From: Cytophagales bacterium
GTDB taxonomy: Bacteria > Bacteroidota > Bacteroidia > Cytophagales > Spirosomataceae
Length of the DNA stretch: 64,000 bases
Assembly (NCBI GenBank): GCA_013298125.1
Contig: JAAFJP010000025.1
Coordinates: 28,067-92,066 of the forward strand
Direction of reading: 5' to 3'
Numbering within the stretch: the stretch's first letter is position 1; the number at the start of each line of letters is the position of its first letter. This document shows positions 1 to 64,000 of this stretch, piece after piece. Below the pieces are notes generated by a model. It did not search any database, was not told the DNA's origin, and saw nothing but the letters and a program-made list of their open reading frames with translations. Position numbers and translations under genes: made by a program.

Positions 1-539
1 ATTACACCTGTAATTTCAATTGTTTTCTTAACATCTTTATAACTCTCAATAACGATGTCTTTATTATTTTCTTTTAATTCTAAAATATCTTTTGTTGGAT
101 ATGTACTATATTCACCAATTGTCTCAATGATATCAACATGATGTTTTCCATTTTCTAACCATATTTTGAAATTTTTAAAATATTCCCCAAATATTTTAAT
201 TTCGTTTAGCATTGGCAAATCCGAATCCTTTTTTTGAATCCAAGAAGTTGAAACAGTTACATTACGAGAATTTTCTAACTTAAATACGATTTCCACATTA
301 AAATTCTCACTCTCCGCCTTCTTCCTCAAAACCTCATCAAATCCACCCATATTTATCAACTCTCCATTCAAGGCAAAATATTGAGGGAAATATTTACTTT
401 GCATAATGCCCAACAAGGCATAAATCAAGGAGCTTTTGCCACTACTGTTTGCACCTGTCAGTAGGGTAATTTTTCCGAAATCTATATCCACTTGCTCAAA
501 GCACTTGAAATCTTTTAATGAGAGTGATTTTATTAGCAT
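1..539 (-). CDS. AAA family ATPase, N-terminal part (cut by window start)
   Basis: The first 179 residues of an ATPase are visible. It starts at the CAT at 537-539 with MLIKSLSLKDFKCFEQ, typical of AAA_15/AAA_21 (RecF/OLD-like) ATPases. A Walker A motif, GANSSGKSS, lies at about residues 29-37. The rest of the protein, including Walker B, lies outside the window. It follows the phosphatase gene by 22 bases, so the two are probably co-transcribed. Such ATPases often belong to anti-phage or DNA-repair systems, but the partner genes needed to decide this are not visible. The family call is firm; the function is open. Confidence 0.85.
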   Translation of the reverse strand, partial: MLIKSLSLKDFKCFEQVDIDFGKITLLTGANSSGKSSLIYALLGIMQSKYFPQYFALNGELINMGGFDEVLRKKAESENFNVEIVFKLENSRNVTVSTSWIQKKDSDLPMLNEIKIFGEYFKNFKIWLENGKHHVDIIETIGEYSTYPTKDILELKENNKDIVIESYKDVKKTIEITGV

Positions 540-561
540 TTTTCTATTTTTTTAAACAAAT

Positions 562-1071
562 CTACAACCGATATTTCTCCACCAACCAATCCAAAAACCC
601 CTCAGCACAACGACTCACAATTTGGTAAACTTCCTCAAAATCAGCCGTTTCACCATAATAAGGGTCTGGCACTTCTAAAATAGTTCCCCCTCTGGGGGTT
701 AGGGGGCTTGGATTATCAAATCTCCGATACAAAAAACAAGTTTCTTCGGGTTGTGTAATGCCTACGGAACGATTACTGATGGATTGGATATTTTCCATGT
801 TATAATTGTCCATCGCCACTACATAATCAAATACTGAAAAGTCCTCACCATTGAGTTTTCTACACTTGTGCGTAAGCGTAAGCCCATGTGAATCAGCGTT
901 TTGGCGTGTACGTCTGTCGGGTAAGTCGCCTATGTGATAAGCGTGTGTAGCGGCAGAATCGCATTGAATTTCTCTTTGTAAATTTCTCAACTTGACCGCA
1001 CGGCGAAATGTCTCCTCCGCAATTGGCGAGCGACAAATGTTTCCAGTACAGACGAATAAGATTTTTAGCAT
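562..1071 (-). CDS. Low-molecular-weight protein-tyrosine phosphatase
   Basis: This 169-residue protein carries the CX5R P-loop signature CTGNICRS (Cys8 to Arg14) and the catalytic Asp in DPYYG near the C-terminus. Both define the LMW-PTP family, which dephosphorylates tyrosines via a cysteinyl-phosphate intermediate in the cytoplasm. An extra segment of about 10 residues (NPSPLTPRGG) lies just before the EVPDPYYG motif, where relatives have a short loop. It is encoded by a G/C-rich palindromic repeat (684-711) that keeps the frame. The gene sits between the cell-division gene and the ATPase, all on the minus strand. The family call is secure; the substrate is unknown. Confidence 0.95.
   Translation of the reverse strand: MLKILFVCTGNICRSPIAEETFRRAVKLRNLQREIQCDSAATHAYHIGDLPDRRTRQNADSHGLTLTHKCRKLNGEDFSVFDYVVAMDNYNMENIQSISNRSVGITQPEETCFLYRRFDNPSPLTPRGGTILEVPDPYYGETADFEEVYQIVSRCAEGFLDWLVEKYRL
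684..711. repeat. Palindromic repeat inserted in frame in the phosphatase gene
   Basis: The core CCCCCTCTGGGGG is followed by TTAGGGGGC. It resembles the CCCC/GGGG palindromes found elsewhere in this window (29494, 33407, 59459). It encodes about ten residues just before the catalytic Asp loop of the phosphatase and does not break the frame. Confidence 0.7.
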
Positions 1072-1072
1072 T

Positions 1073-1182
1073 TTAGGGATTGGGTAATTAGGGATTGGGT
1101 AATTGGGGATTAGTCAGTAAGGATGTATATTGTCTTTACACTCAATCCCTAATTACCTAATCCCCAATTACTCAATCCCTAT
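1073..1182. repeat. Intergenic inverted repeat (AATTACCCAATCCCTA type)
   Basis: The left arm repeats GGGATTGGGTAATTAGGGATT. The right arm contains the complement (CCCTAATTACCTAATCCCCA), separated by about 30 bases. The element fills the whole gap between the division gene and the phosphatase. Similar long, low-complexity hairpins lie at 16735, 49330 and 50222. Confidence 0.75.
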
Positions 1183-1487
1183 TTCTCCAAAGGTTGATTA
1201 TCCTCATCCACAATCACAAAAATCTCTTCTTGTGGTTTTTTCATGAGGTATTTTTCACGGGCGAATTTTTCTACTAATTTCTTATTTCCCATCACCTCAA
1301 TTCGCTCTTTTTCTACTTCTTTTATTTTCTGGACGTAATACTTTTTCTCATCCTCTAAACGCCCCAATTCACGATACATTTTGATTTGCGTCCAGACATC
1401 ATTGACATCAAAAAACAACATCCACACCAACAAACCTGTGAAAGTGAGGGTATAAAAACGGTATTTGTGCAAGAGTAGGTCTTTCAT
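1179..1487 (-). CDS. Septum formation initiator family protein (FtsB/DivIC-like)
   Basis: This 102-residue protein has a short cytoplasmic start, one membrane segment (about residues 11-28) and a coiled coil (about 38-75, rich in E/K with heptad spacing). This is the layout of FtsB/DivIC divisome proteins, which link the periplasmic divisome subunits. The LVEKFAREKYLMKKPQEE stretch is the typical conserved end of the family. It is the first gene of a minus-strand group with the phosphatase and ATPase. Confidence is high for the family and moderate for the exact orthologue. Confidence 0.88.
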   Translation of the reverse strand: MKDLLLHKYRFYTLTFTGLLVWMLFFDVNDVWTQIKMYRELGRLEDEKKYYVQKIKEVEKERIEVMGNKKLVEKFAREKYLMKKPQEEIFVIVDEDNQPLEK

Positions 1488-1499
1488 TGTGATTAATTT

Positions 1500-1843
1500 A
1501 TATAGGACAAATATAGTGGATTTTAGCCGTTTTTTATCAATTGTTTTAACGAGTTTTTTGATGACGATTCTCCGTAGTAGAGGACACTTAGACTTATCGT
1601 GTATTCATCGGTAAATGCTTGAAGAACATGACTTGATGGTTAAAGATAACAGGCTATAAAGCCCAACGTTATATTTCTTATCGGGGTCGCCCGTACGGTT
1701 CAATTAGCAAGAGTTTTGGATAGTGTTGATTATGAAGAGTTTAACAAGTTAAATGATTCTTCTGAATCTAAATAAAAAATAGAAGATTTAAAGAAGGAGA
1801 GTCAGTACTTGTTGTCACAATTTAGTAGAGAAGAAAAGGAAAT
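1500..1843. other. Stretch without an intact gene
   Basis: I see no open gene here. The 3' part (after about 1740) may be decayed sequence belonging to the Rpn-family remnant just downstream, because it runs directly into that gene's recognisable C-terminal codons through a stop and frame change. The 5' part shows nothing I recognise. Confidence 0.4.
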
Positions 1844-2086
1844 AAATTTGAATCCAAATTAGACATCATTAAAAATCGACAAACGACCATGGGAATAGAA
1901 GAATTTGTATTAGACCGTGAAAGACGGGTTGGAAGGAAAGAAGGCATGGAAGAAGTAAAAAATGAACGAAATATATTTTATATAACCAACCTCTTAACTC
2001 AAACTGATTGTTCTGATGAAAAAATAGCTTCGTTAATGGATATAGATATTGAATTTGTAAGAAAGATAAAAGCAACATTATCCTAA
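1844..2086 (+). pseudogene. C-terminal remnant of an Rpn-family (PD-(D/E)XK) nuclease/transposase-like gene
   Basis: From 1844 the frame reads KFESKLDIIKNRQTTMGIEE and ends in DEKIASLMDIDIEFVRKIKA. This matches the C-termini of the two full-length Rpn genes in this window (13840 and 45306; for example KTTTMGLEEFVLDR and DEKIATLVGVDVSFVK). Upstream of 1844 the frame is broken by a stop and shift, and the whole nuclease domain is missing. The internal ATG at 1889 could still give a 65-residue peptide, but I read it as a remnant. Confidence 0.8.
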
Positions 2087-2131
2087 ATATTTAAAGGGTG
2101 CTTATCATTTCATAAACACCCCTTAAATATT
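2086..2131. terminator. Stem-loop terminator
   Basis: The arms AATATTTAAAGGGTG and CACCCCTTAAATATT surround a 16-base loop, directly after the remnant's stop codon and before the 3' end of the convergent DinB gene. It can serve both strands. Confidence 0.7.
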
Positions 2132-2132
2132 A

Positions 2133-2699
2133 CTAATCCTCATAAAACTCCCCCTCAATCTTCTCCATCTGTATCGAATGCCTTGTAATGTGCATGGCTA
2201 AGAAATAGATATATTGATACACATCTATTTTTCCTAACTGATTGACAGTCATTGTTATTTTGTACAAAACACCTTCTCCATTTGGCATTTCGTCCAAATA
2301 ATTTAGGCACTGATTTTTCTGGAAATTTAGATTTTCTGATATTTCATTTAAACTCATTACCCCCGTAGGTATCATGTGTTCAGGACGATTCCAAATGAAT
2401 GATTTATGCTTTCCAATTCCTTTTAAATTTTCATTCATAAAATCATAATTCTTTAATTCTGATTCCAAATCAAGGTTATTGATGTTTTTTAAGGCTTTTT
2501 GATAACCTTTTTCAATCAATTTTAGAAGGAAATGATTGGTTAAATAAATATGTTCTAAGATTTCAAAAATCGTCCAGCCATCATTTTGAGGACGATAGTT
2601 TTGTAAATGGGTATCTTTTTCTAACCACCTTTCAGTATTTGAAAATGACTGATTTATTTCTTCTCGGATTGAGTTTATTTGTACATAAATGTTGTTCAT
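2133..2699 (-). CDS. DinB-family protein
   Basis: This 188-residue protein shows the DinB/YfiT four-helix-bundle pattern. It has an early GWTIFEILEHIYLTNHF segment (metal-ligand His region) and a late MHITRHSIQ segment supplying the other histidines. Family members are small metal-binding proteins, often thiol-S-transferase-like or damage-inducible, but no substrate can be inferred here. The gene stands alone, convergent with the Rpn remnant and downstream of the Ro60-type gene, from which a palindromic repeat separates it. Confidence 0.82.
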   Translation of the reverse strand: MNNIYVQINSIREEINQSFSNTERWLEKDTHLQNYRPQNDGWTIFEILEHIYLTNHFLLKLIEKGYQKALKNINNLDLESELKNYDFMNENLKGIGKHKSFIWNRPEHMIPTGVMSLNEISENLNFQKNQCLNYLDEMPNGEGVLYKITMTVNQLGKIDVYQYIYFLAMHITRHSIQMEKIEGEFYED

Positions 2700-2718
2700 T
2701 TTATTTATTTGGAAATGA

Positions 2719-2747
2719 GTAGAGACAAGGCAATGCCTTGTCTCTAC
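2719..2747. repeat. Short perfect palindrome GTAGAGACAAGGCA/TGCCTTGTCTCTAC
   Basis: Fourteen-base arms around one central base lie between the Ro60-type gene and the DinB gene. The GTAGRG...CYCTAC ends match the repeats at 4329-4421 and inside bioA (61978-62051), suggesting one repeat family with a variable core. Confidence 0.75.
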
Positions 2748-2758
2748 GGATTCGGTTA

Positions 2759-4279
2759 CTAAACCTCCATCCCCTCAATCACCCCAACGGCATTACTCCC
2801 ATCTTCAATGGCTGAGAGAATATCAAAAACTTTGTCTGACCATCCTGCAATCAAGAAAACGCTTTGGTTTTCGACTACGTTGATGGGCGTTGTGCCATAA
2901 CCTGCCAAGTCGAACAAGTACAATTTGGCGTTTGGATTGATGGCTTGATATTGCCTCCAGACGGTCTGTATCGAGTTTCCGCCTTGACTATTCCACAATT
3001 GACAGTCGGTAAAAATCATAATTTTATCTACTTCCTGACGACGGTTTATCAAATTTTGTATCACCAAATGTCCGTTGGTCGAGTAGCCCACTTCGCCCTC
3101 ACGACGGCGATATTCTTCGACATTGGACAAAATATTGCTCTTCGGCATATTGATAATTTTCCAAGTATCGCCAAACATCCCCGTTACCACATTATCGCAA
3201 CGGTTTTGAAGCAACATCGCCAACATCAAGCCAATATCGAAGTTTTGGACTACGCTTTTTGGAGAAATATTGGTCTGCATCGAACCCGAAACGTCAGTCG
3301 CAATCACGACCCGAGTTTGAGTATCGAATCCACGAATATTGGCGGCTGAATGTTGTACTGCCAACTCCAAAGCACTCAAAATATTACCCACACGTCCGCT
3401 GTTCAAACGCTTTACTTCACGGTATGCCGACAAAAATCGGAAAGGGAATTGTTTTGAATTGGCAACGGCACGGGCGTTGCTCAATGTGGCACAAACCTTC
3501 TCGATGGCTTCTTGGCTCACGTTGGCTTCGATGATGTTACGCAGGTTTCGCAACATTGCCATATAACCCAATTTGCCATCCATAATCAAACTTTCCCAAG
3601 CCTGCGTTTTGGCTTCGATTTTACCATTTTCATTCTCAAAATCGTTTTGCCCAACCGCTGACAAAGTAGTTTCCCACGTTTCGGCAGTTTTCAATTCGTC
3701 TTTGGCTATCTTGTTGAAAATCAATTGTTGAGCCTCATCTTTTGCCTTTGGGTGTACCAAAAACAAAGCATCTTTCAACTTTACTGCCGTGTTTGGGCGG
3801 TTGTATTTCGAGAATTGGTATTCGTCAAAACGGTTGAAGGCATCGCCCAAACCTTTCTGAATTTGTTTCGACAAACGGTTCAATTTTTTGACTTCTTTTC
3901 GTTGATTTGCCAATTGATAATACGCCAATAACTCAGTGATTTCGTCGGCACGTTGTACCACACGACCTACGGCACGACTCACCAAATTGTCCCCTTGGTG
4001 GATTTTGGCAAGTTCCGTCACCAAGACCAAAGGCATCGAACGCATATACATACGCTCACGGGCATACACCGCCAATTTTGCCACAAATTGTGGGTCATTT
4101 TTACGGATTAATTCCTGAATACGAACCAATCGGGCATCTGTTTTTTCGTAAAAAGTATCTGACAATGAACTCGTTACGACAGAAGTGTATAATTCTAAGG
4201 CGGATGTCATACGAAAGGCTGTTGCTCCTTCGTAGTTTTTTACTTCTGATTTTTGTTTGTTAAAGATGTTGAATTTCAT
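2759..4279 (-). CDS. TROVE-domain protein, bacterial Ro60 (Rsr-type)
   Basis: This 506-residue protein has an N-terminal TROVE HEAT-repeat ring (motifs such as FVAKLAVYARERMYMRSMPL and GYMAMLRNLRNI) followed by a C-terminal von Willebrand A domain. The VWA domain has an intact MIDAS motif, DVSGSM, at about residues 329-334. This is the Ro60 architecture: a ring that holds 3' ends of misfolded RNA in its hole and Y RNA on its outer surface. I chose the start MKFNIFNKQKSE at 4279. An upstream in-frame ATG at 4384 lies in tandem repeats and would add non-conserved residues. It lies directly downstream, on the same strand, of 17 tRNA-like and Y-RNA-like modules, which fits a Y-RNA-binding role and suggests co-expression. 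Confidence 0.95.
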   Translation of the reverse strand: MKFNIFNKQKSEVKNYEGATAFRMTSALELYTSVVTSSLSDTFYEKTDARLVRIQELIRKNDPQFVAKLAVYARERMYMRSMPLVLVTELAKIHQGDNLVSRAVGRVVQRADEITELLAYYQLANQRKEVKKLNRLSKQIQKGLGDAFNRFDEYQFSKYNRPNTAVKLKDALFLVHPKAKDEAQQLIFNKIAKDELKTAETWETTLSAVGQNDFENENGKIEAKTQAWESLIMDGKLGYMAMLRNLRNIIEANVSQEAIEKVCATLSNARAVANSKQFPFRFLSAYREVKRLNSGRVGNILSALELAVQHSAANIRGFDTQTRVVIATDVSGSMQTNISPKSVVQNFDIGLMLAMLLQNRCDNVVTGMFGDTWKIINMPKSNILSNVEEYRRREGEVGYSTNGHLVIQNLINRRQEVDKIMIFTDCQLWNSQGGNSIQTVWRQYQAINPNAKLYLFDLAGYGTTPINVVENQSVFLIAGWSDKVFDILSAIEDGSNAVGVIEGMEV

Positions 4280-4328
4280 GGTTGAAAATTTGTTTATGGA
4301 AATTGTAAGGTTAAGTTTGGGTATGTAG

Positions 4329-4421
4329 GGACGAATAGTATTCGTCCATCGCTGTACTGTTGTGGACGAATAGCATTCGTCCATCGCTGTACTGTTGTGG
4401 ACGAATGCTATTCGTCCCTAC
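4329..4421. repeat. Tandem 35-bp repeat with palindromic cores
   Basis: The unit GGACGAATAGYATTCGTCC plus ATCGCTGTACTGTTGT occurs at 4329-4363 and 4364-4398. A third core, GGACGAATGCTATTCGTCC, follows at 4399-4417 and ends in CTAC. Each core is a hairpin. The block lies in the 5' untranslated region of the Ro60-type gene, between it and the last tRNA module. Confidence 0.85.
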
Positions 4422-4500
4422 TAATACATCTTTTACAAATTCCTTTCACTACGCCATCTTGAAGATATTTCAAGAGGAAAATTTAGGTATCAAATTTTGA

Positions 4501-4571
4501 GGACTGAGGTGGTATCGAACCACCGACCAACTCGTTAACAGCGAGTCGCTCTACCTCTGAGCTATCAGTCC
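4501..4571 (-). tRNA. tRNA-Asn(GTT)-like, last module of the RNA array
   Basis: On the minus strand the cloverleaf is complete: acceptor GGACTGA/TCAGTCC, D-arm GCTC-AGAGGTA-GAGC, anticodon arm ACTCG-CTGTTAA-CGAGT (anticodon GTT) and T-arm GGTGG-TTCGATA-CCACC. It is only 71 bases long because the D-loop has 7 bases. CCA is not encoded. It is the best-formed tRNA in the array and the nearest to the Ro60-type gene. Confidence 0.9.
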
Positions 4572-4578
4572 ACGGTTA

Positions 4579-4701
4579 CAGGGCAAAAAACGATGAGAGA
4601 AATGATGCTCTATCCACTTGAGCTACTCTGTTTTAGAGGTAGGATTCGAACCTACAACCTTCCGATTAAAAGTCGAAGTATCTCTCATCTACGGCACCCG
4701 C
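4579..4701 (-). ncRNA. Y-RNA-like unit Y5 with circularly permuted tRNA-Lys(TTT) core
   Basis: The 5' flank GCCGTAGATGAGAGATAC pairs with the 3' flank TCTCTCATC through GATGAGAGA. Read 5' to 3', the core is in permuted order. It starts with anticodon arm TTCGA-CTTTTAA-TCGGA (anticodon TTT), then variable AGGTT and T-arm GTAGG-TTCGAAT-CCTAC. The acceptor halves CTCT and AGAG are joined by an AAAAC loop, followed by D-arm GCTC-AAGTGGATA-GAGC. The natural tRNA ends are therefore closed, and the new ends lie between the D-arm and the anticodon arm, where the outer stem continues. The outermost stem is weak in this copy (GGG/CCC). Confidence 0.8.
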
Positions 4702-4703
4702 AG

Positions 4704-4776
4704 TTTCCCCAGAAGGACTCGAACCTTCGACTTTCACATTAAAAGTGTGAAGCTCTACCAACTGAGCTATGAGGAA
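4704..4776 (-). tRNA. tRNA-Lys(TTT)-like
   Basis: The layout is linear: acceptor TTCCTCA/TGGGGAA, D-arm GCTC-AGTTGGTA-GAGC, anticodon arm TCACA-CTTTTAA-TGTGA (anticodon TTT), T-arm GAAGG-TTCGAGT-CCTTC and discriminator A. All arms pair. Its 3' end lies two bases before the start of unit Y5, and its 5' end follows unit Y4 by seven bases. Confidence 0.88.
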
Positions 4777-4783
4777 ATATAAA

Positions 4784-4909
4784 AAATAAGGGTTAAAATC
4801 GAAAAGAGTACAAAAAACGGAAGGACTCGAACCTTCTACCTTCAAGTTATTAGCCTGACATTCTAACCAGATGAATTACGAAGTAACTCTGTTCTACGAC
4901 ACCTCATTT
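4784..4909 (-). ncRNA. Y-RNA-like unit Y4 with Ile-like core (anticodon AAT)
   Basis: The outer stem AAATGAGG/CCTTATTT encloses the flanks GTCGTAGAACAGAGTTACTTC and CTCTTTTCG, in which GAACAGAG pairs with CTCTTTTC (one mismatch). The core is in normal order and opened at the acceptor: D-arm ATTC-ATCTGGTTA-GAAT, anticodon arm TCAGG-CTAATAA-CTTGA, T-arm GAAGG-TTCGAGT-CCTTC. Its anticodon is AAT, which bacteria do not normally use for isoleucine (GAT is standard). That argues against a decoding tRNA. Confidence 0.75.
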
Positions 4910-4911
4910 AG

Positions 4912-4983
4912 TAACCAAGAATGGACTCGAACCATTATCCTCAGAATCAAAGTCTGGCATCCTAACCTTTGGACGACTTGGCA
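4912..4983 (-). tRNA. tRNA-Gln(TTG)-like
   Basis: The arms are in normal order: acceptor TGCCAAG/CTTGGTT (terminal T-T mismatch, one G-T), D-arm around AAAGGTTA, anticodon arm with loop CTTTGAT (anticodon TTG), T-arm AATGG-TTCGAGT-CCATT. Its 3' end is two bases from unit Y4. Confidence 0.8.
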
Positions 4984-4998
4984 ATTTTGGTAAAATAA

Positions 4999-5130
4999 TC
5001 AAGGTAAAAATCGATAAGAGTAACGGGGCAAGTCATTGCCAGAATCGAACGGGATAGCCTTACCGATTTTACGATTTCGCTATTCCTCCCCTAAATTGTT
5101 GACGAAGTATCTCTCATCTACGGCACTTGA
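4999..5130 (-). ncRNA. Y-RNA-like unit Y3 with degenerate tRNA-like core
   Basis: The outer stem TCAAG/CTTGA and inner stem GATGAGAG/CTCTTATC (one G-T) carry the shared flank GCCGTAGATGAGAGATACTT. The core is closed by GGGG/CCCC and contains a long bulged hairpin, GGAATAGC/GCTATCC. It has a D-loop-like CGGTAAGGC and a T-loop-like CGTTCGATTCTGG, but no clear anticodon arm. The T-stem has mismatches. It looks like a tRNA-like fold remodelled beyond any decoding function; the 5' half resembles tRNA-Tyr weakly. Confidence 0.6.
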
Positions 5131-5135
5131 AATTG

Positions 5136-5210
5136 TCTGGGTAGAGAGATTCGAACTCCCGAAAACGTGTATCCAAAACACGCCCGTATATCCATCTGCG
5201 GAACACCCAG
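5136..5210 (-). tRNA. tRNA-Pro(TGG)-like, copy 2
   Basis: Acceptor CTGGGTG/TACCCAG, D-stem CCG/CGG with a long loop, anticodon arm CGTGT-TTTGGAT-ACACG (anticodon TGG), T-arm GGGAG-TTCGAAT-CTCTC. It is nearly identical to the module at 5451-5525. The 3' end is five bases from unit Y3. Confidence 0.85.
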
Positions 5211-5218
5211 TTTAAAAT

Positions 5219-5446
5219 AATCAAGGCTAAAAGCGAGAAAAGAAATGCTCTTTTTGAGCGTCGTTCTTATCCGTTTTGGACGGACAGTGAACCGATAATT
5301 CGACATCTCAGAGAGACTTGCATTCTGAAAATCAGAACATTTTACCCTGTTGGTTTTTAACCCAACTTCACTTGCTCAGTCGCCTGAGTTACGCTACCTT
5401 AGGACCGTTATATTTACGAAGTATCTCTTCTCTACGGCACTTGATT
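5219..5446 (-). ncRNA. Y-RNA-like unit Y2 whose core mimics 23S rRNA (helices 71-75 region)
   Basis: The outer stem AATCAAG/CTTGATT and inner stem GAGAAGAG/CTTTTCTC enclose about 150 bases. Directly after the shared 5' flank comes ATAACGGTCCTAAGGTAGCG. These 20 bases are those of the universally conserved 23S rRNA segment at about E. coli 1930-1950 and of the I-CeuI site core. What follows keeps the 23S order with changed sequence: a GTTGGGTTAAAAACCAAC hairpin (23S: GTCGGGTAAGTTCCGAC), then AAATG, then GTCTC-TCT-GAGAT, then GTCGAATTATCGG (23S: GTGAAATTG...TATCGG in Bacteroidota). It is a structural copy, not a fragment of a real rRNA operon. Confidence 0.8.
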
Positions 5447-5450
5447 ATTG

Positions 5451-5525
5451 TCTGGGTAGAGAGATTCGAACTCCCGAAAACGTATATCCAAAACACGCCC
5501 GTATATCCATCTGCGGAACACCCAG
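5451..5525 (-). tRNA. tRNA-Pro(TGG)-like, copy 1
   Basis: It has the same sequence as 5136-5210 except one base in the anticodon stem, which turns a G-C pair into G-T (CGTGT/ATACG). The 3' end is five bases from unit Y2. Near-identical copies on both sides of Y2 point to recent duplication of a tRNA-plus-Y block. Confidence 0.83.
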
Positions 5526-5537
5526 TTTGAAAAAATG

Positions 5538-5609
5538 CGGAACATACGGGACTTGAACCCGTTTCGCTACCGTGACAGGGCAGCATAATAACCCATATAC
5601 CAATGTTCC
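5538..5609 (-). tRNA. tRNA-Asp(GTC)-like, first module after the internal promoter
   Basis: Acceptor GGAACAT/ATGTTCC, D-arm GTAT/ATGC with a ten-base loop containing GGG, anticodon arm CTGCC-CTGTCAC-GGTAG (anticodon GTC), T-arm ACGGG-TTCAAGT-CCCGT. Its 5' end lies about nine bases downstream of the predicted start of the internal promoter at 5616-5660. Confidence 0.85.
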
Positions 5610-5615
5610 ATTTAA

Positions 5616-5660
5616 TTGATGATACAAATTTCAAAACGCATTACGCAGTCTATTTGCGTA
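5616..5660 (-). promoter_or_regulatory. Internal array promoter P2 with palindromic operator
   Basis: Read on the minus strand, a 19-base palindrome (TACGCAAATAGACTGCGTA, 5642-5660) is followed after 13 bases by TTTG (5625-5628) and then TATCATCAA. The same palindrome, the same 13-base gap and the same TTTG-ATCATCAA occur at 7529-7573 upstream of the small ORF. TTTG fits the Bacteroidota -7 element (TAnnTTTG). A wider imperfect inverted repeat (5618-5695) surrounds it. Confidence 0.7.
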
Positions 5661-5714
5661 GTGATAAATGTTTTGAAATTATTTTGTAATCATCTGACTA
5701 TAAAATAGTTATAG

Positions 5715-5798
5715 CGGAGAGCAGTGAACACGATTCACATACTTTTACAGTACGAACTTCTTAGCAGGAAGCCCCATGCCCTGCATGGTTTACTCTCC
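5715..5798 (-). tRNA. tRNA-Ser(GCT)-like with aberrant T-arm
   Basis: Acceptor GGAGAGT/GCTCTCC; D-region hairpin CCATGC-AGG-GCATGG; anticodon arm GCTTC-CTGCTAA-GAAGT (anticodon GCT); a class II variable arm follows (TACT/AGTA). The T-arm is GTGAA-TCGTG-TTCAC, with a five-base loop in place of the universal TTCRANY. The D-arm is a tight hairpin rather than a normal D-loop. Both changes would disturb the elbow of a decoding tRNA. Confidence 0.65.
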
Positions 5799-5804
5799 AA
5801 ATTG

Positions 5805-5878
5805 TAGCCCCTGTAAGATTCGAACTTACACTATCTTGTTTCTAAGACAAGTGCCTCTGCCGATTGGGCTAAGGGGTT
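5805..5878 (-). tRNA. tRNA-like with Leu anticodon TAG on a class I body
   Basis: Acceptor AACCCCT/AGGGGCT (one A-C mismatch), D-stem GCC/GGC, anticodon arm CTTGT-CTTAGAA-ACAAG, T-arm GTAAG-TTCGAAT-CTTAC. The anticodon TAG is for leucine, yet the variable region has only five bases (ATAGT), whereas bacterial tRNA-Leu has a long variable arm. Identity and body therefore disagree. Confidence 0.7.
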
Positions 5879-5885
5879 ATGTGTG

Positions 5886-6003
5886 GGGAATATTTCTGAA
5901 TCAGGATTTAAGGATTAGAGGAAAAAAAGATTTGATTATCCAATAATATTCCAATTCAATTATCATCTTGAAAATCCTAACATCCTCAAATCCTGATTTA
6001 GAT
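5886..6003. repeat. Inverted repeat of the AATCAGGATTTAAGGATT family
   Basis: The left arm is CTGAATCAGGATTTAAGGAT and the right arm AATCCTAACATCCTCAAATCCTGATTTAG, with about 60 bases between them. It separates the Leu(TAG)-like and Tyr modules. Relatives lie at 24770, 31835, 52825 and 52985. Confidence 0.75.
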
Positions 6004-6008
6004 AAATG

Positions 6009-6091
6009 TGGGGAATGACGGAATCGAACCGCCTGAGCATAAAGCATTCGATTTACAGTCGAACCCGCTACCAATTACGGAATACTTCCCC
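6009..6091 (-). tRNA. tRNA-Tyr(GTA)-like
   Basis: Acceptor GGGGAAG/ATTCCCC (last pair G-A), D-stem CCG/CGG, anticodon arm TTCGA-CTGTAAA-TCGAA (anticodon GTA), a variable arm with GC-TTTAT-GC, T-arm GGCGG-TTCGATT-CCGTC. It has the normal class II shape for bacterial tRNA-Tyr. Confidence 0.85.
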
Positions 6092-6102
6092 TTGTTTTTG
6101 AG

Positions 6103-6175
6103 TGGAGGAAATAGGACTCGAACCTATATCTACTGATTTTCAGTCAGTCGCCTTGACCATCTCGGCTATTCCTCC
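6103..6175 (-). tRNA. tRNA-Phe(GAA)-like
   Basis: Acceptor GGAGGAA/TTCCTCC, D-arm GCC-GAGATGGTCAA-GGC, anticodon arm ACTGA-CTGAAAA-TCAGT (anticodon GAA), T-arm ATAGG-TTCGAGT-CCTAT, discriminator A. All arms pair well. The D-arm is closer to the Tyr/Leu/Ser style than to a usual Phe tRNA. Confidence 0.85.
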
Positions 6176-6181
6176 AAAATA

Positions 6182-6326
6182 AAAGAAGGCAAAAAACGAT
6201 GAGAGTTTTTATTCCACCTTACTGACCAAAGTCAGCATCAGGATTTGAACCTGAATGAGCTTTTCGCTCGTAAGTTTTTAAGACTTATGTGTAAACCGAA
6301 GTATCTCTCTTCTACGGCACTTCTTT
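6182..6326 (-). ncRNA. Y-RNA-like unit Y1 with circularly permuted tRNA-Leu(TAA) core
   Basis: The outer stem AAAGAAG/CTTCTTT and inner stem GAAGAGAG/CTCTCATC (one mismatch) enclose a permuted class II tRNA. The order is: 3' half of the D-arm (GGTTTACACA), anticodon arm TAAGT-CTTAAAA-ACTTA (anticodon TAA), long variable arm GAGC-GAAA-AGCTC, T-arm TCAGG-TTCAAAT-CCTGA. Then the acceptor TGCTGAC/GTCAGTA (seven pairs) closes with a TTTG loop, and the 5' half of the D-arm follows (AGGTGGAA). The new ends lie in the D-loop. The match to leucine in both anticodon and variable arm makes the permutation convincing. Confidence 0.83.
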
Positions 6327-6329
6327 TTG

Positions 6330-6414
6330 CGGAGGCAGAGAGAATCGAACTCCCAAGTCAGTTTCCCGACCAACAGTTTTCAAGACTGTGCCCTCGTCCA
6401 TTCGGACTACCTCC
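6330..6414 (-). tRNA. tRNA-Ser(TGA)-like
   Basis: Acceptor GGAGGTA/TGCCTCC, anticodon arm ACAGT-CTTGAAA-ACTGT (anticodon TGA), class II variable arm TGGTCGGGAAACTGACTT, T-arm GGGAG-TTCGATT-CTCTC, discriminator G. It is a well-formed serine tRNA. The 3' end lies three bases before unit Y1. Confidence 0.88.
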
Positions 6415-6419
6415 AATTG

Positions 6420-6508
6420 TACCGCCAGCAGGATTTGAATCGCTACGGCGAACCGTCTACACGTTCCACCTTATGAGAGTGGCATCCTACCAATTAGATT
6501 ATGGCGGC
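6420..6508 (-). tRNA. tRNA-like with CAT anticodon and an inserted hairpin in the T-stem
   Basis: Acceptor GCCGCCA/TGGCGGT, D-arm ATCT-AATTGGTA-GGAT, anticodon arm CCACT-CTCATAA-GGTGG (anticodon CAT). After the variable region, the 5' strand of the T-stem is replaced by a hairpin, GACGG-TTCG-CCGT. The T-loop TTCAAAT and the 3' T-strand CCTGC remain, but their partner GCAGG is missing. It is the first module of the array, 7 bases after the stop of the 247-residue protein. Confidence 0.7.
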
Positions 6509-6515
6509 AAATTCA

Positions 6516-7259
6516 TTAACATTCTTCCAAAATTCGATGTAAACTCTTGTTCCTCAGAGGATTATCGTATTTCTGTTTCTCCGTATCGCCCCAATGGTCA
6601 TATCCCCAATCTCTGAGTTTTGACAATCGGGCATAATTGAGTTTGTTTCTATAAACCTTATGATTGAGTTCTGCCAGACGTTGTTCCAATTCCTCATCGT
6701 GGGTTTTTACTTTATCAATCATATTCGGTCTGATCCTCAAAACATATCTCCACGGTTCAGTCATTTCAAAATATTGTCTCTGATAAATTTTCTTAAACTT
6801 TACTTCAATTTTGATTTTGAAAGTGAAGCAAAGCATTTCTTGCGGAGTCAATTTTAGTTTATTGATTTCGTAGGGATAAATTACCTTCAATTCTTGATTT
6901 CTCTCCTCGTAAATTCTACGTCCCAATCTTTTCTTTTTCTTCTTAAATTCTTTCGTTGGACTGTACTGAGTCGTATTGATTTTACGTAAAAGATTTTCGT
7001 AAAAAACTCCTTGTTTACTTCGTCTAACGTCCTCTCTCACAATGAAGTAGCGTTTATATCCTCGCTGAATCGGAGGGACTAAATCAATCATAGGGAGTTC
7101 TCGGTGACGTTTTCTGAGTTCTCGGTCTTCTCTGAAAAGGCGAATCAGTTTTTTGTCTTGTCCTTCGATGATGTCACGCTTTCTACGTCTCTTCGAGCGG
7201 ATTCTAATTTGGTCTTCCCAATTATTAAAAATGTATTCTTCTGTTGTGGCAAAGCCCAT
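6516..7259 (-). CDS. Highly basic 247-residue protein of unknown family, linked to the RNA array
   Basis: I do not recognise a family. The protein is very rich in Arg and Lys (RSKRRRKRD near residue 22; KEFKKKKKRLGRRIYEERN around residue 105), has no signal peptide or membrane segment, and has several aromatic-basic motifs (RGYKRYFIVRED, EPWRYVLRIRPN, WGYDHWGDTE). This composition suggests nucleic-acid or ribosome binding. Its stop codon is followed within 8 bases by the first tRNA-like module, and the Ro60-type gene lies at the other end of the array on the same strand, so all may form one unit. Upstream lie a terminator and a 50-residue ORF under promoter P1. The RNA-binding role is inference. 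Confidence 0.85.
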   Translation of the reverse strand: MGFATTEEYIFNNWEDQIRIRSKRRRKRDIIEGQDKKLIRLFREDRELRKRHRELPMIDLVPPIQRGYKRYFIVREDVRRSKQGVFYENLLRKINTTQYSPTKEFKKKKKRLGRRIYEERNQELKVIYPYEINKLKLTPQEMLCFTFKIKIEVKFKKIYQRQYFEMTEPWRYVLRIRPNMIDKVKTHDEELEQRLAELNHKVYRNKLNYARLSKLRDWGYDHWGDTEKQKYDNPLRNKSLHRILEEC

Positions 7260-7296
7260 AATATGCTGATTATTAATTTGTTAATCAGTCGGGCGA

Positions 7297-7334
7297 AAAC
7301 AAAAAAGCCCGACCTCGTGGATTTGAGGTCGGGC
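7297..7334 (-). terminator. Strong terminator between the small ORF and the basic-protein gene
   Basis: On the minus strand GCCCGACCTC-AAATCCAC-GAGGTCGGGC is followed by TTTTTTG. It stands 23 bases after the stop of the 50-residue ORF and about 40 bases before the ATG of the basic protein. Genes downstream would need read-through, antitermination or their own start, so it could act as an attenuator. Confidence 0.85.
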
Positions 7335-7356
7335 TTGGGTATAGAGGTATTCCTAT

Positions 7357-7509
7357 TTACTTCGGAAATCTTATTTCTATAAACCTGTTGCACAACCTAA
7401 GATTGTCATAAAAATCCTTCTTAAAATTCTTATACGAAAGCCCAGACGGTAGCATTGAATAGCTATCGTTAAATTTCTGAGCGTTTTGTATTTGACTAAA
7501 TTGTAACAT
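7357..7509 (-). CDS. Small ORF, 50 residues
   Basis: ATG at 7509 to TAA at 7357 encodes a 50-residue peptide beginning MLQFSQIQNAQKFNDSYSML, with aromatic and basic residues towards the end (NRFIEIRFPK). It begins about 22 bases after the predicted start of promoter P1 and is followed by a strong terminator. I recognise no family. It could be a true small protein or a leader peptide controlling read-through into the array operon. Confidence 0.5.
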   Translation of the reverse strand: MLQFSQIQNAQKFNDSYSMLPSGLSYKNFKKDFYDNLRLCNRFIEIRFPK

Positions 7510-7528
7510 GATTTCTGATTTTTGTTGT

Positions 7529-7573
7529 TTGATGATGCAAAGTTGGGAGGTCAGTACGCAGCCTATCTGCGTA
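7529..7573 (-). promoter_or_regulatory. Promoter P1 with palindromic operator
   Basis: On the minus strand the palindrome TACGCAGATAGGCTGCGTA (7555-7573) is followed after 13 bases by TTTG (7538-7541) and CATCATCAA. The same arrangement occurs at P2 inside the array. The TTTGCATCATCAAA core also matches a second promoter-like site (32023-32040) upstream of the gene at 32064, supporting its role as -7 element and start region. Confidence 0.7.
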
Positions 7574-7644
7574 GATAAAATATTTTTTGATTTTTTTTTG
7601 AAAATAATTGAGAGTGAACATTTCGCACATCAAAAACTGGAAAC

Positions 7645-7679
7645 AAAAAAGGATAGCATCGCTCAGAGCAATGCTATCC
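7645..7679 (-). terminator. Terminator of the lipoprotein gene
   Basis: GGATAGCAT/ATGCTATCC arms with an 11-base loop are followed on the minus strand by TTTTTTG, 26 bases after the lipoprotein stop codon. Confidence 0.85.
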
Positions 7680-7704
7680 TTTTATCACTTAATGACTTAA
7701 CAAC

Positions 7705-8238
7705 TTACTTAACCTTATTCCCTTTCATCTTACGGACTTTAATTTTTAAGTTATTCAATACACTTTTAGAAAGCATAATTCTTACACGAGGTTTTTTATA
7801 AATTACCAGATATTTATTACCTTCATAATCTAAACGGGAGAAAGACGTATTACCCTGAGAATCAACTAATTGATAAAAGAATTCTCCTTTTTCACCCGCA
7901 ACAGGTCCAAAGTGTAAGGAATTATCCTCTTTACTTTTCTCAAAAGACAACATCAAATGACCTGCATTTTTTTTCTGTAACATTCCAGGCGTTCCTTTTT
8001 CCAAAGAAATACGATTAATATAACGACCATTTTTGAAGATTACCTTTCCAGATTTGATATTAGCATCCGACGAAGGCACTTCACGTTCAAGATAAAGGGG
8101 ATTATCATTATAATATTGAATTCGAGTCAAATCGAGTTCATTTTCTTGGAGTTGGTGCATCAACGAACCCGTCAGATACACATTTTTTTGGCAGCTTGCC
8201 AGCGACAAAACGCTGAGGATGAGCAAGATTTTTTTCAT
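7705..8238 (-). CDS. Hypothetical lipoprotein
   Basis: The 177-residue product starts with a lipoprotein signal (MKKILLILSVLSLASC, lipobox Cys16), so it is exported and lipidated. The mature part contains tandem short beta-strand-like segments (GKVIFKNGRYINRISL, LHFGPVAGEKGEFFYQLVD) and a basic C-terminus. I do not recognise its family. It is a monocistronic gene with its own terminator, and its upstream region runs toward the divergent regulator gene at 8702. Confidence 0.75.
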   Translation of the reverse strand: MKKILLILSVLSLASCQKNVYLTGSLMHQLQENELDLTRIQYYNDNPLYLEREVPSSDANIKSGKVIFKNGRYINRISLEKGTPGMLQKKNAGHLMLSFEKSKEDNSLHFGPVAGEKGEFFYQLVDSQGNTSFSRLDYEGNKYLVIYKKPRVRIMLSKSVLNNLKIKVRKMKGNKVK

Positions 8239-8701
8239 TATTTTTCAAGTAAGGATTTGGGAGTATTTCAATCAAAAATAAGCATTGTAATTGTAAATCA
8301 ACGACTTAGCATTTATTAACTGAAATATTTAACGATAAAAATACTCAAAAGATATATCAAATTCCAAATTTTAAGCACTTTATCATCAGCTAAGTACAAT
8401 AATTTCTCTAAAAATACACCTTTTGATACTTATAACATAGTCAATCAAAGGTTACAATGATACTTATTATCTTGGTAGAGTATAAAACCTCGTAACATAG
8501 TAACCTTATAATTTTCAACATACGTAAGCCAAAGACTGTGCCAATTTCATTTATTAACTCAACATTCAAAAATTCATAAAATTATCTTATTGATATAATT
8601 ATTATAAAAATACTTTCAAAATATTTTGAAAGTTCAAAACTATTACATAAATTTGTTTCATAAAGCAATCGCCGCAAATAAAACTATTTAAAACTTAATA
8701 T
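8239..8701. other. Divergent AT-rich intergenic region
   Basis: This 463-base stretch lies between the lipoprotein and the GbsR-type regulator. I find no gene. It contains the operator palindrome at 8612-8633 and is otherwise AT-rich sequence without clear repeats. Confidence 0.6.
8612..8633. promoter_or_regulatory. Perfect palindromic operator upstream of the GbsR-type regulator
   Basis: A 22-base perfect palindrome with core CTTTCAAAATATTTTGAAAG lies about 70 bases before the regulator's ATG. The same TTTCAAAATATTTTGAAA core recurs in a 40-base palindrome at 9580-9619 on the other side of the gene, so it is probably the regulator's own binding site. Confidence 0.75.
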
Positions 8702-9208
8702 ATGACGCTTGATGAAGCAAAGCAACATCTCATCCAAGCATGGGGAACGTTAGGGTCAAGTTGGGGTGTTAGCCGAACAATGGCACAAGTACACGCACTC
8801 CTGTTAGTATCTCCTGTACCCATGACTACTGAGGATATAATGGAAGCCTTGCAGATTTCGAGAGGAAATGTTAATATGAATGTGCGAGATTTGATGGACT
8901 GGGGAATTGTGAGAAAAGTGTTGAAGCCAGGCGAAAGAAAAGAGTTTTTTGAGGCAGAGAAAGACGTTTGGAAGATAGGAATGCAAATCGCAAAAGAACG
9001 CAAGAAACGTGAATTAGAGCCAATTATCAGAGCATTAGACCAAGTATCAACCATCGAAGCCGATATTACTGACCCTGATGTAAAACAGTTTGCAGAGACC
9101 GTAGAGAACCTTAAAAAATTCGCTAATAATACCAATAATACATTAGAAACTATTATAAAAGCTGAAGAAAGTATGTTCTGGGGAAGTTTCTTTAAATTAT
9201 TCAAATGA
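8702..9208 (+). CDS. GbsR/MarR-family transcriptional regulator
   Basis: This 168-residue protein has a winged helix-turn-helix: GVSRTMAQVHALLLVSPVPM, then the recognition helix around ISRGNVNMNVRDLMDWGIV, then the wing (VLKPGERKEFFEAEKDVWK). The order matches GbsR-type MarR regulators, which in other bacteria control osmolyte or pigment genes. A C-terminal helical region mediates dimerisation. Palindromic TTTCAAAATATTTTGAAA sites flank the gene on both sides, suggesting autoregulation and control of the downstream sensor kinase. Confidence 0.87.
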   Translation: MTLDEAKQHLIQAWGTLGSSWGVSRTMAQVHALLLVSPVPMTTEDIMEALQISRGNVNMNVRDLMDWGIVRKVLKPGERKEFFEAEKDVWKIGMQIAKERKKRELEPIIRALDQVSTIEADITDPDVKQFAETVENLKKFANNTNNTLETIIKAEESMFWGSFFKLFK

Positions 9209-9815
9209 CAATGGTATTTCCTGAAAAAGGAAAATGATATATACCCATTACCACTATTAAATTAATCCTTACTTTGTGACGTATCAAATAAAAGACTCAA
9301 TTGGGTCTTTTATTTATGTTTTAAATTTTCATTAATTATTGAAAATATTATTTTAATTATAAATATATTTATTTTTATAATTATAGTAACTAAAAATTCA
9401 TTTCAAAATATTTCTTTTATTTATTATACAAATACTTCTCAATAACGGCTCATTGTTAAAATACAATTCACACTATTCAGTAATCCATTGATAGTAAGTA
9501 TCTTAATCAATTTATCATTAGATTATTAAGCATTATTTTTTCTTTTACTTCTTATAAGTTCTTGACATATTTTGAAAGAAATAATTATAATTTCAAAATA
9601 TTTTGAAATTATAATTATTATTATATTTATAATTTTATAAAGACATTTATGCGTTAAACCAAGGTTGGAATATCCTCATAATATAACCTTTTTAAAAACC
9701 CCTTATTGATAAAATCTGTCGTTAAAGGAATAAATTAGTAGAAAAATATCGCATTTTCGCTCGTTATTGTATCTTTGAATGAATTATTAAACATCTTATC
9801 ACTCAACCGCCATTC
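9209..9815. other. AT-rich intergenic region with operator palindromes
   Basis: The 607 bases between the regulator and the sensor kinase hold no gene. A TTTCAAAATATTT half-site lies at 9401-9413 and the long palindrome at 9580-9619. The rest is very AT-rich with no repeat I can define. Confidence 0.6.
9580..9619. promoter_or_regulatory. Forty-base perfect palindrome (putative GbsR-type operator)
   Basis: The centre TTTCAAAATATTTTGAAA is extended by AAATTATAATTA-type arms to 20 bases on each side without mismatch. It lies about 200 bases upstream of the sensor kinase gene and shares its core with the site at 8612-8633. Confidence 0.75.
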
Positions 9816-10859
9816 ATGTCACGCACAAAACTCTACTGGACACTACAAATCTCGTGCTGGGGAATTTACCTAATTTATATGTTAATTGGTATTCTCCATT
9901 TTCACCTACCACTGTACGAAGTAATATTTGGTAGTTTAGCAAATTTCTTTCTCTGCGTTTTTGTTTCTCATTTTTATAGATTAATAGTCAAACCATTAAA
10001 AATCGAGGATATGCGATGGTACATATTTCTAATGTACCCCAGTTTTGGTAATTTTATTATGTCTGGTCTCATTTTGCTACTCAATACATACGTCATTAGA
10101 GTTCAAGATATTTTAACCCCTTATCATCAAGAAAATAAGTTTTTTGATTATTTGTTTATGGTACTTGATACGTACAGATTTTCAATGCCTTGGTTTATTT
10201 TTTATCATGGAATAAGATTTGCGGAAAGAGCTATTCAGAGTGAGCGGGCAAGAGTAGAAGCACAGATGCAATTGAAAGTGGCGGAATTAGATAATTTAAG
10301 AAATCAACTTAACCCACACTTTCTCTTTAATTCTTTGAATAGCATTCGTTCATTGACCCTGACTGACCCTAAAATGGCTCGTGAAGCTACCACAAAGTTG
10401 TCAGATTTATTACGTATATCGCTGACATACAAAGACTTACAAGACATTCCATTTGAAGAGGAATTGAATTTAGTGAAGGATTATCTATCGCTTGAAAAAA
10501 TCAGATTTGAAGACCGTTTGAGCTATAAATTTGACGTGAGTCGAAGTATTCTGAGATCTCTTGTACCCCCGATGTCTTTACAACTATTAGCTGAAAATGC
10601 AGTAAAGCATGGAATTAGCAAGTTAAAGAATGGAGGTGAAATAATTATATTTGCTAAGAAATGTGAGAATAATTTAATATTTGGTGTAAAAAATACAGGC
10701 ACAATAAACAACTCTGAAAAAGGAAAAAGAAAGGGGATTGGTTTAGAAAACCTCAGAAAACGTTTGTCGTTGAATTATGAAATAGAAGATAGTTTTCAGA
10801 TTAATTCGTCTGAAAATATGGTTACAGCCGAAATTTCTATTCCTCTAAAAATTAAGTAG
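9816..10859 (+). CDS. LytS/YehU-type sensor histidine kinase
   Basis: This 347-residue protein has about four membrane segments in the first 140 residues. A short coiled coil leads to the His_kinase domain (PF06580 type) with the phospho-acceptor motif NPHFLFNSLNSI (His near residue 168). A degenerate ATPase follows (N-box LAENAVKHG, then GIGLENLRKRL). Such kinases signal to LytTR-type response regulators, and one follows immediately (11181). The stimulus is unknown. The GbsR-type operator upstream hints at linked control. Confidence 0.9.
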   Translation: MSRTKLYWTLQISCWGIYLIYMLIGILHFHLPLYEVIFGSLANFFLCVFVSHFYRLIVKPLKIEDMRWYIFLMYPSFGNFIMSGLILLLNTYVIRVQDILTPYHQENKFFDYLFMVLDTYRFSMPWFIFYHGIRFAERAIQSERARVEAQMQLKVAELDNLRNQLNPHFLFNSLNSIRSLTLTDPKMAREATTKLSDLLRISLTYKDLQDIPFEEELNLVKDYLSLEKIRFEDRLSYKFDVSRSILRSLVPPMSLQLLAENAVKHGISKLKNGGEIIIFAKKCENNLIFGVKNTGTINNSEKGKRKGIGLENLRKRLSLNYEIEDSFQINSSENMVTAEISIPLKIK

Positions 10860-11180
10860 ATAACGCATAATTTTTGTTTTATAGTTAGTGAATTAATCGT
10901 TGGAGGTCTAATTATTCAAAAAAGACAGTTTAATTGAAATAATTTGATAAAAATGGCTTGGAATTTGTTATATTAACGAAGAAATATTATTAACTTAGAT
11001 ATTATTTTTGTCAGACAAAAAACTGTTTGGTAAAAATACCATCCCCTGATTGGTTCACAGGTGTTGAATCACATTTTTAAACATTTGAAAAACAAAAGTT
11101 ACGCAGATATGGCAAATAGAAAACCCTATTCTCCTCGAGCTGGTAACCGCCACTATCAAGACTTGTCCCCTGTAAAGCAA

Positions 11181-11915
11181 ATGAGTAAGAAAATTAAAGC
11201 AATCTTGGTGGATGACGAGAGGTTAGCCCGCCAGGAACTAAAGTATTTGTTGCAAGAATATCCTGATATTCAGATTATTGACGAAGCCGAAAACGTAGAT
11301 GAGGCTTTGGAAAAAATCCACCGTTTGCAACCAGATTTAATTTTTCTTGACATTGAAATGCCAGAGAAGAATGGTTTTGATTTGATTAGCGAGCTCGAAT
11401 ATGTACCAAAGGTAGTATTTGTGACAGCTTATAACCAGTATGCAATTCAGGCTTTTGAGTCTGAAGCGATGGATTATTTGTTGAAACCAATGAAATCTGA
11501 GCGTTTGGCAAGAACAGTTGAGAAAGTACGTTCAGACATTCACCAAAGTCGTCTTACAGAGGCAGTTTCGTCTGGAAGACTTCCAGCAGACAAACGCATA
11601 TTTTTGAAGGATGGCGAAAAGTGTTATTTCGTTAGCTTAAAAGACATTTACATGATTGAGTCGGTTGGTAATTATTGTCGTTTCCATTTTGGAAGTGAGC
11701 GTCCAATGATTCACCGTTCTTTGAATAAGATTCAGGAACGTTTAGACCCTCATACTTTTTTCCGTGCCAATCGTCAGCAAATAATCAATACTGAATATAT
11801 TGCTCACATTGAATCGTATTACAAAGGAGGAATGAAAGTGATTCTTAATAATGATATTGAATTAGAGATTTCGACTCGTAATTCCGTTGCTTTCAAAGAA
11901 ATGATGGGAATGTAA
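11181..11915 (+). CDS. LytTR-family response regulator
   Basis: Receiver domain with acidic pair DD at residues 11-12, phospho-acceptor Asp57 in LIFLDIEMPEKNG and the YNQYAIQAF switch region, then a LytTR DNA-binding domain (FLKDGEKCYFVSLKDIYMIE onwards). I chose the ATG at 11181 (MSKKIKAILVDDE), which places the receiver at the very start. In-frame upstream starts (GTG 11061, ATG 11109) would add a basic, non-conserved extension. It pairs with the sensor kinase upstream. Confidence 0.9.
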   Translation: MSKKIKAILVDDERLARQELKYLLQEYPDIQIIDEAENVDEALEKIHRLQPDLIFLDIEMPEKNGFDLISELEYVPKVVFVTAYNQYAIQAFESEAMDYLLKPMKSERLARTVEKVRSDIHQSRLTEAVSSGRLPADKRIFLKDGEKCYFVSLKDIYMIESVGNYCRFHFGSERPMIHRSLNKIQERLDPHTFFRANRQQIINTEYIAHIESYYKGGMKVILNNDIELEISTRNSVAFKEMMGM

Positions 11916-11939
11916 TTTTCGAGATATTTACAATAGAAA

Positions 11940-11974
11940 AGGTGTTTTGATGTATATCGAAACACCTTTTTTTG
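11940..11974 (+). terminator. Terminator of the LytTR regulator
   Basis: GGTGTTT/AAACACC hairpin followed by eight T, 24 bases after the stop codon. Confidence 0.85.
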
Positions 11975-12160
11975 TTGATTTTGTTTAACATTTGACAGCT
12001 AAAAGGTACTTATTTGTGAAACAAAACAATTCAAAATAAAAAAATAGTCTCTAAGATGCTATTTATCATGTAGTTTCAGCAAATATGTAGTATCTGTTGG
12101 AATCTTATCATAAGATAACTATTTTTGATAAAGAAAATATCTGCACAGATATTCTTTATA

Positions 12161-12194
12161 GACTTAACAGTGGCGGCTGTTAAGTCTTTTTTTG
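12161..12194 (+). terminator. Orphan terminator before plsC
   Basis: GACTTAACAG-TGGCGG-CTGTTAAGTC followed by seven T. No gene ends nearby, because the previous gene already has its own terminator. A small RNA or leader from about 12000 may end here. An ATATCTG/CAGATAT hairpin precedes it. Confidence 0.75.
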
Positions 12195-12225
12195 TACCTA
12201 TTTTAGAAAATATTATCTTTGCTCC

Positions 12226-12966
12226 ATGCGTATCCTAATCTTCCTTTATACTCTCTGGGCAACCTTTTGGTTTGTTTTCCTTTTTTTATTGTTGTTTCCG
12301 TTGTTTTGGTTATTTCTTCAAAAACCCGAATGGAAACCCAAAGCTCATTACCTCAATCGGTTTTGGGGTAAGATTTTCTTTCCTATCATTGGGATTCGTT
12401 TTGACATCAAATACGAATTTGAACCTGATGTAAACAAGACGTATGTCTTCTGTGCAAACCATTTTTCGTATGTGGATATTGCCGTGATGGGGGTGGTTAT
12501 CAAGAACTATTTTGCTTTTGTGGGTAAAGCGTCCCTGAAAGGCATACCCCTGTTTGGGTATATGTTCACGAAACTACATATACAGGTGGATAGGAGCGAT
12601 AAAAATAGTCGAGCTACGTCATTGGCTCGTTCTATCAAAGCCCTGCAAAGTGGACGTAGTATCATGATTTTTCCAGAGGGAGGAATATGGTCGAAGGATT
12701 TTAAGAAAATGTCTTCACCCTTGAAAGATGGCGGTTTTTTGATGGCAATTCAACAGCAAGTTCCGATTGTTCCAATTACGCTTTTGAATAATCATAAAGT
12801 TATGGAGGACGGTAAATTTGCCGTTCACCCTCAAACGATTAGAGCCATTGTGCATAAACCTATTGAGACTATTGGTTTAACTCAGGATGATATAGAAGAC
12901 TTGAAAATACAGTTTCACGATGTCGTACAAGGGGCTTTGGATAGTTATTATTCAACCGTTCAATAG
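12226..12966 (+). CDS. plsC: 1-acyl-sn-glycerol-3-phosphate acyltransferase (PlsC family)
   Basis: The 246-residue protein begins with a hydrophobic membrane anchor and carries the acyltransferase HX4D motif (NHFSYVD, His79 and Asp84) and the FPEGG motif near residue 144. These bind acyl donor and glycerol phosphate. It makes phosphatidic acid at the inner membrane in phospholipid synthesis. The gene starts 30 bases after an orphan terminator. A related lipid acyltransferase substrate (ornithine or other lipids) cannot be excluded. Confidence 0.88.
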   Translation: MRILIFLYTLWATFWFVFLFLLLFPLFWLFLQKPEWKPKAHYLNRFWGKIFFPIIGIRFDIKYEFEPDVNKTYVFCANHFSYVDIAVMGVVIKNYFAFVGKASLKGIPLFGYMFTKLHIQVDRSDKNSRATSLARSIKALQSGRSIMIFPEGGIWSKDFKKMSSPLKDGGFLMAIQQQVPIVPITLLNNHKVMEDGKFAVHPQTIRAIVHKPIETIGLTQDDIEDLKIQFHDVVQGALDSYYSTVQ

Positions 12967-13049
12967 ATATTCCAACCAATCAACGATTTATTGTTTTTAG
13001 ATTGAACGATTGCCCATTAATTTGTAGAAAATTTTAAACTGAAAAAAAC

Positions 13050-13829
13050 ATGAACTCACACGAAATTGATTACAAAATTATTGGCGAGGATATTCAACTC
13101 GTAGAAATTGAACTTGACCCTAACGAAACGGTGATTGCTGAGGCGGGGTCGATGTGTTATATGGAAGATGGTATCACCTTCGAGACTCGGATGGGCGATG
13201 GCTCAAATGCTGACAACTCGGTGATGGGTAAATTATTCCAAGCGGGTTCTCGCTTATTGACGGGTGAATCTCTGTTTATGACTCACTTCACCAATCGTGG
13301 CGTAGGGAAGCGTAAAGTGGCTTTTGCTGCCCCTTATCCTGGAACGATTATTCCGATAAATTTGGCGAATTTGCCAGGCAATACATTAATTGCTCAGAAA
13401 GACAGTTTCTTGTGTGCGGCATTAGGAACAAAGGTTTCTATTACGTTCAATAAAAAAATTGGGGCTGGATTCTTTGGAGGAGAAGGTTTCATTTTAGAAA
13501 AATTACAGGGTGATGGATTGGCTTTCGTACACGCAGGAGGAACGATTATTGAGAAACAATTGAACAACGAAACACTCAGGATTGATACGGGTTGTGTAGT
13601 GGCATTTGAGCAAACGTTGAGTTATGATATCCAAAGAGCTGGAAACCTGAAATCAATGATTTTTGGCGGAGAAGGTATTTTCTTAGCAACGATGCAAGGT
13701 ACTGGGAAAGTCTGGATTCAGTCAATGCCGATTTCTAAATTGATTCGTGCGGTGAGTCCTTACAGTGGAAATGCTACAAAAGAGAGTGGTTCGGTTTTGG
13801 GAACTTTGGGCAATTTATTGGGGGATTAG
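13050..13829 (+). CDS. TIGR00266/AIM24-family protein
   Basis: The 259-residue protein follows the AIM24 pattern: a repeated beta-rich fold with [13 protein letters not shown] near the start, the [11 protein letters not shown] segment, and [19 protein letters not shown] with [12 protein letters not shown] later. The family is widespread and soluble; its biochemical role in bacteria is not established. The Rpn gene starts 10 bases downstream, possibly as an insertion rather than a functional partner. Confidence 0.85.
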
Positions 13830-13839
13830 AAAAAATGAT

Positions 13840-14784
13840 ATGAAAAGAGACGATGCCCTCTGGAAGGGACTGATTGAAGATTTAGTAGATGATTTTCTAC
13901 GATTTTATTTTCCTGAAGCGGACGAAATATTGAATTTCAAGCGGAAGATTTCCTTTTTAGATAAGGAATTGGAACAGCTATTTCCAAATACCCAAGACGA
14001 ATTTAATCCCAAGTACGTCGATAAATTAATCAAGGTTTTTACAAAATCTGGAACAGAAGAATGGATTTTGATTCATGTAGAGGTTCAGGGGAGTACGGAT
14101 AAAAATTTTGCCAAAAGAATGTTTACTTACTACACACGGATTTTCAATAAATACGATAAGGAAATTACGGCTTTGGCGATTTTGACAGACAAAAATAAAT
14201 CGTTCCGTCCGTCGTTTTATAAGAGTGAGTTTATGAAAACTTCTGTACTCTACGAATTTAACTCATACAAAATATTAGATATTCCTCCTGATACGTTAGA
14301 GCAAAGTAATAATCCTTTTGCGAAAGTCGTAGAAGTTGTACAGACAGCCCTAAAAAAAGGACGAAACCCTGACGCAAAACTCTTTGATTTAAAGATAGAA
14401 TTAGTCCGAAAGCTATTGAAAAGCAATATTGACAAAGATAAAATTAGGGTACTATTGCGGTTTTTGAAATTGTATATTCGTTTTGAAAAGCAAGAATATA
14501 ATCATAAATTTGAACAGAAATTAGAAGAAATAACTAATAAAACAACGACTATGGGCTTAGAAGAATTTGTATTGGACAGAGCCAAAAGAATGGGCTTGAA
14601 AGAAGGTAGAGAGCAAGGCATTGAACAAGGCATTGAACAAGGGAAAGACCTTAAAGAGCAAGAGAAAAACTATAATTTCACGAAAGCCTTATTATTAGAC
14701 ACTGATTTTTCGGATGAAAAAATAGCGACTTTGGTGGGTGTAGATGTGAGTTTTGTCAAAGAAGTAAAAGCTTCGTTAAAATAA
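13840..14784 (+). CDS. Rpn-family recombination-promoting nuclease / putative transposase (PD-(D/E)XK)
   Basis: I start this 314-residue protein at MKRDDALWKGLIEDL (13840), the same start as its paralogue at 45306-46211. The nuclease core contains ILIHVEVQGSTDKNFAKRMF, the E-x-Q variant of the PD-(D/E)XK catalytic strand typical of YhgA-like/Rpn proteins. The C-terminus has a short repeated EQGIEQGIEQGK segment and ends in DEKIATLVGVDVSFVKEVKA. Rpn proteins are DNA nucleases linked to RecA-independent recombination and, in some cases, to phage defence. No inverted repeats typical of an insertion sequence bound the gene. Confidence 0.88.
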   Translation: MKRDDALWKGLIEDLVDDFLRFYFPEADEILNFKRKISFLDKELEQLFPNTQDEFNPKYVDKLIKVFTKSGTEEWILIHVEVQGSTDKNFAKRMFTYYTRIFNKYDKEITALAILTDKNKSFRPSFYKSEFMKTSVLYEFNSYKILDIPPDTLEQSNNPFAKVVEVVQTALKKGRNPDAKLFDLKIELVRKLLKSNIDKDKIRVLLRFLKLYIRFEKQEYNHKFEQKLEEITNKTTTMGLEEFVLDRAKRMGLKEGREQGIEQGIEQGKDLKEQEKNYNFTKALLLDTDFSDEKIATLVGVDVSFVKEVKASLK

Positions 14785-14789
14785 TTTAT

Positions 14790-15389
14790 ATGAGACTTCT
14801 TAGTCGTTTAGGGTTTTTAATAGTTTTACTTATCTCGTTATTTAGCTGTCGCAAAAAAGCCGACTCAGGAGATTTTGTGCCTAAGCCAAAAGGCTATAAT
14901 CGCATAGATTTAGCTGAGACTAAATATCAGCAAATGTCTGAGAGCCACCCGTTTAGCTTTCAATATTCTACTCAGGCAGTCCTGAAACCTGATACCGTTC
15001 GTTGGGCAGAACCGCATTGGATGTATGTGTATTATCCCGAATTAAAAGCGATGATTCAATTGACTTATAAGCCTTTGGGAGGAGATAAAAAGAAGTTGAT
15101 AAAACTCATTGATGATGCTCATAAATTGGCAGCGAGGCACGGGCAAAAGGCGTATTCGATTCAAGATTTAGTGATGAAAACACCTTCTGGGAAATCGGCA
15201 ATGTTGATGGAATTGGAGGGTGAAGTACCAACGTATTTACAATTTTATACAACTGATTCAACCAGACATTATCTCAGAGGTGCATTATATTTTAACACTG
15301 CCTTAAAAAGCGATTCTCTCGCTCCTGTGATTGATTATTTGAAAAAAGATGTTATTCATTTGTTGAATACTTTGGAGTGGAAGAAGTAA
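14790..15389 (+). CDS. gldD: Gliding motility lipoprotein GldD
   Basis: The 199-residue lipoprotein has lipobox LFSC (Cys20). Its mature start, DFVPKPKGYNRIDL, and the WAEPHWMYVYYPELKAMIQLTYKPL segment are typical of GldD. In Bacteroidota GldD is an outer-membrane-associated protein required for gliding and type IX secretion. It starts six bases after the Rpn gene. A T9SS sorting tail on the protein at 39967 shows that the secretion system is in use. Confidence 0.9.
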   Translation: MRLLSRLGFLIVLLISLFSCRKKADSGDFVPKPKGYNRIDLAETKYQQMSESHPFSFQYSTQAVLKPDTVRWAEPHWMYVYYPELKAMIQLTYKPLGGDKKKLIKLIDDAHKLAARHGQKAYSIQDLVMKTPSGKSAMLMELEGEVPTYLQFYTTDSTRHYLRGALYFNTALKSDSLAPVIDYLKKDVIHLLNTLEWKK

Positions 15390-15514
15390 GTTTACAAACG
15401 ATAAAATAATGAAAGTCAGAGGCTTAAAAACTTCTGACTTTTTTATTTTTTAGAGCGTTTCAGAACTAAACCTTCACTTTTAAAATTATACCTTTGTAAT
15501 CATTCACAACAAAC

Positions 15515-16729
15515 ATGAAAAAACTACTTTTTATTTTACTCATCTTTCAGTATTCATTCATCCAAGCACAAACTACTCGTTGGCGAGCGGCTATTAAAGT
15601 GGATGGTGGTTTTTCCTTACCTTTTGGTTTGGAGATGCAGAAAAAAACGGAAACCTCATTTCAAGTATATATTCTCAATGGTATAGAACGCTTCCAGACG
15701 GATGATGCCACTATCATTGGAGATTCTCTCACGATACCGATTTCACTTTTTGATGCAGAGTTAGTAGCTAAGATGTCTGATAAAAAATTGACGGGTGTTT
15801 ATCGAAAAAATAAGGGTCGGAAATCATTTATTCAAACGCCTTTCAATGCTACGTTAGGTTATGATTATAGATTTGTGCCTATTCAGAAAATTGCTTCCAA
15901 AGTGAAATTACAAGGAAAATGGGCTACGAAGTTTATCAATGCTACTTCCAAAAAAGTGAGTGAGGTAGTTGGTATTTTTCAACAAAAAGGGAACATTGTC
16001 ACGGGTTCATTTCTAACTACTACGGGTGATTATCGCTTTTTGGATGGTAACATGGTCGGCGATAGTTTATTCCTTTCAACCTTCGATGGTTCGCACGCTG
16101 TGTTGGTCAGAGCCAAAATTAAGGGTAATAAAATGACGGGGATTTTTAAGGATGATGTGTTGGGATATAAAATGATTGAGGCTCAAAAAGATGATAAAGT
16201 CGAACTGGCAGATGTAACCAAAATTACGTATTTGAAAGAAGGTTTTGACAAATTAAATTTTACCTTTCCGAATGAAAAAGGGGAGAAAATTTCGCTTTCG
16301 GATGATGCTTTTAAGGGTAAAGTTATCGTTGTTCAAATCCTTGGTTCATGGTGTCCGAATTGTATGGATGAAACCACTTACCTTGCTCCATTTTACAAAA
16401 AAAATAAAAATAAAGGTCTGGAAATCATTGGTTTAGCTTACGAAAAAAACTTGGACAGTTTATTTTTCAAAACAAAAATGAAACTAATTCGACAACGTTT
16501 TGGCGTAGAATATACCCTTTTGCAAGGAGGTATAAACAGTTCTGATAGTGCCACTGACAGTTTGCCGATGTTGAATAAAGTTATCGGTTTCCCGACTACG
16601 ATTGTGATTGATAAACGAGGCAAAATTCGTGAGACGCATACAGGTTTTTCAGGACCTGGAACGGGGAAATATTATACCGAATTTGTAAATGATTTTGAGC
16701 GTTTGATTGATAAGTTGTTGGGGGAGTAG
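15515..16729 (+). CDS. TlpA-like thioredoxin-domain protein
   Basis: A signal peptide ends near residue 18 (FSYIQAQ-like region), so the protein is exported. The first about 240 residues form a beta-rich domain. A C-terminal TlpA/peroxiredoxin-like thioredoxin fold carries the redox motif WCPNC in GSWCPNCMDET (about residues 279-283), and a cis-Pro loop (GFPTTIVIDKRGKI) follows. It probably reduces disulfides in the periplasm. The 404 residues exceed a simple TlpA because of the N-terminal domain. Confidence 0.87.
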   Translation: MKKLLFILLIFQYSFIQAQTTRWRAAIKVDGGFSLPFGLEMQKKTETSFQVYILNGIERFQTDDATIIGDSLTIPISLFDAELVAKMSDKKLTGVYRKNKGRKSFIQTPFNATLGYDYRFVPIQKIASKVKLQGKWATKFINATSKKVSEVVGIFQQKGNIVTGSFLTTTGDYRFLDGNMVGDSLFLSTFDGSHAVLVRAKIKGNKMTGIFKDDVLGYKMIEAQKDDKVELADVTKITYLKEGFDKLNFTFPNEKGEKISLSDDAFKGKVIVVQILGSWCPNCMDETTYLAPFYKKNKNKGLEIIGLAYEKNLDSLFFKTKMKLIRQRFGVEYTLLQGGINSSDSATDSLPMLNKVIGFPTTIVIDKRGKIRETHTGFSGPGTGKYYTEFVNDFERLIDKLLGE

Positions 16730-16734
16730 TTATT

Positions 16735-16855
16735 GGTTTATTGGTTACTGGTTTTTAACACAGTTTTTCCCAAATAAACAGTAGCGGTACGCCGCCCGAC
16801 GGTACGCCGCCCGACCAATCTCCAATCAACCAGTAAACCAATCAACCAGTAACAA
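16735..16855. repeat. Inverted repeat of ACTGGTTTATTGG type with a GC-rich direct repeat
   Basis: TTGGTTTATTGGTTACTGG on the left pairs with CCAGTAAACCAATCAACCAG on the right. Between them, CGGTACGCCGCCCGAC occurs twice in tandem. It fills the gap between the thioredoxin and MFS genes. A close relative of the outer arms lies at 49330-49455. Confidence 0.75.
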
Positions 16856-16868
16856 ATAACCACCCCAC

Positions 16869-18065
16869 ATGACCAAAGACCAAAAACTTATCCTTTACCT
16901 GTTAGCTTGCGTGCAGTTTACCAACATCATGGATTTTATGATTATGATGCCGATGGGTCCAATCTTGATGAAGGCGTTTAGTATTACTGCCCGTGAATAC
17001 AGCTTTCTTGTTTCTGCCTACTCAATCAGTGCGGGCGTTTGTGGGTTTATTGCTGCTTTTTTCGTGGATAAATTTGACCGTAAAAATGTACTTACGATTG
17101 CCTACGTAGGTTTTTTGATAGGAACATTCGCCTGTGCGATTGCCCCTACCTACACGATGCTGATGCTTGCACGTATAGTTGCGGGCGTGTTTGGAGGTGT
17201 ATTAGGCTCGCAAGTAATTGCTATTGTAGGCGATACCATTTCTTATGAACATCGTGCTGAGGGTATGGCAATCATTATGGCAGCCTTCTCAACGGCTTCT
17301 GTTTTGGGTGTTCCGCTTGGAATGTACTTAGCTTCAAAAATCAGTTGGCATATACCTTTTTATTTTGTGGTGGTAATAGGTTTTGTGAATTTATTACTGA
17401 TTTACAGATACTTACCGAGTTTAAGGAGTCACATTAGCACTTCTTTAATTAAGCCCAGTCCTTTTGCTGTTTTGACAAATATCAGTAAAGATGCTAATCA
17501 AATGAGAGCCTTAGCTTTGTCAGTGATTATCATGTTTGGGCATTTTTGTACAATACCATCATTGAGTCCATATTTGACTTTGAATGTCGGAATGTCGGTT
17601 GATAACATCTCGTTAATATATTTAGTAGGCGGAGCAATCACCATTTTTAGTGCAAGGATTGTGGGAAGAATTGCTGACCAAAAAGGTAAATATCTCATCT
17701 TTGCAACTTGTGGAATATTGTTTTTGATTCCTGTTTATTTAATGACAAATCTACATGCTGGGGCAAGTTTGAGCATGATTTTGTTCATTACGTCGATGTT
17801 CTTTTTATTTGCCAATGGTCGTACAATTACGATGCAAGCGATGGTGTCGGGTGTGGTGAATAATGAACAACGGGGAGGATTTACGAGTATCAATTCTTCG
17901 ATGATACAATTAGGCTCTGGGGCAGCATCTTTTGTGGGTGGTTTGATGGTAGAAAAAGCGGCAAACGGAACGCTATTGCACTATGAATTAGTGGGTTATA
18001 TGTCTATGTTTTTTATGATTTTAGGAATTATTCTCGCAAAATATGTCAAACCCGTAAGTGCTTAA
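16869..18065 (+). CDS. MFS transporter (DHA1-like)
   Basis: The 398-residue protein has twelve predicted membrane helices. Its loop 2-3 motif FFVDKFDRKNVLTIAYVGF is the major facilitator signature (G/F-x-x-x-D-R-x-G-R-R type), and a conserved second-half counterpart (RIVGRIADQKGKYLI) follows. It resembles AraJ/YdhP-like sugar or drug efflux carriers. The substrate cannot be deduced. It is a single gene with no linked regulator. Confidence 0.88.
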   Translation: MTKDQKLILYLLACVQFTNIMDFMIMMPMGPILMKAFSITAREYSFLVSAYSISAGVCGFIAAFFVDKFDRKNVLTIAYVGFLIGTFACAIAPTYTMLMLARIVAGVFGGVLGSQVIAIVGDTISYEHRAEGMAIIMAAFSTASVLGVPLGMYLASKISWHIPFYFVVVIGFVNLLLIYRYLPSLRSHISTSLIKPSPFAVLTNISKDANQMRALALSVIIMFGHFCTIPSLSPYLTLNVGMSVDNISLIYLVGGAITIFSARIVGRIADQKGKYLIFATCGILFLIPVYLMTNLHAGASLSMILFITSMFFLFANGRTITMQAMVSGVVNNEQRGGFTSINSSMIQLGSGAASFVGGLMVEKAANGTLLHYELVGYMSMFFMILGIILAKYVKPVSA

Positions 18066-18341
18066 AAAGAGATGAGTATTTACAATTGTCAGATTTTCTT
18101 CGTTCAGGTAAAAAAGATAATACATAAAGACTTGTCTTCTTAAAAAAAGAAAAATAACCCTTATTTTTACCGTAAAATAAAACTAATGTAACTATTCCGC
18201 AAAAAGTTTATATTTTTACGTAATAGGTTTTTTGAGACACATTACCAACGCCTCAATTTATTTTATCCGCCAACCAAGTAAATTGATTTTTGTTAGCTTT
18301 TTATAATTCATTACTTTAAAAACTTAAAACAAGCCATTCTC
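18066..18341. other. Intergenic region, no gene seen
   Basis: The 276-base gap between the MFS carrier and the secreted protein holds AT-rich sequence. I see no repeat or strong hairpin. It probably carries the promoter of the downstream gene. Confidence 0.5.
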
Positions 18342-18983
18342 ATGAAAAAATTTCTGAATATTGCTGTGGCGGCGGTTCTTTACATATTTATAACGAACAC
18401 ATCAAACGCCCAAAATACTAAAATCCGTTCAAATAAAGAGATTTTGATGGAGGTCTCTATTAACACTGATAATAGGGCTGTGATAAAATGGATTAGTCAG
18501 TCCGACCATCAGTCCACTCGATTTATTGTCCAACGAAGTAGAGATAATGAATTATTTTTTGATGTTCGAGAAATTGAGGTTAAAAGGGAAAATATAGAAT
18601 CAGGACAGCAATTACAATTTGCTTTTACAGATGCTAAATTGCTCAGGAACGTTGAATACTATCGAATTATGGAATACGAAACAGACGGGGTATCTCATAT
18701 TTATTCTTCAACCATGATAAAACCAAATAGCCCAGTATCAATTGTGCGAAATGGAGATATTAGTATGGTGAGAGTTATGGTTGAAGATAGTAAAAATTTG
18801 ACAGCTTTGGTTACAACAGAAACGGGTTTGGGAGTGCCTTGCGAATTTGAACTTTCTGATACGAATGACGTTCTTTTGAAACCTGCTTATTCGTTAAATG
18901 GTGGAAGTTATTTAGTGAAATTGCGTTCTTCTACTGGTGAGAGACAATATAAATTTACGGTTAGAGGAGATGATGTTTTGTAG
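18342..18983 (+). CDS. Secreted fibronectin-III-like protein
   Basis: The 213-residue protein has a signal peptide (to about residue 24, NTSNAQ). The mature part contains a fibronectin-III-like strand pattern (AVIKWISQSDHQSTRFIVQRSRDNELFFDV and YYRIMEYETDGVSHIYSS), common in Bacteroidota surface proteins. There is no T9SS sorting tail. Function is unknown. Confidence 0.72.
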   Translation: MKKFLNIAVAAVLYIFITNTSNAQNTKIRSNKEILMEVSINTDNRAVIKWISQSDHQSTRFIVQRSRDNELFFDVREIEVKRENIESGQQLQFAFTDAKLLRNVEYYRIMEYETDGVSHIYSSTMIKPNSPVSIVRNGDISMVRVMVEDSKNLTALVTTETGLGVPCEFELSDTNDVLLKPAYSLNGGSYLVKLRSSTGERQYKFTVRGDDVL

Positions 18984-19049
18984 TGAATAGGTATTGGGGT
19001 TTAGGTGTTTGGTGTCAGTACAATCAATCATAATCTAAAACAATTGTAC

Positions 19050-19085
19050 AAAAAGCCCTTTTCTGATTCAGGAAAGAGCTTTTTG
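19050..19085 (+). terminator. Terminator after the fibronectin-like gene
   Basis: AAAAAGCCCTTTT/GGAAAGAGCTTTTT stem with a short loop and T run, 67 bases after the stop codon. Confidence 0.7.
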
Positions 19086-19117
19086 TATTTAATGAACCCA
19101 TGTTATGCAGATTCTCA

Positions 19118-19290
19118 AGGTTAAGAATCTCCTATGCTGAGACCTCCATTTTTATACTTTCTACAAAGGTTATACTTCTCCGAAGTAGTATAGATAGTAT
19201 TACTTCGGAGAAGTATAGCCTTTGTAGAAAAGGTATAAGAGAGCAAAAGAGCATCGGAGATGCTTAACCTTAAACTTTGCTTAACATCAT
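19118..19290. repeat. Large two-armed cruciform
   Basis: The outer arms AAGGTTAAGAATCTCC and GGAGATGCTTAACCTTA enclose inner arms CTACAAAGGTTATACTTCTC and GAAGTATAGCCTTTGTAG. The loop is flanked by CGAAGTA and TACTTCG. The structure spans about 170 bases and overlaps the end of the nhaD coding region. Confidence 0.8.
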
Positions 19291-20582
19291 TAATGGAGTA
19301 AAGCAAAAATTGCTAAGTAAGCTATCACTCCCGCAAAATAACCAATTAAAGCCGTGAAGCTGATTTTTCGTAAATACCAAAGAAAGTCAATCTTTTCCAT
19401 CCCCATCACGGCAACGCCCGCCGCCGAACCAATTATCAAAATACTTCCTCCCGTACCTGCACAATAAGCCATGAATTCCCAGAGTTTTGAGTCAGGCGGG
19501 AAATTTGCTAAATCATACATTCCCATCGAAGCAGCCACCAAAGGAACGTTATCAATCACGGCAGAAGCCAAGCCAATTAAAACAACGATAATGTCTTGGT
19601 TTCCAACCGTTTTGTCCATCCACTGAGCCAATCCTGAAAGTAAATGGGTCGATTCTAATGCCCCGATAGCCACCAATATTCCTAAGAAAAACAGAATACT
19701 TGACGTATCAATTTTGCTCAAAGCATGAGCTACCGTGAAAGGGTGACGCTCTTCTTCATCTTTACCCGAATGCAATATTTCAGAAACTACCCACACAATG
19801 CCTAAGCCCAACAATATGCCCATGTACGGAGGTAGATGTGTAACGGTTTTGAAAATTGGGACGAATAATAAAGTACCAACACCCGTCAAAAGCATGATGA
19901 CCGAATTTTGGGTTTTGATAACTAACTCGTGAGGTTCTTCTTGTGAATCTTCATCAACAGAATCTCGTTTAACAGAACCTTTGAGCTTGAAAGTCAGATA
20001 GATAAGTGGAATGATTAATGAAATTAGACTTGGAATTAATAATGTTTTGATGATATTCACTGGTGTAATTTGTCCTCCAATCCAAAGCATGGTAGTCGTA
20101 ACATCTCCAATCGGTGACCACGCCCCGCCCGCATTGGCGGCAATGATAACGACCCCCGCAAAGAGTTTACGAGATTCGGGTTCTTTGATGAGTTTTCGTA
20201 AAACCGAAACCATCACAATTGCCGTAGTGAGGTTATCCAAAATAGAGGATAAAAAGAAGGTAATCAAGGCAATAAGCCATAGAAGGGTAACTTTGTTACG
20301 ACTCGTGATTCTGTCAGTAATCAATTTAAAACCTTGGTGAGCATCGATCAATTCGACGATGGTCATTGCCCCCAAAAGAAAGAAAAGGATTTCGGAAACA
20401 TTGGCTAAATGATGAGATAATTCACCCAAAACTACCTTATACTCATGTTCTGAAACGATATAAACCGTCCAGCATAATACGCCCGTGAGCAATGCTGTGG
20501 CTGTTTTATTGATTTTGATGGGGTGTTCAAGGGCAATGGCGAGATAGCCGATGATGAAGATTAGGATTAGGAGGGTTTGCAT
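19290..20582 (-). CDS. nhaD: NhaD-family Na+/H+ antiporter
   Basis: The 430-residue protein has about 11-12 membrane segments. Ion-transporter superfamily motifs such as FFLSSILDNLTTAIVMVSVL, NAGGAWSPIGDVTTTMLW and SAVIDNVPLVAASMGMY are the hallmark of NhaD. It exchanges Na+ or Li+ for H+ at the inner membrane and maintains salt and pH balance. It is transcribed alone, convergent with the upstream secreted-protein gene across a cruciform. Confidence 0.92.
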   Translation of the reverse strand: MQTLLILIFIIGYLAIALEHPIKINKTATALLTGVLCWTVYIVSEHEYKVVLGELSHHLANVSEILFFLLGAMTIVELIDAHQGFKLITDRITSRNKVTLLWLIALITFFLSSILDNLTTAIVMVSVLRKLIKEPESRKLFAGVVIIAANAGGAWSPIGDVTTTMLWIGGQITPVNIIKTLLIPSLISLIIPLIYLTFKLKGSVKRDSVDEDSQEEPHELVIKTQNSVIMLLTGVGTLLFVPIFKTVTHLPPYMGILLGLGIVWVVSEILHSGKDEEERHPFTVAHALSKIDTSSILFFLGILVAIGALESTHLLSGLAQWMDKTVGNQDIIVVLIGLASAVIDNVPLVAASMGMYDLANFPPDSKLWEFMAYCAGTGGSILIIGSAAGVAVMGMEKIDFLWYLRKISFTALIGYFAGVIAYLAIFALLH

Positions 20583-20689
20583 GATTTGATTATTTGTTAT
20601 CAGTTCTTAGGAAGACTAAATATCTCCCAAAACTAATAACAAATAACCTTAAATAATAACTGAGGGGGGATATAATTAAGGAAACGCTT

Positions 20690-20810
20690 AAATTGACGTT
20701 TTACGGGGATTTGAGAATCCCACTGTCAGGTTTGAGAACCTGACAGCACGGTTGCGGTGTCGTCAGGTTCTCAAACCTGACGCTGGATTCTCAAATCCAT
20801 TATTTAATTG
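20690..20810. repeat. TCAGGTT(T/C)GAGAACCTGAC palindrome cluster
   Basis: CTGTCAGGTTTGAGAACCTGACAG is itself a hairpin, followed by GTCAGGTTCTCAAACCTGAC as a second. The outer GAGAATCCCA and TGGATTCTCAAATCC segments also pair. It lies between nhaD and the Ig-repeat gene. Confidence 0.8.
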
Positions 20811-20850
20811 TATCACCCTCTCTACTAATAACTGAGTCCGAAACTATTTC

Positions 20851-23800
20851 CTACTTTAACTTCATCGAACTCGGTGATTTCATATCGACCAATCCTTTCA
20901 CAGTCAAATTTTTGAGTTTTCCTGTTTGGCTAACTGGAATCGTAACGGTATGCCCTGTTTCAACGGTTACATTATCACACGAAGTTGGAATACAATTACA
21001 CGACCACGTGGCGGCAACATTCCAGTTACCCGAAGCCAAACTACTGATGGTGAGTGGAACACCTGCACTAATAACAAGCGGTGGTGTTATGAAACCACAA
21101 GCAGCAGCGGGAATATTATTTACGGATAAAGTATAAGTACCCGTTTGAGTAGCGGTGAAGGTGGCATTAGTAGCCCCTACAATATCATTACCATTTAACT
21201 TCCATTGATAATTGAGTCCTGAGAAGGTTGAAACTGCTGTCAAATCTGTTGAGCCTCCTGGGCAAATGGTGGCAGGATTAGGCGTGATTTGTGTAAACAG
21301 ATTAGGAGTATATGTTATTATGTTACTTGGATTTGTCTCGCAGGTATTTATTAAACAAGTTGCTCTAAATTGAGATACGATATTTGTTGAAGGATAATAG
21401 GGTGTTCCAGAACCGTCAAAATTCCATACATTGGCATTGGCTTGTTTATACCAACGGGTTTGTCCTGTACAACCCATGGAACTCAAAAATGCACCACAGC
21501 TTGGCGGAGTAACTGCACTGAATGTAGCCGTAGGTGGCAAGCCTACCTGTGTGAATGCGTATGGGGCAGATTGGTCATTACAATCAGTAGTGTAAATATT
21601 CGTCTCGACAGTATAATCACCTGCAATATTGCTCGAATAAGTATTGGTAGATTGACCTGCAATCACTGTACCATTTCGTCTCCAAACATACGTTAAACCA
21701 GCAAAAAGCGTAGTGGACATATTTGCAGTTTGATTCCCACAACTACCTGTTAATGAAGCATTTAAAGATAAAATGGATGGTGTAACAGTATAAATATTTT
21801 TCAAGTCACTGGTATAAGTACAGCCATCTTTTGTAACCACAACTGTATATCCTCCCACCGTAGAAGCTGAGTAAGTCGAACTGGTTGCCCCAGGAATATC
21901 AACGCCATTTTTCTTCCATTGGTAAGTCATACCCGTAAAAGTTGAGGTAGCCGTAAGTAATAATGGCGTTGGCGGACCTACTCCGCAGAGATAATCTCGG
22001 ATGGAGGTTACTTCCGTGAATAAATATGGCGTTACAACTATGACATTACTCGGAGGACTATCACAAGACCCTGACACACATTTTGCTCTAAATGAAGATG
22101 CTACATTGGGTACTTGAATGGGTGTTGTGGTTGTTGTAAAAACTGTCCACCCTGCCCCTAAATCTTGCTCCCATTTCACTAAACTTGGGCAACTTGCCGC
22201 ACTCAACGTTTGGATACAACTTGCGGGAGTAGGTGGGCTGAGTGTGATTGTGGGAGCGGTATTAATGAAAAAATTATACGGTAATGTAGTCGCTGTACAA
22301 TTCCCATTGGTATAATCAAGTGTATAAATACCTTCTACGGAGGTTGTGTAACTAACGGATGTTGCTCCGCTTATGGCTATTCCATTGCGTTTCCATTGAA
22401 AAATTCCCAATGTTGGAAATGCTACTAATTGTACACTTGGATTTGCACAAGTACCTCCAAGAATTGGCGTAATGGTTGGAAAGGCAGAAGATACCGCAAT
22501 GTTAGAAACTGCACTCGTAAAATCAGTACAATTAGCCTTTGTTACCCTTACCGAATATGCCCCCGACTGCGTAACAGCGTAACTCGTAGAGGTGGCACCA
22601 GGAATATCAATTCCATCTTTTATCCATTGATAACTTGCTCCTGGATAAGTAAATCTGAGGGTTAGGGACGTTCCTGTACAAACCGAAGATGAGGCTGGTA
22701 ATACTTCGGTGAATAAATTTGAATTTCCAACCACAACATTACTCGGAGGGCTCACACAAGTACCATTTACACAAACGTAACGATATTCCCAAGCACTTTG
22801 AGATGAGATAGTGGCAAAAAGGGGTGAGACATTAAAAAAACCTGAACCTGTATTTCTCTGTAATTGAGGTCTTGATGAACCATCACAGGTACTTGATGAA
22901 AGAGTTGAGGAACAAGAAAATCCAACGGGGGGATTTAAAGTTGCTACGGGTGCAGAGGGCGTTGTTTGAGTAAACACAAAGGGTGATGATGTAATCAACG
23001 AACAACCCGTAGGCGTAAAATCAGCGGTGTATGTTCCCGTTGTTGTGGCAGAATAAGTTGTATTAGTTGCTCCTGAAATTGCTATTCCGTTTAGTTTCCA
23101 TTGATAAGTTCCTGGGGGAATTCCGAAAGGAGAAGACAATGATAAAACCACCGTCTGACTACCACACGCTCCTGAAAATGTGGGAGAAATTCCATACGTT
23201 GAAGGATTTATACTTACAGGAACAGATGCACTGGTATAACTACACGTTCCATTGGAAGTTACCACAGAATAATCACCGTTCTGTGTAGCGACATAAGTTG
23301 GTGAAGTAGCCCCTGGGATTTCATTTGAATATAATTTCCATTGGTACATTACGGTTGCTGGTTGGGCAAGATTTGCCGTCAATAATACCGAACCACCCGC
23401 ACAGGCTGTACCATTAGTGGGTGTTATACTGGAATAAAAAGGTGGATATGCTGTAACAATATTACTTAAAACACTACAATTGCCTGCCCCCGATGTTGTA
23501 TAATCAAATTGATAATCAGTAGGCGTTGGAGGACCCAATAACCCATATTCGATAAAAGTTCCTTGTGTCAAGCTGTTAGTTGTCCAGACGGTTGTCCCAG
23601 CGGGTCTTGAAAGTACTCTCATTGAACCGTAAGATGTGTTACACCCTGTACATTTCAATTCTGATAGACAGGATAATGAAACTTTTAAAGGAGTTTGGGA
23701 AATTATTGGGCTTGTATTGGCTTGGTTAAACGAGGTTGGAATAAGATAAAAACTCGTAGAACAGCCTGTGGGGCTATATTTCAAAACATATTGTCCATCA

Positions 23801-24561
23801 GTTGTTGTAGAATAACCAATACTGGTTGCTCCACTAATTGCTGACCCATTTCTCATCCATTGATAAGTCCCTGCACTGGCTGGGGGCAACGGTGGACCAA
23901 TTCCTGATTGTGCAAATGTCAATGTTTGATTTCCGCAAGTACCTGTATAATTTGCATATAGATAAGGTAAACTTGAAGGAGAGGAAACCGCTACTTTTCT
24001 TGATGAACTACAAGTCCCATTACTGGCAACTAACTCATAAAGTCCCTCTGTTGTTGTGGAATAACTGGCATTGGTAGCTCCTGAGATATTCGCCCCACTG
24101 TTTTTCCATTGATAACTAAGTCCAGAAGTTGCTGAACTGGCATTGAGTGTGGTTATGTTTAAGTTTGCCAGAGAAGTACAACCCGATGGAGCGGTGGTAG
24201 TAATAATGTCGGTAGTAGTTGCTGAAAACACTTTATAATCAGCACTATACGCATATTGATTAGTTTGAGGGTCATAACAAGCCGCTCGTAAAGTAACTGC
24301 TGTTTCACTGATAACAGTCAAAGGGTTAATATCTGCCAATAAAGTATAAATGCTATTATGTTTGGAATACCATTGTGTCCTTGCCGTCCCACAACCCGAA
24401 GCTGTAACGATGGAGTAACAATTAGCCCCCGACGGAGGCGTTACGACCACCACGGGCGTGGATGGGAGTAGTAAAGGTTTCGCCCAAATATTGCCTATCA
24501 TCAATAAATAGATAAGGCTAAATAAGAAATAGCTCTTAATATTTGTAAATATATTTTTCAT
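20851..24561 (-). CDS. Large secreted protein with nine Ig-like repeats
   Basis: The 1236-residue protein has a signal peptide followed by at least nine repeats of the pattern YQWK-NG--I-GAT---Y-----G-Y-V-----C, a typical Ig-like fold of Bacteroidota surface proteins (examples: YQWKLNGIAISGATNTTY, YQWIKDGIDIPGATSTSY). The C-terminal about 70 residues (SGNWNVAATWSCNCIPTSC...) resemble a 3-coathanger-stack/cell-surface domain. A standard T9SS type A tail is absent. Repeats are separated by spacer modules beginning APS/TPP with paired Cys. It is likely an adhesin or surface-layer component; the ligand is unknown. Confidence 0.85.
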   Translation of the reverse strand: MKNIFTNIKSYFLFSLIYLLMIGNIWAKPLLLPSTPVVVVTPPSGANCYSIVTASGCGTARTQWYSKHNSIYTLLADINPLTVISETAVTLRAACYDPQTNQYAYSADYKVFSATTTDIITTTAPSGCTSLANLNITTLNASSATSGLSYQWKNSGANISGATNASYSTTTEGLYELVASNGTCSSSRKVAVSSPSSLPYLYANYTGTCGNQTLTFAQSGIGPPLPPASAGTYQWMRNGSAISGATSIGYSTTTDGQYVLKYSPTGCSTSFYLIPTSFNQANTSPIISQTPLKVSLSCLSELKCTGCNTSYGSMRVLSRPAGTTVWTTNSLTQGTFIEYGLLGPPTPTDYQFDYTTSGAGNCSVLSNIVTAYPPFYSSITPTNGTACAGGSVLLTANLAQPATVMYQWKLYSNEIPGATSPTYVATQNGDYSVVTSNGTCSYTSASVPVSINPSTYGISPTFSGACGSQTVVLSLSSPFGIPPGTYQWKLNGIAISGATNTTYSATTTGTYTADFTPTGCSLITSSPFVFTQTTPSAPVATLNPPVGFSCSSTLSSSTCDGSSRPQLQRNTGSGFFNVSPLFATISSQSAWEYRYVCVNGTCVSPPSNVVVGNSNLFTEVLPASSSVCTGTSLTLRFTYPGASYQWIKDGIDIPGATSTSYAVTQSGAYSVRVTKANCTDFTSAVSNIAVSSAFPTITPILGGTCANPSVQLVAFPTLGIFQWKRNGIAISGATSVSYTTSVEGIYTLDYTNGNCTATTLPYNFFINTAPTITLSPPTPASCIQTLSAASCPSLVKWEQDLGAGWTVFTTTTTPIQVPNVASSFRAKCVSGSCDSPPSNVIVVTPYLFTEVTSIRDYLCGVGPPTPLLLTATSTFTGMTYQWKKNGVDIPGATSSTYSASTVGGYTVVVTKDGCTYTSDLKNIYTVTPSILSLNASLTGSCGNQTANMSTTLFAGLTYVWRRNGTVIAGQSTNTYSSNIAGDYTVETNIYTTDCNDQSAPYAFTQVGLPPTATFSAVTPPSCGAFLSSMGCTGQTRWYKQANANVWNFDGSGTPYYPSTNIVSQFRATCLINTCETNPSNIITYTPNLFTQITPNPATICPGGSTDLTAVSTFSGLNYQWKLNGNDIVGATNATFTATQTGTYTLSVNNIPAAACGFITPPLVISAGVPLTISSLASGNWNVAATWSCNCIPTSCDNVTVETGHTVTIPVSQTGKLKNLTVKGLVDMKSPSSMKLK

Positions 24562-24614
24562 AAAAATTTGCTTTTAAACCGCCAAAATAGCTGAGAATCA
24601 GACGATTAAAAAGC

Positions 24615-24668
24615 ATAATTGAGAATACGGTAAAATATTTCAAAAATTTACCGTATTCTCAATTATGA
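24615..24668. repeat. Long perfect inverted repeat in a divergent promoter region
   Basis: The arms CATAATTGAGAATACGGTAA and TTACCGTATTCTCAATTATG (about 21 bases each, perfect) surround a 12-base spacer, 54 bases upstream of the Ig-repeat gene. It may be an operator or a hairpin element. Confidence 0.75.
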
Positions 24669-24769
24669 GTAATTTTCTTAGGAAATATTTATACATTACC
24701 GTTTTTTCAAGGCTGTAATTTTTACTAATTTCTGAAAAACAATAATTTGTTTGGGTAACCCCGTCGGAA

Positions 24770-24845
24770 CATGATTCTAAGATTTACAGGATTTAGAAGA
24801 TTAATCTCAATAATCCTATTAATCTTAAAATCGTGTTCTAAACAA
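24770..24845. repeat. GATTTACAGGATT-family inverted repeat
   Basis: GAACATGATTCTAAGATTTA and TTAATCTTAAAATCGTGTTC pair over about 75 bases, just before the O-antigen-ligase gene. It is related to the elements at 5886, 31835, 52825 and 52985. Confidence 0.7.
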
Positions 24846-24880
24846 TTGATAAAATAAATTAAAGTTTTTCAAACACTAAT

Positions 24881-27187
24881 ATGTTATCTAAAAATCTGAG
24901 TAGGGTTATCTATTCCCTTTTGCTATTAACCACATTCACGCCCTTAGTTTTCCAGAAAAAACTATTCTATTCTTTCGATAGTGAAAAAGGATTATTCTTT
25001 CGATTAATCTTAGAAATCATGCTGGGACTTTGGCTGATTTTGATTTTGAAAGAACCTTCTTTCAGACCTAAGAAAACACCCGTCAATTTGGCTTTGGGAT
25101 TTTTGAGCGGAGTCTTAATCATTGTGGATATATTGGGCGTGGATTGGTATTTGAGCGTTTTCTCTAATTTTGAACGGATGGCGGGGCTGATTACATACCT
25201 CTCTGTTTTTGCTTATTGTTTGATTGCCTCTTCCATTATTAATTCTCCAAAGCGTTGGTTTATCGTAGGGCTTTTACTCTCGACGGTTGCTTTTATTGTT
25301 GCTTTGAAAGGTATCATTCAATTTTATCATCCCGAAGAAGTGGTTGTTGCCAACGAGCGTATCGTCTCGACCATCGGCAATGCCAATCAGTTGGCTTCTT
25401 ACTTGATTTTGGGCTTTTTTATCGTCGCTTTGTTGGTAACAGAATGGATTTTACCGCTTAAAAAAACTAAATCTTTCTTATCAATTCTTTTATTAATCAT
25501 AGCGTTCATCTATGTGTTCACGTATGCCTTTTGTCTTTTCAAAACCTCAACCAGAGGAGCATTGGCGGGCTTAGTTTTAGGAGCGGGTTTAATCACCATG
25601 TTAGCATTTTTCAAGACTAATCAACGAAATATAAAAGTGCTGACTTCAAGTATCTTAGTCATTGGCTTACTGTCAACGGGTGTGTTATTTTATTTCAGAA
25701 ATACCTCTTTTGTACGGGAAAGTTATGCTCTCAACAGAATCACAAGACTTACAGACAGAGACGGGTCAAATACCCTACAATCAAGACTTGAAGCCTACAA
25801 AATTGCCATCGAGGGCATCAAAGCCAAACCCTTTTTAGGATGGGGACAAGAGACTTTTCATTATACCTTCGCCCAACATTTTAATCCTAAACTATACGCT
25901 GACGCAACTTGGTATGACCGTCCACATAGTATTATTTTAGAATGGCTCATCACAGGAGGAATTGTGGGCTTATTGTCTTATTTGAGCCTTTGGGGGGCAG
26001 TTTTGTATCAATTATGGAGAAAAAATAGTACAATAAAGCTATCCATAAAAATCATTTTATCGGGTTTTTTGATGGCTTATTTTATCGGAAATTTGACACT
26101 GTTTGATAATCTTTTGAGTCTCTTAGCATTCATGAAAGTGATTGCTTTTATTGAGAATCATTCATCTGATTTTGAGAATACTCCCCCTTCAACTTCCCGA
26201 AAGTTTCAAGCTTTCGGGAAGTTGCTCCAATCCAAAGAAAGTTCGGATAAACCAATGAAGCCAATTGATAATAAAATATTTTGGGTGACTATTACTATGG
26301 TAGTTATTCTCACCATTTTTTTATTAAAATTCACTTGCCAAAAAGCCTATCAAACCAATAAAATGATTACGAACGCCTACTCGGCGGGGTCATTGGATGA
26401 AGTCATAGACACCTACGCACAGGCATACCCAAATGCCCTCATAGGCAGGCAAGAAATAGCTGAACAATTAGCCACCATGGCAAAAGATATCGCCAATAGT
26501 CCCGTTCCCGCAAATACTAAACAACGGTACTTTGATACTGCCAGAAATGTGATGCAATCTGAAATTAATCAACATCCAGATTATGCTCGTTTGCAGATGA
26601 TTTACGCCAATTTATTAGAGGCACAAGGAGACAATGCGGAGGCTATCAAAGTATTAGAAACGGTCCAGAAATTAGCCCCTAAACGACAAAGTAGTTTAGC
26701 CCAATTAGCGATGCTGTATGCTAAGAACAGAGAATTTGACAGAGCTAATAATCTCTTAGAGAATGCCTACAACTTAGATCGCAGAAACGAAGAAATGAAA
26801 GCCAATCAAGCCTTAGTAATGGCGATGAAAGGGGATAGAGAAAATAGAGATAAAATCATTAATCAATTGTCAAACAAGGAGTTACCAAAACATATTAGCA
26901 TCATTCAGCCCGCTTTTGCCTTGACGAATGACTTAAATATTTTTTTAGAAATCTGTAACAAACGCCTCGTAGGCAATGAGAATACCACATTGATAGCCTA
27001 CAAAACATGGGCGATGACAGCTTATAATCTGAAAAATATCCGTGAAACTGCCACTGCCGTTTTTTGTTTCAGATTACATTTTACGCAAAGAAATGAATAC
27101 GTTGATTCACGGGAAGCCTTGACAATTCGGCAAGATGTTTTGGATGGTAAAAACCCTGAGTTTGCTTTTGTAAAATTGATAGAATAG
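24881..27187 (+). CDS. O-antigen ligase family protein with C-terminal TPR repeats
   Basis: The 768-residue membrane protein has about ten membrane segments and the large periplasmic loop of the Wzy/WaaL ligase family, with GWGQETFHYTFAQHF and PHSIILEWLITGG (conserved Arg/His region). After the last helix comes a helical TPR-like domain (ANLLEAQGDNAEAIKVLE, LYAKNREFDRANNLLENA). It probably joins or polymerises surface polysaccharide. Residues about 437-449 come from a palindromic insert (26190-26224) in the linker between the membrane and TPR parts. Confidence 0.83.
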   Translation: MLSKNLSRVIYSLLLLTTFTPLVFQKKLFYSFDSEKGLFFRLILEIMLGLWLILILKEPSFRPKKTPVNLALGFLSGVLIIVDILGVDWYLSVFSNFERMAGLITYLSVFAYCLIASSIINSPKRWFIVGLLLSTVAFIVALKGIIQFYHPEEVVVANERIVSTIGNANQLASYLILGFFIVALLVTEWILPLKKTKSFLSILLLIIAFIYVFTYAFCLFKTSTRGALAGLVLGAGLITMLAFFKTNQRNIKVLTSSILVIGLLSTGVLFYFRNTSFVRESYALNRITRLTDRDGSNTLQSRLEAYKIAIEGIKAKPFLGWGQETFHYTFAQHFNPKLYADATWYDRPHSIILEWLITGGIVGLLSYLSLWGAVLYQLWRKNSTIKLSIKIILSGFLMAYFIGNLTLFDNLLSLLAFMKVIAFIENHSSDFENTPPSTSRKFQAFGKLLQSKESSDKPMKPIDNKIFWVTITMVVILTIFLLKFTCQKAYQTNKMITNAYSAGSLDEVIDTYAQAYPNALIGRQEIAEQLATMAKDIANSPVPANTKQRYFDTARNVMQSEINQHPDYARLQMIYANLLEAQGDNAEAIKVLETVQKLAPKRQSSLAQLAMLYAKNREFDRANNLLENAYNLDRRNEEMKANQALVMAMKGDRENRDKIINQLSNKELPKHISIIQPAFALTNDLNIFLEICNKRLVGNENTTLIAYKTWAMTAYNLKNIRETATAVFCFRLHFTQRNEYVDSREALTIRQDVLDGKNPEFAFVKLIE
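26190..26224. repeat. Palindromic insert within the O-antigen-ligase gene
   Basis: Perfect 14-base arms CAACTTCCCGAAAG and CTTTCGGGAAGTTG surround TTTCAAG. The frame is kept and the insert falls in the flexible linker after the last membrane helix. Confidence 0.85.
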
Positions 27188-27188
27188 G

Positions 27189-27929
27189 CTACCCAATCCG
27201 ACTCAAAACACTCTCAATTTTATCTGGCGAAATACCAATCTCCTTACCTCCTATCAGTTTCAAATACCCACCATCTTGCTTGATATATGACACAATGAAG
27301 TGGGTATTGACAATGTAGGATTTATGACAACGTACCAAAAAATCTATGCCTTCTACCAAAACTTCCAAGAATTTGAGATTACGGCTAATCAATAATTTTT
27401 CGTTGGTATTCAAAAATACTTCTGTGTATGCACCGTCTCCTTTGGCGTAGATGATATCTTCGCTGTCGATAAATCGAGTGCCGTTTGATTGTGGAATGGC
27501 GATTTTCTTCGATTTTTTACTTTCTAAATTATATTTCAGAGCCATCAGGTTTTTTGCTTCTCGCTCCTGTTTTTGCTGGAATCTTTCGACGGATTCCTTC
27601 AATAAATCTAAATTGAGGGGTTTTAGCAAATAATCAATCGCCGAAAGTCGGAAGGCTTGTATAGCGTATTGACTGTATGCCGTCGTGAAAATGACCTTGA
27701 AATTAATTTCGTTTTCATCAAAAAAATCCATCAGTTCCAATCCACTAAAATTGGGCATTTCGATGTCCAAGAAAATCAAATCGGGTTTGAGTTTTTTGAT
27801 GGCTTTCACACCCGATGGTAAATCGTCGCAATCTGCCACAATTTCGAGGGTTGGGTCGCAGTCGTTCAACATTGCTTTCAACAACATTCTTGCCTTCTGC
27901 TCGTCGTCAATGATTATTACTTTTGCCAT
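27189..27929 (-). CDS. LytTR-family response regulator
   Basis: The 246-residue protein has a receiver (DDE near residue 8; phospho-acceptor Asp55 in LIFLDIEMPNFSG; YSQYAIQAFRL) followed by a LytTR domain (IAIPQSNGTRFIDSEDIIYAKGD to the C-terminus). It lies downstream of the large propeller kinase, its likely partner. The LytTR domain binds paired direct repeats; three such sites with 21-base spacing lie upstream of nearby genes. Confidence 0.92.
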   Translation of the reverse strand: MAKVIIIDDEQKARMLLKAMLNDCDPTLEIVADCDDLPSGVKAIKKLKPDLIFLDIEMPNFSGLELMDFFDENEINFKVIFTTAYSQYAIQAFRLSAIDYLLKPLNLDLLKESVERFQQKQEREAKNLMALKYNLESKKSKKIAIPQSNGTRFIDSEDIIYAKGDGAYTEVFLNTNEKLLISRNLKFLEVLVEGIDFLVRCHKSYIVNTHFIVSYIKQDGGYLKLIGGKEIGISPDKIESVLSRIG

Positions 27930-28041
27930 GATTTTAGTGGTAGCTTTTGGCTTTTGGCTGTCGGCTATCAGCTTTAAAGTTAGAAATATTATTGTGGTGT
28001 CAGAGGTTACACACCAATTGTTAATCGATTATTGCTAATTG

Positions 28042-30996
28042 TTAATTGTCTTCCTCCTCTTCTCTCTCCACAACCTTAATCGGGATTTGTAAAATTACTT
28101 TTGTGCCAATTGCCTGATCATCAGCATCAAACTTATCAATAATATCAATTCCAATTTGTTCATGATGCCCGACGTTGAGTAATTCTAAACGTTTTTGGTT
28201 GGCTTTTGTCGCAAATGACTGATACCTGTTTGCCCGTTGCTGATTGATTTCGTTTGATTTTTTTCGCCCTACGCCATTATCATCAATTACAATTTGCAAA
28301 CAACTTCCGTTCAGACTAAAATCTATTAATAGCGTACGGTCATTTTTCTTGTGCATCAAGCCGTGTTTCAAAGCATTTTCGATGTAGGGTTGAATCAACA
28401 TCGAAGGTAAAAGTGTATGTTCCTGTGATAATTGTGGGTCAATCGAAAGCGTATAAACGAGCGTATCTTCAAAACGCATTTTCTCTAATTCTAAATACAA
28501 TTTCACGGTCTTGATTTCGTCTTTGAGCGTGATAAACTCACTATTACTCATGTCCAAAATCATGCGGGTGAGTTCACTGAATTTCACCAAATAACTCGAC
28601 GCATTTTGTTTATCGTTCAAATAGATATAAGACTGAATCGTATTAAGGGCATTAAAAATAAAATGCGGATTCATCTGCGACTTGATGGAGGTCAGAAGTG
28701 ACTTCTGCAAGTCCTGTTCTAATACCAATTTTTCAGCATATAACTTCGTTTCTTTTGCCAAACGAGCCACTCTGTTTTGGTATAAAGTATAAACCCCAAG
28801 ACCAAACAATAAAAGCCCCAAACCAATGAACCAGTAGGTTACCCAAAAGGGTTTTTTGATGGTAAAATTAATAACTGTCTCCTTACTTTCTTGCCCATCA
28901 GCATTGATAGCTTTCAACTTAACTATATAATTATCAGGCGATAAGGAAGGCAAACTCAATATTCGAGTATTATTTTCCAGGGCTATCCATTCCTGATTAT
29001 TGATTTTGTAAAATACCTTTAAAAATTCTAAACTTCGGTACGAAATTACTGAAAAATGAAGGTCAATATTATTTTGGTCGTAGTTAAAAGTAGCGTTTTC
29101 GTTTAAATTTTCTTCATGTTTATTACTGAAAAAAGCCGTTGAAATAATGCTTGGAATGTGGGAATCTTTATCTGATAAATTTTCTGGAAAATAGACCAAA
29201 CCCGCTAACGTTGCCACATAAACTTTGTCATTCAGGAAGGCAATATCTTTTAAATCCGTATCGGGTAAGCCGTCTGTTTTGGTGTAGGTTTTGATAGTTT
29301 TTGTATTCAAATCATAGCTTTGCAATGCCTTTTCAGTAAGCCACCAAATATGATTTTTATGGACTTTAATCCTATAAACTCCATTGCTTTCTAAACCATC
29401 TTTTTCGGTCAGATGTCTTACGATTTTATTATTCTGAAAAATAAAAACTCCTTCTCCCGTACTTGCCGCTACGATGAGTGGGGAAGCATTTCTAACCTCA
29501 CCCCCAGCCCCTCTCCCATTGAGAGGGGAGTTATGGTTTTCAATAACCCCCAAATCTATAAACGAAAAACTATTATTTTTATCTTTAATCTCTACACTTT
29601 CACCTGACGATTTGTTCATCCAAAAACCTTTTGAGGTTGCTAAATAAGTGATTTTGTTTAGTTTATCAATTGCAATGGCACGGCATCTACTTGAACTATT
29701 TTTGAATTTTGCAATAGTATCTTGTTTGACCAAATCTACAAGTCCTGCCAAGCCTGTTGCTGTATATGCAATTTTCTGATTAGCAAGAGGTTCGAGGTCT
29801 TTTACTGAGATAGGGATTGAGAAAGTTGGTTTATTCTTTTGGATTCCGTAAAACTTATCAGAGCTAAAAAGATAAGTATTGGTAGGTACATCATGGTATA
29901 ACGACAGTACCTCTGCATTGGTTATTCCTTTATAAATTGTGGTAGTTTTTTGTTGGGTAAAATCTAGTTTAGCTACTTCGTTCTCGGTTGTTCCGTACAA
30001 GATAGTATTCTGATTATCAATGGATTGCAGTCGAGTAAAGCCCTTTTTAGGGTCAATAATTTTCATGAATAAGGACGGGATAAACATTAGTCCGTTATTG
30101 ATGGTAGAAATCCAAAAATTGCCCTCTTGGTCTTTGGTGAAAGAACTTACGTTTTTATCAGTAAATATTGGATTAACTGTTTTTTCATTCAATAAAATAT
30201 CAATCAGATACAAACCTGACGAAGTAAAAAGCCCCAGGAAACGGTCATCAATTACTTTGACATTTTGGATAAAATTCTTTCTGCCTAACTGAATTTTTGA
30301 ATAGCTACCATCTTGATTTCTTAGTCGAATTTCAGTAGCATCTACTTTCGGAATAAAGAAAAACCTGTCTTTGATAATGCCTGTATAAAAAGTATTGAAA
30401 TCCTTTGGCGTATTGATAAAAATCATTTTCCCAGACGAATTTACGCCTAAGATTTGCTTAGAATAATTATTAAAAAAATAAGCAAAATCTTTGTGAGCAA
30501 ACGAGTAGGGCGTAAAATTATCAGCATTTCCCAAAGCCTTTGGATAGGCTATTTCTTTGACTTTTATATTTTGTAAATCAACAATTCTAATGGTATTTGT
30601 TCCGTGGCAAATGATATTTTTTTGATTAACCAAAGTCCCAGGGTAGAACGTGCCATTAGACTTAATTTCTGAACTCAGCAAAAGGCTATCTCCCTGATTA
30701 TGAAAGTATTGACCCGAAAAATTTTGTCCCCAAATTCTTCCAGAAGCATCTTCCATGAGGTTACTGATGGATTTATCGTTTTGCCCTGTGCTTGCGTAAG
30801 GCTTAAACGTAATGCCATCGTACCTGAAAAGTCCTTTGTCTGTCCCCAACCATATAAAACCGTGGTGGTCTTGGAGTAAATCGTATATGGTATTGGTGGG
30901 TAATCCACGGGCTTTGTCAATGCTTCGGAAACTCAAATTCTGAGCATCGGATAGCCATGACAAAACGGTGAAAATAGCAAGTAAAATGTACTTCAT
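28042..30996 (-). CDS. Two-component propeller sensor histidine kinase
   Basis: The 984-residue protein has a signal peptide, a long seven-bladed beta-propeller-like periplasmic sensor (repeated 'GLFRYDG', 'FWISTINNGL' blades), and a YYY-type domain (about residues 640-720). One membrane segment (FWVTYWFIGLGLLLFGLGVY) leads to a LytS-type kinase domain with NPHFIFNALNTIQ (His near residue 777). It probably senses an extracellular ligand such as a glycan or peptide and phosphorylates the LytTR regulator downstream. An in-frame repeat (29494-29531) adds about a dozen residues to the propeller. Confidence 0.9.
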   Translation of the reverse strand: MKYILLAIFTVLSWLSDAQNLSFRSIDKARGLPTNTIYDLLQDHHGFIWLGTDKGLFRYDGITFKPYASTGQNDKSISNLMEDASGRIWGQNFSGQYFHNQGDSLLLSSEIKSNGTFYPGTLVNQKNIICHGTNTIRIVDLQNIKVKEIAYPKALGNADNFTPYSFAHKDFAYFFNNYSKQILGVNSSGKMIFINTPKDFNTFYTGIIKDRFFFIPKVDATEIRLRNQDGSYSKIQLGRKNFIQNVKVIDDRFLGLFTSSGLYLIDILLNEKTVNPIFTDKNVSSFTKDQEGNFWISTINNGLMFIPSLFMKIIDPKKGFTRLQSIDNQNTILYGTTENEVAKLDFTQQKTTTIYKGITNAEVLSLYHDVPTNTYLFSSDKFYGIQKNKPTFSIPISVKDLEPLANQKIAYTATGLAGLVDLVKQDTIAKFKNSSSRCRAIAIDKLNKITYLATSKGFWMNKSSGESVEIKDKNNSFSFIDLGVIENHNSPLNGRGAGGEVRNASPLIVAASTGEGVFIFQNNKIVRHLTEKDGLESNGVYRIKVHKNHIWWLTEKALQSYDLNTKTIKTYTKTDGLPDTDLKDIAFLNDKVYVATLAGLVYFPENLSDKDSHIPSIISTAFFSNKHEENLNENATFNYDQNNIDLHFSVISYRSLEFLKVFYKINNQEWIALENNTRILSLPSLSPDNYIVKLKAINADGQESKETVINFTIKKPFWVTYWFIGLGLLLFGLGVYTLYQNRVARLAKETKLYAEKLVLEQDLQKSLLTSIKSQMNPHFIFNALNTIQSYIYLNDKQNASSYLVKFSELTRMILDMSNSEFITLKDEIKTVKLYLELEKMRFEDTLVYTLSIDPQLSQEHTLLPSMLIQPYIENALKHGLMHKKNDRTLLIDFSLNGSCLQIVIDDNGVGRKKSNEINQQRANRYQSFATKANQKRLELLNVGHHEQIGIDIIDKFDADDQAIGTKVILQIPIKVVEREEEEDN
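29494..29531. repeat. Palindromic repeat inserted in frame in the sensor kinase gene
   Basis: AACCTCACCCCCAGCCCCTC followed by TCCC-ATTGAGAGGGGAG. It is the same family as one arm of the giant cruciform at 33407-33525 and encodes about 13 residues (NSPLNGRGAGGEV) between two propeller blades. Confidence 0.85.
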
Positions 30997-31021
30997 TGAT
31001 TTGGATAAATGGTTTTCTGAC

Positions 31022-31130
31022 AGTTCCTTTGGACACAGAGTTTCACAGAGTTTTCACAGAGTATCACTAAGATTTTACCTTGTGTAACTTTGTGTAATAC
31101 TTCGTGAGACTTTGTGTCCAGAAAAATGTC
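31022..31130. repeat. Imperfect inverted repeat, GGACACAGAG type
   Basis: GGACACAGAGTTTCACAGAG on the left pairs imperfectly with CTTCGTGAGACTTTGTGTCC on the right. It stands between the start of the sensor kinase gene and the LytTR-type direct repeats. Confidence 0.65.
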
Positions 31131-31285
31131 ATACAACCATATTAATTACAAACATTCCTTTCAAGGTTTTTCTAAACCCTGAGTTACTACAAAGATAAAA
31201 AATATTGGAATAGTAGGTAATTGGTGGGTCTGATAGACAAACCGTTTCTCAAATTAACCATTTCAAGCTAAATGCACCGTTTTCA

Positions 31286-31318
31286 TTTGACCAAATAGGC
31301 TTTTGGTTTGACGAAATA
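31286..31318 (-). promoter_or_regulatory. 21-bp-phased direct repeats upstream of the sensor kinase gene (putative LytTR site)
   Basis: TTTGACCAAATA at 31286-31297 and TTTGACGAAATA at 31307-31318 are exactly 21 bases apart. On the minus strand they read TATTTCGTCAAA and TATTTGGTCAAA. The same word occurs with the same spacing at 31764-31795 and 31963-31995. LytTR proteins bind direct repeats with roughly two-turn spacing. Confidence 0.6.
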
Positions 31319-31348
31319 AAAAAACCTCTCGAATTTGAGAGGCTTTTT
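31318..31348 (-). terminator. Terminator of the small secreted protein gene
   Basis: CCTCTC-GAATTT-GAGAGG stem with T-rich flanks on both sides, downstream of the stop at 31366. Confidence 0.75.
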
Positions 31349-31365
31349 ACCAAAACAATGCTTTC

Positions 31366-31692
31366 TTATAATTTACTCAACATCTGTACTTTTCCGTCCA
31401 TATCGGCAGAGGCTGTTAAGAGTAACGCTCCTTTTTTACCTCCTTGATAAGCGTATAGTTTATCGCCTTCGTCCATCGAAATAGCGGTTGTGGCACCTTT
31501 TGTGAGGTTATACGACCCTCCACTTCCTGCATTATAAACCGTGAAAGAATCGTCGGTATCGTTCTTGATTTTGATTTTAATTTTAGCTCCGACAGTTACC
31601 TTTTTTACAGATAAATTTTTGGTACTGTGATTAGCTGATACTGAAACAGTTAGAAGGCTCAACAAGCAAAGGGCAATTGTTATTTTTTTCAT
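31366..31692 (-). CDS. Small secreted hypothetical protein
   Basis: The 108-residue protein has a signal peptide (MKKITIALCLLSLLTVSVSA) and a small all-beta mature domain (VGAKIKIKIKNDTDDSFTVYNAGSGG, AYQGGKKGALLLTA). I recognise no family. Its promoter region carries 21-base-phased repeats at 31764-31795, placing it among likely targets of the neighbouring LytTR system. Confidence 0.75.
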   Translation of the reverse strand: MKKITIALCLLSLLTVSVSANHSTKNLSVKKVTVGAKIKIKIKNDTDDSFTVYNAGSGGSYNLTKGATTAISMDEGDKLYAYQGGKKGALLLTASADMDGKVQMLSKL

Positions 31693-31763
31693 TTTGTTAA
31701 AAAATTATGTGTTTAAATTTCTCTTCAAAACTACTGCACATTTCCCTTTCGATTTTGCCTCAT

Positions 31764-31795
31764 TTTATGAAATAGCCTTCTGATTTGATGAAATG
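31764..31795 (-). promoter_or_regulatory. 21-bp-phased direct repeats (putative LytTR site)
   Basis: TTTATGAAATA (31764-31774) and TTGATGAAATG (31785-31795) are 21 bases apart and match the words at 31286-31318. The site lies about 72 bases before the start of the small secreted protein. Confidence 0.55.
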
Positions 31796-31834
31796 GGGGT
31801 TTTGGTTTACCGCAAGGCAATTTTGTCTTGGCAA

Positions 31835-31940
31835 TAATTTCTAAATCAGGATTTGTTGGATTTTAGGATTTACAGGCTTTGATGTTGAGTATTAATCCTG
31901 TAAATCCTAAAATCTCTTAAATCCTGATTCAGAAATTTCC
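31835..31940. repeat. AATCAGGATTT-family inverted repeat
   Basis: TAAATCAGGATTTGTTGGAT and CTTAAATCCTGATTCAGAAA pair around an inner TTTAGGATTTACAGG/CCTGTAAATCCTAAA stem. It is one of at least five related elements in this window. Confidence 0.8.
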
Positions 31941-31962
31941 CATCTCCTAAACTCAAATTACC

Positions 31963-32037
31963 ATTTGGTAAAACCAAAAGCCCATTTGGTAAAACTACTC
32001 ATATTGACTGTGTACTTGATTCTAATTTTGCATCATC
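31963..32037 (+). promoter_or_regulatory. LytTR-type direct repeats and promoter of the surface-protein gene
   Basis: ATTTGGTAAAAC occurs at 31963 and again at 31984, 21 bases apart. Next come TTG at 32004-32006 and TAATTTTG at 32023-32030, a good match to the Bacteroidota promoter (TTG ... TAnnTTTG). The start of transcription should be near 32037, about 27 bases before the ATG. Confidence 0.65.
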
Positions 32038-32063
32038 AAAAACAAAACATCCAATTTATAATC

Positions 32064-33002
32064 ATGAAAAAATTTACGTTTGTCTTACTTGCTTATTTCT
32101 CAGCCATCCAATTCATCAACGCTCAACAACCCATGACCATCGCCCCTGGGCTTACGATTGATTCTCCCACAGCGGGTACGAGCGGCTTGAAATTCAACGA
32201 CTTGAATTCTGGAACAACCGTCTCGACAACGCCCCTAAAAGTATTGTCATTGGATGCTTCGGGGAATGTAATTTTGGGAAATGCTCCTGGCACGGGAGGA
32301 GGAGGAGTACTTTGGTCAGTAAATGCCAGTAGTCGAATAGAAGCAAACGGAGGTTTTCCCAATGGTGTTGAGATGGGACGTTTTACTTCACAAATAAGCA
32401 CCTCATTAGCAAGTCCTTTGATTAACACACTTGGGACGGCAAGTACATTTCTACGTTATGGTCGTTCATCTACAACCTCCGCAGTTTTTCAAGAATCAAC
32501 TACGGGTTTTACTCGTGCAACTTCAAGTATATTTTGGAAATATTCAGATGAGTCAAATCCGCAAGTGATTACTAATTTGTTTGGTTTTACGGGTAGTACG
32601 AATACATTTTCAGTCAATGGTTTTACTCAGTTAGGTGAAGAAGCTACCACCACCACTTCGGGCGTTACGAGGTCTTCACCAGCCATCAAAACGATACTTT
32701 TAACAGGAACTATGCCCAATGCCGTAACAACAATTATTGCTGTACCACATGGACTTACAGCAAGCAAAATTATTGAAGTAAGGGCTTTAATAACTGGGGC
32801 TGGTGGTCTTACCGTTTCTGATAACTATACGCCAACGCTATCAGCTGGAGGTACAACCTATGGTTATCTGTTTAACACAAGTATAGATGCAACAAATATT
32901 AATATTACGAGAAATATCTCTACAACGACAAGTAGTACTGGTCTCATTTCGGCTGCGGGGGTTACTGCGACATATAAAATTTTTGTCACTTACATTCCAT
33001 AA
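32064..33002 (+). CDS. Secreted surface protein, paralogue A
   Basis: The 312-residue protein starts at MKKFTFVLLAYFSAIQF (signal peptide ending QINAQ-like). It shares with the protein at 33601 both the N-terminus (QQPMTIAPGL, TAGTSGLKF, TTPLKVLSLDASGNVILG) and the C-terminus (VPHGLTASKIIEVR, TYKIFVTYIP). The middle is specific. The pattern resembles fibre-like or tail-spike-type 'structural repeat' proteins of Bacteroidota. Function is unknown. I chose the ATG at 32064 because an upstream in-frame ORF extension lies in the promoter. Confidence 0.78.
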   Translation: MKKFTFVLLAYFSAIQFINAQQPMTIAPGLTIDSPTAGTSGLKFNDLNSGTTVSTTPLKVLSLDASGNVILGNAPGTGGGGVLWSVNASSRIEANGGFPNGVEMGRFTSQISTSLASPLINTLGTASTFLRYGRSSTTSAVFQESTTGFTRATSSIFWKYSDESNPQVITNLFGFTGSTNTFSVNGFTQLGEEATTTTSGVTRSSPAIKTILLTGTMPNAVTTIIAVPHGLTASKIIEVRALITGAGGLTVSDNYTPTLSAGGTTYGYLFNTSIDATNINITRNISTTTSSTGLISAAGVTATYKIFVTYIP

Positions 33003-33026
33003 CCACTAACACACTCATTTCAAATA

Positions 33027-33362
33027 ATGGAAAATTTCAAAATACAAAAAGAAGACTTGCTAACAATTGACCAAAGACGTAAAAAAGTCATTGCTATCAA
33101 CCAAATCATCATGATGAAAGGCATGACCAATTATACTTGCTTTTACCTCAAAAACGGCAAACAGCGTATCACCGCTCACACACTTAAATACTATGAACCA
33201 CTCTTGGACGGCAAGGGCTTCCTGAGAGTCCACCGAGGGTTTATAGTCAATCAAACTTGTATTCTCAAACACGATTCAGATACGTCTTCGTTGTTTTTAG
33301 TGGATGGACATGAGGTAGAAATTTCGAGAAGAAGGAGACGGCAGTTTGTGGGGAGTTTTTAG
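33027..33362 (+). CDS. Stand-alone LytTR DNA-binding protein
   Basis: The 111-residue protein consists only of a LytTR domain (KVIAINQIIMMKGMTNYTCFYLKNGK; FLRVHRGFIVNQTCIL; VEISRRRRRQFVGSF). It has no receiver and so is not controlled by phosphorylation of its own receiver. It follows the surface-protein gene by 24 bases and may regulate the two paralogues. Its binding site could be the 21-base-phased repeats nearby, shared with or competing against the regulator at 27189. Confidence 0.85.
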   Translation: MENFKIQKEDLLTIDQRRKKVIAINQIIMMKGMTNYTCFYLKNGKQRITAHTLKYYEPLLDGKGFLRVHRGFIVNQTCILKHDSDTSSLFLVDGHEVEISRRRRRQFVGSF

Positions 33363-33377
33363 GGGAGTGTAAATTTA

Positions 33378-33563
33378 AAAACGGAACTATCTACTATTCG
33401 TCGCAGAACCTCACCCGAGCGTCGGTCGCCCCAGCCCCTCTCCGATGGAGAGGGGAGTAAAAAGAGGACGAATGCTCCCCTCTCCATCGGAGAGGGGCTG
33501 GGGCGACCGACGCTCGGGTGAGGTTTTATCGACTTGCGACAAATAATAGACAATTCCGTTTAA
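33378..33563. repeat. Giant cruciform, 51-base perfect arms
   Basis: Arms at 33407-33457 and 33475-33525 are perfect 51-base complements beginning AACCTCACCCGAGCGTCGGT. Outside them, AAACGGAACTATCTACTATT and AATAATAGACAATTCCGTTT pair imperfectly, extending the structure to about 185 bases. One arm is homologous to the in-frame insert in the sensor kinase gene (29494-29531). No ORF sits between the arms. Confidence 0.9.
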
Positions 33564-33600
33564 AAATATCAACAGAGACAATTTCATAAGATTTAAAAAC

Positions 33601-35268
33601 ATGAAAAAAATATACATAGTAGCCTTATCGCTATTATTTACTTCTAATCAATTATTGGCTCAACAACCCATGACCATCGCCCCAGGACTTAATATCAATG
33701 CTCCCACGGTTGGTACAAGTGGATTGAAATTTAATAATTTGAATGTTAACACAACTGTCTCTACAACCCCCACAAAAGTATTATCATTAGATGCTTCGGG
33801 GAATGTTATTTTGGGGAATGCGACTTCTGGTGGCAGTAGTCAATGGACTACCTTAGGCAACAATATTCATTATGGCGTTGGTAATACTAATAACGTGGGT
33901 ATCGGAACTACTACTCCTTTTTATCCATTAGTTGTTAGGCTGAGTAGTACAGGACCTGACCAACCCGCTTTTCAAATAGAAGGAATAAATAATTTAACGC
34001 CTTATCAAGATTTTCTTAAAATTGGTGGAACCGAAAGTTCACCCGCACCAATAACCGCTGGCGAAATTGGACTTATTACCTTTAGCGGTTCTACTAATAC
34101 AAATTTTGGTAGCAGGCGAGCGGGAGCAGCAATTAGAGCAGTAGCCAAAGGAACGTTTAGCAACACAAATTCACCTGGGCAGTTAGAATTTGCCACAACA
34201 CCTTCTAACAACAATGCTGCGTTGACTACTCGAATGACTATAAATGAAGAAGGTAGAGTGGGTATCAATACACCAACACCAATGGCACTTTTAGACGTAA
34301 GTAGTACTCCATCTACTTTAAATACAAACCCATTAATCAATTTGATGAATGATGCCACCAACCCAATTACGATAAAATATACAAGAAATACGGGATCAAA
34401 TTGGGCAGTTACTCAAGAGACCTCGCCTGGACAAACAAACGCAACTACGAGCATTAACTGGAAGTTCATCAACACTGCGGGTTCACCCATTTCTCTGTTT
34501 GGCTACTCCGCTGGCGTATTTGATATCAATGGTGCGATTAATGCAAGTGGAAATAGTACAGTTGGTGGTAATAGTACGGTTACGGGTACAAGTACAGTTG
34601 GTGGGACAGGTTCTTTTGGTGGAAAATTGACCATCGGAACGGCTTCGTCTATTACGGGTGTAGGAGTCGAAATTAGGTCATCGGCAGGAACAGATGCAAA
34701 TCCCGATATTTATTTAAAAGGAACTACCAATGTGATTAGGCTCGGAAACAATGTTGATGCCAATAGTTTGATTCAAACCTCAACTTCAAACAATACACCC
34801 GCTTTGGCAAACATCGCATGGAAGCACTTGAATAATGGTATTAGTCCAGGTGTTTCAACACCGATGATGACCCTACAAGGTGATGGTGATTTGACTGTGA
34901 ATGGTTTTACAAAATTAGGCTCTGGTGCTGATGTGCCTGACATTAAAACAAAAGTTTTGACAGGAACTATCACAGCAGGGGCTGCCACTGAAACCAATGC
35001 TTCGCTTACAACAATAGTCACTCATGGTTTAACTGCCGATAAAATTATTGATGTGAGAGTGTTTTTAAAGAATCCTAATGGAAATGTTGTGGGCGAAGGC
35101 TTTACGGATAACCGTCCAACGACACCTCTGGCTGGCTATCAATTCAGCACATCATTTGATGGAACAAATATCTACATCTTAAGGAATAATGGAAATAGCT
35201 CTAACCTTGCAAATACAACGGGTACTTTGAGAGCTACTTATAAGATTTACATCACTTATGTTCAATAA
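33601..35268 (+). CDS. Secreted surface protein, paralogue B
   Basis: The 555-residue protein has a signal peptide (ending LLAQQP) and the same N- and C-terminal modules as the protein at 32064. It has an extra middle region rich in N/G/T repeats (NASGNSTVGGNSTVTGTSTVGG) typical of fibrous surface proteins. The shared C-terminus (ADKIIDVRVFLKNPNG ... ATYKIYITYVQ) suggests a common assembly or anchoring module. A giant cruciform precedes the gene. Function is unknown. Confidence 0.8.
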   Translation: MKKIYIVALSLLFTSNQLLAQQPMTIAPGLNINAPTVGTSGLKFNNLNVNTTVSTTPTKVLSLDASGNVILGNATSGGSSQWTTLGNNIHYGVGNTNNVGIGTTTPFYPLVVRLSSTGPDQPAFQIEGINNLTPYQDFLKIGGTESSPAPITAGEIGLITFSGSTNTNFGSRRAGAAIRAVAKGTFSNTNSPGQLEFATTPSNNNAALTTRMTINEEGRVGINTPTPMALLDVSSTPSTLNTNPLINLMNDATNPITIKYTRNTGSNWAVTQETSPGQTNATTSINWKFINTAGSPISLFGYSAGVFDINGAINASGNSTVGGNSTVTGTSTVGGTGSFGGKLTIGTASSITGVGVEIRSSAGTDANPDIYLKGTTNVIRLGNNVDANSLIQTSTSNNTPALANIAWKHLNNGISPGVSTPMMTLQGDGDLTVNGFTKLGSGADVPDIKTKVLTGTITAGAATETNASLTTIVTHGLTADKIIDVRVFLKNPNGNVVGEGFTDNRPTTPLAGYQFSTSFDGTNIYILRNNGNSSNLANTTGTLRATYKIYITYVQ

Positions 35269-35427
35269 CAAATAGCGATGATACACGTAGAAGGAAGAAA
35301 AAGCTGCCTGTCCATTTGATAGTCGATAGAGATGCTGATGTCAAAAGATTATCGTAGCGATGAGTTCGATGATACAAAATCTGATAGGTTTTTGGACGTA
35401 ATTTTCATATTTTTACAAAAAAAGAAA

Positions 35428-36006
35428 ATGAAATCATTTAGTCAGATAACGAGATTAGACCTTTTGAACGACTTTGGAATAAATATATTTCAAGGAATCT
35501 TTTTGCCTCATGTAGAACCTGTGCCTGTTCCTTCTTGGCTTCAACACGTTGTAAAAAGTCGTAGAGGAAGTTTGGCAACCATGCGTACTGAAAAATCAAT
35601 TTCAGAAGCGTTTATTGCACCTGTCTTGATGGCAGTTGAGGATAAGTATAAAGATAAAATCAGGATTTTTTCTGGTGAGCCACTTGCAACAGAAGAATTA
35701 TCAGGAGTGTGTGATTTTTTAATCACAAAAGACCCAATGGCTTTTGATCCACAAGGAGGCTATTTTGTGCTTGTAGAAGCTAAAAGGCAAGATTTACTTT
35801 CAGGTGTTCCTCAGTGTGTTGCAGAAATGTATGCCGCTCAAACTTTAAATGGAAATAATGACACAGTATATGGCTGTGTATCAATCGGTGTAGAATGGAT
35901 TTTTATTAAATTAGAAGGAAAAATTGCCACCGCTGACCCTACTATTTTCACAATTACAGAAGTCGATAAAATCTTAGGAGTGTTTGGATGGATAGTAAAT
36001 GGATGA
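35428..36006 (+). CDS. Hypothetical protein with PD-(D/E)XK-like motif
   Basis: The 192-residue protein, taken from MKSFSQITRLDLLNDFG (an upstream in-frame start at 35332 is less likely), contains GVCDFLITKDP followed by GGYFVLVEAKRQ. Its D...E-x-K spacing fits the PD-(D/E)XK nuclease fold. Other recognisable features are few. It may be a nuclease-like or scaffold protein; I cannot name the family. Confidence 0.6.
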   Translation: MKSFSQITRLDLLNDFGINIFQGIFLPHVEPVPVPSWLQHVVKSRRGSLATMRTEKSISEAFIAPVLMAVEDKYKDKIRIFSGEPLATEELSGVCDFLITKDPMAFDPQGGYFVLVEAKRQDLLSGVPQCVAEMYAAQTLNGNNDTVYGCVSIGVEWIFIKLEGKIATADPTIFTITEVDKILGVFGWIVNG

Positions 36007-36098
36007 AAATATAAAATGAAAAATAATCTCATAATTTTTCAAGCGTAAAACAAAAGTATATGGTTGGGCGTTTTAGTATTATGTTGTTCAGAAAAAGT

Positions 36099-36130
36099 AA
36101 AAGCCCTGCCTATGTGTGGGGCTTTTTTGT
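36099..36130 (+). terminator. Terminator after the nuclease-like gene
   Basis: AAGCCC/GGGCTT stem with an eleven-base loop followed by TTTTTTG. Confidence 0.75.
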
Positions 36131-36145
36131 TTGGTGGAAAAGCAC

Positions 36146-36183
36146 AAAAAATCCTTGTTGAAATTAATCAACAAGGATTTTTT
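36146..36183. terminator. Bidirectional terminator
   Basis: AAAAAATCCTTGTTG and CAACAAGGATTTTTT form a perfect 15-base stem around AAATTAAT, 7 bases from the 3' end of the minus-strand gene at 36190. Confidence 0.9.
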
Positions 36184-36189
36184 GATGTC

Positions 36190-36750
36190 CTAAAATTTAA
36201 GAGAAAGGGTTAATCCGTTTACGTCAGAATTAAGAAATGTACTCGACGTAAATCTATCATTATATGCTTCTAAAGCCATGTCAAAATTCTCACGTCCTTT
36301 ATAATGAAAAATTCCTCCAATTATAATAGAAGCACCGTAAGCAATAGCCCAACCAGGCTTACCATAAAAGACTCCTATATATTTACTATCTTTTGGAATT
36401 GTGGCATAAGAACCAATCATAGCAACCAACGCAACACCCGTAGCAATATTTCCATATCTGATATTCTTATTGGATTGACACAATAAATCTCGACTACTTG
36501 GTTTTGAAGATAGTATCTGAGCAAACTCTTGGTTTGAAATTTCATTATCCCCTTCGTAAAAACGTCTTTTACCCCAAAAATTTCGGGTCATTGAAAGGGG
36601 TAATTTATCAGGTTTATCAAATAAGTATTTTGGATTTTTTACTTCCGAAATACTAATGACTTCGTTTGAAGATGCCAAGTGATTTTCTTGTGAGAACCCT
36701 TTAAACGATAGAATAAATAACAGTGAAACGATGGTAAAACTTGTTTTCAT
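36190..36750 (-). CDS. Hypothetical membrane/secreted protein
   Basis: The 186-residue protein has a signal peptide (MKTSFTIVSLLFILSFKGFS). The C-terminal half contains two hydrophobic segments (NIATGVALVAMIGSYATIP and PGWAIAYGASIIIGGIFHY). The middle FLNSD/LTLSLKF end resembles outer-membrane strand endings (C-terminal Phe). I recognise no family. Confidence 0.7.
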   Translation of the reverse strand: MKTSFTIVSLLFILSFKGFSQENHLASSNEVISISEVKNPKYLFDKPDKLPLSMTRNFWGKRRFYEGDNEISNQEFAQILSSKPSSRDLLCQSNKNIRYGNIATGVALVAMIGSYATIPKDSKYIGVFYGKPGWAIAYGASIIIGGIFHYKGRENFDMALEAYNDRFTSSTFLNSDVNGLTLSLKF

Positions 36751-36803
36751 AAGTGTTTTGTTGGGATGGATTATGATTATTTACCATAATCCTAAGCAAA
36801 AAT

Positions 36804-37682
36804 CTATCCAAACAAATCACTCGACAAATATCTATCCCCTCTATCACAAATAATACAAACAATCACTCCTGATTCTAATTCTTGGGCTAATCTGACCGCC
36901 GCCGCCGCCGACCCTCCGCTACTCATTCCTCCAAAAACTGCCTCTTCTCTCGCCAAACGATTTGCCATCACACGAGCCTCCGCTTCTGAAACGTCCATGA
37001 TTCTGTCCACCCGTGAGGAGTCAAAAATCATGGGTAAATATTCCTTCGACCAACGTCTAATGCCTGGGATTTTTGAGCCTTCTGTTGGTTGACAACCTAC
37101 AATTTGCACATTTGGATTTTGTTCTTTTAAGTACATCGAAGTTCCCATAATCGTCCCAGTCGTTCCCATCGAACTAACGAAGTGCGTAACCTCCCCATTA
37201 GTATCTTTCCAAATCTCAGGACCTGTCGAACGATAATGAGCCAAGAAATTATCAGGATTTCCGAATTGGTCGAGCATAAAATATCCGCCTTTGCTCATCT
37301 GTGCCTCCGCATAATCCCGTGAACCTTCGATACCGTCTTCGGAAGGAGTGAGAATTACTTTTGCTCCAAATGCCTCCATCGTGAGTACACGCTCACGAGT
37401 AGAGTTTTCAGGCATAACTAACTCAATTTCAAGGTTATACAATCGTGCAATCATAGCTAAGGCAATGCCCGTATTCCCAGAAGTTGCCTCAATGAGTTTC
37501 ATGTCAGGCTCAATTTCTCCTCTTTCTACCGCACCTTTAATCATACTTAAAGCTGCACGGTCTTTCACAGACCCACCTGGGTTATGTCCTTCTAATTTTC
37601 CGTAAATCTTAACGTTAGGATTCGGATTGATTCTGTTTAATTCAACGATAGGCGTATTGCCCACTAAGTCTAATATTGTCAT
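36804..37682 (-). CDS. cysM: Cysteine synthase B
   Basis: This 292-residue PLP enzyme has the Lys40 Schiff-base motif in GGSVKDRAAL, the phosphate-binding SGNTG loop near residue 69 and GGSSGGS-like binding near the end (GGMSSGGSAAAA). It makes cysteine from O-acetylserine and sulfide. The start overlaps the stop of the upstream gene by four bases. The EpsC-type serine acetyltransferase lies upstream on the same strand at 38998-39831, so the two enzymes form a cysteine pathway split by two small-gene cassettes. Confidence 0.93.
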   Translation of the reverse strand: MTILDLVGNTPIVELNRINPNPNVKIYGKLEGHNPGGSVKDRAALSMIKGAVERGEIEPDMKLIEATSGNTGIALAMIARLYNLEIELVMPENSTRERVLTMEAFGAKVILTPSEDGIEGSRDYAEAQMSKGGYFMLDQFGNPDNFLAHYRSTGPEIWKDTNGEVTHFVSSMGTTGTIMGTSMYLKEQNPNVQIVGCQPTEGSKIPGIRRWSKEYLPMIFDSSRVDRIMDVSEAEARVMANRLAREEAVFGGMSSGGSAAAAVRLAQELESGVIVCIICDRGDRYLSSDLFG

Positions 37683-38161
37683 TTGTATTCGTTTCCGAAA
37701 TTAAAAAAAGCCTGATTAAAGTCTCCCGTGTAGGGATTTTTTCTTGATGTGATAAAAGAAACAAAAGTATCACCATCGAATGTTACATCACCTTTGAAAA
37801 ACCTATTTTGACTATATTCTCTAAACCACTGATTAAAAAGTCGATTTCTGTGTCGTTGTCGGCTATCCGATTGACTGCAAACATAGACAAGAATATTTTT
37901 ATCATCTTTCAAAAAATCAAAAATAGAAGTTATGATAGTATCCGAAATTCGTTTGTCGAATAATGTTTCTGATGATTTTGATGTTAAGTCAAAGCCAAAC
38001 AATTTGACATGATTTACATAAGATAATTCTGGGAAATACCCGTCTGTTTCGTGGTAGTAGATAGCGTATTCATCTCCATTATCAGTAGTAAAGAAAAATT
38101 CACTATCGTTTTCTTCTTGGTAAGTGAGATAAGGTTTCAGGGATTGAAAATTTAAGTCCAT
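37679..38161 (-). CDS. DUF6169-like hypothetical protein (cassette partner)
   Basis: The 160-residue protein (start MDLNFQSLKPYL at 38161) carries the segment NRFFKGDVTFDGDTFVSFITSRKNPYTGDFNQAF. A similar order (GEWEDFINNKNYRAFLISRKK) occurs in the protein at 58256, suggesting a shared fold. It overlaps cysM by four bases and a 53-residue ORF upstream. I take it as one half of a two-gene cassette, possibly toxin-antitoxin. The domain name is an estimate. Confidence 0.6.
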   Translation of the reverse strand: MDLNFQSLKPYLTYQEENDSEFFFTTDNGDEYAIYYHETDGYFPELSYVNHVKLFGFDLTSKSSETLFDKRISDTIITSIFDFLKDDKNILVYVCSQSDSRQRHRNRLFNQWFREYSQNRFFKGDVTFDGDTFVSFITSRKNPYTGDFNQAFFNFGNEYK

Positions 38162-38264
38162 ATTCTTTTGAGGCACGTTCTACACCTACTTCTCTGATGA
38201 GTTCTTTGTCCCTCAACATTTGCTCGATAATTAGCTGTAATCTTGGTTTTTTTTCAGTTTCCAT
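38103..38264 (-). CDS. Small ORF (53 residues), cassette partner
   Basis: ATG at 38264 to TAG at 38103 encodes METEKKPRLQLIIEQMLRDK with a basic end (LPRRKR). It overlaps the start of the following gene by 59 bases. Its size and position are those of a cassette antitoxin or chaperone. A comparable 54-residue ORF accompanies the related gene at 58256. Confidence 0.6.
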   Translation of the reverse strand: METEKKPRLQLIIEQMLRDKELIREVGVERASKEYGLKFSIPETLSHLPRRKR

Positions 38265-38291
38265 ATCATTATTTTTTTCAAAGATACATAT

Positions 38292-38323
38292 TTACTGTAA
38301 AATCTTAACTTGCTCCTGATGAT
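38292..38323. repeat. Duplicated cysE 3' end (direct repeat, distal copy)
   Basis: Thirty-two bases match 38998-39029 (the cysE stop codon and last nine codons) with only two differences. In coding sense the copy reads HQEQVKILQ-stop, and both differences are synonymous CAA/CAG changes. The small-gene cassette at 38336-38994 lies between the two copies. Confidence 0.85.
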
Positions 38324-38335
38324 TACTACCAAAAT

Positions 38336-38551
38336 TTATGCTGTAACAGAACCTGAGAATTTAACATCAAATTCCGCTAAAACCTCTTGTAATTGTTTTG
38401 TTAAATCATCTTTAACAGTTTGGTATTGTTTAACCATTGCCCAACCAGAAGCTCCTTCAATATCTTGATGGGTTTTGATAGCAACATTCATTCTTTCAAT
38501 TAAATCCAATAATCGAAGAATTTTATTTCGGTTATTTTCTACTATTTCCAT
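38336..38551 (-). CDS. Small helical protein (71 residues) in the nucleotidyltransferase cassette
   Basis: Start MEIVENNRNKILRLLD at 38551. The sequence is helical with Leu/Ile spacing and ends KFSGSVTA. It follows the nucleotidyltransferase-like gene by two bases. Together they look like a two-gene toxin-antitoxin-type module (MNT-like plus helical partner), although this partner lacks an obvious HEPN motif. Confidence 0.6.
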   Translation of the reverse strand: MEIVENNRNKILRLLDLIERMNVAIKTHQDIEGASGWAMVKQYQTVKDDLTKQLQEVLAEFDVKFSGSVTA

Positions 38552-38553
38552 TT

Positions 38554-38994
38554 TCAGAATATGATTTTTAGAATACCTTTTGGATTGTATGCACGGTCTG
38601 TGTTGAATAATTGTTCCCACTCGAAAAGTCCAAACTGGGTCACAAAAAAGTTTCGTTCTTGTGGTTGATAATTTGGAACAAAAAAGCAATCAATTTTACT
38701 GAAATTATCCCTCAAATTTAAGAGTTTAACGGCATTATTATTGAAAAAATCAGCTTCAACAAAAGTGACTACATCTATATCTTTTGGAAATGGTTTTTTA
38801 GTGATAAAACTTCCATCAATGAATTGATAGAAATGTTCTATTTCCATCGACTTTAAAGTATCACAAAAAGCTAAATATTCTTCAAAAATCTCTTCTCTAT
38901 GGTTGTTGAACGTAAATTCTTTTTGAATAATGTTTAGAGAGACCTCAATTATCTCGTATGGTTCAATGTTACCATTTGTATCAAAATTAATCAT
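38554..38994 (-). CDS. Nucleotidyltransferase-like protein (DUF6932-type)
   Basis: The 146-residue protein contains GSFITKKPFPKDIDVV, in which GS ... DxD matches the catalytic signature of minimal nucleotidyltransferases. It lies three bases after the cysE stop codon and before the 71-residue partner. It probably modifies or regulates its partner, but no substrate is known. The family name is an estimate. Confidence 0.65.
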   Translation of the reverse strand: MINFDTNGNIEPYEIIEVSLNIIQKEFTFNNHREEIFEEYLAFCDTLKSMEIEHFYQFIDGSFITKKPFPKDIDVVTFVEADFFNNNAVKLLNLRDNFSKIDCFFVPNYQPQERNFFVTQFGLFEWEQLFNTDRAYNPKGILKIIF

Positions 38995-38997
38995 AAA

Positions 38998-39831
38998 TTA
39001 TTGTAAAATCTTAACTTGCTCTTGATGATAAATCTTGGTATTTTCAGGTACACTACGAGTCAGCCAAACGTTGCCACCAATCACTGAATTTGCACCCACT
39101 ACGGTCTCACCGCCCAAAATGGTTGCTCCTGAATATATCACGACATTATCCTCAATAGTAGGATGGCGTTTCATCGAAGCCATTGTTTTACTAACCGACA
39201 ATGCCCCCAGTGTTACGCCTTGATAGATTTTTACGTGTTTACCGATGTAGGTTGTCTCGCCAATAACTACGCCAGTTCCGTGGTCAATCATAAAATATTC
39301 ATCAATTTCAGCCCCAGGGTGAATGTCGATTCCTGTTTTAGAATGAGCGTATTCCGTCAGAACTCTTGGTACAATTGGAACGTCTAATTTCAACAAAGCA
39401 TGAGCCAAACGATACAACGTGATAGCATAAAACCCAGGGTATGCCCTAATGACTTCATACTCACTTTGAGCGGCAGGGTCTCCCGTCATAATCGCTTGAA
39501 TATCAGTCAGGAGGACATTATAAATATCTGGAATTTGTTGAATATAATCATGGGAAATACCTTTTGCATCACGTTCGAGGTGCTGTTGCATCGAACGGAG
39601 AATACGAGTCAGTCGTAATTCTATTTGGTCAAAAGCCTCTTGGATTTCATCCATACAGCCAAAATGACTTTGGGTTTGTTCTGGAAAGAGCGTGAATACA
39701 ATATCCGTAAATAATTCCTTCACCACCGACGTAGCGGGGAAAGTATTGGGTTTTGAGTGCTTTTGGCAAAGATTTTCTAAGAATGGTTTTGGAAGCATAA
39801 TAATCGTTGAACTGTTGATTAGAGACAACAT
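38998..39831 (-). CDS. cysE: Serine O-acetyltransferase (EpsC type)
   Basis: The 277-residue protein has an N-terminal helical domain and a C-terminal left-handed beta-helix with hexapeptide repeats (TGIDIHPGAEIDEYFMIDHG, GVVIGETTYIGKHVKIYQGV, GATILGGETVVGANSVIGGN). Its His-containing active site (HPGAEI ... HGTGVVIG) fits serine acetyltransferase, which makes O-acetylserine for CysM. Its 3' end (HQEQVKILQ-stop) is duplicated at 38292-38323, beyond the inserted cassette. Confidence 0.92.
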   Translation of the reverse strand: MLSLINSSTIIMLPKPFLENLCQKHSKPNTFPATSVVKELFTDIVFTLFPEQTQSHFGCMDEIQEAFDQIELRLTRILRSMQQHLERDAKGISHDYIQQIPDIYNVLLTDIQAIMTGDPAAQSEYEVIRAYPGFYAITLYRLAHALLKLDVPIVPRVLTEYAHSKTGIDIHPGAEIDEYFMIDHGTGVVIGETTYIGKHVKIYQGVTLGALSVSKTMASMKRHPTIEDNVVIYSGATILGGETVVGANSVIGGNVWLTRSVPENTKIYHQEQVKILQ

Positions 39832-39966
39832 TTCAAATTTAACGATAAATTTTGTGGAATAATTCGTTGGGTTGAGAAAAAGAGGGTTTTACCTTTTAAT
39901 AAATGGGCTTGATTGGTTGAGGGCTTTGTGTTTTCTTTGTAAGAAAATTAAAACTGTAAACTAATC

Positions 39967-42900
39967 ATGATAAAACGTCTATTATTCAGTCTGTTAACCA
40001 CACTACTAACTTCACTAACTTTTGCACAAAGCATTTCTTCAAACTCTCCTCTATGTACGGACAATTCACCAACCTTAGAACTCAAAGCCTCTGGCGGGAG
40101 TACCTATGCATGGACGGGACCAAACAATTTTACTTCCAACCAACAAAACCCAACGATTAGCAAAGCAACTACCTCAAATGCAGGGACTTATACTTGTGTG
40201 GTGGATGGGAAGACGAGCTTGACTACAGGGATGAAGATTGGAAAGGTCATATATTCATTGGGTACTTACAGTGTGATAGAAGGTGCAAGCCTTAGGCTTA
40301 ATGCTTTATTAGATAATGCCCAAAATATTAGTTTGTCATGGACTGGTCCTAATAATTTCAGAAGTGCAAAAAGCCAAGACTATATCAATGGTGTTAGTAA
40401 AATCAATGCAGGAACATACAGCGTTTCTGCAAGAGATGAATTTGGATGTGTTTTAAATGCTTCTACAAAGATTGAAATTTCTGATTGTCCATACATTCCT
40501 AAGTTTATTATAAGTGGAAAAAATGGGCAGAAAGAAACCTTAGTAGGATCATATCAAACCAGTGTAGGTGTCTGTAAAGGTTCTGAAATTACCCTACAAG
40601 CAGATACAACCTATTGGGGAAAAGGGTGGGAAATTCAATGGTTCAAAGAAAATAATTTGATTTTCAATGCTACGTCTAATCAATATATCACTAAGAGCTT
40701 AGGAACATATCAAGCTATAATTACAAAAGGTTCATGTAGCTATAAAACAGCTCAAGTAACAATCGTAGAAACAGTTTTACTTCCACGCATAAGCGTTTCC
40801 GAAGGGGAAAAAATATGTAGTAGTCAGGGTAAAACAACCCTATTTGCTTCAACATATTCCAACCCTTTTTCAGATGAGATTGCAGACTGCCAATGGTATA
40901 AAAATGGAGAAGCAATATCCTCTTTTAATAATCCAAACGTATTATTGAAAGATCATTCTCAGTATATTGCAAGAGAGCCTGGAAATTATCAATATAGAGT
41001 TAAAGCAGGGCTATGTGAAGCAATATCAGAACCTTTAGCAATTAAAGTAGCTGATGAAGTGAAACCTGTTTTTGCTTTTTTTGCTGGATCGAATGTTTAT
41101 GAAAAGCAAAAGAGTCTTAAACTTTGTAGTACGAATACATCCTCTATCTCAATCAATGTGAGAGGAGATGGAGAACATAAATTGTTCAAAAATGGGGAAC
41201 TATGGCAAACTCCTTCCATTCATAGTTATTACTCAGTAACTCAACAATCAGGGACATATATATTAGAAACCAATAATGGAGGGTGCTTTTCACGTGATAC
41301 ACTAAAATTAGAATACGGAAAAACGACTGACATCCTTATTAATAAATATGAATATCCATCTTGTAGTTCTGCGGTTGAATATGGAAAAGACTATAATATA
41401 CTTACTAATGGAGAAAGTATAAAATGGTATAAAAATAATGATTTTTACTCTACTAATCTTTTGTCTCCAAACTCAAATGCCATTTATCAGGCAAAATATG
41501 AAAATACTATAACAGGATGTAAAGGTGAGTCTGAAAAGATAAACGTTGTATTACCAACTGGTTCATCTCGGCAATATTTCAAAATAGCATATCCAGCTAC
41601 TAAGAAAACAACAATTTGTAAAAACTTGAAAAGTTCAAGGACTTTAACTATTCAAGATAATAAATATTCAAATTCAGGTATTTGGAAAAAAGATAATAAG
41701 ATTTATGATGTGAAAGGGGGTTTTGCTACAAACGTTTCACAAGCAGGAAAATATTGGTATGAATACACAAATGGGCAATGTACCTTTTATTCTGATACAG
41801 TAGAAGTTATTGAAGAAGATATCCCATCTATTTCTATTGCCCAATCCTGTTCAAAAAATAATATTGTAAAGTTAAGTGTAAATAACGTCAGTGGCGTAAA
41901 ATACAATTGGTATCAAAATGGTGTTTCTATTGCATTAAAAGATACAGTCTTAATTGCACCCCAAGAAGGAAAATATATAGTAGAGGCTTTTAGAAATGGA
42001 TGTGTAACGAGTTCGCAGGAAGTAAGTATAGGAACGGGGTTATCAATTCCAGATTTTACTACTGTATGTAATGGAGACTCATTAAAACTTCTGACAAAAA
42101 ATGAAAATATTATCACTTATAATTGGACAGGACCTAATAGTCTAAAAAGTAGTTCTTCAAATCTAATTATCCCTAAAATCAGTAAGACTAATCAAGGTCT
42201 TTATAAACTATCTGCAACCGATAAAGCGGGCTGTACTTTTAACGTCCAAACTCAGGTAACAGTCAATGACTATCCAGCTTTTATACTTCCCAAAACGATT
42301 ATTGCCTGTGCAGGTTCAGACTTTGTATTCAATCAATTAGTCTCAAAACCGCTGACTGACTCTACTGAAACGGTGGGTAATTATTATACTGTTACTCCTA
42401 ATAAAAATACATATTCAGGTAGTTTTTATTTAACAAACGTAACTTCAAAAGATGCAGGAGTTTATAATTTTACAATTTTTGGAAATCAAGGAGAATGCTA
42501 TATCAAAACTACTACGGAATTAATTGTTGATACTTCCAACGCATGTAAAAGTATATCAATTGGTAAGAATAATTCGGAAAAAAATATTTGTGCAGAACAA
42601 ACCATTGAAATACCTTTCAAAACTACGGGACTTTTCAAAACTGGAACTGTTTTCAGAGCTTATGCCGAAGAGGGTTACTATACTGCTGATAACCAGTATA
42701 AAACCCGAAAAGTTGTGTTGGGTTCAGCAACAAAAAGCCCCATCAAAGTTAGTGGATTCAAAAATGGAATCAATTATAACATAAAAGTAGAGTCAGAAGA
42801 TAGTATTGTTGGTGTCGGAAGTCAATTCATCTATACAAACACTACTAATTTCAACTACATAACAGATGCCAATGGATATGAACGGAATTCTGAATGTACT

Positions 42901-45261
42901 TCTTTGCCTTTGACATTAGGTTATGGTAATACGTATGGAAAGTCGCAATGGTTTTTGAATGGTGATACTTTAAAAAAAGAAACTGGAAGAACAATAACTG
43001 CCACAAAATCAGGGAAATACACTTTTGTAGGTACTGAATCGTCAGGCTGTCAGGCTTCATTTAGTAAAGATGTTGTCATTGGAAAATTAGACAAACCACA
43101 ATTATATGGAGATAAAGTAAGTGAATTGAGTTGTTTTAATGAGTCGATATACCTCAGCGTACCTGAATATACAAATGCCAAATATACATGGAGACAAGAT
43201 GGAATCTTACAGACAGAAAGTTATTCATACATCAGTGCTACAACGGCAGGAAAATATACTGTGGAGATTTCAAAAGAAACTTGTAAAGTAACTTCTGATA
43301 CAGTAGTGGTGAGACAAAACACAAATAAAAACATTAATTTGAGTGCCTCTACCTATCAAAGTACTGATAATAACAAAGAGATGCAAACCATCATATATAC
43401 TAACGGTTTAGGCAGCGGAACTTACAAGTACCAATTATTTAAAGATAATCAACTATTTGCCGAAGGAAGACAAAGCCAAATCATTATTAAAGATTTGGGT
43501 AAGTATTTCTTTAAAGTAACAAAAGGCGATTGTGAAGCAGTTTCTAATGTGATAGAGTACAAAGGACTAAGCGGAACAAGTAATAATTCTGAAAAGAGGT
43601 ATTTATATTTTAATGGAAGTTATGATTATGCAACCAGCACAGTTCAGTTATGTGATACTAATAACGTTCAAACATTTTATGGTTATCCTCATGAGTCCCA
43701 GTCAAATACGGTTGCGAATCGTAAACTAACAGCTTATAAAGACGATAAACCTTTACCAACTTATAAGGAGGGTGCAAATGTATACCCGTCTTTAAGATTC
43801 AATCCAAATGATTATTATTTTTATCTATATTTTAGAGGTGCTGGGACATATTATGTTACAGAAGAAGTAATCTTGAAAGATAGTACGAAACTAAAATTTA
43901 GACACGGAGATATGACAGTTCAAGTAGGTTCTCCTACCAATATAGGCTCAAAAATACCTCAAAATATTTTCTCATGCTCAGACTCTACGCTTGTTTATGG
44001 CAGTACGAATTCACCCAATCAGCGTCCCATTAGTTACAGTTGGAAGAAAGATGGTGTTGTCGTAAAAAAGATAATGAATGCCAATGAATCAATATCTTTA
44101 ACCGTCAAACAGTCAGGTACTTATATTTTGGAAACGACTTTTAAAGGTGGTTGTATAGCCAGTGCAACACCCCTAAAAGTTCAATTAAATAAAATGGATG
44201 TAATATTAACCGATGTCCAAAGTCTTGAAATATGTGATGGAACAACCACAACATTAAATTCTTATGTTTATGGATTGCCAGTCTCTACTTTGGATTCAGC
44301 TAAAACAGATACTACCAAGATTACCTATCAATTCTTAAAAGATGGAAAAGAGCAAAATAAAGGCTTTGTACTTTCGGCTGGGAGAGGAAGTGCCTACATA
44401 CCTTTATCTTTAAAAGAAGCAGGCACATATAGCCTAAAAACACAGCAAGGTAAATGTCAAGGGACATCCAATGATTTAGTCTTAAAAGCCATTAAAGTCT
44501 CCAACGCCATCAATTACGCAGATTCTGCATTATTCTGTCAAACAAATAATGTCAATCTAAAAACTACCGAAGATGCTGCTTTGTCTTATTTGTGGGAACG
44601 TGATGGCGGTTTTATCAAAGATGCCAATAAATCAACGCTGGAAGTAAAACAAGCAGGTATTTATCGTTCATTAAACAGAAATGGGATTTGTTGGAACTAT
44701 ACACCAAAAGTACGAGCAAAAGTTTTAGCCAATATTCTACCTACGGCTACGCTCACGGGAGACAAGGAAATCAATTATGCCGATACTGTCAAAGTATCAA
44801 TTGCATTTACCTCTTATTCACCGTGGACGTTTAAACTGTCAGACGGAAAGGAATACACAGCCACAAAATCACCTTTTGAGGTTTCGTTAAGACCGCAATT
44901 TTCAACCAATTATACTTTAACGGAAGTCAAAAATGTTTGCGGTATGGGTACAATTTCGGGAACTGCCAATATCAAAGTTTTAATTCTTTCGAGCGAACAA
45001 GAAGAAGGGATTAATCTCAATGTTTTCCCCGTGCCAAGTAGGGAAGATGTGAGTATTCAGTTAGTTTTGGATAAACCAGATACAATGGAGTGGACTTTGA
45101 ATAGTGTGAATGGAAACATTTTAGCAAATGAAACTTCATCAAATAAAAGTAATAAACATGAAAGTAATGTTTCGTTGAAATCACTGCCCGAAGGCGTTTA
45201 TTTTCTGCGAATACAAGTAGGTGAGAAATCTTTGGTTAGAAAGATTGTTAAAACGAATTAA
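39967..45261 (+). CDS. Giant T9SS-secreted protein with Ig-like repeats
   Basis: The 1764-residue protein has a signal peptide (MIKRLLFSLLTTLLTSLTFA) and many Ig-like repeats with paired Cys and YxWT/TAG-like motifs. The C-terminal about 80 residues form a T9SS type A sorting domain (LNVFPVPSREDVSIQLVLD, LPEGVYFLRIQVGEKSLVRKI). It is therefore exported by the type IX system and anchored or released at the surface, probably as an adhesin. GldD at 14790 is part of the same machinery. Confidence 0.88.
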   Translation: MIKRLLFSLLTTLLTSLTFAQSISSNSPLCTDNSPTLELKASGGSTYAWTGPNNFTSNQQNPTISKATTSNAGTYTCVVDGKTSLTTGMKIGKVIYSLGTYSVIEGASLRLNALLDNAQNISLSWTGPNNFRSAKSQDYINGVSKINAGTYSVSARDEFGCVLNASTKIEISDCPYIPKFIISGKNGQKETLVGSYQTSVGVCKGSEITLQADTTYWGKGWEIQWFKENNLIFNATSNQYITKSLGTYQAIITKGSCSYKTAQVTIVETVLLPRISVSEGEKICSSQGKTTLFASTYSNPFSDEIADCQWYKNGEAISSFNNPNVLLKDHSQYIAREPGNYQYRVKAGLCEAISEPLAIKVADEVKPVFAFFAGSNVYEKQKSLKLCSTNTSSISINVRGDGEHKLFKNGELWQTPSIHSYYSVTQQSGTYILETNNGGCFSRDTLKLEYGKTTDILINKYEYPSCSSAVEYGKDYNILTNGESIKWYKNNDFYSTNLLSPNSNAIYQAKYENTITGCKGESEKINVVLPTGSSRQYFKIAYPATKKTTICKNLKSSRTLTIQDNKYSNSGIWKKDNKIYDVKGGFATNVSQAGKYWYEYTNGQCTFYSDTVEVIEEDIPSISIAQSCSKNNIVKLSVNNVSGVKYNWYQNGVSIALKDTVLIAPQEGKYIVEAFRNGCVTSSQEVSIGTGLSIPDFTTVCNGDSLKLLTKNENIITYNWTGPNSLKSSSSNLIIPKISKTNQGLYKLSATDKAGCTFNVQTQVTVNDYPAFILPKTIIACAGSDFVFNQLVSKPLTDSTETVGNYYTVTPNKNTYSGSFYLTNVTSKDAGVYNFTIFGNQGECYIKTTTELIVDTSNACKSISIGKNNSEKNICAEQTIEIPFKTTGLFKTGTVFRAYAEEGYYTADNQYKTRKVVLGSATKSPIKVSGFKNGINYNIKVESEDSIVGVGSQFIYTNTTNFNYITDANGYERNSECTSLPLTLGYGNTYGKSQWFLNGDTLKKETGRTITATKSGKYTFVGTESSGCQASFSKDVVIGKLDKPQLYGDKVSELSCFNESIYLSVPEYTNAKYTWRQDGILQTESYSYISATTAGKYTVEISKETCKVTSDTVVVRQNTNKNINLSASTYQSTDNNKEMQTIIYTNGLGSGTYKYQLFKDNQLFAEGRQSQIIIKDLGKYFFKVTKGDCEAVSNVIEYKGLSGTSNNSEKRYLYFNGSYDYATSTVQLCDTNNVQTFYGYPHESQSNTVANRKLTAYKDDKPLPTYKEGANVYPSLRFNPNDYYFYLYFRGAGTYYVTEEVILKDSTKLKFRHGDMTVQVGSPTNIGSKIPQNIFSCSDSTLVYGSTNSPNQRPISYSWKKDGVVVKKIMNANESISLTVKQSGTYILETTFKGGCIASATPLKVQLNKMDVILTDVQSLEICDGTTTTLNSYVYGLPVSTLDSAKTDTTKITYQFLKDGKEQNKGFVLSAGRGSAYIPLSLKEAGTYSLKTQQGKCQGTSNDLVLKAIKVSNAINYADSALFCQTNNVNLKTTEDAALSYLWERDGGFIKDANKSTLEVKQAGIYRSLNRNGICWNYTPKVRAKVLANILPTATLTGDKEINYADTVKVSIAFTSYSPWTFKLSDGKEYTATKSPFEVSLRPQFSTNYTLTEVKNVCGMGTISGTANIKVLILSSEQEEGINLNVFPVPSREDVSIQLVLDKPDTMEWTLNSVNGNILANETSSNKSNKHESNVSLKSLPEGVYFLRIQVGEKSLVRKIVKTN

Positions 45262-45265
45262 TAAC

Positions 45266-45301
45266 AAAAACGCCCTCTGAATGATTTTAGAGGGCGTTTT
45301 G
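45266..45301. terminator. Bidirectional terminator
   Basis: AACGCCCTCT and AGAGGGCGTT form a ten-base stem with T-rich flanks on both sides, serving the giant-protein gene and the convergent Rpn gene. Confidence 0.88.
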
Positions 45302-45305
45302 ACTA

Positions 45306-46211
45306 TTATAATGATGCTTTTACTTGTCTGACAAAATCAACTTCTACACCTACTAATGAAGCGATTTTTTCGTCATCAAAATCAGTTTGAGTGAGGAGAT
45401 TTTTTGTAAAGTTTGTTTTTTCTTCTATTTCTTTAATGCTCATTCCCTCTTCTCTTCCAACCCTTCTTTCTCTATCTAATACAAATTCTTCGAGTCCCAT
45501 GGTAGTTTTTTGGTTTTGGATTATGCTTAATTCTGTTTCAAATTTATTGATTAATTCTTGATTATCAAAACGAATATACAACTTCAAGAATTGCAGTAAA
45601 TTTCTAATTTTTTCTTTCGTAAAATTCTTTTTCAAAAGCTCTTTAACCAATTCTAATTTCAAGTCAAATAATTGATTATCAGAGAGTTTGTCTTTTTTCA
45701 AGGCGGTTTGCACAACCCTGACTACTACTGCAAAAGGATTATCGCTCTGTTTTAGTTCCTTTTCGTTGGCATCCAACACTTTATAGATGTTGAATTTGTA
45801 GTACAATTCATTGCGCATAAGTTCATATCTATAAACGTTGGGCTTGTAGGATTTGTACTTATCCGCTAAAATGGCTAATGAGGTAATGGGTTTGTCGTAT
45901 TTATCCAAAATCCTGTAACGATAGGTAAACATCCGTTTAGCAAAATTCTTATCTCGTGAACCTTGTACTTCAATATGTATCAAAATCCATTCCTCCTTAC
46001 CTTTTTTGGTAAATACTTTAACCAATTTATCTACATAATTTGGGTTGAAATCATCCTGAGATTGTGGGAATAACTGTTCAAGTTCTTTATCCAAAAATAC
46101 AAACTTGCGGTTAAAATCAAATAAATCAACTGATTCTGGGAAATAGAATCGTAAAAAATCATCAAAAAGGTCTTCAATGAGTCCTTTCCAAAGGGCATCG
46201 TCTCGTTTCAT
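45306..46211 (-). CDS. Rpn-family nuclease / putative transposase (PD-(D/E)XK), second copy
   Basis: The 301-residue paralogue of the 13840 gene, from MKRDDALWKGLIEDLFDDF, has the catalytic segment ILIHIEVQGSRDKNFAKRMF and C-terminus DEKIASLVGVEVDFVRQVKA. It shares the TTMGLEEFVLDR hinge seen in the remnant at 1844-2086. Three family members within 64 kb suggest the element spreads and decays here. No terminal inverted repeats are visible. Confidence 0.88.
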   Translation of the reverse strand: MKRDDALWKGLIEDLFDDFLRFYFPESVDLFDFNRKFVFLDKELEQLFPQSQDDFNPNYVDKLVKVFTKKGKEEWILIHIEVQGSRDKNFAKRMFTYRYRILDKYDKPITSLAILADKYKSYKPNVYRYELMRNELYYKFNIYKVLDANEKELKQSDNPFAVVVRVVQTALKKDKLSDNQLFDLKLELVKELLKKNFTKEKIRNLLQFLKLYIRFDNQELINKFETELSIIQNQKTTMGLEEFVLDRERRVGREEGMSIKEIEEKTNFTKNLLTQTDFDDEKIASLVGVEVDFVRQVKASL

Positions 46212-46252
46212 AATAGTGGTTGTTTTCAGGTACAAAAATATTCAAAAATTCG

Positions 46253-47860
46253 TTACGAATTCAATATCAAATCCGCCGCCTTCTCCGCTACCGCAATCGT
46301 TGGGGCATTAGTATTGCCAGAAATCACTACGGGAATTACCGAAGCATCTACTACTCTCAAACCAGATAAACCTCTCACTTTCAAGGACTCAGGCGATACT
46401 ACCGCCATATCATCCACACCCATCTTACACGTTCCGCAGGGGTGATAAACTGTTTCGCAATTCTTTAAAATATGTTGAATTAACGCTTCGTCTGTGTCGG
46501 CATTTCTTGGGAAGTTTAATTCGTTTTCTGTTCTGAAAGGGGCAAAGGCATCTGATAAAAGCACCTCCTTCGCCTTTTTTACACCCCTCAACATGGTCGC
46601 TAAATCTTCTCCATTAGCATCCGAAAAATATTGTGGGTCAATCAATGGGGCATCGGTGGCTTTGTTGGAATGCAAGCCCACGTACCCACGACTTTTGGGG
46701 GTAATTATCGTTGGTAAAATCGTGAATCCTTCTGTTTTGGGTAAACTTGCCAAATCGTGGATGTCCTCGCCCATCACGGGGGCAAAGTGAAATTGCATAT
46801 CGGGACGGTCAAGGTCGGGCAAGGTTTTGAAGAATGAACAGGCTTCCAACGGACTTGATGTCAGAGGTCCTTGTTTTTGGACGAAATATTTGAAGGCATT
46901 TCCCAAAACCCACGGAAAACGCTCGGCATTGTTGTAGGTCAATCGTTGGTTACAAAAGACATTCATATTGACAAAAAGATGGTCAGAGAGATTTTGTCCT
47001 ACCCCTTTTAAGTCCAATTTTGAATCTATCCCAAAACCTTTCAAATAATCAGCATCCCCAATCCCCGAAAGCATCAAAATCTGTGGACTTTGGAATGCTC
47101 CCGCCGATACGATTACTTCTTTTTCAGCATAAATTTTCTCTGTATTTCCAGAAGAATTTTTAATAAATTCTACGCCAATTACACGGTCATTTTCGATTAA
47201 TAATTGCTTGGTTAATGAATTTGTCAAAACTTTCAAATTGGATCGAGACAAGGCAGGCACTAAAAAAGCCGAAGCTGTTGAATGTCTTTTGGCATCTTTA
47301 ATGGTAAACTGAAATTTACCTGCCCCTTCTTGGTTTTTACCATTAAAGTCTTGATTTTCAGGTATTCCACATTCAATGTTTCCTTTCACGAATGCCTCAG
47401 CTAAGGGCGTAATGTTCCGATTATTGGTTACATTCAGCAACCCACCTCGACCATGAAAATCATTGTCAAATTGTTCATTATTTTCTGATTTCTTGAAATA
47501 AGGTAACATCGAATCGTAACCCCAACCTTTATTCCCCCAACGTTCCCAATCGTTATAATCTTCACGATTTCCACGAATATATGCCATGCAATTTATCGAA
47601 CTACTACCTCCCAAAGTCTTGCCCCGTGGTTGATACATTTTACGGTTCAACACGTGCTTTTGGGGTTCGGTAAAGAAATCCCAATTCAAGGTTTTGTCAT
47701 AATTTAGTTTAGAATATGCCGCTGGAATATGGATGTTCATACTCTTGTCTTTTCCACCCGCTTCAATCAAAAGTACATTGATTTTGGGGTTTTCAGAAAG
47801 ACGATTTGCCAGTACACAACCAGCCGAACCTGCACCTATGATGATATAATCGGGTTTCAT
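46253..47860 (-). CDS. GMC-family oxidoreductase (choline/glucose dehydrogenase type)
   Basis: The 535-residue flavoprotein begins with the FAD-binding Rossmann motif GAGSAGCVLANRL (residues 9-21). It also carries the GMC signature GGSSSINCMAYIRGNREDYNDW and the C-terminal active site VYHPCGTCKMG. It resembles choline dehydrogenase BetA, but the polyol or alcohol substrate cannot be fixed from sequence. It is a single gene, not linked to betaine genes. Confidence 0.9.
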   Translation of the reverse strand: MKPDYIIIGAGSAGCVLANRLSENPKINVLLIEAGGKDKSMNIHIPAAYSKLNYDKTLNWDFFTEPQKHVLNRKMYQPRGKTLGGSSSINCMAYIRGNREDYNDWERWGNKGWGYDSMLPYFKKSENNEQFDNDFHGRGGLLNVTNNRNITPLAEAFVKGNIECGIPENQDFNGKNQEGAGKFQFTIKDAKRHSTASAFLVPALSRSNLKVLTNSLTKQLLIENDRVIGVEFIKNSSGNTEKIYAEKEVIVSAGAFQSPQILMLSGIGDADYLKGFGIDSKLDLKGVGQNLSDHLFVNMNVFCNQRLTYNNAERFPWVLGNAFKYFVQKQGPLTSSPLEACSFFKTLPDLDRPDMQFHFAPVMGEDIHDLASLPKTEGFTILPTIITPKSRGYVGLHSNKATDAPLIDPQYFSDANGEDLATMLRGVKKAKEVLLSDAFAPFRTENELNFPRNADTDEALIQHILKNCETVYHPCGTCKMGVDDMAVVSPESLKVRGLSGLRVVDASVIPVVISGNTNAPTIAVAEKAADLILNS

Positions 47861-48003
47861 TATTTTAATGAGTGAATGAGTGAATGAATCAGAGATGTAA
47901 ATTACTATTTTATCGTTAAATAATGCAGTTTTTAAGGGTAAAAGGATAATGAAAATAGTGTATTTTTGTACATATTATTTCCAAAACTATTTATCCCTAA
48001 AAA

Positions 48004-48600
48004 ATGTCTGACTTTGAAATTTACTTACCACTTGGTTTTAAGCACATTACTGATATTCAAGGTTACGATCATATACTTTTTGTCATAGCCCTCTGTGCCA
48101 TCTATCGTTTGAAAGATTGGAAGAAAGTTGCTCTTTTGGTAACGGCTTTTACGATTGGTCACTCCATCACCTTGGCTTTGGCAACCCTAAATCTTATCAC
48201 ATATAGTACAAAATTGATAGAATTATTGATTCCTGTAACCATCGTTTTGACGTGTTTGATTAACTTTTTTCACAAATCAGCCGAGTATTCTTTGGATGTT
48301 GAGAAGAAATCATTTTTCCGTTATCCAGTCGCCATGACATTTGGATTAATCCATGGAATGGGTTTTTCAAATTACCTCAGAAGTTTGTTGGGAAGCGAGC
48401 AAAGTATCTGGCAACCATTGCTTGCATTTAATGTTGGATTGGAATTGGGGCAGTTGATTATTGTAGTTATCGTGTTGATTATCAGCTCGTTGATGTTAGA
48501 TGCTTTTAGAGTCAAAAAGCACGATTGGAATTTAATTCTCTCAGGAATTGTCTTAGGAATTGCCTTGACACTGATACGTGATGCGGAGTTTTGGCAGTAA
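48004..48600 (+). CDS. HupE/UreJ-family membrane protein
   Basis: The 198-residue protein has about six membrane segments and the family's conserved FKHITDIQGYDHILFVI and FGLIHGMGFSNYLR motifs with His/Asp residues for metal (Ni) transport. Many Bacteroidota carry such genes without hydrogenase or urease neighbours. It is probably a nickel or cobalt permease. Confidence 0.85.
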   Translation: MSDFEIYLPLGFKHITDIQGYDHILFVIALCAIYRLKDWKKVALLVTAFTIGHSITLALATLNLITYSTKLIELLIPVTIVLTCLINFFHKSAEYSLDVEKKSFFRYPVAMTFGLIHGMGFSNYLRSLLGSEQSIWQPLLAFNVGLELGQLIIVVIVLIISSLMLDAFRVKKHDWNLILSGIVLGIALTLIRDAEFWQ

Positions 48601-48606
48601 AATTTT

Positions 48607-49317
48607 TCAAAAAGAAAACCCAATTCTAAGAGTCAATCTATCAAAATCCTCAATTCTGGTTTTGGTTTTCTCCACTAATTCTGACCGCTGAAAACGGTAG
48701 CCAGCCCCAATGACAAAGCCTGTATTTTCATTAAATAAAATCTTTAAACCAATCCCCGCCGCAAAGGTATTGCCCCCTTCGTATTTGATGCCATCGACAT
48801 CATTGGAAGTGGCGTTGAGACTATATCCACCCTCCACGAAATAGAACGGAATCTTATTTCCTCTTTTCGTAAAATCCCCTCTCACACTCAGTACAATAGG
48901 CACGAAGGTCTGGACGGCATACAAGTCTGCCCCCACGCCTATTCCCGTAAAAAGATATTGATTGAACTTATAACCATTGACGGTCTGGAAAGAAAAAGCG
49001 GAAGTCGTAACGCCATTGGAAGCCCGATTACTCCCCGCCAAAGGTCCTAATTCAGTGTAGTGAACGTAACCTTTTTCTTTGTACAAAATAACTGGTTTCT
49101 TTAAACTCTCTTCTGATTTAATTTCTTGAATATCAGCAACTTGTACTGCGTAAATATTCTTTTCGTAGGTTTCTATCTTGACGATTTGTTCGTTCTTTTC
49201 AATGATTTTTCCTCGATAAATCGAACCATTTTTTAAATACAGAACATCATCATTCATTTTTTGGGCAAATGTATTAATAGCAAAAAGACAGAGGAGGAAG
49301 GTTAGTATTTTTTTCAT
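48607..49317 (-). CDS. Outer-membrane beta-barrel-like protein
   Basis: The 236-residue protein has a signal peptide (MKKILTFLLCLFAINTFAQ). A small N-terminal domain (LYLKNGSIYRGKIIEKNEQI) resembles bacterial SH3-like or carbohydrate-binding modules. A C-terminal beta-barrel-like half has alternating strands ending in RLTLRIGFSF, typical of outer-membrane proteins. Function is unknown. Confidence 0.75.
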   Translation of the reverse strand: MKKILTFLLCLFAINTFAQKMNDDVLYLKNGSIYRGKIIEKNEQIVKIETYEKNIYAVQVADIQEIKSEESLKKPVILYKEKGYVHYTELGPLAGSNRASNGVTTSAFSFQTVNGYKFNQYLFTGIGVGADLYAVQTFVPIVLSVRGDFTKRGNKIPFYFVEGGYSLNATSNDVDGIKYEGGNTFAAGIGLKILFNENTGFVIGAGYRFQRSELVEKTKTRIEDFDRLTLRIGFSF

Positions 49318-49329
49318 GGTTACTTTGTA

Positions 49330-49455
49330 GTTACTGGGGAATTGGTTTATTGGTGGATTAGTTATTGGTTTATTGGTTACTGGTTTATAGTTTCCTAATT
49401 ATCAATTTAACAGTAACCAATAAACCAATTCCCCAGTAACCAATAAACCAATTCA
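49330..49455. repeat. ACTGGTTTATTGG-type inverted repeat
   Basis: ACTGGGGAATTGGTTTATTGG and CCAATAAACCAATTCCCCAG pair across about 125 bases. It is the same family as 16735-16855. Confidence 0.78.
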
Positions 49456-50217
49456 CTGGTCAAGCCAAGTCTTGAACTCGCTCATTTTTTCTTTGCTGAC
49501 AAAAATATCTTGTTCAAAATTGGGTTTCAAAAATACTTGTAAACGGCTATTCATCAAAGTCTTTATTTTCTGAACGGCATCTATATTAATCACAAATTTA
49601 CGATTTAATCTGAAAAAAAACTGCGGGTCTAACAGGTCTTCCAATTGTTCTAATTTATAATCAATGATAAATCTTCGTCCTTCGTTTGATACTAAATACG
49701 TTATCTTATCATCAGCAAAAAAATAGGCAATTTCATCCATATTCTTAAACTGGATATTATCCCCAAACTTTACCAAGAAACGGTTTTTGTATTTTTTAGT
49801 GGATGTCTGAAAAGTCTGCATAATTCGCTGTATATCAGACGTTAACAAGCCTTTCCTTTCCTGTGAAAGAGCATTGAATTTGCCCAAAGCAAAACCCAAT
49901 TCTGACTTATCCAGAGGTTTCAAGAGGTAGTCAATACTGTTCATTTTGAAGGCTTGGATGGCGTACTGGTCGTAGGCAGTCGTGAAGATGACGGGGCTTT
50001 TCACTTGGATTTTTTTGAATAAATCAAAACTCAATCCATCCGATAAATGAATGTCCACGAGCATCAAATCGGGTTCGGGATTACGGCTCAACCAGTCGGT
50101 GGCATCCTCCACGGAGTCAATAGTTTCCATGACTGAAATCGTAGGGTCATGCTCGTGTAGGAGCGTTTTGGCTCGTTGGGCGGAGAGGATTTCGTCTTCT
50201 AAAATGAGTACGTTCAT
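49453..50217 (-). CDS. LytTR-family response regulator
   Basis: The 254-residue protein has a receiver with phospho-acceptor Asp55 in LMLVDIHLSDG (an unusual HLSDG in place of EMPxxxG) and a LytTR domain (FLVKFGDNIQFKNMDEIAYF). It follows the sensor kinase at 50306, its likely partner. Confidence 0.9.
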   Translation of the reverse strand: MNVLILEDEILSAQRAKTLLHEHDPTISVMETIDSVEDATDWLSRNPEPDLMLVDIHLSDGLSFDLFKKIQVKSPVIFTTAYDQYAIQAFKMNSIDYLLKPLDKSELGFALGKFNALSQERKGLLTSDIQRIMQTFQTSTKKYKNRFLVKFGDNIQFKNMDEIAYFFADDKITYLVSNEGRRFIIDYKLEQLEDLLDPQFFFRLNRKFVINIDAVQKIKTLMNSRLQVFLKPNFEQDIFVSKEKMSEFKTWLDQ

Positions 50218-50221
50218 AGTT

Positions 50222-50310
50222 AAAAGTTGCTAAGTTATAGAGTTACTAAGTTTCTAAGTTAGTACACTTTCAAATAAGCCTTTCTATAACTCAACAATTT
50301 GAAAATCAAT
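50222..50310. repeat. Imperfect inverted repeat
   Basis: AGTTATAGAGTTACTAAGTT and ACTTTCAAATAAGCCTTTCT with other weakly paired arms lie in the 88-base gap between kinase and regulator. It is less clear than the other elements. Confidence 0.45.
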
Positions 50311-51373
50311 AACTTAACACTTCTTCGGCAACTAATTTTTTCTTAGCTAAATTAAGTTTAATAATGGGTAATTTTACGGTAAAATATTGTTCGCTTTCCT
50401 CGATAATTATCGGTTTGTGAGTCAAGAATTCGTACCGTTGAGATATATTCGACAAGCCAAATTGGGTCGATTCTAAATCATTAACCTCTTTCCGTTGTAA
50501 GTTGTTTTGGACAATGAGTAATTGGTCGTCTTTGGTTAGAATATTAATTTGCAAGGGTTTATTTTTTGAGACAATGTTGTGCTTCACAGCGTTTTCGACC
50601 AACATCTGCAACGCCATTGGCACGATATAATGTTGTCGAACTTCCTCATCTACCTGAATACTAATTTTGAGACTTTCGCCAAACCGTTTTTTCAAGAGAT
50701 ACAAGTACGAATCTATAAAATCTAATTCGGTATCTAACTCCATCAATTCCTTTTCGTGGCTTTTCAAGACGTAGCGATAGACCTTTGAAAACTGTCGGAC
50801 AAACTCCACCGAGGCGTTGGTGTCCAAAGGAATCAAGGCGGTCAATACGCTCAGGTTATTAAACAGAAAATGTGGATTTACCTGATTTCTAACGGCTTGT
50901 AGTTGTGCTTGGGTACTGATTTTTTTGAATTTCTCGGCTTCAATTTGGGTTTTTTCTAACTGATTAACATACCAATAAATCACGTTCAGCACGTTCAGGA
51001 AGAGGTTGATTCTGAACGCAAACATCATCAGTAGTTTCATCGGCAAGAGCAGGGTGGGGAGATTGAAGGGCATGGTGAAATATGCTGCCGATAGCCCAAT
51101 AGTCAATGTTATGAGGGTGGTCATCACGATACTCCCTCCGAAAATCGTTGCGATACGTGTCCATAAGTTTTGGAATATTTTAGTTTGTAAATAATTGTCC
51201 CACAGACGGTTAGCTTCCCAGACACCGAACGTGAGCAAAAGAAAAATGACGAATAATTCCGTATTGGAAATATCAATTGGATAATGCACAAAAATCTCCA
51301 CCATCAATGTATTCAAGAGCGAATACGCCGCCAGCAGTACGATAAACAAATAACGGTATTGATGTGAAAACAT
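50306..51373 (-). CDS. LytS-type sensor histidine kinase
   Basis: The 355-residue protein has four membrane segments in the first about 130 residues and the His_kinase motif NPHFLFNNLSVLTALI (His near 168), with ATPase motifs LVENAVKHN and GLSNISQRYEF. It acts with the LytTR regulator at 49453, the third such pair in this window. Confidence 0.9.
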   Translation of the reverse strand: MFSHQYRYLFIVLLAAYSLLNTLMVEIFVHYPIDISNTELFVIFLLLTFGVWEANRLWDNYLQTKIFQNLWTRIATIFGGSIVMTTLITLTIGLSAAYFTMPFNLPTLLLPMKLLMMFAFRINLFLNVLNVIYWYVNQLEKTQIEAEKFKKISTQAQLQAVRNQVNPHFLFNNLSVLTALIPLDTNASVEFVRQFSKVYRYVLKSHEKELMELDTELDFIDSYLYLLKKRFGESLKISIQVDEEVRQHYIVPMALQMLVENAVKHNIVSKNKPLQINILTKDDQLLIVQNNLQRKEVNDLESTQFGLSNISQRYEFLTHKPIIIEESEQYFTVKLPIIKLNLAKKKLVAEEVLSY

Positions 51374-51397
51374 GACTTTTGGGGTTTATAAAAATGT

Positions 51398-51508
51398 GTC
51401 ATTGCGAGCTTTTCAGCGAAGCAATCTGTTAGTGTTTAACATTAATGTTAGACTTACTTTATTTGCATCAATCAAAAAGATTGCTTCGCTGAAAAAGCTC
51501 GCAATGAC
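51398..51508. repeat. Inverted repeat GTCATTGCGAGCTTTTCAGC
   Basis: Arms GTCATTGCGAGCTTTTCAGC GAAGCAATCT and AGATTGCTTCGCTGAAAAAG CTCGCAATGAC are almost perfect and about 50 bases apart. The word GTCATTGCGAG...GAAGCAATCT is familiar from several Bacteroidota genomes. Confidence 0.8.
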
Positions 51509-51550
51509 AGAATGCAGTAATGACAGCACTAAAATACAAATTTTATTAAG

Positions 51551-51580
51551 AAAACCCTGAGCCATAAGCTCAGGGTTTTG
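51551..51580 (-). terminator. Terminator of the fasciclin gene
   Basis: AAAACCCTGAGC/GCTCAGGGTTTT stem with a five-base loop, 67 bases after the stop codon of the minus-strand gene at 51647. Confidence 0.85.
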
Positions 51581-51646
51581 CAAACACTCTCTAACCACTA
51601 TAAAACTGTAATGTAATTTTGTGCGAAAGTGATTTTTCCTAATCTA

Positions 51647-52609
51647 TTATAATTTTGGAATTAATACTTTGTCAATTGCATGAATAACTCCATTTGTTGC
51701 CAAAACATTGGTAATTATAATGTTTGAATTTCCGCTACCAGTTGCTTTCACCTTTGCACCACCAGCTAAATCAAATGTAAGTTTATCCGCTGCATTTGTT
51801 TTAGTACCAACAGTTGATACTTCTGCTGCACCTACATTAGGCAAATCTGTTGAGAATACACGGTCTTCAACTACATGGTACAATAAAACTCTTGTTAATA
51901 GTGTCTTATTCGCAATCAAAGCCGCTTTTGATGTTCCAGCACCTTTGTATAAGTCTTGAAAAGCTGTATTGGTTGGAGCAAGAACTGTATATCCTTTTGC
52001 AGCGGCAGCGGCTAATGTCCCATCCAAGCCAGCAGCAATTACCAAATCTTTCAATTCGCTAAAACTTGAAGCATTTGCAGGATCAGCTGCAATTTGAACA
52101 ATATTCTGAGTAGGCGGAATGATGACATCATCAATTACATGAATTACACCATTAGATGCTGTTACGTCAGTAGCAATTACTTTAATCTTTCCATTAATAA
52201 ATACACCGTCGGCGTTTTTAGAAAGGTAAATAGGATTTGCGGTATTTACGGTTGGGGCCGTTCCACTTCTCACGTCAGCCGCCCTAACAGTTCCACTCAA
52301 AACGTGTGCTGTTAAAATTGGAGTTAATGCTTCCTTAGATAATCCATCTAAACTTGTAATTTTAGCTTTTGTGAAAGCAGCGTTATTTGGAGCAAATACT
52401 GTGAAAGGTCCAGCACCTTGTAAAGTCTTTACTAAATCAGCTTTTGTCAAAGCCGCCGTTAAAGTTGAAAATTGGTTATCTGCCAATGCAACACCAACAA
52501 TGTCCTTCGGAGGAGTAACCACAGGATCATCCTTTTTACAAGAAGTAAGTGCCATAACAGCAACAAAAACGATAGACAGGGGGGCGATTAATTTTCTTAG
52601 ATTTTTCAT
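51647..52609 (-). CDS. Fasciclin-domain lipoprotein (two FAS1 domains)
   Basis: The 320-residue lipoprotein (lipobox LTSC, Cys24) contains two FAS1 domains: LADNQFSTLTAALTKADLVK ... HVIDDVIIP and FSELKDLVIAAGLDGTLA ... HAIDKVLIPKL. FAS1 domains mediate cell-cell or surface adhesion. It is a single gene with its own terminator. Confidence 0.9.
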   Translation of the reverse strand: MKNLRKLIAPLSIVFVAVMALTSCKKDDPVVTPPKDIVGVALADNQFSTLTAALTKADLVKTLQGAGPFTVFAPNNAAFTKAKITSLDGLSKEALTPILTAHVLSGTVRAADVRSGTAPTVNTANPIYLSKNADGVFINGKIKVIATDVTASNGVIHVIDDVIIPPTQNIVQIAADPANASSFSELKDLVIAAGLDGTLAAAAAKGYTVLAPTNTAFQDLYKGAGTSKAALIANKTLLTRVLLYHVVEDRVFSTDLPNVGAAEVSTVGTKTNAADKLTFDLAGGAKVKATGSGNSNIIITNVLATNGVIHAIDKVLIPKL

Positions 52610-52824
52610 GTTTGTAATGAGTTTTGTTTGAAAAGTTTAACAATGAATTTCACTACAATAACCGTCTGAAAGCCCCTAAAAGTTATCCGTTCAGGAGTCA
52701 ATCGCCATCAAAAAGGGTGTGAGAAGGAAGTTTCGGGGAGTGAATGGGGGAAGTTTTGAGAGGTGAGTTATTACGTTTTAAGTGGTCGTGTTTAACTTTT
52801 CATTGATTTTATTCAACAAAAATG

Positions 52825-52920
52825 TATAAATCAGGATTTGCTGGATTTTAGGATAATACAAGATTGACGACATACAATCCTGAAAACCATCTAATGCTAA
52901 AATCCTGATTCTGAATAAAT
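52825..52920. repeat. AATCAGGATTT-family inverted repeat
   Basis: AAATCAGGATTTGCTGGATTTT on the left and AATGCTAAAATCCTGATTCTGA on the right, about 60 bases apart. The remaining intergenic sequence (52610-52824 and 52921-53056) shows no gene. Confidence 0.75.
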
Positions 52921-52929
52921 TATTAAGCA

Positions 52930-52968
52930 AAAAAAGAGGCAGAAGATTATTGGTCTTTTGCCTCTTTT
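52930..52968. terminator. Stem-loop terminator
   Basis: AAAAGAGGCA/TGCCTCTTTT stem with a 19-base loop; A/T-rich flanks on both sides. Confidence 0.7.
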
Positions 52969-52984
52969 GAGTGTTTTTATTTTA

Positions 52985-53072
52985 TCAGAACAAGATTTAA
53001 AAGATTCACATGATTGACAAGATTTTATTCGAATAATCGTATCAATCAAATTAATCTCAATCCTGTTCTGAC
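52985..53072. repeat. CAGAACAAGATTT-family inverted repeat
   Basis: CAGAACAAGATTTAAAAGAT and AATTAATCTCAATCCTGTTCTG pair imperfectly around an inner stem. It is related to the AATCCTGATTT elements and overlaps the 3' end of the gene at 53057. Confidence 0.65.
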
Positions 53073-53590
53073 GGGGTCGCCTCTGACAAAACCATCGAAA
53101 ATTCGTTCACCTTTGACCGTTCACCGTTTGCCGAGTCATCCATAAACGACAAGTCAATCTTGATGTGCGGAATCAATTGTTCTTCCAACATTCTCGCCCA
53201 CTCGGTCATGTATAGCACTACGTCCTCACGCACGTTGTGACGCATTTTGTCTCTTCTTTCCAACGGAATTCTTTTCAAAATCTTTTGGTCAGATAGCCAC
53301 TCTAAATCTTGTAAATCCGTAACGGTTAGTCCACGGTGCAATAAATCTGCGATGAGTAAATCTATGCTCAGACCGCTTGTAGGACAAAATTCCTCCACTT
53401 GCTCACGCCAATCTCCACGCCCTTGCATAGCAAACTGATGAATTTCAGCTTTGGTGAGATTGGTTAATTCCTGAGCCAAATTTCCACAATTACAACTACC
53501 CATGTGTCCCCACTGATAGTTGCCGCCTTCCGCTAATTTTTTGGCAGTAATGCGAAGAGCATTAATTAAATCTGGATTTGCTGTTGCCAT
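53057..53590 (-). CDS. Conserved hypothetical protein
   Basis: The 177-residue protein carries a Cys/His-rich segment early (WGHMGSCNCGNLAQELTNLT), then DWREQVEEFCPTSG, and a helical C-terminus (ILKRIPLERRDKMRHNVREDVVLYMTEWA). It appears widespread in Bacteroidota, but I cannot name a family. The CNC motif may bind metal. Confidence 0.65.
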   Translation of the reverse strand: MATANPDLINALRITAKKLAEGGNYQWGHMGSCNCGNLAQELTNLTKAEIHQFAMQGRGDWREQVEEFCPTSGLSIDLLIADLLHRGLTVTDLQDLEWLSDQKILKRIPLERRDKMRHNVREDVVLYMTEWARMLEEQLIPHIKIDLSFMDDSANGERSKVNEFSMVLSEATPSEQD

Positions 53591-53599
53591 ATCTTTATT

Positions 53600-53690
53600 T
53601 GTTGAATTTTGAGTTTTGAATTGTTGAGAATTTTGATGTTGAGCAACAACTCAATAACTCAAACTTCAACAATTAACCTTCCAACTTAGT
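53600..53690. repeat. Imperfect inverted repeat TTGTTGAATTTTGAGTT/AACTC
   Basis: TTGTTGAATTTTGAGTTTTG and CAACTCAATAACTCAAACTTC, with CAACAATT near the end, form a weak hairpin in the gap between the two genes. Confidence 0.5.
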
Positions 53691-53709
53691 GTCAAAGATT
53701 TTTGTTTAA

Positions 53710-54441
53710 TTATTCTAAAAAATCATCAATATTTTTGAACAATTGCTTAATTGGTTCAATCTCAACATTATTGCGTAAGTTATTGTAATCCAAACAGTTG
53801 ATGGTTTTATTTCTAACAGTTTCTTTTTTACTATAAGTCTTTTTGACCAATCCATATAGATTTTGTAAATCCTCTTTTGGTTCTAATCGGAAAGTTAAAT
53901 TATCTGAATATGGATTAAAACCCAAATCATCCGTTTTCGATAGCACAAAATCCTTCGTTAATCTATCATCCACACATACATAGTGATTAGTTTCAGCCAG
54001 AAACCATGTTTCAATTTCCATGACGGCGGTGATGATTTTGGTTGGTATTGGCAGACTTCTTCGTTCTGTAAGCCGAGAACCTAATTCGATTTTTGGTAAG
54101 TCTTCGGGGGTTAATTTTCGTCCGTTTTGGTCTCCACGAAGGTCTTTCAATCCAATAATCTTAGAAAAACCTTGATTTATCAAGGTCTGTTTTTGCTCAA
54201 TAATATCCGAATCAACGTTTTCTGATTGACTTGAAATGAAAATGGTTGCTTCAAAATTTGCACTCTCGACTTCTGATTCAAATTGCAGATTTGCAGTTCT
54301 TGGAATACCCGAATTTTTATTTCCGCCTACCATTTTATGTCCAACAATTTTGACATTATGCTCTCCTACAATTTCAATTAATAATCGTTTTACAAAATCA
54401 CTCTCTGTTTCTCCTTCAACAAAAATGGCTATTTTCTTCAT
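53710..54441 (-). CDS. TOPRIM-like protein (DUF4276-type), partner of the OLD-like ATPase
   Basis: The 243-residue protein begins MKKIAIFVEGETESDFVKRL, with Glu9 in the family's V-E-G-E-T-E motif typical of DUF4276/TOPRIM folds, and contains IGLKDLRGDQNG in place of a classical DxD. It overlaps the ATPase gene by four bases, so both are translationally coupled. An ATPase plus TOPRIM-like nuclease is the make-up of several anti-phage systems (OLD-type, PARIS-like); which one applies cannot be told here. Confidence 0.7.
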   Translation of the reverse strand: MKKIAIFVEGETESDFVKRLLIEIVGEHNVKIVGHKMVGGNKNSGIPRTANLQFESEVESANFEATIFISSQSENVDSDIIEQKQTLINQGFSKIIGLKDLRGDQNGRKLTPEDLPKIELGSRLTERRSLPIPTKIITAVMEIETWFLAETNHYVCVDDRLTKDFVLSKTDDLGFNPYSDNLTFRLEPKEDLQNLYGLVKKTYSKKETVRNKTINCLDYNNLRNNVEIEPIKQLFKNIDDFLE

Positions 54442-55586
54442 TGTGCAGTGGCTATAAATTCCTCAAAACCTTGACGGTAAAATTCAGTGGCAAAAAAATC
54501 AAAATTATTTAATCCTGTAAAAGCAAAATCATCAAAAGTTTGTTTTGAATTTTGATAATTATAAAACACCGATTTATTACCTTCTCGATGAATTACAGAC
54601 CAATATTTCAGCGGTACGCTATTCATTACAAAACGATCATTGGTCGTCATAAATACCTGAATATTAGAGCCTTCTGCCTTTTCAATAATTAATTCTATGA
54701 GTTTTTTTGAACGGTCATAATCCAGTCCTTCGCCAATATCATCAATCAAAATACAGCTTGGTATTTTTGCCATTAAGGAGTAATTTAATTGAACGATTAA
54801 AGAGAAGGCTCTTGCCATGCCTTGGGACATATCTTTGAACTGAGTTGAAGCGGGTAAATCTGTTTCTTTGACGGATAAAAATAAATAATCAGACTCAACC
54901 TTCAAACCAATAGCTGTTATATCATATTCTATTCGTCTCATATCATCAATTATTTTTTGTTCAAATTGAGACTCAAATTCTGCCTTACCGTGAGAATAAA
55001 CTATATCTACTTTATTGTGATTTTTAAAACTGATTTTACCACGATTTTCTGTGTAACTCTGAATTAACCCTTTACCCATATTTCCTCCGAATGAATAATG
55101 AGCAAGTTTTTTACCCCAATTATGCAGAGTATCAAAAAAGGGTTGTTGTAAACTATCTCTACGGTTTACCATTAAGGCTCTATCTTCAATCTTAAAATCA
55201 AGAAAACCATTATGTTTTTCATAAAACAATTGTCCTTCTCTTCTATTCAGTTTCATATCATTATTAATAAATAGGTTTTCCTGAATAATAGATGCTTGGT
55301 CATTAAATTCCAATTTATATTTTATTAGGTTTCTATCTTCTTTAAAAATTACTTCAAATGATGGCTCATCAGCACGAGATTCTATACTCAGCCCTTCATT
55401 AAAGATATCTGAAATCCATCTTATTGCTTCAATTAATCGTGTTTTACCAGAAGCATTTCTGCCCACAATTAAGTTTATATTCTCAAATTCTACAAACTCA
55501 TCATTTGTAGAACCACTAACAATTGACCAACCTTTAAACCAGATTTCCTTATATTTCAACGCCTTCAATATCATATTCTTAATCAT
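54438..55586 (-). CDS. OLD-like AAA ATPase (AAA_21)
   Basis: The 382-residue protein has Walker A GRNASGKT (residues 42-49) and a signature region followed by Walker B PSCILIDDIGEGLDYDRSKK (an ABC-type ATPase). The long insertion between them resembles SMC/OLD ATPases. It is followed without a gap by the TOPRIM-like gene, a typical two-gene defence arrangement. A possible start at 55574 would give MILKALKYKEIW. Confidence 0.85.
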   Translation of the reverse strand: MIKNMILKALKYKEIWFKGWSIVSGSTNDEFVEFENINLIVGRNASGKTRLIEAIRWISDIFNEGLSIESRADEPSFEVIFKEDRNLIKYKLEFNDQASIIQENLFINNDMKLNRREGQLFYEKHNGFLDFKIEDRALMVNRRDSLQQPFFDTLHNWGKKLAHYSFGGNMGKGLIQSYTENRGKISFKNHNKVDIVYSHGKAEFESQFEQKIIDDMRRIEYDITAIGLKVESDYLFLSVKETDLPASTQFKDMSQGMARAFSLIVQLNYSLMAKIPSCILIDDIGEGLDYDRSKKLIELIIEKAEGSNIQVFMTTNDRFVMNSVPLKYWSVIHREGNKSVFYNYQNSKQTFDDFAFTGLNNFDFFATEFYRQGFEEFIATAQ

Positions 55587-55698
55587 TTAAGTTTAATCAA
55601 AATTCACTACAATTATGCAAATTCACAAATTTTTGAATGATAATCCTAAATTAGCTAAATTCGTGTAAATAAAATTATTCCATCAATCTAAATACCAA

Positions 55699-58041
55699 AT
55701 GAAAAACAAACTAAAATTCCTTCTTTCCCTCCTTATCATCACTCAAAGCTCATGGCTAACGGCTCAACAAGCACCAAGCCAGTACAATGCCAACACCCGC
55801 TTTGAACAATTGACTAACTTACCAACGCCCAATACCTACCGCACAGCTTCGGGTAGTCCTGGACGTGAATATTGGCAACAACGTGCCGACTACGACATCA
55901 AAGCCGAATTGGACGATGCTGAACGCAAAATCACGGGTTCTGAAACCATTACGTATTTCAATAATTCGCCCGATGAATTAGGGTATTTGTGGTTGCAATT
56001 AGACCAAAATAAATTCAAGCAAGATGCTATCGGTCATGTCACAGAAACGGGTGGAATTAGTGGACAGGCAAGTTTCGACAAATTCAAAGACCTGACTGAC
56101 CCTAAAAAATATGGGTATAATATTTTGTCGGTAAAAGATAAAATGGGTAGTCCTTTGAAATATACCATCAATGCTACCATGATGCGGATTGATTTGCCAA
56201 CACCCGTAAAATCTGGCGGAAGCGTCTCATTTTCAATTGATTGGAATTTCTTAGTTCCTGAATACGATGGACGTGGTGGCTATGAATTTTATCCAAAAGA
56301 TGGCAATGCTAATTATTTTATCGCTCATTGGTTTCCGAGAATGGCGGTTTATAATGACGTTTACGGATGGCAACACAAACAGTTTTTGGGTCGTGGAGAA
56401 TTTACTTTGAATTTTGGAAATTATAAGGTTGCCCTCACCGTTCCAAACGACCACGTGGTAGGTGCTTCGGGCGAATTGCAAAACCCTAATGCCGTTCTTT
56501 CTGCCGAACAAATTAAGCGTTGGGAGAAGGCAAAAAATACCACTCGTCCCGTCGTGATTGTGTCGCAAGAAGAAGCTGAAAAGGCAGAGAAAGGTAAGCC
56601 ATCAGGCAAAAAAACATGGATTTATAAGGCAGATAACGTCCGTGATTTTGCCTTTGCGAGTTCTCGTAAATTCATTTGGGATGCAATGCAAGTCGATGTA
56701 GAGGGCAAAAAAGTGTGGGCGATGTCGCTTTATCCAAAAGAGGGCAATCCACTTTGGGGACAATATTCTACGATGGTTGTTGCACACACCTTACGCTCGT
56801 ACTCGAAGCATACGGTTGCATACCCGTACCCCGTTGCCTACTCGTGTCATGCGGTTGCGGGCGGTGGTATGGAGTACCCGATGATTTCGTTTAATGGTGG
56901 TCGTCCAGAAGCAGATGGTACTTATTCTGAGCAAGTTAAGTATGGTATGATTGGCGTAATCATCCACGAAGTTGGACATAATTTCTTCCCGATGATTGTT
57001 AATTCAGACGAGAGACAATGGTCATGGATGGACGAAGGGTTGAATACTTTTTGTCAGTATTTGGCAGAACAAGAATGGGATAGAAATTACCCTTCACGTC
57101 GTGGAGAGCCACAAAATATCGTGCCTTACATGAAATTGGATGCTACACAACAAGTACCGATTATGACTAATTCTGAGAATATTTCAGACCAAACTTTCGG
57201 TCCAAATGCCTACGCAAAACCTGCCACGGCTTTGAATATTCTCCGTGAAACCGTTATGGGGCGTGAGTTATTTGATGCTGCCTTCAAAGAATATGCTCGT
57301 CGTTGGGCGTTCAAACAACCTTATCCAGCCGACTTTTTCCGCACGATGGAAGATGCGTCGGGTGTGGATTTAGATTGGTTTTGGAAAGGGTGGTTTTATA
57401 CGGTAGAGCCTGTAAATCAATCACTTGAAAACGTGGAATGGTTCGGAATTGATAAAGCTGACCCAACTCAAAAAAGCGATATTGCTCGCAAAGATGCCGC
57501 TGCAAAACGTGAGACGATGAGTAATATTCGTAATAAAACGGACATCCAAAAAACAGTCGTAGAAGAAAATCCAGACATGAAAGATTTTTATAATTCTTAC
57601 GACAGATTTGCCACAAACGAAGGTGACAAAAAGAAATACGACCAATACATGGCGGGGTTGTCAGAAGATGAAAAGAAATTAGTAGATGCCAACAAGAATT
57701 TTTATGTATTGAATGTAAAAAACAAAGGTGGTTTACCCATGCCCGTAATCGTGCGAGCGAATTATGAAGACGGCACAAACGAAGTTTTCAGAATCCCAGC
57801 CGAAATCTGGCGTTTGAATGATAAGGAAGTAAAAAAGGTAATTCCAACCGACAAAAAAGTAACAAAATGGACATTAGACCCATTCTTTGAAATTGCGGAT
57901 ATTGATACGGAAGACAACGCTTTCCCAAGAGAGCCAGCTCAACCAACGAGATTCCAAGTGTTCAAAGGGCAACGTCCACCACAGCCGAATCCAATGCAGC
58001 AACAAGCAAAGCCAAATGCGGTACAAGGGGCTAAGAATTAA
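55699..58041 (+). CDS. M1-family aminopeptidase-like metallopeptidase
   Basis: The 780-residue protein has a signal peptide (MKNKLKFLLSLLIITQSSWLTA) and an N-terminal beta-rich domain. The zinc motif HEVGHN (near residue 424) is followed about 20 residues later by the second ligand Glu in WMDEGLNTF. The GGGMEYPMISFN substrate motif precedes the zinc site (GAMEN variant in M1 peptidases). It is probably a periplasmic or outer-membrane zinc aminopeptidase. The C-terminus is long and Pro/Gln-rich. Confidence 0.9.
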   Translation: MKNKLKFLLSLLIITQSSWLTAQQAPSQYNANTRFEQLTNLPTPNTYRTASGSPGREYWQQRADYDIKAELDDAERKITGSETITYFNNSPDELGYLWLQLDQNKFKQDAIGHVTETGGISGQASFDKFKDLTDPKKYGYNILSVKDKMGSPLKYTINATMMRIDLPTPVKSGGSVSFSIDWNFLVPEYDGRGGYEFYPKDGNANYFIAHWFPRMAVYNDVYGWQHKQFLGRGEFTLNFGNYKVALTVPNDHVVGASGELQNPNAVLSAEQIKRWEKAKNTTRPVVIVSQEEAEKAEKGKPSGKKTWIYKADNVRDFAFASSRKFIWDAMQVDVEGKKVWAMSLYPKEGNPLWGQYSTMVVAHTLRSYSKHTVAYPYPVAYSCHAVAGGGMEYPMISFNGGRPEADGTYSEQVKYGMIGVIIHEVGHNFFPMIVNSDERQWSWMDEGLNTFCQYLAEQEWDRNYPSRRGEPQNIVPYMKLDATQQVPIMTNSENISDQTFGPNAYAKPATALNILRETVMGRELFDAAFKEYARRWAFKQPYPADFFRTMEDASGVDLDWFWKGWFYTVEPVNQSLENVEWFGIDKADPTQKSDIARKDAAAKRETMSNIRNKTDIQKTVVEENPDMKDFYNSYDRFATNEGDKKKYDQYMAGLSEDEKKLVDANKNFYVLNVKNKGGLPMPVIVRANYEDGTNEVFRIPAEIWRLNDKEVKKVIPTDKKVTKWTLDPFFEIADIDTEDNAFPREPAQPTRFQVFKGQRPPQPNPMQQQAKPNAVQGAKN

Positions 58042-58047
58042 GGGTAA

Positions 58048-58084
58048 CAAAAATGCCTCTGTTTGATGACAGAGGCATTTTTGT
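58048..58084 (+). terminator. Terminator of the peptidase gene
   Basis: AATGCCTCTG/CAGAGGCATT stem with TTTTTGTT tail, six bases after the stop codon. Confidence 0.88.
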
Positions 58085-58086
58085 TA

Positions 58087-58251
58087 TTATGAATTTGATT
58101 TCTCATAAAACCTTTTTGGCAATCCATGTTCTTTCAGGAACGCTCTTGCTCTGGCTACTTTTTCTTTAAAAAAAACTTTTTCTTCTAAATAATCAAGAGC
58201 TGGATTGTATGTAATATTACTTGGTTCGATATTTTTAGTTGCTGTTTTCAT
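58087..58251 (-). CDS. Small ORF (54 residues), cassette partner
   Basis: ATG at 58251 to TAA at 58087 encodes a peptide with NIEPSNITYNPALDYLEEKV and a basic end (LPKRFYEKSNS). It starts four bases after the stop codon of the gene at 58256. Size and position match the 53-residue ORF of the cassette at 38103. Confidence 0.65.
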   Translation of the reverse strand: MKTATKNIEPSNITYNPALDYLEEKVFFKEKVARARAFLKEHGLPKRFYEKSNS

Positions 58252-58255
58252 AATG

Positions 58256-58747
58256 CTAAAATAATTGTTTTTTACGTGAAATTAAAAAAGCTCTATAATT
58301 TTTATTATTTATAAAATCTTCCCATTCGCCATCACCATACCCCACAACGTCCACAATATTACTTATTTCTGAGAAATATCTGTTTATCTTCATTTGGTAT
58401 AATCTCGTCCTCCGAGGTTTTTCTCCCTCAGGAACACTACCCATAAAGAAGATACTCGCATTAGGATATTGTAACCAAAATTTATTAACAGTATCGGCAA
58501 CCGTAGCTAAAACTTTTTCAGTATCCCCATTCCTACTAATTATTTGGTCATCCAATTCACCAGTTTCATCATTAAAATCACCAAAACCTAAATTATAGAC
58601 AATTGAGTCAAATGGAAGCCCTATATCTTCTGGATTTTCGATTTCCGAATAAACCACCATTTTCTTTATTACCTTTTCTCCAACACTTTCAAAAGTATAA
58701 ACTAAACCTCTAACGGTAGATTCTGTTTTGTATTTTTCAATCTGCAT
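58256..58747 (-). CDS. DUF6934-like hypothetical protein (cassette partner)
   Basis: The 163-residue protein contains GEWEDFINNKNYRAFLISRKK near the end, comparable to DGDTFVSFITSRKNPYTG in the protein at 37679, and the middle PNASIFFMGSVPEGEKPRRT. It forms a two-gene cassette with the 54-residue ORF. The same kind of pair in two places suggests a mobile toxin-antitoxin-like module; this is inference. The domain name is an estimate. Confidence 0.6.
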   Translation of the reverse strand: MQIEKYKTESTVRGLVYTFESVGEKVIKKMVVYSEIENPEDIGLPFDSIVYNLGFGDFNDETGELDDQIISRNGDTEKVLATVADTVNKFWLQYPNASIFFMGSVPEGEKPRRTRLYQMKINRYFSEISNIVDVVGYGDGEWEDFINNKNYRAFLISRKKQLF

Positions 58748-58817
58748 TTAATAGTGGCATTATTACTTATCAATATCAAGTTACGTTTAAATAAACTTCT
58801 CCCTACCCCCTATAAAA

Positions 58818-58855
58818 AAAGTTACCCAGACGGAAACCATCTGGGCAATCTTAGT
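58818..58855 (-). terminator. Orphan terminator-like hairpin
   Basis: On the minus strand GCCCAGATGG-TTTCCG-TCTGGGTAAC is followed by TTTTTTT. No minus-strand gene ends here; it would end a transcript antisense to the start of bioF. Confidence 0.55.
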
Positions 58856-58987
58856 AAATAGTTCTACACCTATTAAGTGCAAAGATATACCTTTTTTATA
58901 ACCAATGTCAAGAGAAATTTAGATTATTTTATAGAATATACGTCAAAATTGATTAAACGGACGATGAAAGGGCATAATTTGTATTTT

Positions 58988-60226
58988 ATGCCTAACTTTG
59001 TGCCTCAAAATAGGCTTGTGAAACCAATAGAACAACATCTTTCAACCATTCTCCAAGAGCGAAAACAACAATCTCTTTTTCGTTCTTTACGTACCAAAGA
59101 AAATTTGGTCGATTTTTGTTCCAACGATTATCTGGGATTTTCTCAAAAAATAAAGCAAAATTCTGATATTTATAGTTTTCCTTCTGGGGCAACGGGGTCG
59201 AGGCTTTTGGCGGGGAATACTCAATTCGTAGAGGATTTAGAACAAGAAATTGCTGATTTTCACGGGGCTGAGGCGGGATTAATTTTTAATTCTGGTTATG
59301 ATGCCAATGTAGGACTTCTCTCATGTTTACCACAAAAAAATGATTTTCTTTTCACCGACGAACTCATCCACGCCAGCATGATTGACGGGGCGAGATTGAG
59401 CTATGCTACGAGGTATAAATTTAAGCATAATGATATTGAAGATTTGGAGAGACGAATAGCCCCCCACGCCCCCAGAGGGGGAGCTTACGACGTAAATTTA
59501 AAATCTGATTTTGACTCCCCTTCTGGGGGATGGGGGGCTACCTTCATAGCTATCGAATCAGTTTACTCAATGGATGGTGATTTAGCTAATTTAGAAGCCA
59601 TCACTAATTTATCAGAAAAATATGGAGCTAACTTAATTGTGGATGAAGCCCATGCAACAGGTATTTTTGGCAAAAATGGTCGAGGGTTAGTTTCTGAGTT
59701 GGGTTTAGAAGATAAAGTTTTTGCTCGTGTCGTTACCTTCGGAAAGGCTTTGGGTTGTCACGGAGCGATTGTTTTGGGGAGTCGCAATCTTAGAGATTAT
59801 TTGATAAATTTTGCTCGCCCGTTTATCTACACAACTGCCGCACCCATGCACACGCATGAGAGCGTAAGACAAGCCTATCAGTTATTAAAATCTTCTGATT
59901 TTTCAAACGATAAACTTCATTTTCTGATTCGTTTTTTTAAAGAACAAGCCAAACAAGTGCCTGATTTAGAACTAATTGAGAGTTCTTCTGCGATTCAATG
60001 TATTATTATTTCAGGAAATGAGCGTTGTCGATTAGTCGCTTCAAAATTACAAGATGAGGGCTTAGATATTCGTCCAATAGTCTCTCCAACCGTTCCGAAA
60101 GGGAAAGAAAGATTGAGGATTTGTTTACATGAATTTAATACAGAAGAAGAGATTTTGAGAATATTTGAAGTATTGAAAAATATAGAACGTTTATCTCAAA
60201 ACTTATTGCTCATAACTCAAAGCTAA
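58988..60226 (+). CDS. bioF: 8-amino-7-oxononanoate synthase with an in-frame palindromic insert
   Basis: The 412-residue PLP enzyme (start MPNFVPQNRLVK at 58988; earlier in-frame starts at 58877 or 58964 add a poorly conserved leader) has the catalytic Lys motif VTFGKALGCHGA and the early SMIDGARLSYATRY region. It joins pimeloyl-CoA/ACP to alanine in biotin synthesis. An insert of about 25 residues (59459-59541) splits the usual LE...FIAIESVYSMDGD run. It is encoded by two facing G/C palindromes and keeps the frame. bioD follows 3 bases downstream. Confidence 0.92.
   Translation: MPNFVPQNRLVKPIEQHLSTILQERKQQSLFRSLRTKENLVDFCSNDYLGFSQKIKQNSDIYSFPSGATGSRLLAGNTQFVEDLEQEIADFHGAEAGLIFNSGYDANVGLLSCLPQKNDFLFTDELIHASMIDGARLSYATRYKFKHNDIEDLERRIAPHAPRGGAYDVNLKSDFDSPSGGWGATFIAIESVYSMDGDLANLEAITNLSEKYGANLIVDEAHATGIFGKNGRGLVSELGLEDKVFARVVTFGKALGCHGAIVLGSRNLRDYLINFARPFIYTTAAPMHTHESVRQAYQLLKSSDFSNDKLHFLIRFFKEQAKQVPDLELIESSSAIQCIIISGNERCRLVASKLQDEGLDIRPIVSPTVPKGKERLRICLHEFNTEEEILRIFEVLKNIERLSQNLLLITQS
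59459..59541. repeat. Palindrome pair inserted in frame in bioF
   Basis: The left unit GCCCCCCACGCCCCCAGAGGGGGAGC and the right unit GACTCCCCTTCTGGGGGATG GGGGGC are inverted to each other across about 30 bases. They encode about 27 residues (HAPRGGAYDVNLKSDFDSP...) before the active-site VYSMDGD segment. Confidence 0.9.
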
Positions 60227-60229
60227 AAT

Positions 60230-60850
60230 ATGCAATACATCATCGCAGGCATCGGAACAGAAATCGGCAAAACTTTCATTTCCAGTATATTAACAGAATC
60301 TTTGCAGGCAGACTATTGGAAACCCATCCAGTCAGGGGCGTTGGATTTTACGGATTCTGATACGGTCAAAAGTTTGATTTCTAATGACAAAACCGTTTTT
60401 CATCCAGAAGCCTATCGCCTCAACCAACCGATGTCTCCACACGCCGCAGCGGCAATTGATGGAGTAGAAATCGAGCTATCAAAATTTCAATTGCCACAAA
60501 CGGATAATCACCTTATCGTAGAATTGGCAGGAGGAATTATGGTGCCTTTGAATGACCACGAAACGAATTTAGATTTAATCAAAAAATTGAATATTCCAGT
60601 CATTCTGATTTCTAAAAATTACTTGGGTTCAATCAACCATACGTTGCTGTCTGCGGAGATTTTGAAAATGAATAATATTCCAGTTAAAGGTTTGATTTTC
60701 AACGGAGAACAAAATAAATATTCAGAAGATTTTATTTTGAATTATACGAAATTGGAGTGTTTGGGGAGGGTGAATTTTGAGGAGAATATTGATAAAGATG
60801 TAGTAATGAAGTATGCAGATATATTTGCCACCAAAGCACTAAGTCTCTAA
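60230..60850 (+). CDS. bioD: Dethiobiotin synthetase
   Basis: The 206-residue protein has P-loop GIGTEIGKTFISSIL (residues 7-21) and the downstream residues of the family (KPIQSGALDFTDSDT, VELAGGIMVPLNDHETNL). It converts 7,8-diaminopelargonate to dethiobiotin with ATP and CO2. It follows bioF by three bases and precedes bioA by 48 bases. Confidence 0.95.
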   Translation: MQYIIAGIGTEIGKTFISSILTESLQADYWKPIQSGALDFTDSDTVKSLISNDKTVFHPEAYRLNQPMSPHAAAAIDGVEIELSKFQLPQTDNHLIVELAGGIMVPLNDHETNLDLIKKLNIPVILISKNYLGSINHTLLSAEILKMNNIPVKGLIFNGEQNKYSEDFILNYTKLECLGRVNFEENIDKDVVMKYADIFATKALSL

Positions 60851-60898
60851 GTAAAATGTAAAAATTTGTGCCTCCGTATCTTCGTGGCAAAAAATAAT

Positions 60899-62317
60899 AT
60901 GGACGAAAAAATAGAATTCCCAGTAGAAAATACTCAATCATATATTACCACTTCATCACTCGCTGAACGAGATGCAAAAGTCGTTTGGCATCCTTTTACA
61001 CAACACCAAACAGCCCCTTTTTCAATACCAATTGTGCGGGGTGAAGGGGCGTATTTGTATGACGATTTAGGCAAAAAATATATTGATGCGATTTCGTCTT
61101 GGTGGGTTAATTTACATGGACATTCGCACCCGTACATTGCCCAAAAAGTGGCGGAACAATTTGCTAAATTAGAGCAAGTAATTTTTGCAGGATTTACCCA
61201 TGAACCTGCCGTGAGATTGGCGGAAAGATTATTAGAAATTCTCCCCAAAAATCAAGCAAAAATCTTCTATTCTGATAATGGTTCGACTGCCGTTGAGGTG
61301 GCTTTAAAAATGGCAATTCAGTATTTTCATAATCAAGGATTTACGAAGAAAACAAAGGTAATTGCACTTGAAAATGGCTATCATGGTGATACCTTCGGGA
61401 CGATGGCAGTTGGAGCGAAATCTGCCTTTAATGCCCCATTTGAAGGTTTTTTATACGAAACTATCTATTTGCCAGTACCCACAAAAGGACAAGAGGAACA
61501 TTCATTGGAAACGATGAAAAATCTCATGCAAAATGCGGACGAAATCGCTTGTTTTATCTTTGAACCTCTCATACAAGGGGCAGGAGGAATGGTGATGTAC
61601 GAACCTGAAATATTGGAACAACTTATCCGATTAGCCAAAGCAAATGGCGTGCTAACCATTGCCGACGAAATCATGACGGGTTTTGGAAGAACAGGTAAAA
61701 TGTTTGCGACTGATTTTATAGAAACAAAACCTGATATTCTATGCCTCTCGAAGGGACTCACGGGAGGAGCAATGGCGTTGGGCGTAACCTCATGTACGCA
61801 AGAAATTTATGATGCTTTCCTTTCACAAGACCGTAAAAAAACACTTTTTCATAGTCATTCTTTCACTGCAAATCCATTAGCTTGCACGGCAGGATTGGCG
61901 AGTTTGGATTTGTTATTGACAGACGAGACGAATGGTAAAATACTCAAAATCAATCAGTTACATAATGAATTTAAAACAAACGGGCGTATGCGATACGCCC
62001 CTACAAACAACAACGGATATAGCAGTAGGGGCGTATCGCATACGCCCGTTTCGCATAATTCATCCAGCGTTTTAGAACACAATATCAGAATCAAAGGCAC
62101 AATCTTAGCCATCGAAATTCAGACTGCTGAGGGGACTTCATATTTCAACAATATTAGAGACGTTGCCTATCAGTTTTTTATCGAAAAAGGAATTTTGATT
62201 CGTCCGCTTGGCAATGTGATTTATTTGTTGCCGCCTTACTGTATTTCGGAAGAAGATTTGACTTATATTTATGGTTGTATTGAGGAGTTTTTAGTCAAAT
62301 TTTCTCAAAAATCTTAA
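60899..62317 (+). CDS. bioA: Adenosylmethionine-8-amino-7-oxononanoate transaminase with an in-frame palindromic insert
   Basis: The 472-residue class III aminotransferase (start MDEKIEFPVENTQSY at 60899) carries WHPFTQH near the start, YFSDNGSTAVEVALKMA, ADEIMTGFGRTGKMFA and the PLP Lys in LSKGLTGGAMALG. It makes 7,8-diaminopelargonate from KAPA. About residues 361-385 (NGRMRYAPTNNNGYSSRGVS) are encoded by a palindromic insert at 61978-62051 within an otherwise conserved stretch. Confidence 0.93.
   Translation: MDEKIEFPVENTQSYITTSSLAERDAKVVWHPFTQHQTAPFSIPIVRGEGAYLYDDLGKKYIDAISSWWVNLHGHSHPYIAQKVAEQFAKLEQVIFAGFTHEPAVRLAERLLEILPKNQAKIFYSDNGSTAVEVALKMAIQYFHNQGFTKKTKVIALENGYHGDTFGTMAVGAKSAFNAPFEGFLYETIYLPVPTKGQEEHSLETMKNLMQNADEIACFIFEPLIQGAGGMVMYEPEILEQLIRLAKANGVLTIADEIMTGFGRTGKMFATDFIETKPDILCLSKGLTGGAMALGVTSCTQEIYDAFLSQDRKKTLFHSHSFTANPLACTAGLASLDLLLTDETNGKILKINQLHNEFKTNGRMRYAPTNNNGYSSRGVSHTPVSHNSSSVLEHNIRIKGTILAIEIQTAEGTSYFNNIRDVAYQFFIEKGILIRPLGNVIYLLPPYCISEEDLTYIYGCIEEFLVKFSQKS
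61978..62051. repeat. Perfect inverted repeat inserted in frame in bioA
   Basis: 27-base perfect arms (GGGCGTATGCGATACGCCCC on the left and its complement GGGGCGTATCGCATACGCCC on the right) surround a 20-base spacer. The GTAGGGGCG end matches the ends of other GTAGRG repeats (2719, 4329). Confidence 0.92.
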
Positions 62318-62360
62318 CTTTCTGAAACCTCTATTAAAAACAAAATGTTTCTCCATTGTA

Positions 62361-63569
62361 ATGTCCATAATTTCAGAAAAACATATTGCTACCAACGCTC
62401 CAAAGATTCAAAATCTCTGGAAAATTGCCCTGTCAGAAGGTTTCCCAATTGCTCTTTGGCGATTACCCAAAACTTCTGAAAAACAACTCATTATCGACCT
62501 TTCGGGGCGTGCTTCACGCTTGAAAGTGGATTTGGAAGAAATGCCTTCGGGCTTTGTGATGAGTCCGTTTGAGGGAGAATCTTTGTTCATAAAAAGTGAT
62601 TTACATTATCGTTTCGATACTGATAATCAAGAAGTTACCAATAAAACTATTGAGCAAGAAGTATTTGAAAAGCAATATTTTAATAATGCCGAACAAACGG
62701 ATTTGTCAGTAGAAGTAAACAAATCAACAACGTTCTCAAACGAAAGTACGGGTTTATACAACGAGATGCTTTTTGCTGAAATGGTCAGCAACGCCATTAA
62801 CCAAATCGAAAATGGAGAGGTGCAAAAAGTAGTTTTATCTCGTACCAAAAATATTACTTTGCCCGATACTTTTGAGGTCATTGAAGCCTTCCAAAAATTG
62901 TGTGTTGCTTATCCAAACGCCTTTGTCTCCTTAGTCTATTTACCTGAATATCAATGCTTTTGGTTGGGTGCAACGCCTGAGACTTTGGTGAGTATGGATA
63001 AGGATGGAATGTTCAGAACGATGTCTTTGGCAGGTACGCAATCGGCGGTTGGAGTGAATGGTGAAAAATTATCCATTGGAGAGATTCGTTGGTCGCACAA
63101 AGAGATTGAGGAACAGGCTTTTGTGAGTCGTTATATCATTGAATGTTTCAAGAAAATTCGTTTGAGGGAATACCTCGAAAGTGGTCCAAAAACGGTTCAG
63201 GCAGGAAATTTAATGCACCTCAGAACGGACTATGTGGTTGATACTAAGGAAGTTAATTTCCCGCAATTGGGAACGGTGATGTTAGAATTATTACACCCAA
63301 CTTCGGCAGTCTGTGGAATGCCAAAAGTCCCAGCCTTACAAATTATTGCTGAACAAGAATTACACGAAAGAGAGTTTTATAGTGGATTTTTAGGTCCAGT
63401 AAATATGCAAGAAGAAAGTCATTTATTCGTAAATCTTCGCACCATGAAAATTGAAGGGAATGAAGCAACTTTCTATGCAGGTTGTGGCATTACCGAAGAC
63501 TCAAATCCTGTGAAAGAATGGTATGAGACAGAGATGAAAATTGAGACTTTGATGAAAATTGTTGTCTGA
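62361..63569 (+). CDS. menF: Isochorismate synthase / chorismate-binding enzyme
   Basis: The 402-residue protein carries the chorismate-binding motifs: EVQKVVLSRTKNI, FWLGATPETLVSMDKDGM, and the C-terminal PTSAVCGMPKV and EREFYSGFLGPVN with GCGITEDSNPVKEWYETE. It probably converts chorismate to isochorismate for menaquinone. It is the last gene of the bio run, 43 bases after bioA. A related anthranilate or salicylate synthase component cannot be excluded. Confidence 0.87.
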   Translation: MSIISEKHIATNAPKIQNLWKIALSEGFPIALWRLPKTSEKQLIIDLSGRASRLKVDLEEMPSGFVMSPFEGESLFIKSDLHYRFDTDNQEVTNKTIEQEVFEKQYFNNAEQTDLSVEVNKSTTFSNESTGLYNEMLFAEMVSNAINQIENGEVQKVVLSRTKNITLPDTFEVIEAFQKLCVAYPNAFVSLVYLPEYQCFWLGATPETLVSMDKDGMFRTMSLAGTQSAVGVNGEKLSIGEIRWSHKEIEEQAFVSRYIIECFKKIRLREYLESGPKTVQAGNLMHLRTDYVVDTKEVNFPQLGTVMLELLHPTSAVCGMPKVPALQIIAEQELHEREFYSGFLGPVNMQEESHLFVNLRTMKIEGNEATFYAGCGITEDSNPVKEWYETEMKIETLMKIVV

Positions 63570-63606
63570 ACTTGGATTCGTGGGATTAGAGGATTTTAGG
63601 ATTAGT

Positions 63607-63876
63607 TTAGAGTGAATAATAATTTAGTGTGAAGAAAATAATCATAGTGAGGAAAGATAAGGAAAATCTATTCTTCCATAAAAAAACAATAATCCCTACA
63701 AGTAAGAAACAGGATATTCCACAAGAAATTACATAGTTTTTAAGGTTTTCGTATCTCCAACCACCCTCTTCCCATCCCCAGGGATAACCACTTGAATCAT
63801 TCATTGAGCTGAAAATTTCAGAAATAGAAATGAGTAATAGTAATCCAAAGAAGTAAATCCCCAATCTTTTGAGCAT
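63607..63876 (-). CDS. Small membrane protein
   Basis: The 89-residue protein has three hydrophobic segments (FFGLLLLISISEIF, YVISCGISCFLLVGIIVFLW, FLTMIIFFTLNYYSL) and a charged WGWEEGGWRYENL loop. I recognise no family. Confidence 0.65.
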   Translation of the reverse strand: MLKRLGIYFFGLLLLISISEIFSSMNDSSGYPWGWEEGGWRYENLKNYVISCGISCFLLVGIIVFLWKNRFSLSFLTMIIFFTLNYYSL

Positions 63877-63935
63877 AAATAGGCTTTCCTTGAATGATAT
63901 AACTAATTGATAATCAATATTTTATATTGAAATTA

Positions 63936-63976
63936 ATCCCCGAATATGCACTAATTTGGCATATTTCGGGGATTTT
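63936..63976 (+). terminator. Terminator-like hairpin at the window end
   Basis: CCCCGAATATGC and GCATATTTCGGGG form a stem around ACTAATTT, followed by ATTTTTGT. It lies about 370 bases after menF, so the transcript it ends is uncertain. Confidence 0.6.
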
Positions 63977-64000
63977 TGTATTTTAGATGTGCCAACAAAA

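Follow-up and report, generated by a model that had tools for sequence, protein, structure and literature searches.

A Ro60-linked array of divergent tRNAs and Y RNAs, one with a 23S rRNA-like segment, as a candidate RNA-damage locus in a Cytophagales bacterium

Introduction

What is a dense array of tRNA-like and Y-RNA-like genes doing beside a Ro60 (Rsr) gene in a Cytophagales bacterium, and are its RNAs decoys, spare tRNAs or both? The question was addressed in a 64,000-nt stretch of contig JAAFJP010000025.1 (assembly GCA_013298125.1, positions 28,067 to 92,066), hereafter the window, whose numbering is used throughout.

Results

Locus Organization

The array spans positions 6509–4499 on the minus strand and is followed by Rsr. 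ARAGORN detected 11 tRNAs in this span, every one on the minus strand, and the Rfam tRNA model gave 11 gathering-level matches, two of which are modules within Y units (4638–4692 and 4818–4880). The predicted fold of a Ser(GCU)-like module at 5713–5800 was a cloverleaf that includes a variable arm (z = −3.94). Together with five Y units recognized by their arm pattern, this agrees with the original prediction of 17 modules, twelve tRNA-like and five Y-RNA-like. The other predicted elements, namely a palindrome at 7556, a 50-aa ORF (7357–7509), a terminator-like hairpin (7336–7305) and a gene for a 247-aa basic protein, were all present. The features are as follows.

7556..7572, unstranded: palindromic site ACGCAGCCTATCTGCGT, predicted operator ahead of the operon
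7357..7509, minus: 50-aa ORF, possible leader (ORF list; no Pfam family)
7305..7336, minus: terminator-like hairpin between 50-aa ORF and basic protein gene (consensus match only)
6516..7259, minus: 247-aa basic protein gene, no match to a known family or fold
6419..6509, minus: array tRNA-Met(CAT), 91 nt, long variable region (ARAGORN, Rfam)
6329..6415, minus: array tRNA-Ser(TGA), 87 nt (ARAGORN, Rfam)
6182..6325, minus: Y unit 1, T-arm module (Y arms; fold z −2.71)
6102..6175, minus: array tRNA-Phe(GAA) (ARAGORN, Rfam 75.5 bits)
6008..6090, minus: array tRNA-Tyr(GTA) (ARAGORN, Rfam)
5804..5878, minus: array tRNA-Leu(TAG), 75 nt, without long variable arm (ARAGORN, Rfam)
5713..5800, minus: Ser(GCU)-like twelfth tRNA-like element, atypical T arm (fold; missed by ARAGORN)
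5643..5659, unstranded: second palindromic site, within the array (pattern match)
5537..5609, minus: array tRNA-Asp(GTC) (ARAGORN, Rfam)
5450..5525, minus: array tRNA-Pro(TGG) (ARAGORN)
5213..5447, minus: Y unit 2, the 23S-mimic Y RNA with a copy of 23S nt 1909–1941 (profile match)
5135..5210, minus: array tRNA-Pro(TGG), near-identical second copy (ARAGORN)
4990..5129, minus: Y unit 3, conserved GGGGAGGAAT module and T arm (single-sequence fold not significant)
4911..4983, minus: array tRNA-Gln(TTG) (ARAGORN, Rfam)
4783..4905, minus: Y unit 4, tRNA module on Y stem (single-sequence fold not significant)
4703..4776, minus: array tRNA-Lys(TTT) (ARAGORN, Rfam)
4580..4698, minus: Y unit 5, YrlA-like permuted tRNA module, Lys-like anticodon remnant (fold z −1.80)
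4499..4571, minus: array tRNA-Asn(GTT) (ARAGORN, Rfam)
2759..4282, minus: Rsr/Ro60 gene, TROVE and vWA_Ro60, 507 aa (Pfam; likely start 4282)

The Rsr ORF (2759–4384, minus strand, likely start 4282) matched Pfam TROVE (1e-28) and vWA_Ro60 (6.5e-9), both above the Pfam cut-off, which bears out its description as a Ro60-type gene; its NCBIfam Rsr equivalog score was 29.7 bits against a cut-off of 900. A search of 222 genomes of the family turned up the 247-aa protein in four (the window's own counted, one match weak), and its wider cluster occurred at 4 of 82 Rsr loci, again with the window counted. The expected order of basic protein, array and TROVE gene is therefore not general. The predicted structure of the protein (pLDDT 84) had no PDB match at E ≤ 0.001, and PADLOC matched neither it nor Rsr.

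Y Units

The five Y units have in common the 5′ arm GTG[CT]CGTAGA..ACTTCG, with which a 3′ arm pairs. Under the strict pattern, positions 1–12000 of the window contained five units on the minus strand and none on the plus strand. As a measure of chance, scanning the opposite strand of the 80 named loci (1.19 Mb) gave no match, and 0.44 Mb of control DNA gave one. Across 82 Rsr loci there were 317 strict units, all 317 on the Rsr strand, and units with both arms occurred at 80 of the 82. One position pair covaried (C-G in 154/317, T-A in 108/317), and the inner helix paired in 77% of units compared with 20% when arms were swapped. Conserved, strongly covarying flanking stems thus recur elsewhere, and the locus is not an ordinary tRNA cluster, the finding that would have counted against the prediction. 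With a conserved stem, paired outer and inner helices and an adjoining rsr gene, the units have the hallmarks of bacterial Y RNAs.

Four units were folded singly, the 23S-mimic unit not among them, and gave z-scores of −2.71, −1.80, 0.04 and 1.18; by this measure those at 4990–5129 and 4783–4905 were no better than shuffles. The best match to YrlA (RF02553) scored 37.9 bits in the window; in four relatives the maximum was 42.2 bits. Both fall short of the gathering score of 69, so the window unit is classed only as YrlA-like. It resembles YrlA in combining a Y stem with a permuted tRNA module whose T arm precedes its D arm. Unlike YrlA, the locus carries many different modules, an rRNA copy included.

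The 23S-Mimic Y RNA

The proposed likeness of one unit to 23S rRNA proved real: its profile matched E. coli 23S nt 1909–1941 with E = 2.2e-9. The E. coli sequence served as reference because no LSU rRNA was found in the window's assembly. We take the copied segment to be helices H69-H70. The 33-nt copy was present in a Y unit at eight loci, with compensatory changes. Longer likeness past this core was rejected, as scores in the four units tested fell inside the shuffle range. A search for ten conserved 16S/23S strings, covering the window's first 12 kb and loci L046–L130, matched H69-H70 only. Among 395 genomes sampled from the phylum, the mimic pattern occurred in one, the window's own, and it had no match in viral contigs.

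Identity and Divergence of Array tRNAs

Discriminator and identity bases were scored in 208 array tRNAs across loci with a table of identity rules. The expected discriminator base was kept in 186 (permuted mean 105, maximum 124), the acceptor stem was fully paired (7/7) in 169, and U33 and a purine at 37 were present in 202 and 197, respectively. As a whole, the set shows the cloverleaf, U33 and identity bases of translational tRNAs. The variable arm, judged by length, was long in Ser and most Tyr tRNAs; the class II arm was lost in 13 of 14 array Leu tRNAs, which measured 74–76 nt. Bacterial Leu tRNAs that lack this arm are unusual.

Array isoacceptors were 58–63% identical between three genomes, compared with 78–82% for chromosomal isoacceptors, a figure that comes from the best-scoring tRNAs of two genomes only and may flatter the chromosomal set. 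Same-anticodon tRNAs across all arrays were 63% identical, a little above the 56% between unlike chromosomal tRNAs, so partial drift is possible. Anticodon loops were ordinary and hence offer no obvious resistance to loop-cutting nucleases. The anticodon set was biased: Lys, Asn, Pro, Phe, Gln, His, Asp and Glu were abundant, and Ala, Gly, Val and Thr together made up 10 of 210 array tRNAs, whereas an approximate host set had 8 of 35 (p = 0.0012). With the anticodon left out, the excess similarity to cognate host tRNAs was 0.06 in the anticodon arm versus 0.14 in the acceptor.

Because discriminators and perfect acceptor stems are preserved, the free array tRNAs look like divergent spare tRNAs that are predicted to be chargeable. 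Their conserved identity bases suggest that they are more than decoys, and the Y-tethered modules are good decoy candidates.

Distribution and Repair-Gene Neighbourhoods

At least three tRNAs were found at 24 of 82 Rsr loci (210 tRNAs in total, 200 on the Rsr strand), and 21 of the 82 had at least three on the Rsr strand. All 82 loci (~1.2 Mb) held 224 tRNAs; ~13 were expected, assuming 50 tRNAs per 4.5 Mb. RtcB, Rnl2, RNA_ligase/PHA02142, Thg1, RlaP, cREC and Band_7 genes occurred near Rsr with or without arrays. Array loci were not enriched in RtcB (10/24 vs 28/58 other loci, p = 0.63) or in the WYL family (9/24 vs 31/58, p = 0.23).

Elsewhere in the window's genome, contig C70 carries a DRB0094 RNA ligase with tRNA-Arg(ACG), tRNA-Cys and tRNA-Arg(TCT), types absent from the window array. 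It was rejected as a second array copy, having no Y unit and no palindrome. A viral origin was likewise rejected: none of 14 viral Rsr contigs carried an array, and each had at most two tRNAs. A literature search found no published description of such arrays; its coverage of earlier work is incomplete and novelty is not certain.

A Palindromic Site Shared with Unlinked Repair Genes

The palindrome occurred twice in the window, against 0.02 expected. Allowing up to one mismatch, its pattern matched five places in 5.85 Mb and a backward control matched one; since the pattern was built from the two array sites, three matches are independent. An exact match lies 97 bp ahead of a gene set whose last member is a WYL regulator, and a one-mismatch site lies ~45 bp before the RtcB start on another contig of the same genome. 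The fifth match is probably due to chance. Emticicia C21 has just two exact sites, one at the array and the other 39 bp upstream of a T4-type RNA ligase. Placement within 330 bp before Rsr was limited to 11 of 80 loci, and 4 of 40 WYL genes had the palindrome ahead of them.

RtcB, on another contig, lies outside the array's operon, unlike in the rtcBA RNA repair operon. The window's genome does have the Anabaena-type arrangement, a putative regulator site common to array and rtcB (one mismatch there). The array and the unlinked RtcB share a DNA site that is likely a switch.

Discussion

The nearest analogue is the trn array of Anabaena. In the available part of its account (PMC10272220), this extra tRNA array is silent, co-repressed with rtcB and used under translational stress. 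The present locus resembles it in having an extra tRNA array that shares a site, and is predicted to share control, with rtcB; the trn array has 26 tRNAs, is plasmid-borne and is controlled by an RHH repressor, TrcR, and the same part of the account mentions no Ro60, Y RNA or rRNA mimic. According to Hughes et al. 2020 (PMC7790460), the Salmonella rsr-yrlBA-rtcBA operon is induced by broken tRNA. Both systems have Rsr and RtcB, and in both a tRNA-like domain is found on Y RNAs. Against two Y RNAs in Salmonella, the present locus has five Y units along with a 23S mimic and 12 tRNA-like genes; a WYL-type regulator probably takes the place of RtcR, and RtcB is unlinked, yet carries the array's palindrome. 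Phage tRNAs are reported to evade anticodon nucleases through a changed anticodon loop (PMC10264068). They too form a divergent extra set, and a link to tRNA cleavage may apply here. Unlike them, the array keeps ordinary loops and varies its stems, and it is chromosomal and accompanied by Ro60.

We favour, with a probability of roughly 0.5, a switch-controlled RNA-damage kit in which free tRNAs would replace cut tRNAs and Y RNAs would tether Ro60 to tRNA and 23S mimics. The trigger would be cut RNA, with defence nucleases or toxins that attack tRNA or rRNA as the probable cause, and it would be sensed by a WYL-type regulator acting at the palindrome. Cut RNAs may then be re-sealed by RtcB or another ligase, and the array would supply divergent tRNAs, predicted to be chargeable, of the kinds that are the commonest targets. 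The Y RNAs would load Ro60 and display tRNA bodies in permuted form, with the anticodon loop split or replaced by the Y stem, together with the H69-H70 copy, and the displayed mimics might act as competitors or guides for RNA-acting enzymes.

Were the array purely a decoy, its free tRNAs and Y mimics would, as inhibitory or sacrificial substrates, soak up anticodon or rRNA nucleases or RNA-modifying enzymes and have no role in translation. The skewed anticodon set (Ala, Gly, Val and Thr, 10/210 vs 8/35) and the rapid divergence of array tRNAs fit this, as does the proposal in PMC7790460 that the tRNA-like domain of YrlA is a competitive inhibitor of an anticodon nuclease. We nevertheless consider it rather unlikely, given that discriminators and acceptor stems are kept per amino acid and that similarity to host tRNAs is not concentrated in the anticodon arm (0.06 vs 0.14 in the acceptor). 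The original prediction is partly supported: it holds for a Ro60-linked array of varied mimics, 23S included, but a pure decoy role of the free tRNAs fits poorly with their kept discriminators (186/208).

Less probable still is a set of substrates or gates, whose RNAs would mainly guide Ro60, together with an exonuclease, towards tRNA and rRNA that are misfolded or cut, and whose mimics would regulate access. It accords with the both-arm Y units at 80 of 82 Rsr loci and with a Y RNA tethering PNPase in Deinococcus, as cited in PMC7790460. The 23S mimic would also suit rRNA surveillance, but free tRNAs without Y stems and preserved identity bases are left unexplained. Phages carry tRNA arrays, and the distribution of Rsr is patchy (in the genus, 2 of 8 genomes have it, with 56% identity between their copies), as would be expected of a relic island of phage or plasmid tRNA genes accumulated beside Rsr by chance or as insertion targets. 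Such an origin is hard to credit in view of the 224 tRNAs where ~13 were expected, the co-direction of 200 of 210, the preserved identity bases and the 14 viral Rsr contigs with no more than two tRNAs each.

A broader reading, which we regard as possible but lean against, is that the Bacteroidota Y stem is a general display platform whose changing bait library, combined with a fast-evolving second set of chargeable tRNAs and a shared switch, would provide RNA-level immunity and repair against RNA-cutting toxins. In that reading, the library comprises permuted tRNAs, the 23S H69-H70 copy and additional unknown modules, and the 23S-mimic unit would be the first known case of a Y RNA that copies ribosomal RNA.

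The role of bacterial Ro60 and Y RNA in RNA repair lay outside the study of Hughes et al., as its authors state (PMC7790460). Here, many Y RNAs carry different recognisable cargo in the cultured genera Emticicia and Chryseobacterium, so that this role becomes testable through the enzyme each mimic meets. One DNA site ties the arrays to RtcB in the window's genome or to an RNA ligase in Emticicia C21. Chromosomal spare tRNA sets that drift fast and keep their identity bases may also offer a view on the conflict over tRNA cutting.

Organization of the Rsr locus

The gene for Rsr, the bacterial Ro60, closes a minus-strand series of elements in the window:

7556-7572: palindrome, first element of the series
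Between palindrome and hairpin, minus: 50-aa ORF
7336-7305, minus: terminator-like hairpin
7259-6516, minus: gene for a 247-aa basic protein
6509-4499, minus: 2-kb RNA array, between the basic protein and Rsr genes
5713-5800: twelfth tRNA of the array, Ser(GCU)-like, cloverleaf with variable arm (fold z −3.94)
4282-2759, minus: Rsr gene (Pfam TROVE, 1e-28; vWA_Ro60, 6.5e-9)

ARAGORN identified 11 array tRNAs: Met, Ser(TGA), Phe, Tyr, Leu, Asp, two Pro, Gln, Lys and Asn. Together with the Ser(GCU)-like tRNA and five Y-RNA-like units (Y units), each with GTG[CT]CGTAGA..ACTTCG and a pairing 3' arm, they make up the 17 modules of the original prediction, which was correct on this point. Besides the array, the genome has 38 Rfam tRNA matches (49 in total; 2 of the 38 under the gathering score). 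Each array anticodon is also present as a separate copy elsewhere, so the array is not the genome's sole tRNA set. Mean identity between array tRNAs and separate copies was 61% (10 array types compared).

Between array and Rsr gene (4325-4433), a 35-nt sequence containing palindromes (GGACGAATAG..CTATTCGTCC) occurs as three direct repeats, and a 33-nt inverted repeat, 79% complementary, occupies the tRNA-Tyr/tRNA-Leu spacer (5890-6007).

Y units and their modules

Relatives were compared in 82 loci: the best 80 of at least 426 Rsr relatives in named genomes, the window and one same-genus relative. Scanning both strands for the two arms gave 359 Y units in 80 of the 82 loci. All 317 units meeting the strict motif have the same strand as Rsr. 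None occurred on the reverse strand of the named 80 (1.19 Mb), and other DNA (0.44 Mb, both strands) held one. The inner helix pairs in 77% of units versus 20% with arms swapped, and the bulge-adjacent pair of strict units is C-G in 154, T-A in 108, T-G in 18 and unpaired in 37. Single-sequence fold z-scores of four window units were −2.71, −1.80, 0.04 and 1.18; the case for Y units therefore rests on comparison. The Rfam YrlA model scored at most 42.2 bits in the four loci scanned, below its gathering score of 69.

With shared 3' arms removed, 307 units of the 82-locus sample remained for a simple pattern sort: T arm only (110), permuted tRNA with T arm before D arm (98), short (50), 23S (7), D only (5), tRNA order (3) and other (34, some being mis-parsed neighbours).

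The window module at 5213-5447 copies the H69-H70 stretch of 23S. Among the best 80 of at least 426 relatives, this module recurs in L091, L097, L106, L108, L117, L121 and, as a variant, L118; Chryseobacterium accounts for six of these seven records. The eight sequences have 61 predicted pairs, 16 changed on both sides (Y stem counted in), and their profile matches nt 1909-1941 of E. coli 23S (E = 2.2e-9). Nothing after this core exceeded shuffles in the four units tested. The mimic is rare: of 395 genomes sampled from the phylum, only that of the window carries it. Another conserved module, GGGGAGGAAT..T arm..GCCCC, recurs in 37 units of the 82 loci; 24 aligned sequences give 30 pairs with double changes in 20, many of which are the Y stem itself. 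Chryseobacterium-type loci (L091, L097, L104, L108, L117, L118, L119, L121) carry a further conserved Y-unit module, UUAGAC..GUGCAAUUUCC..AACAGUAAGGA.

Rsr is patchy in the window's genus (G001-G007): 2 of 8 genomes have it, both among the best 4. The copy outside the window is only 56% identical and has as neighbors three Y units and an RtcB-like gene (L046, L134). Of 14 viral contigs with an Rsr gene (L167-L180), eight have the 5' Y motif near it, two of these looking alike; none of the 14 carries a tRNA array.

Array tRNAs

At least three ARAGORN tRNAs were present in 24 of the 82 loci (210 tRNAs, of which 200 share the strand of Rsr). The 10 opposite-strand tRNAs, possibly unrelated, are confined to L057, L070 and L123; among the other 21 loci are some from named Emticicia, Chryseobacterium and Paraflavitalea isolates. 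Types are skewed toward Lys, Asn and Pro (17 each), Phe (16), Gln (15) and His (14), with few Thr (4), Val (3), Gly (2) and Ala (1). These four scarce types account for 10/210 array tRNAs versus 8/35 of a host set (p = 0.0012), which is rough because one Val is doubled, three tRNAs from contig C70 of the window's genome are included and rRNA-operon tRNAs are probably missing.

By the known discriminator-base rules, 186 of 208 array tRNAs in this sample carry the base appropriate to their amino acid (permuted mean 105, maximum 124). Acceptor stems are fully paired (7/7) in 169/208 and anticodon stems (5/5) in 171/208, with U33 in 202/208 and purine 37 in 197/208. Judged by length, the long variable arm is kept in Ser (5/5, 82-87 nt) and Tyr (7/8, 83-87 nt) and lost in 13 of 14 Leu tRNAs (74-76 nt). 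SerRS and TyrRS read this arm, and bacterial LeuRS depends on it little; its loss in Leu therefore need not stop charging.

Among the genomes of the window, L121 and L052, array isoacceptors are 58-63% identical (8-10 types) and chromosomal ones 78-82% (9-14 shared types), the latter comparison being biased in that two genomes gave best-scoring tRNAs only. Over all arrays of the 82-locus sample, identity among same-anticodon tRNAs is 63%, compared with 56% among unlike chromosomal tRNAs of the window genome. Rapid drift combined with preserved identity bases would point to a chargeable set under conflict more than to relics.

Neighboring genes and the shared palindromic site

Pfam matches among cluster representatives around Rsr loci were RtcB, WYL, RNase_T, RlaP, T4 Rnl2, Thg1, AAA, RNaseH_like PF04308, cREC, Band_7 and PHA02142/RNA_ligase. 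Within the 82-locus sample, array-associated clusters were PF04308 (11/24 array loci versus 1/58 others, p = 1.8e-6), a 107-aa protein (6/24 versus 0/58, p = 4e-4) and an AAA ATPase (5/24 versus 0/58, p = 0.0016). RtcB was not array-associated (10/24 versus 28/58, p = 0.63), and WYL, found in 40/82 loci, was no commoner with arrays (9/24 versus 31/58, p = 0.23).

A 104-137-aa protein with an ETGR motif occurs in 6/24 array loci (L047, L048, L052, L054, L109, L121) and 0/58 others; two members scanned had no Pfam family. The DinB-family gene after Rsr (window 2133-2699) belongs to a cluster present in 5/24 array loci, window included, versus 2/58 others (p = 0.02).

The 247-aa basic protein had 43 matches in a protein search, own record counted, occurs in 4 of 222 genomes of the family and gave no PDB fold match at E ≤ 0.001. 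In G121, a relative's genome, three tRNAs directly adjoin its gene.

The site ACGCAGNCTNTNTGCGTA, allowing one mismatch, has five matches in the 5.85-Mb genome versus one for the backward control, the pattern having been built from two of the five (window 7556 and 5643). An exact match on contig C21 of this genome lies 97 bp ahead of three genes: one of 184 aa, one nucleotidyltransferase-like and one for a WYL regulator; a one-mismatch match on contig C34 lies about 45 bp upstream of the RtcB start. The remaining match (contig C56, one mismatch) is probably chance. A looser palindrome was found twice in the window (0.02 expected).

The genome Emticicia C21 has just two exact ACGCAAANNNNCTGCGT sites, one at the array and the other 39 bp upstream of an RNA_lig_T4_1 gene; each of two Chryseobacterium genomes has a single site, which precedes Rsr. 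The best 80 of at least 426 loci contain 24 palindromes versus 1 in reversed order. Since Rsr is preceded by one within 330 bp in only 11 of these 80, the exact form is absent there in most loci. In the 82-locus sample it precedes 4 of 40 WYL genes.

Around the contig C21 palindrome (L187, 1827-6997) lie genes for a 743-aa protein without clear family, the 184-aa protein, an AbiEii-like nucleotidyltransferase (below cut-off) and the WYL regulator. An Emticicia relative of the 743-aa protein (68% identical over 452 aa) adjoins an RNA ligase carrying the same palindromic site. On contig C70, tRNA-Arg(ACG), a DRB0094-type RNA ligase, tRNA-Cys and tRNA-Arg(TCT) share one strand (L133, 3447-5057), forming a second repair/tRNA locus whose tRNA types are absent from the window array.

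Relation to known systems

By the features tested, the window locus belongs to the Rsr and Y-RNA families. It is not of the rtcBA operon type, because RtcB is unlinked. A literature search, with some key papers outside its coverage, found no description of such arrays. In Anabaena, TrcR represses a trn array together with rtcB (PMC10272220), and the authors of a study on the Salmonella rsr-yrlBA-rtcBA operon propose YrlA as a nuclease competitor (PMC7790460). The module predicted here would work in a similar way to both systems. The best fit to the sequence evidence is a co-regulated RNA-damage module, in which predicted spare tRNAs would be combined with predicted Ro60-tethered mimics.
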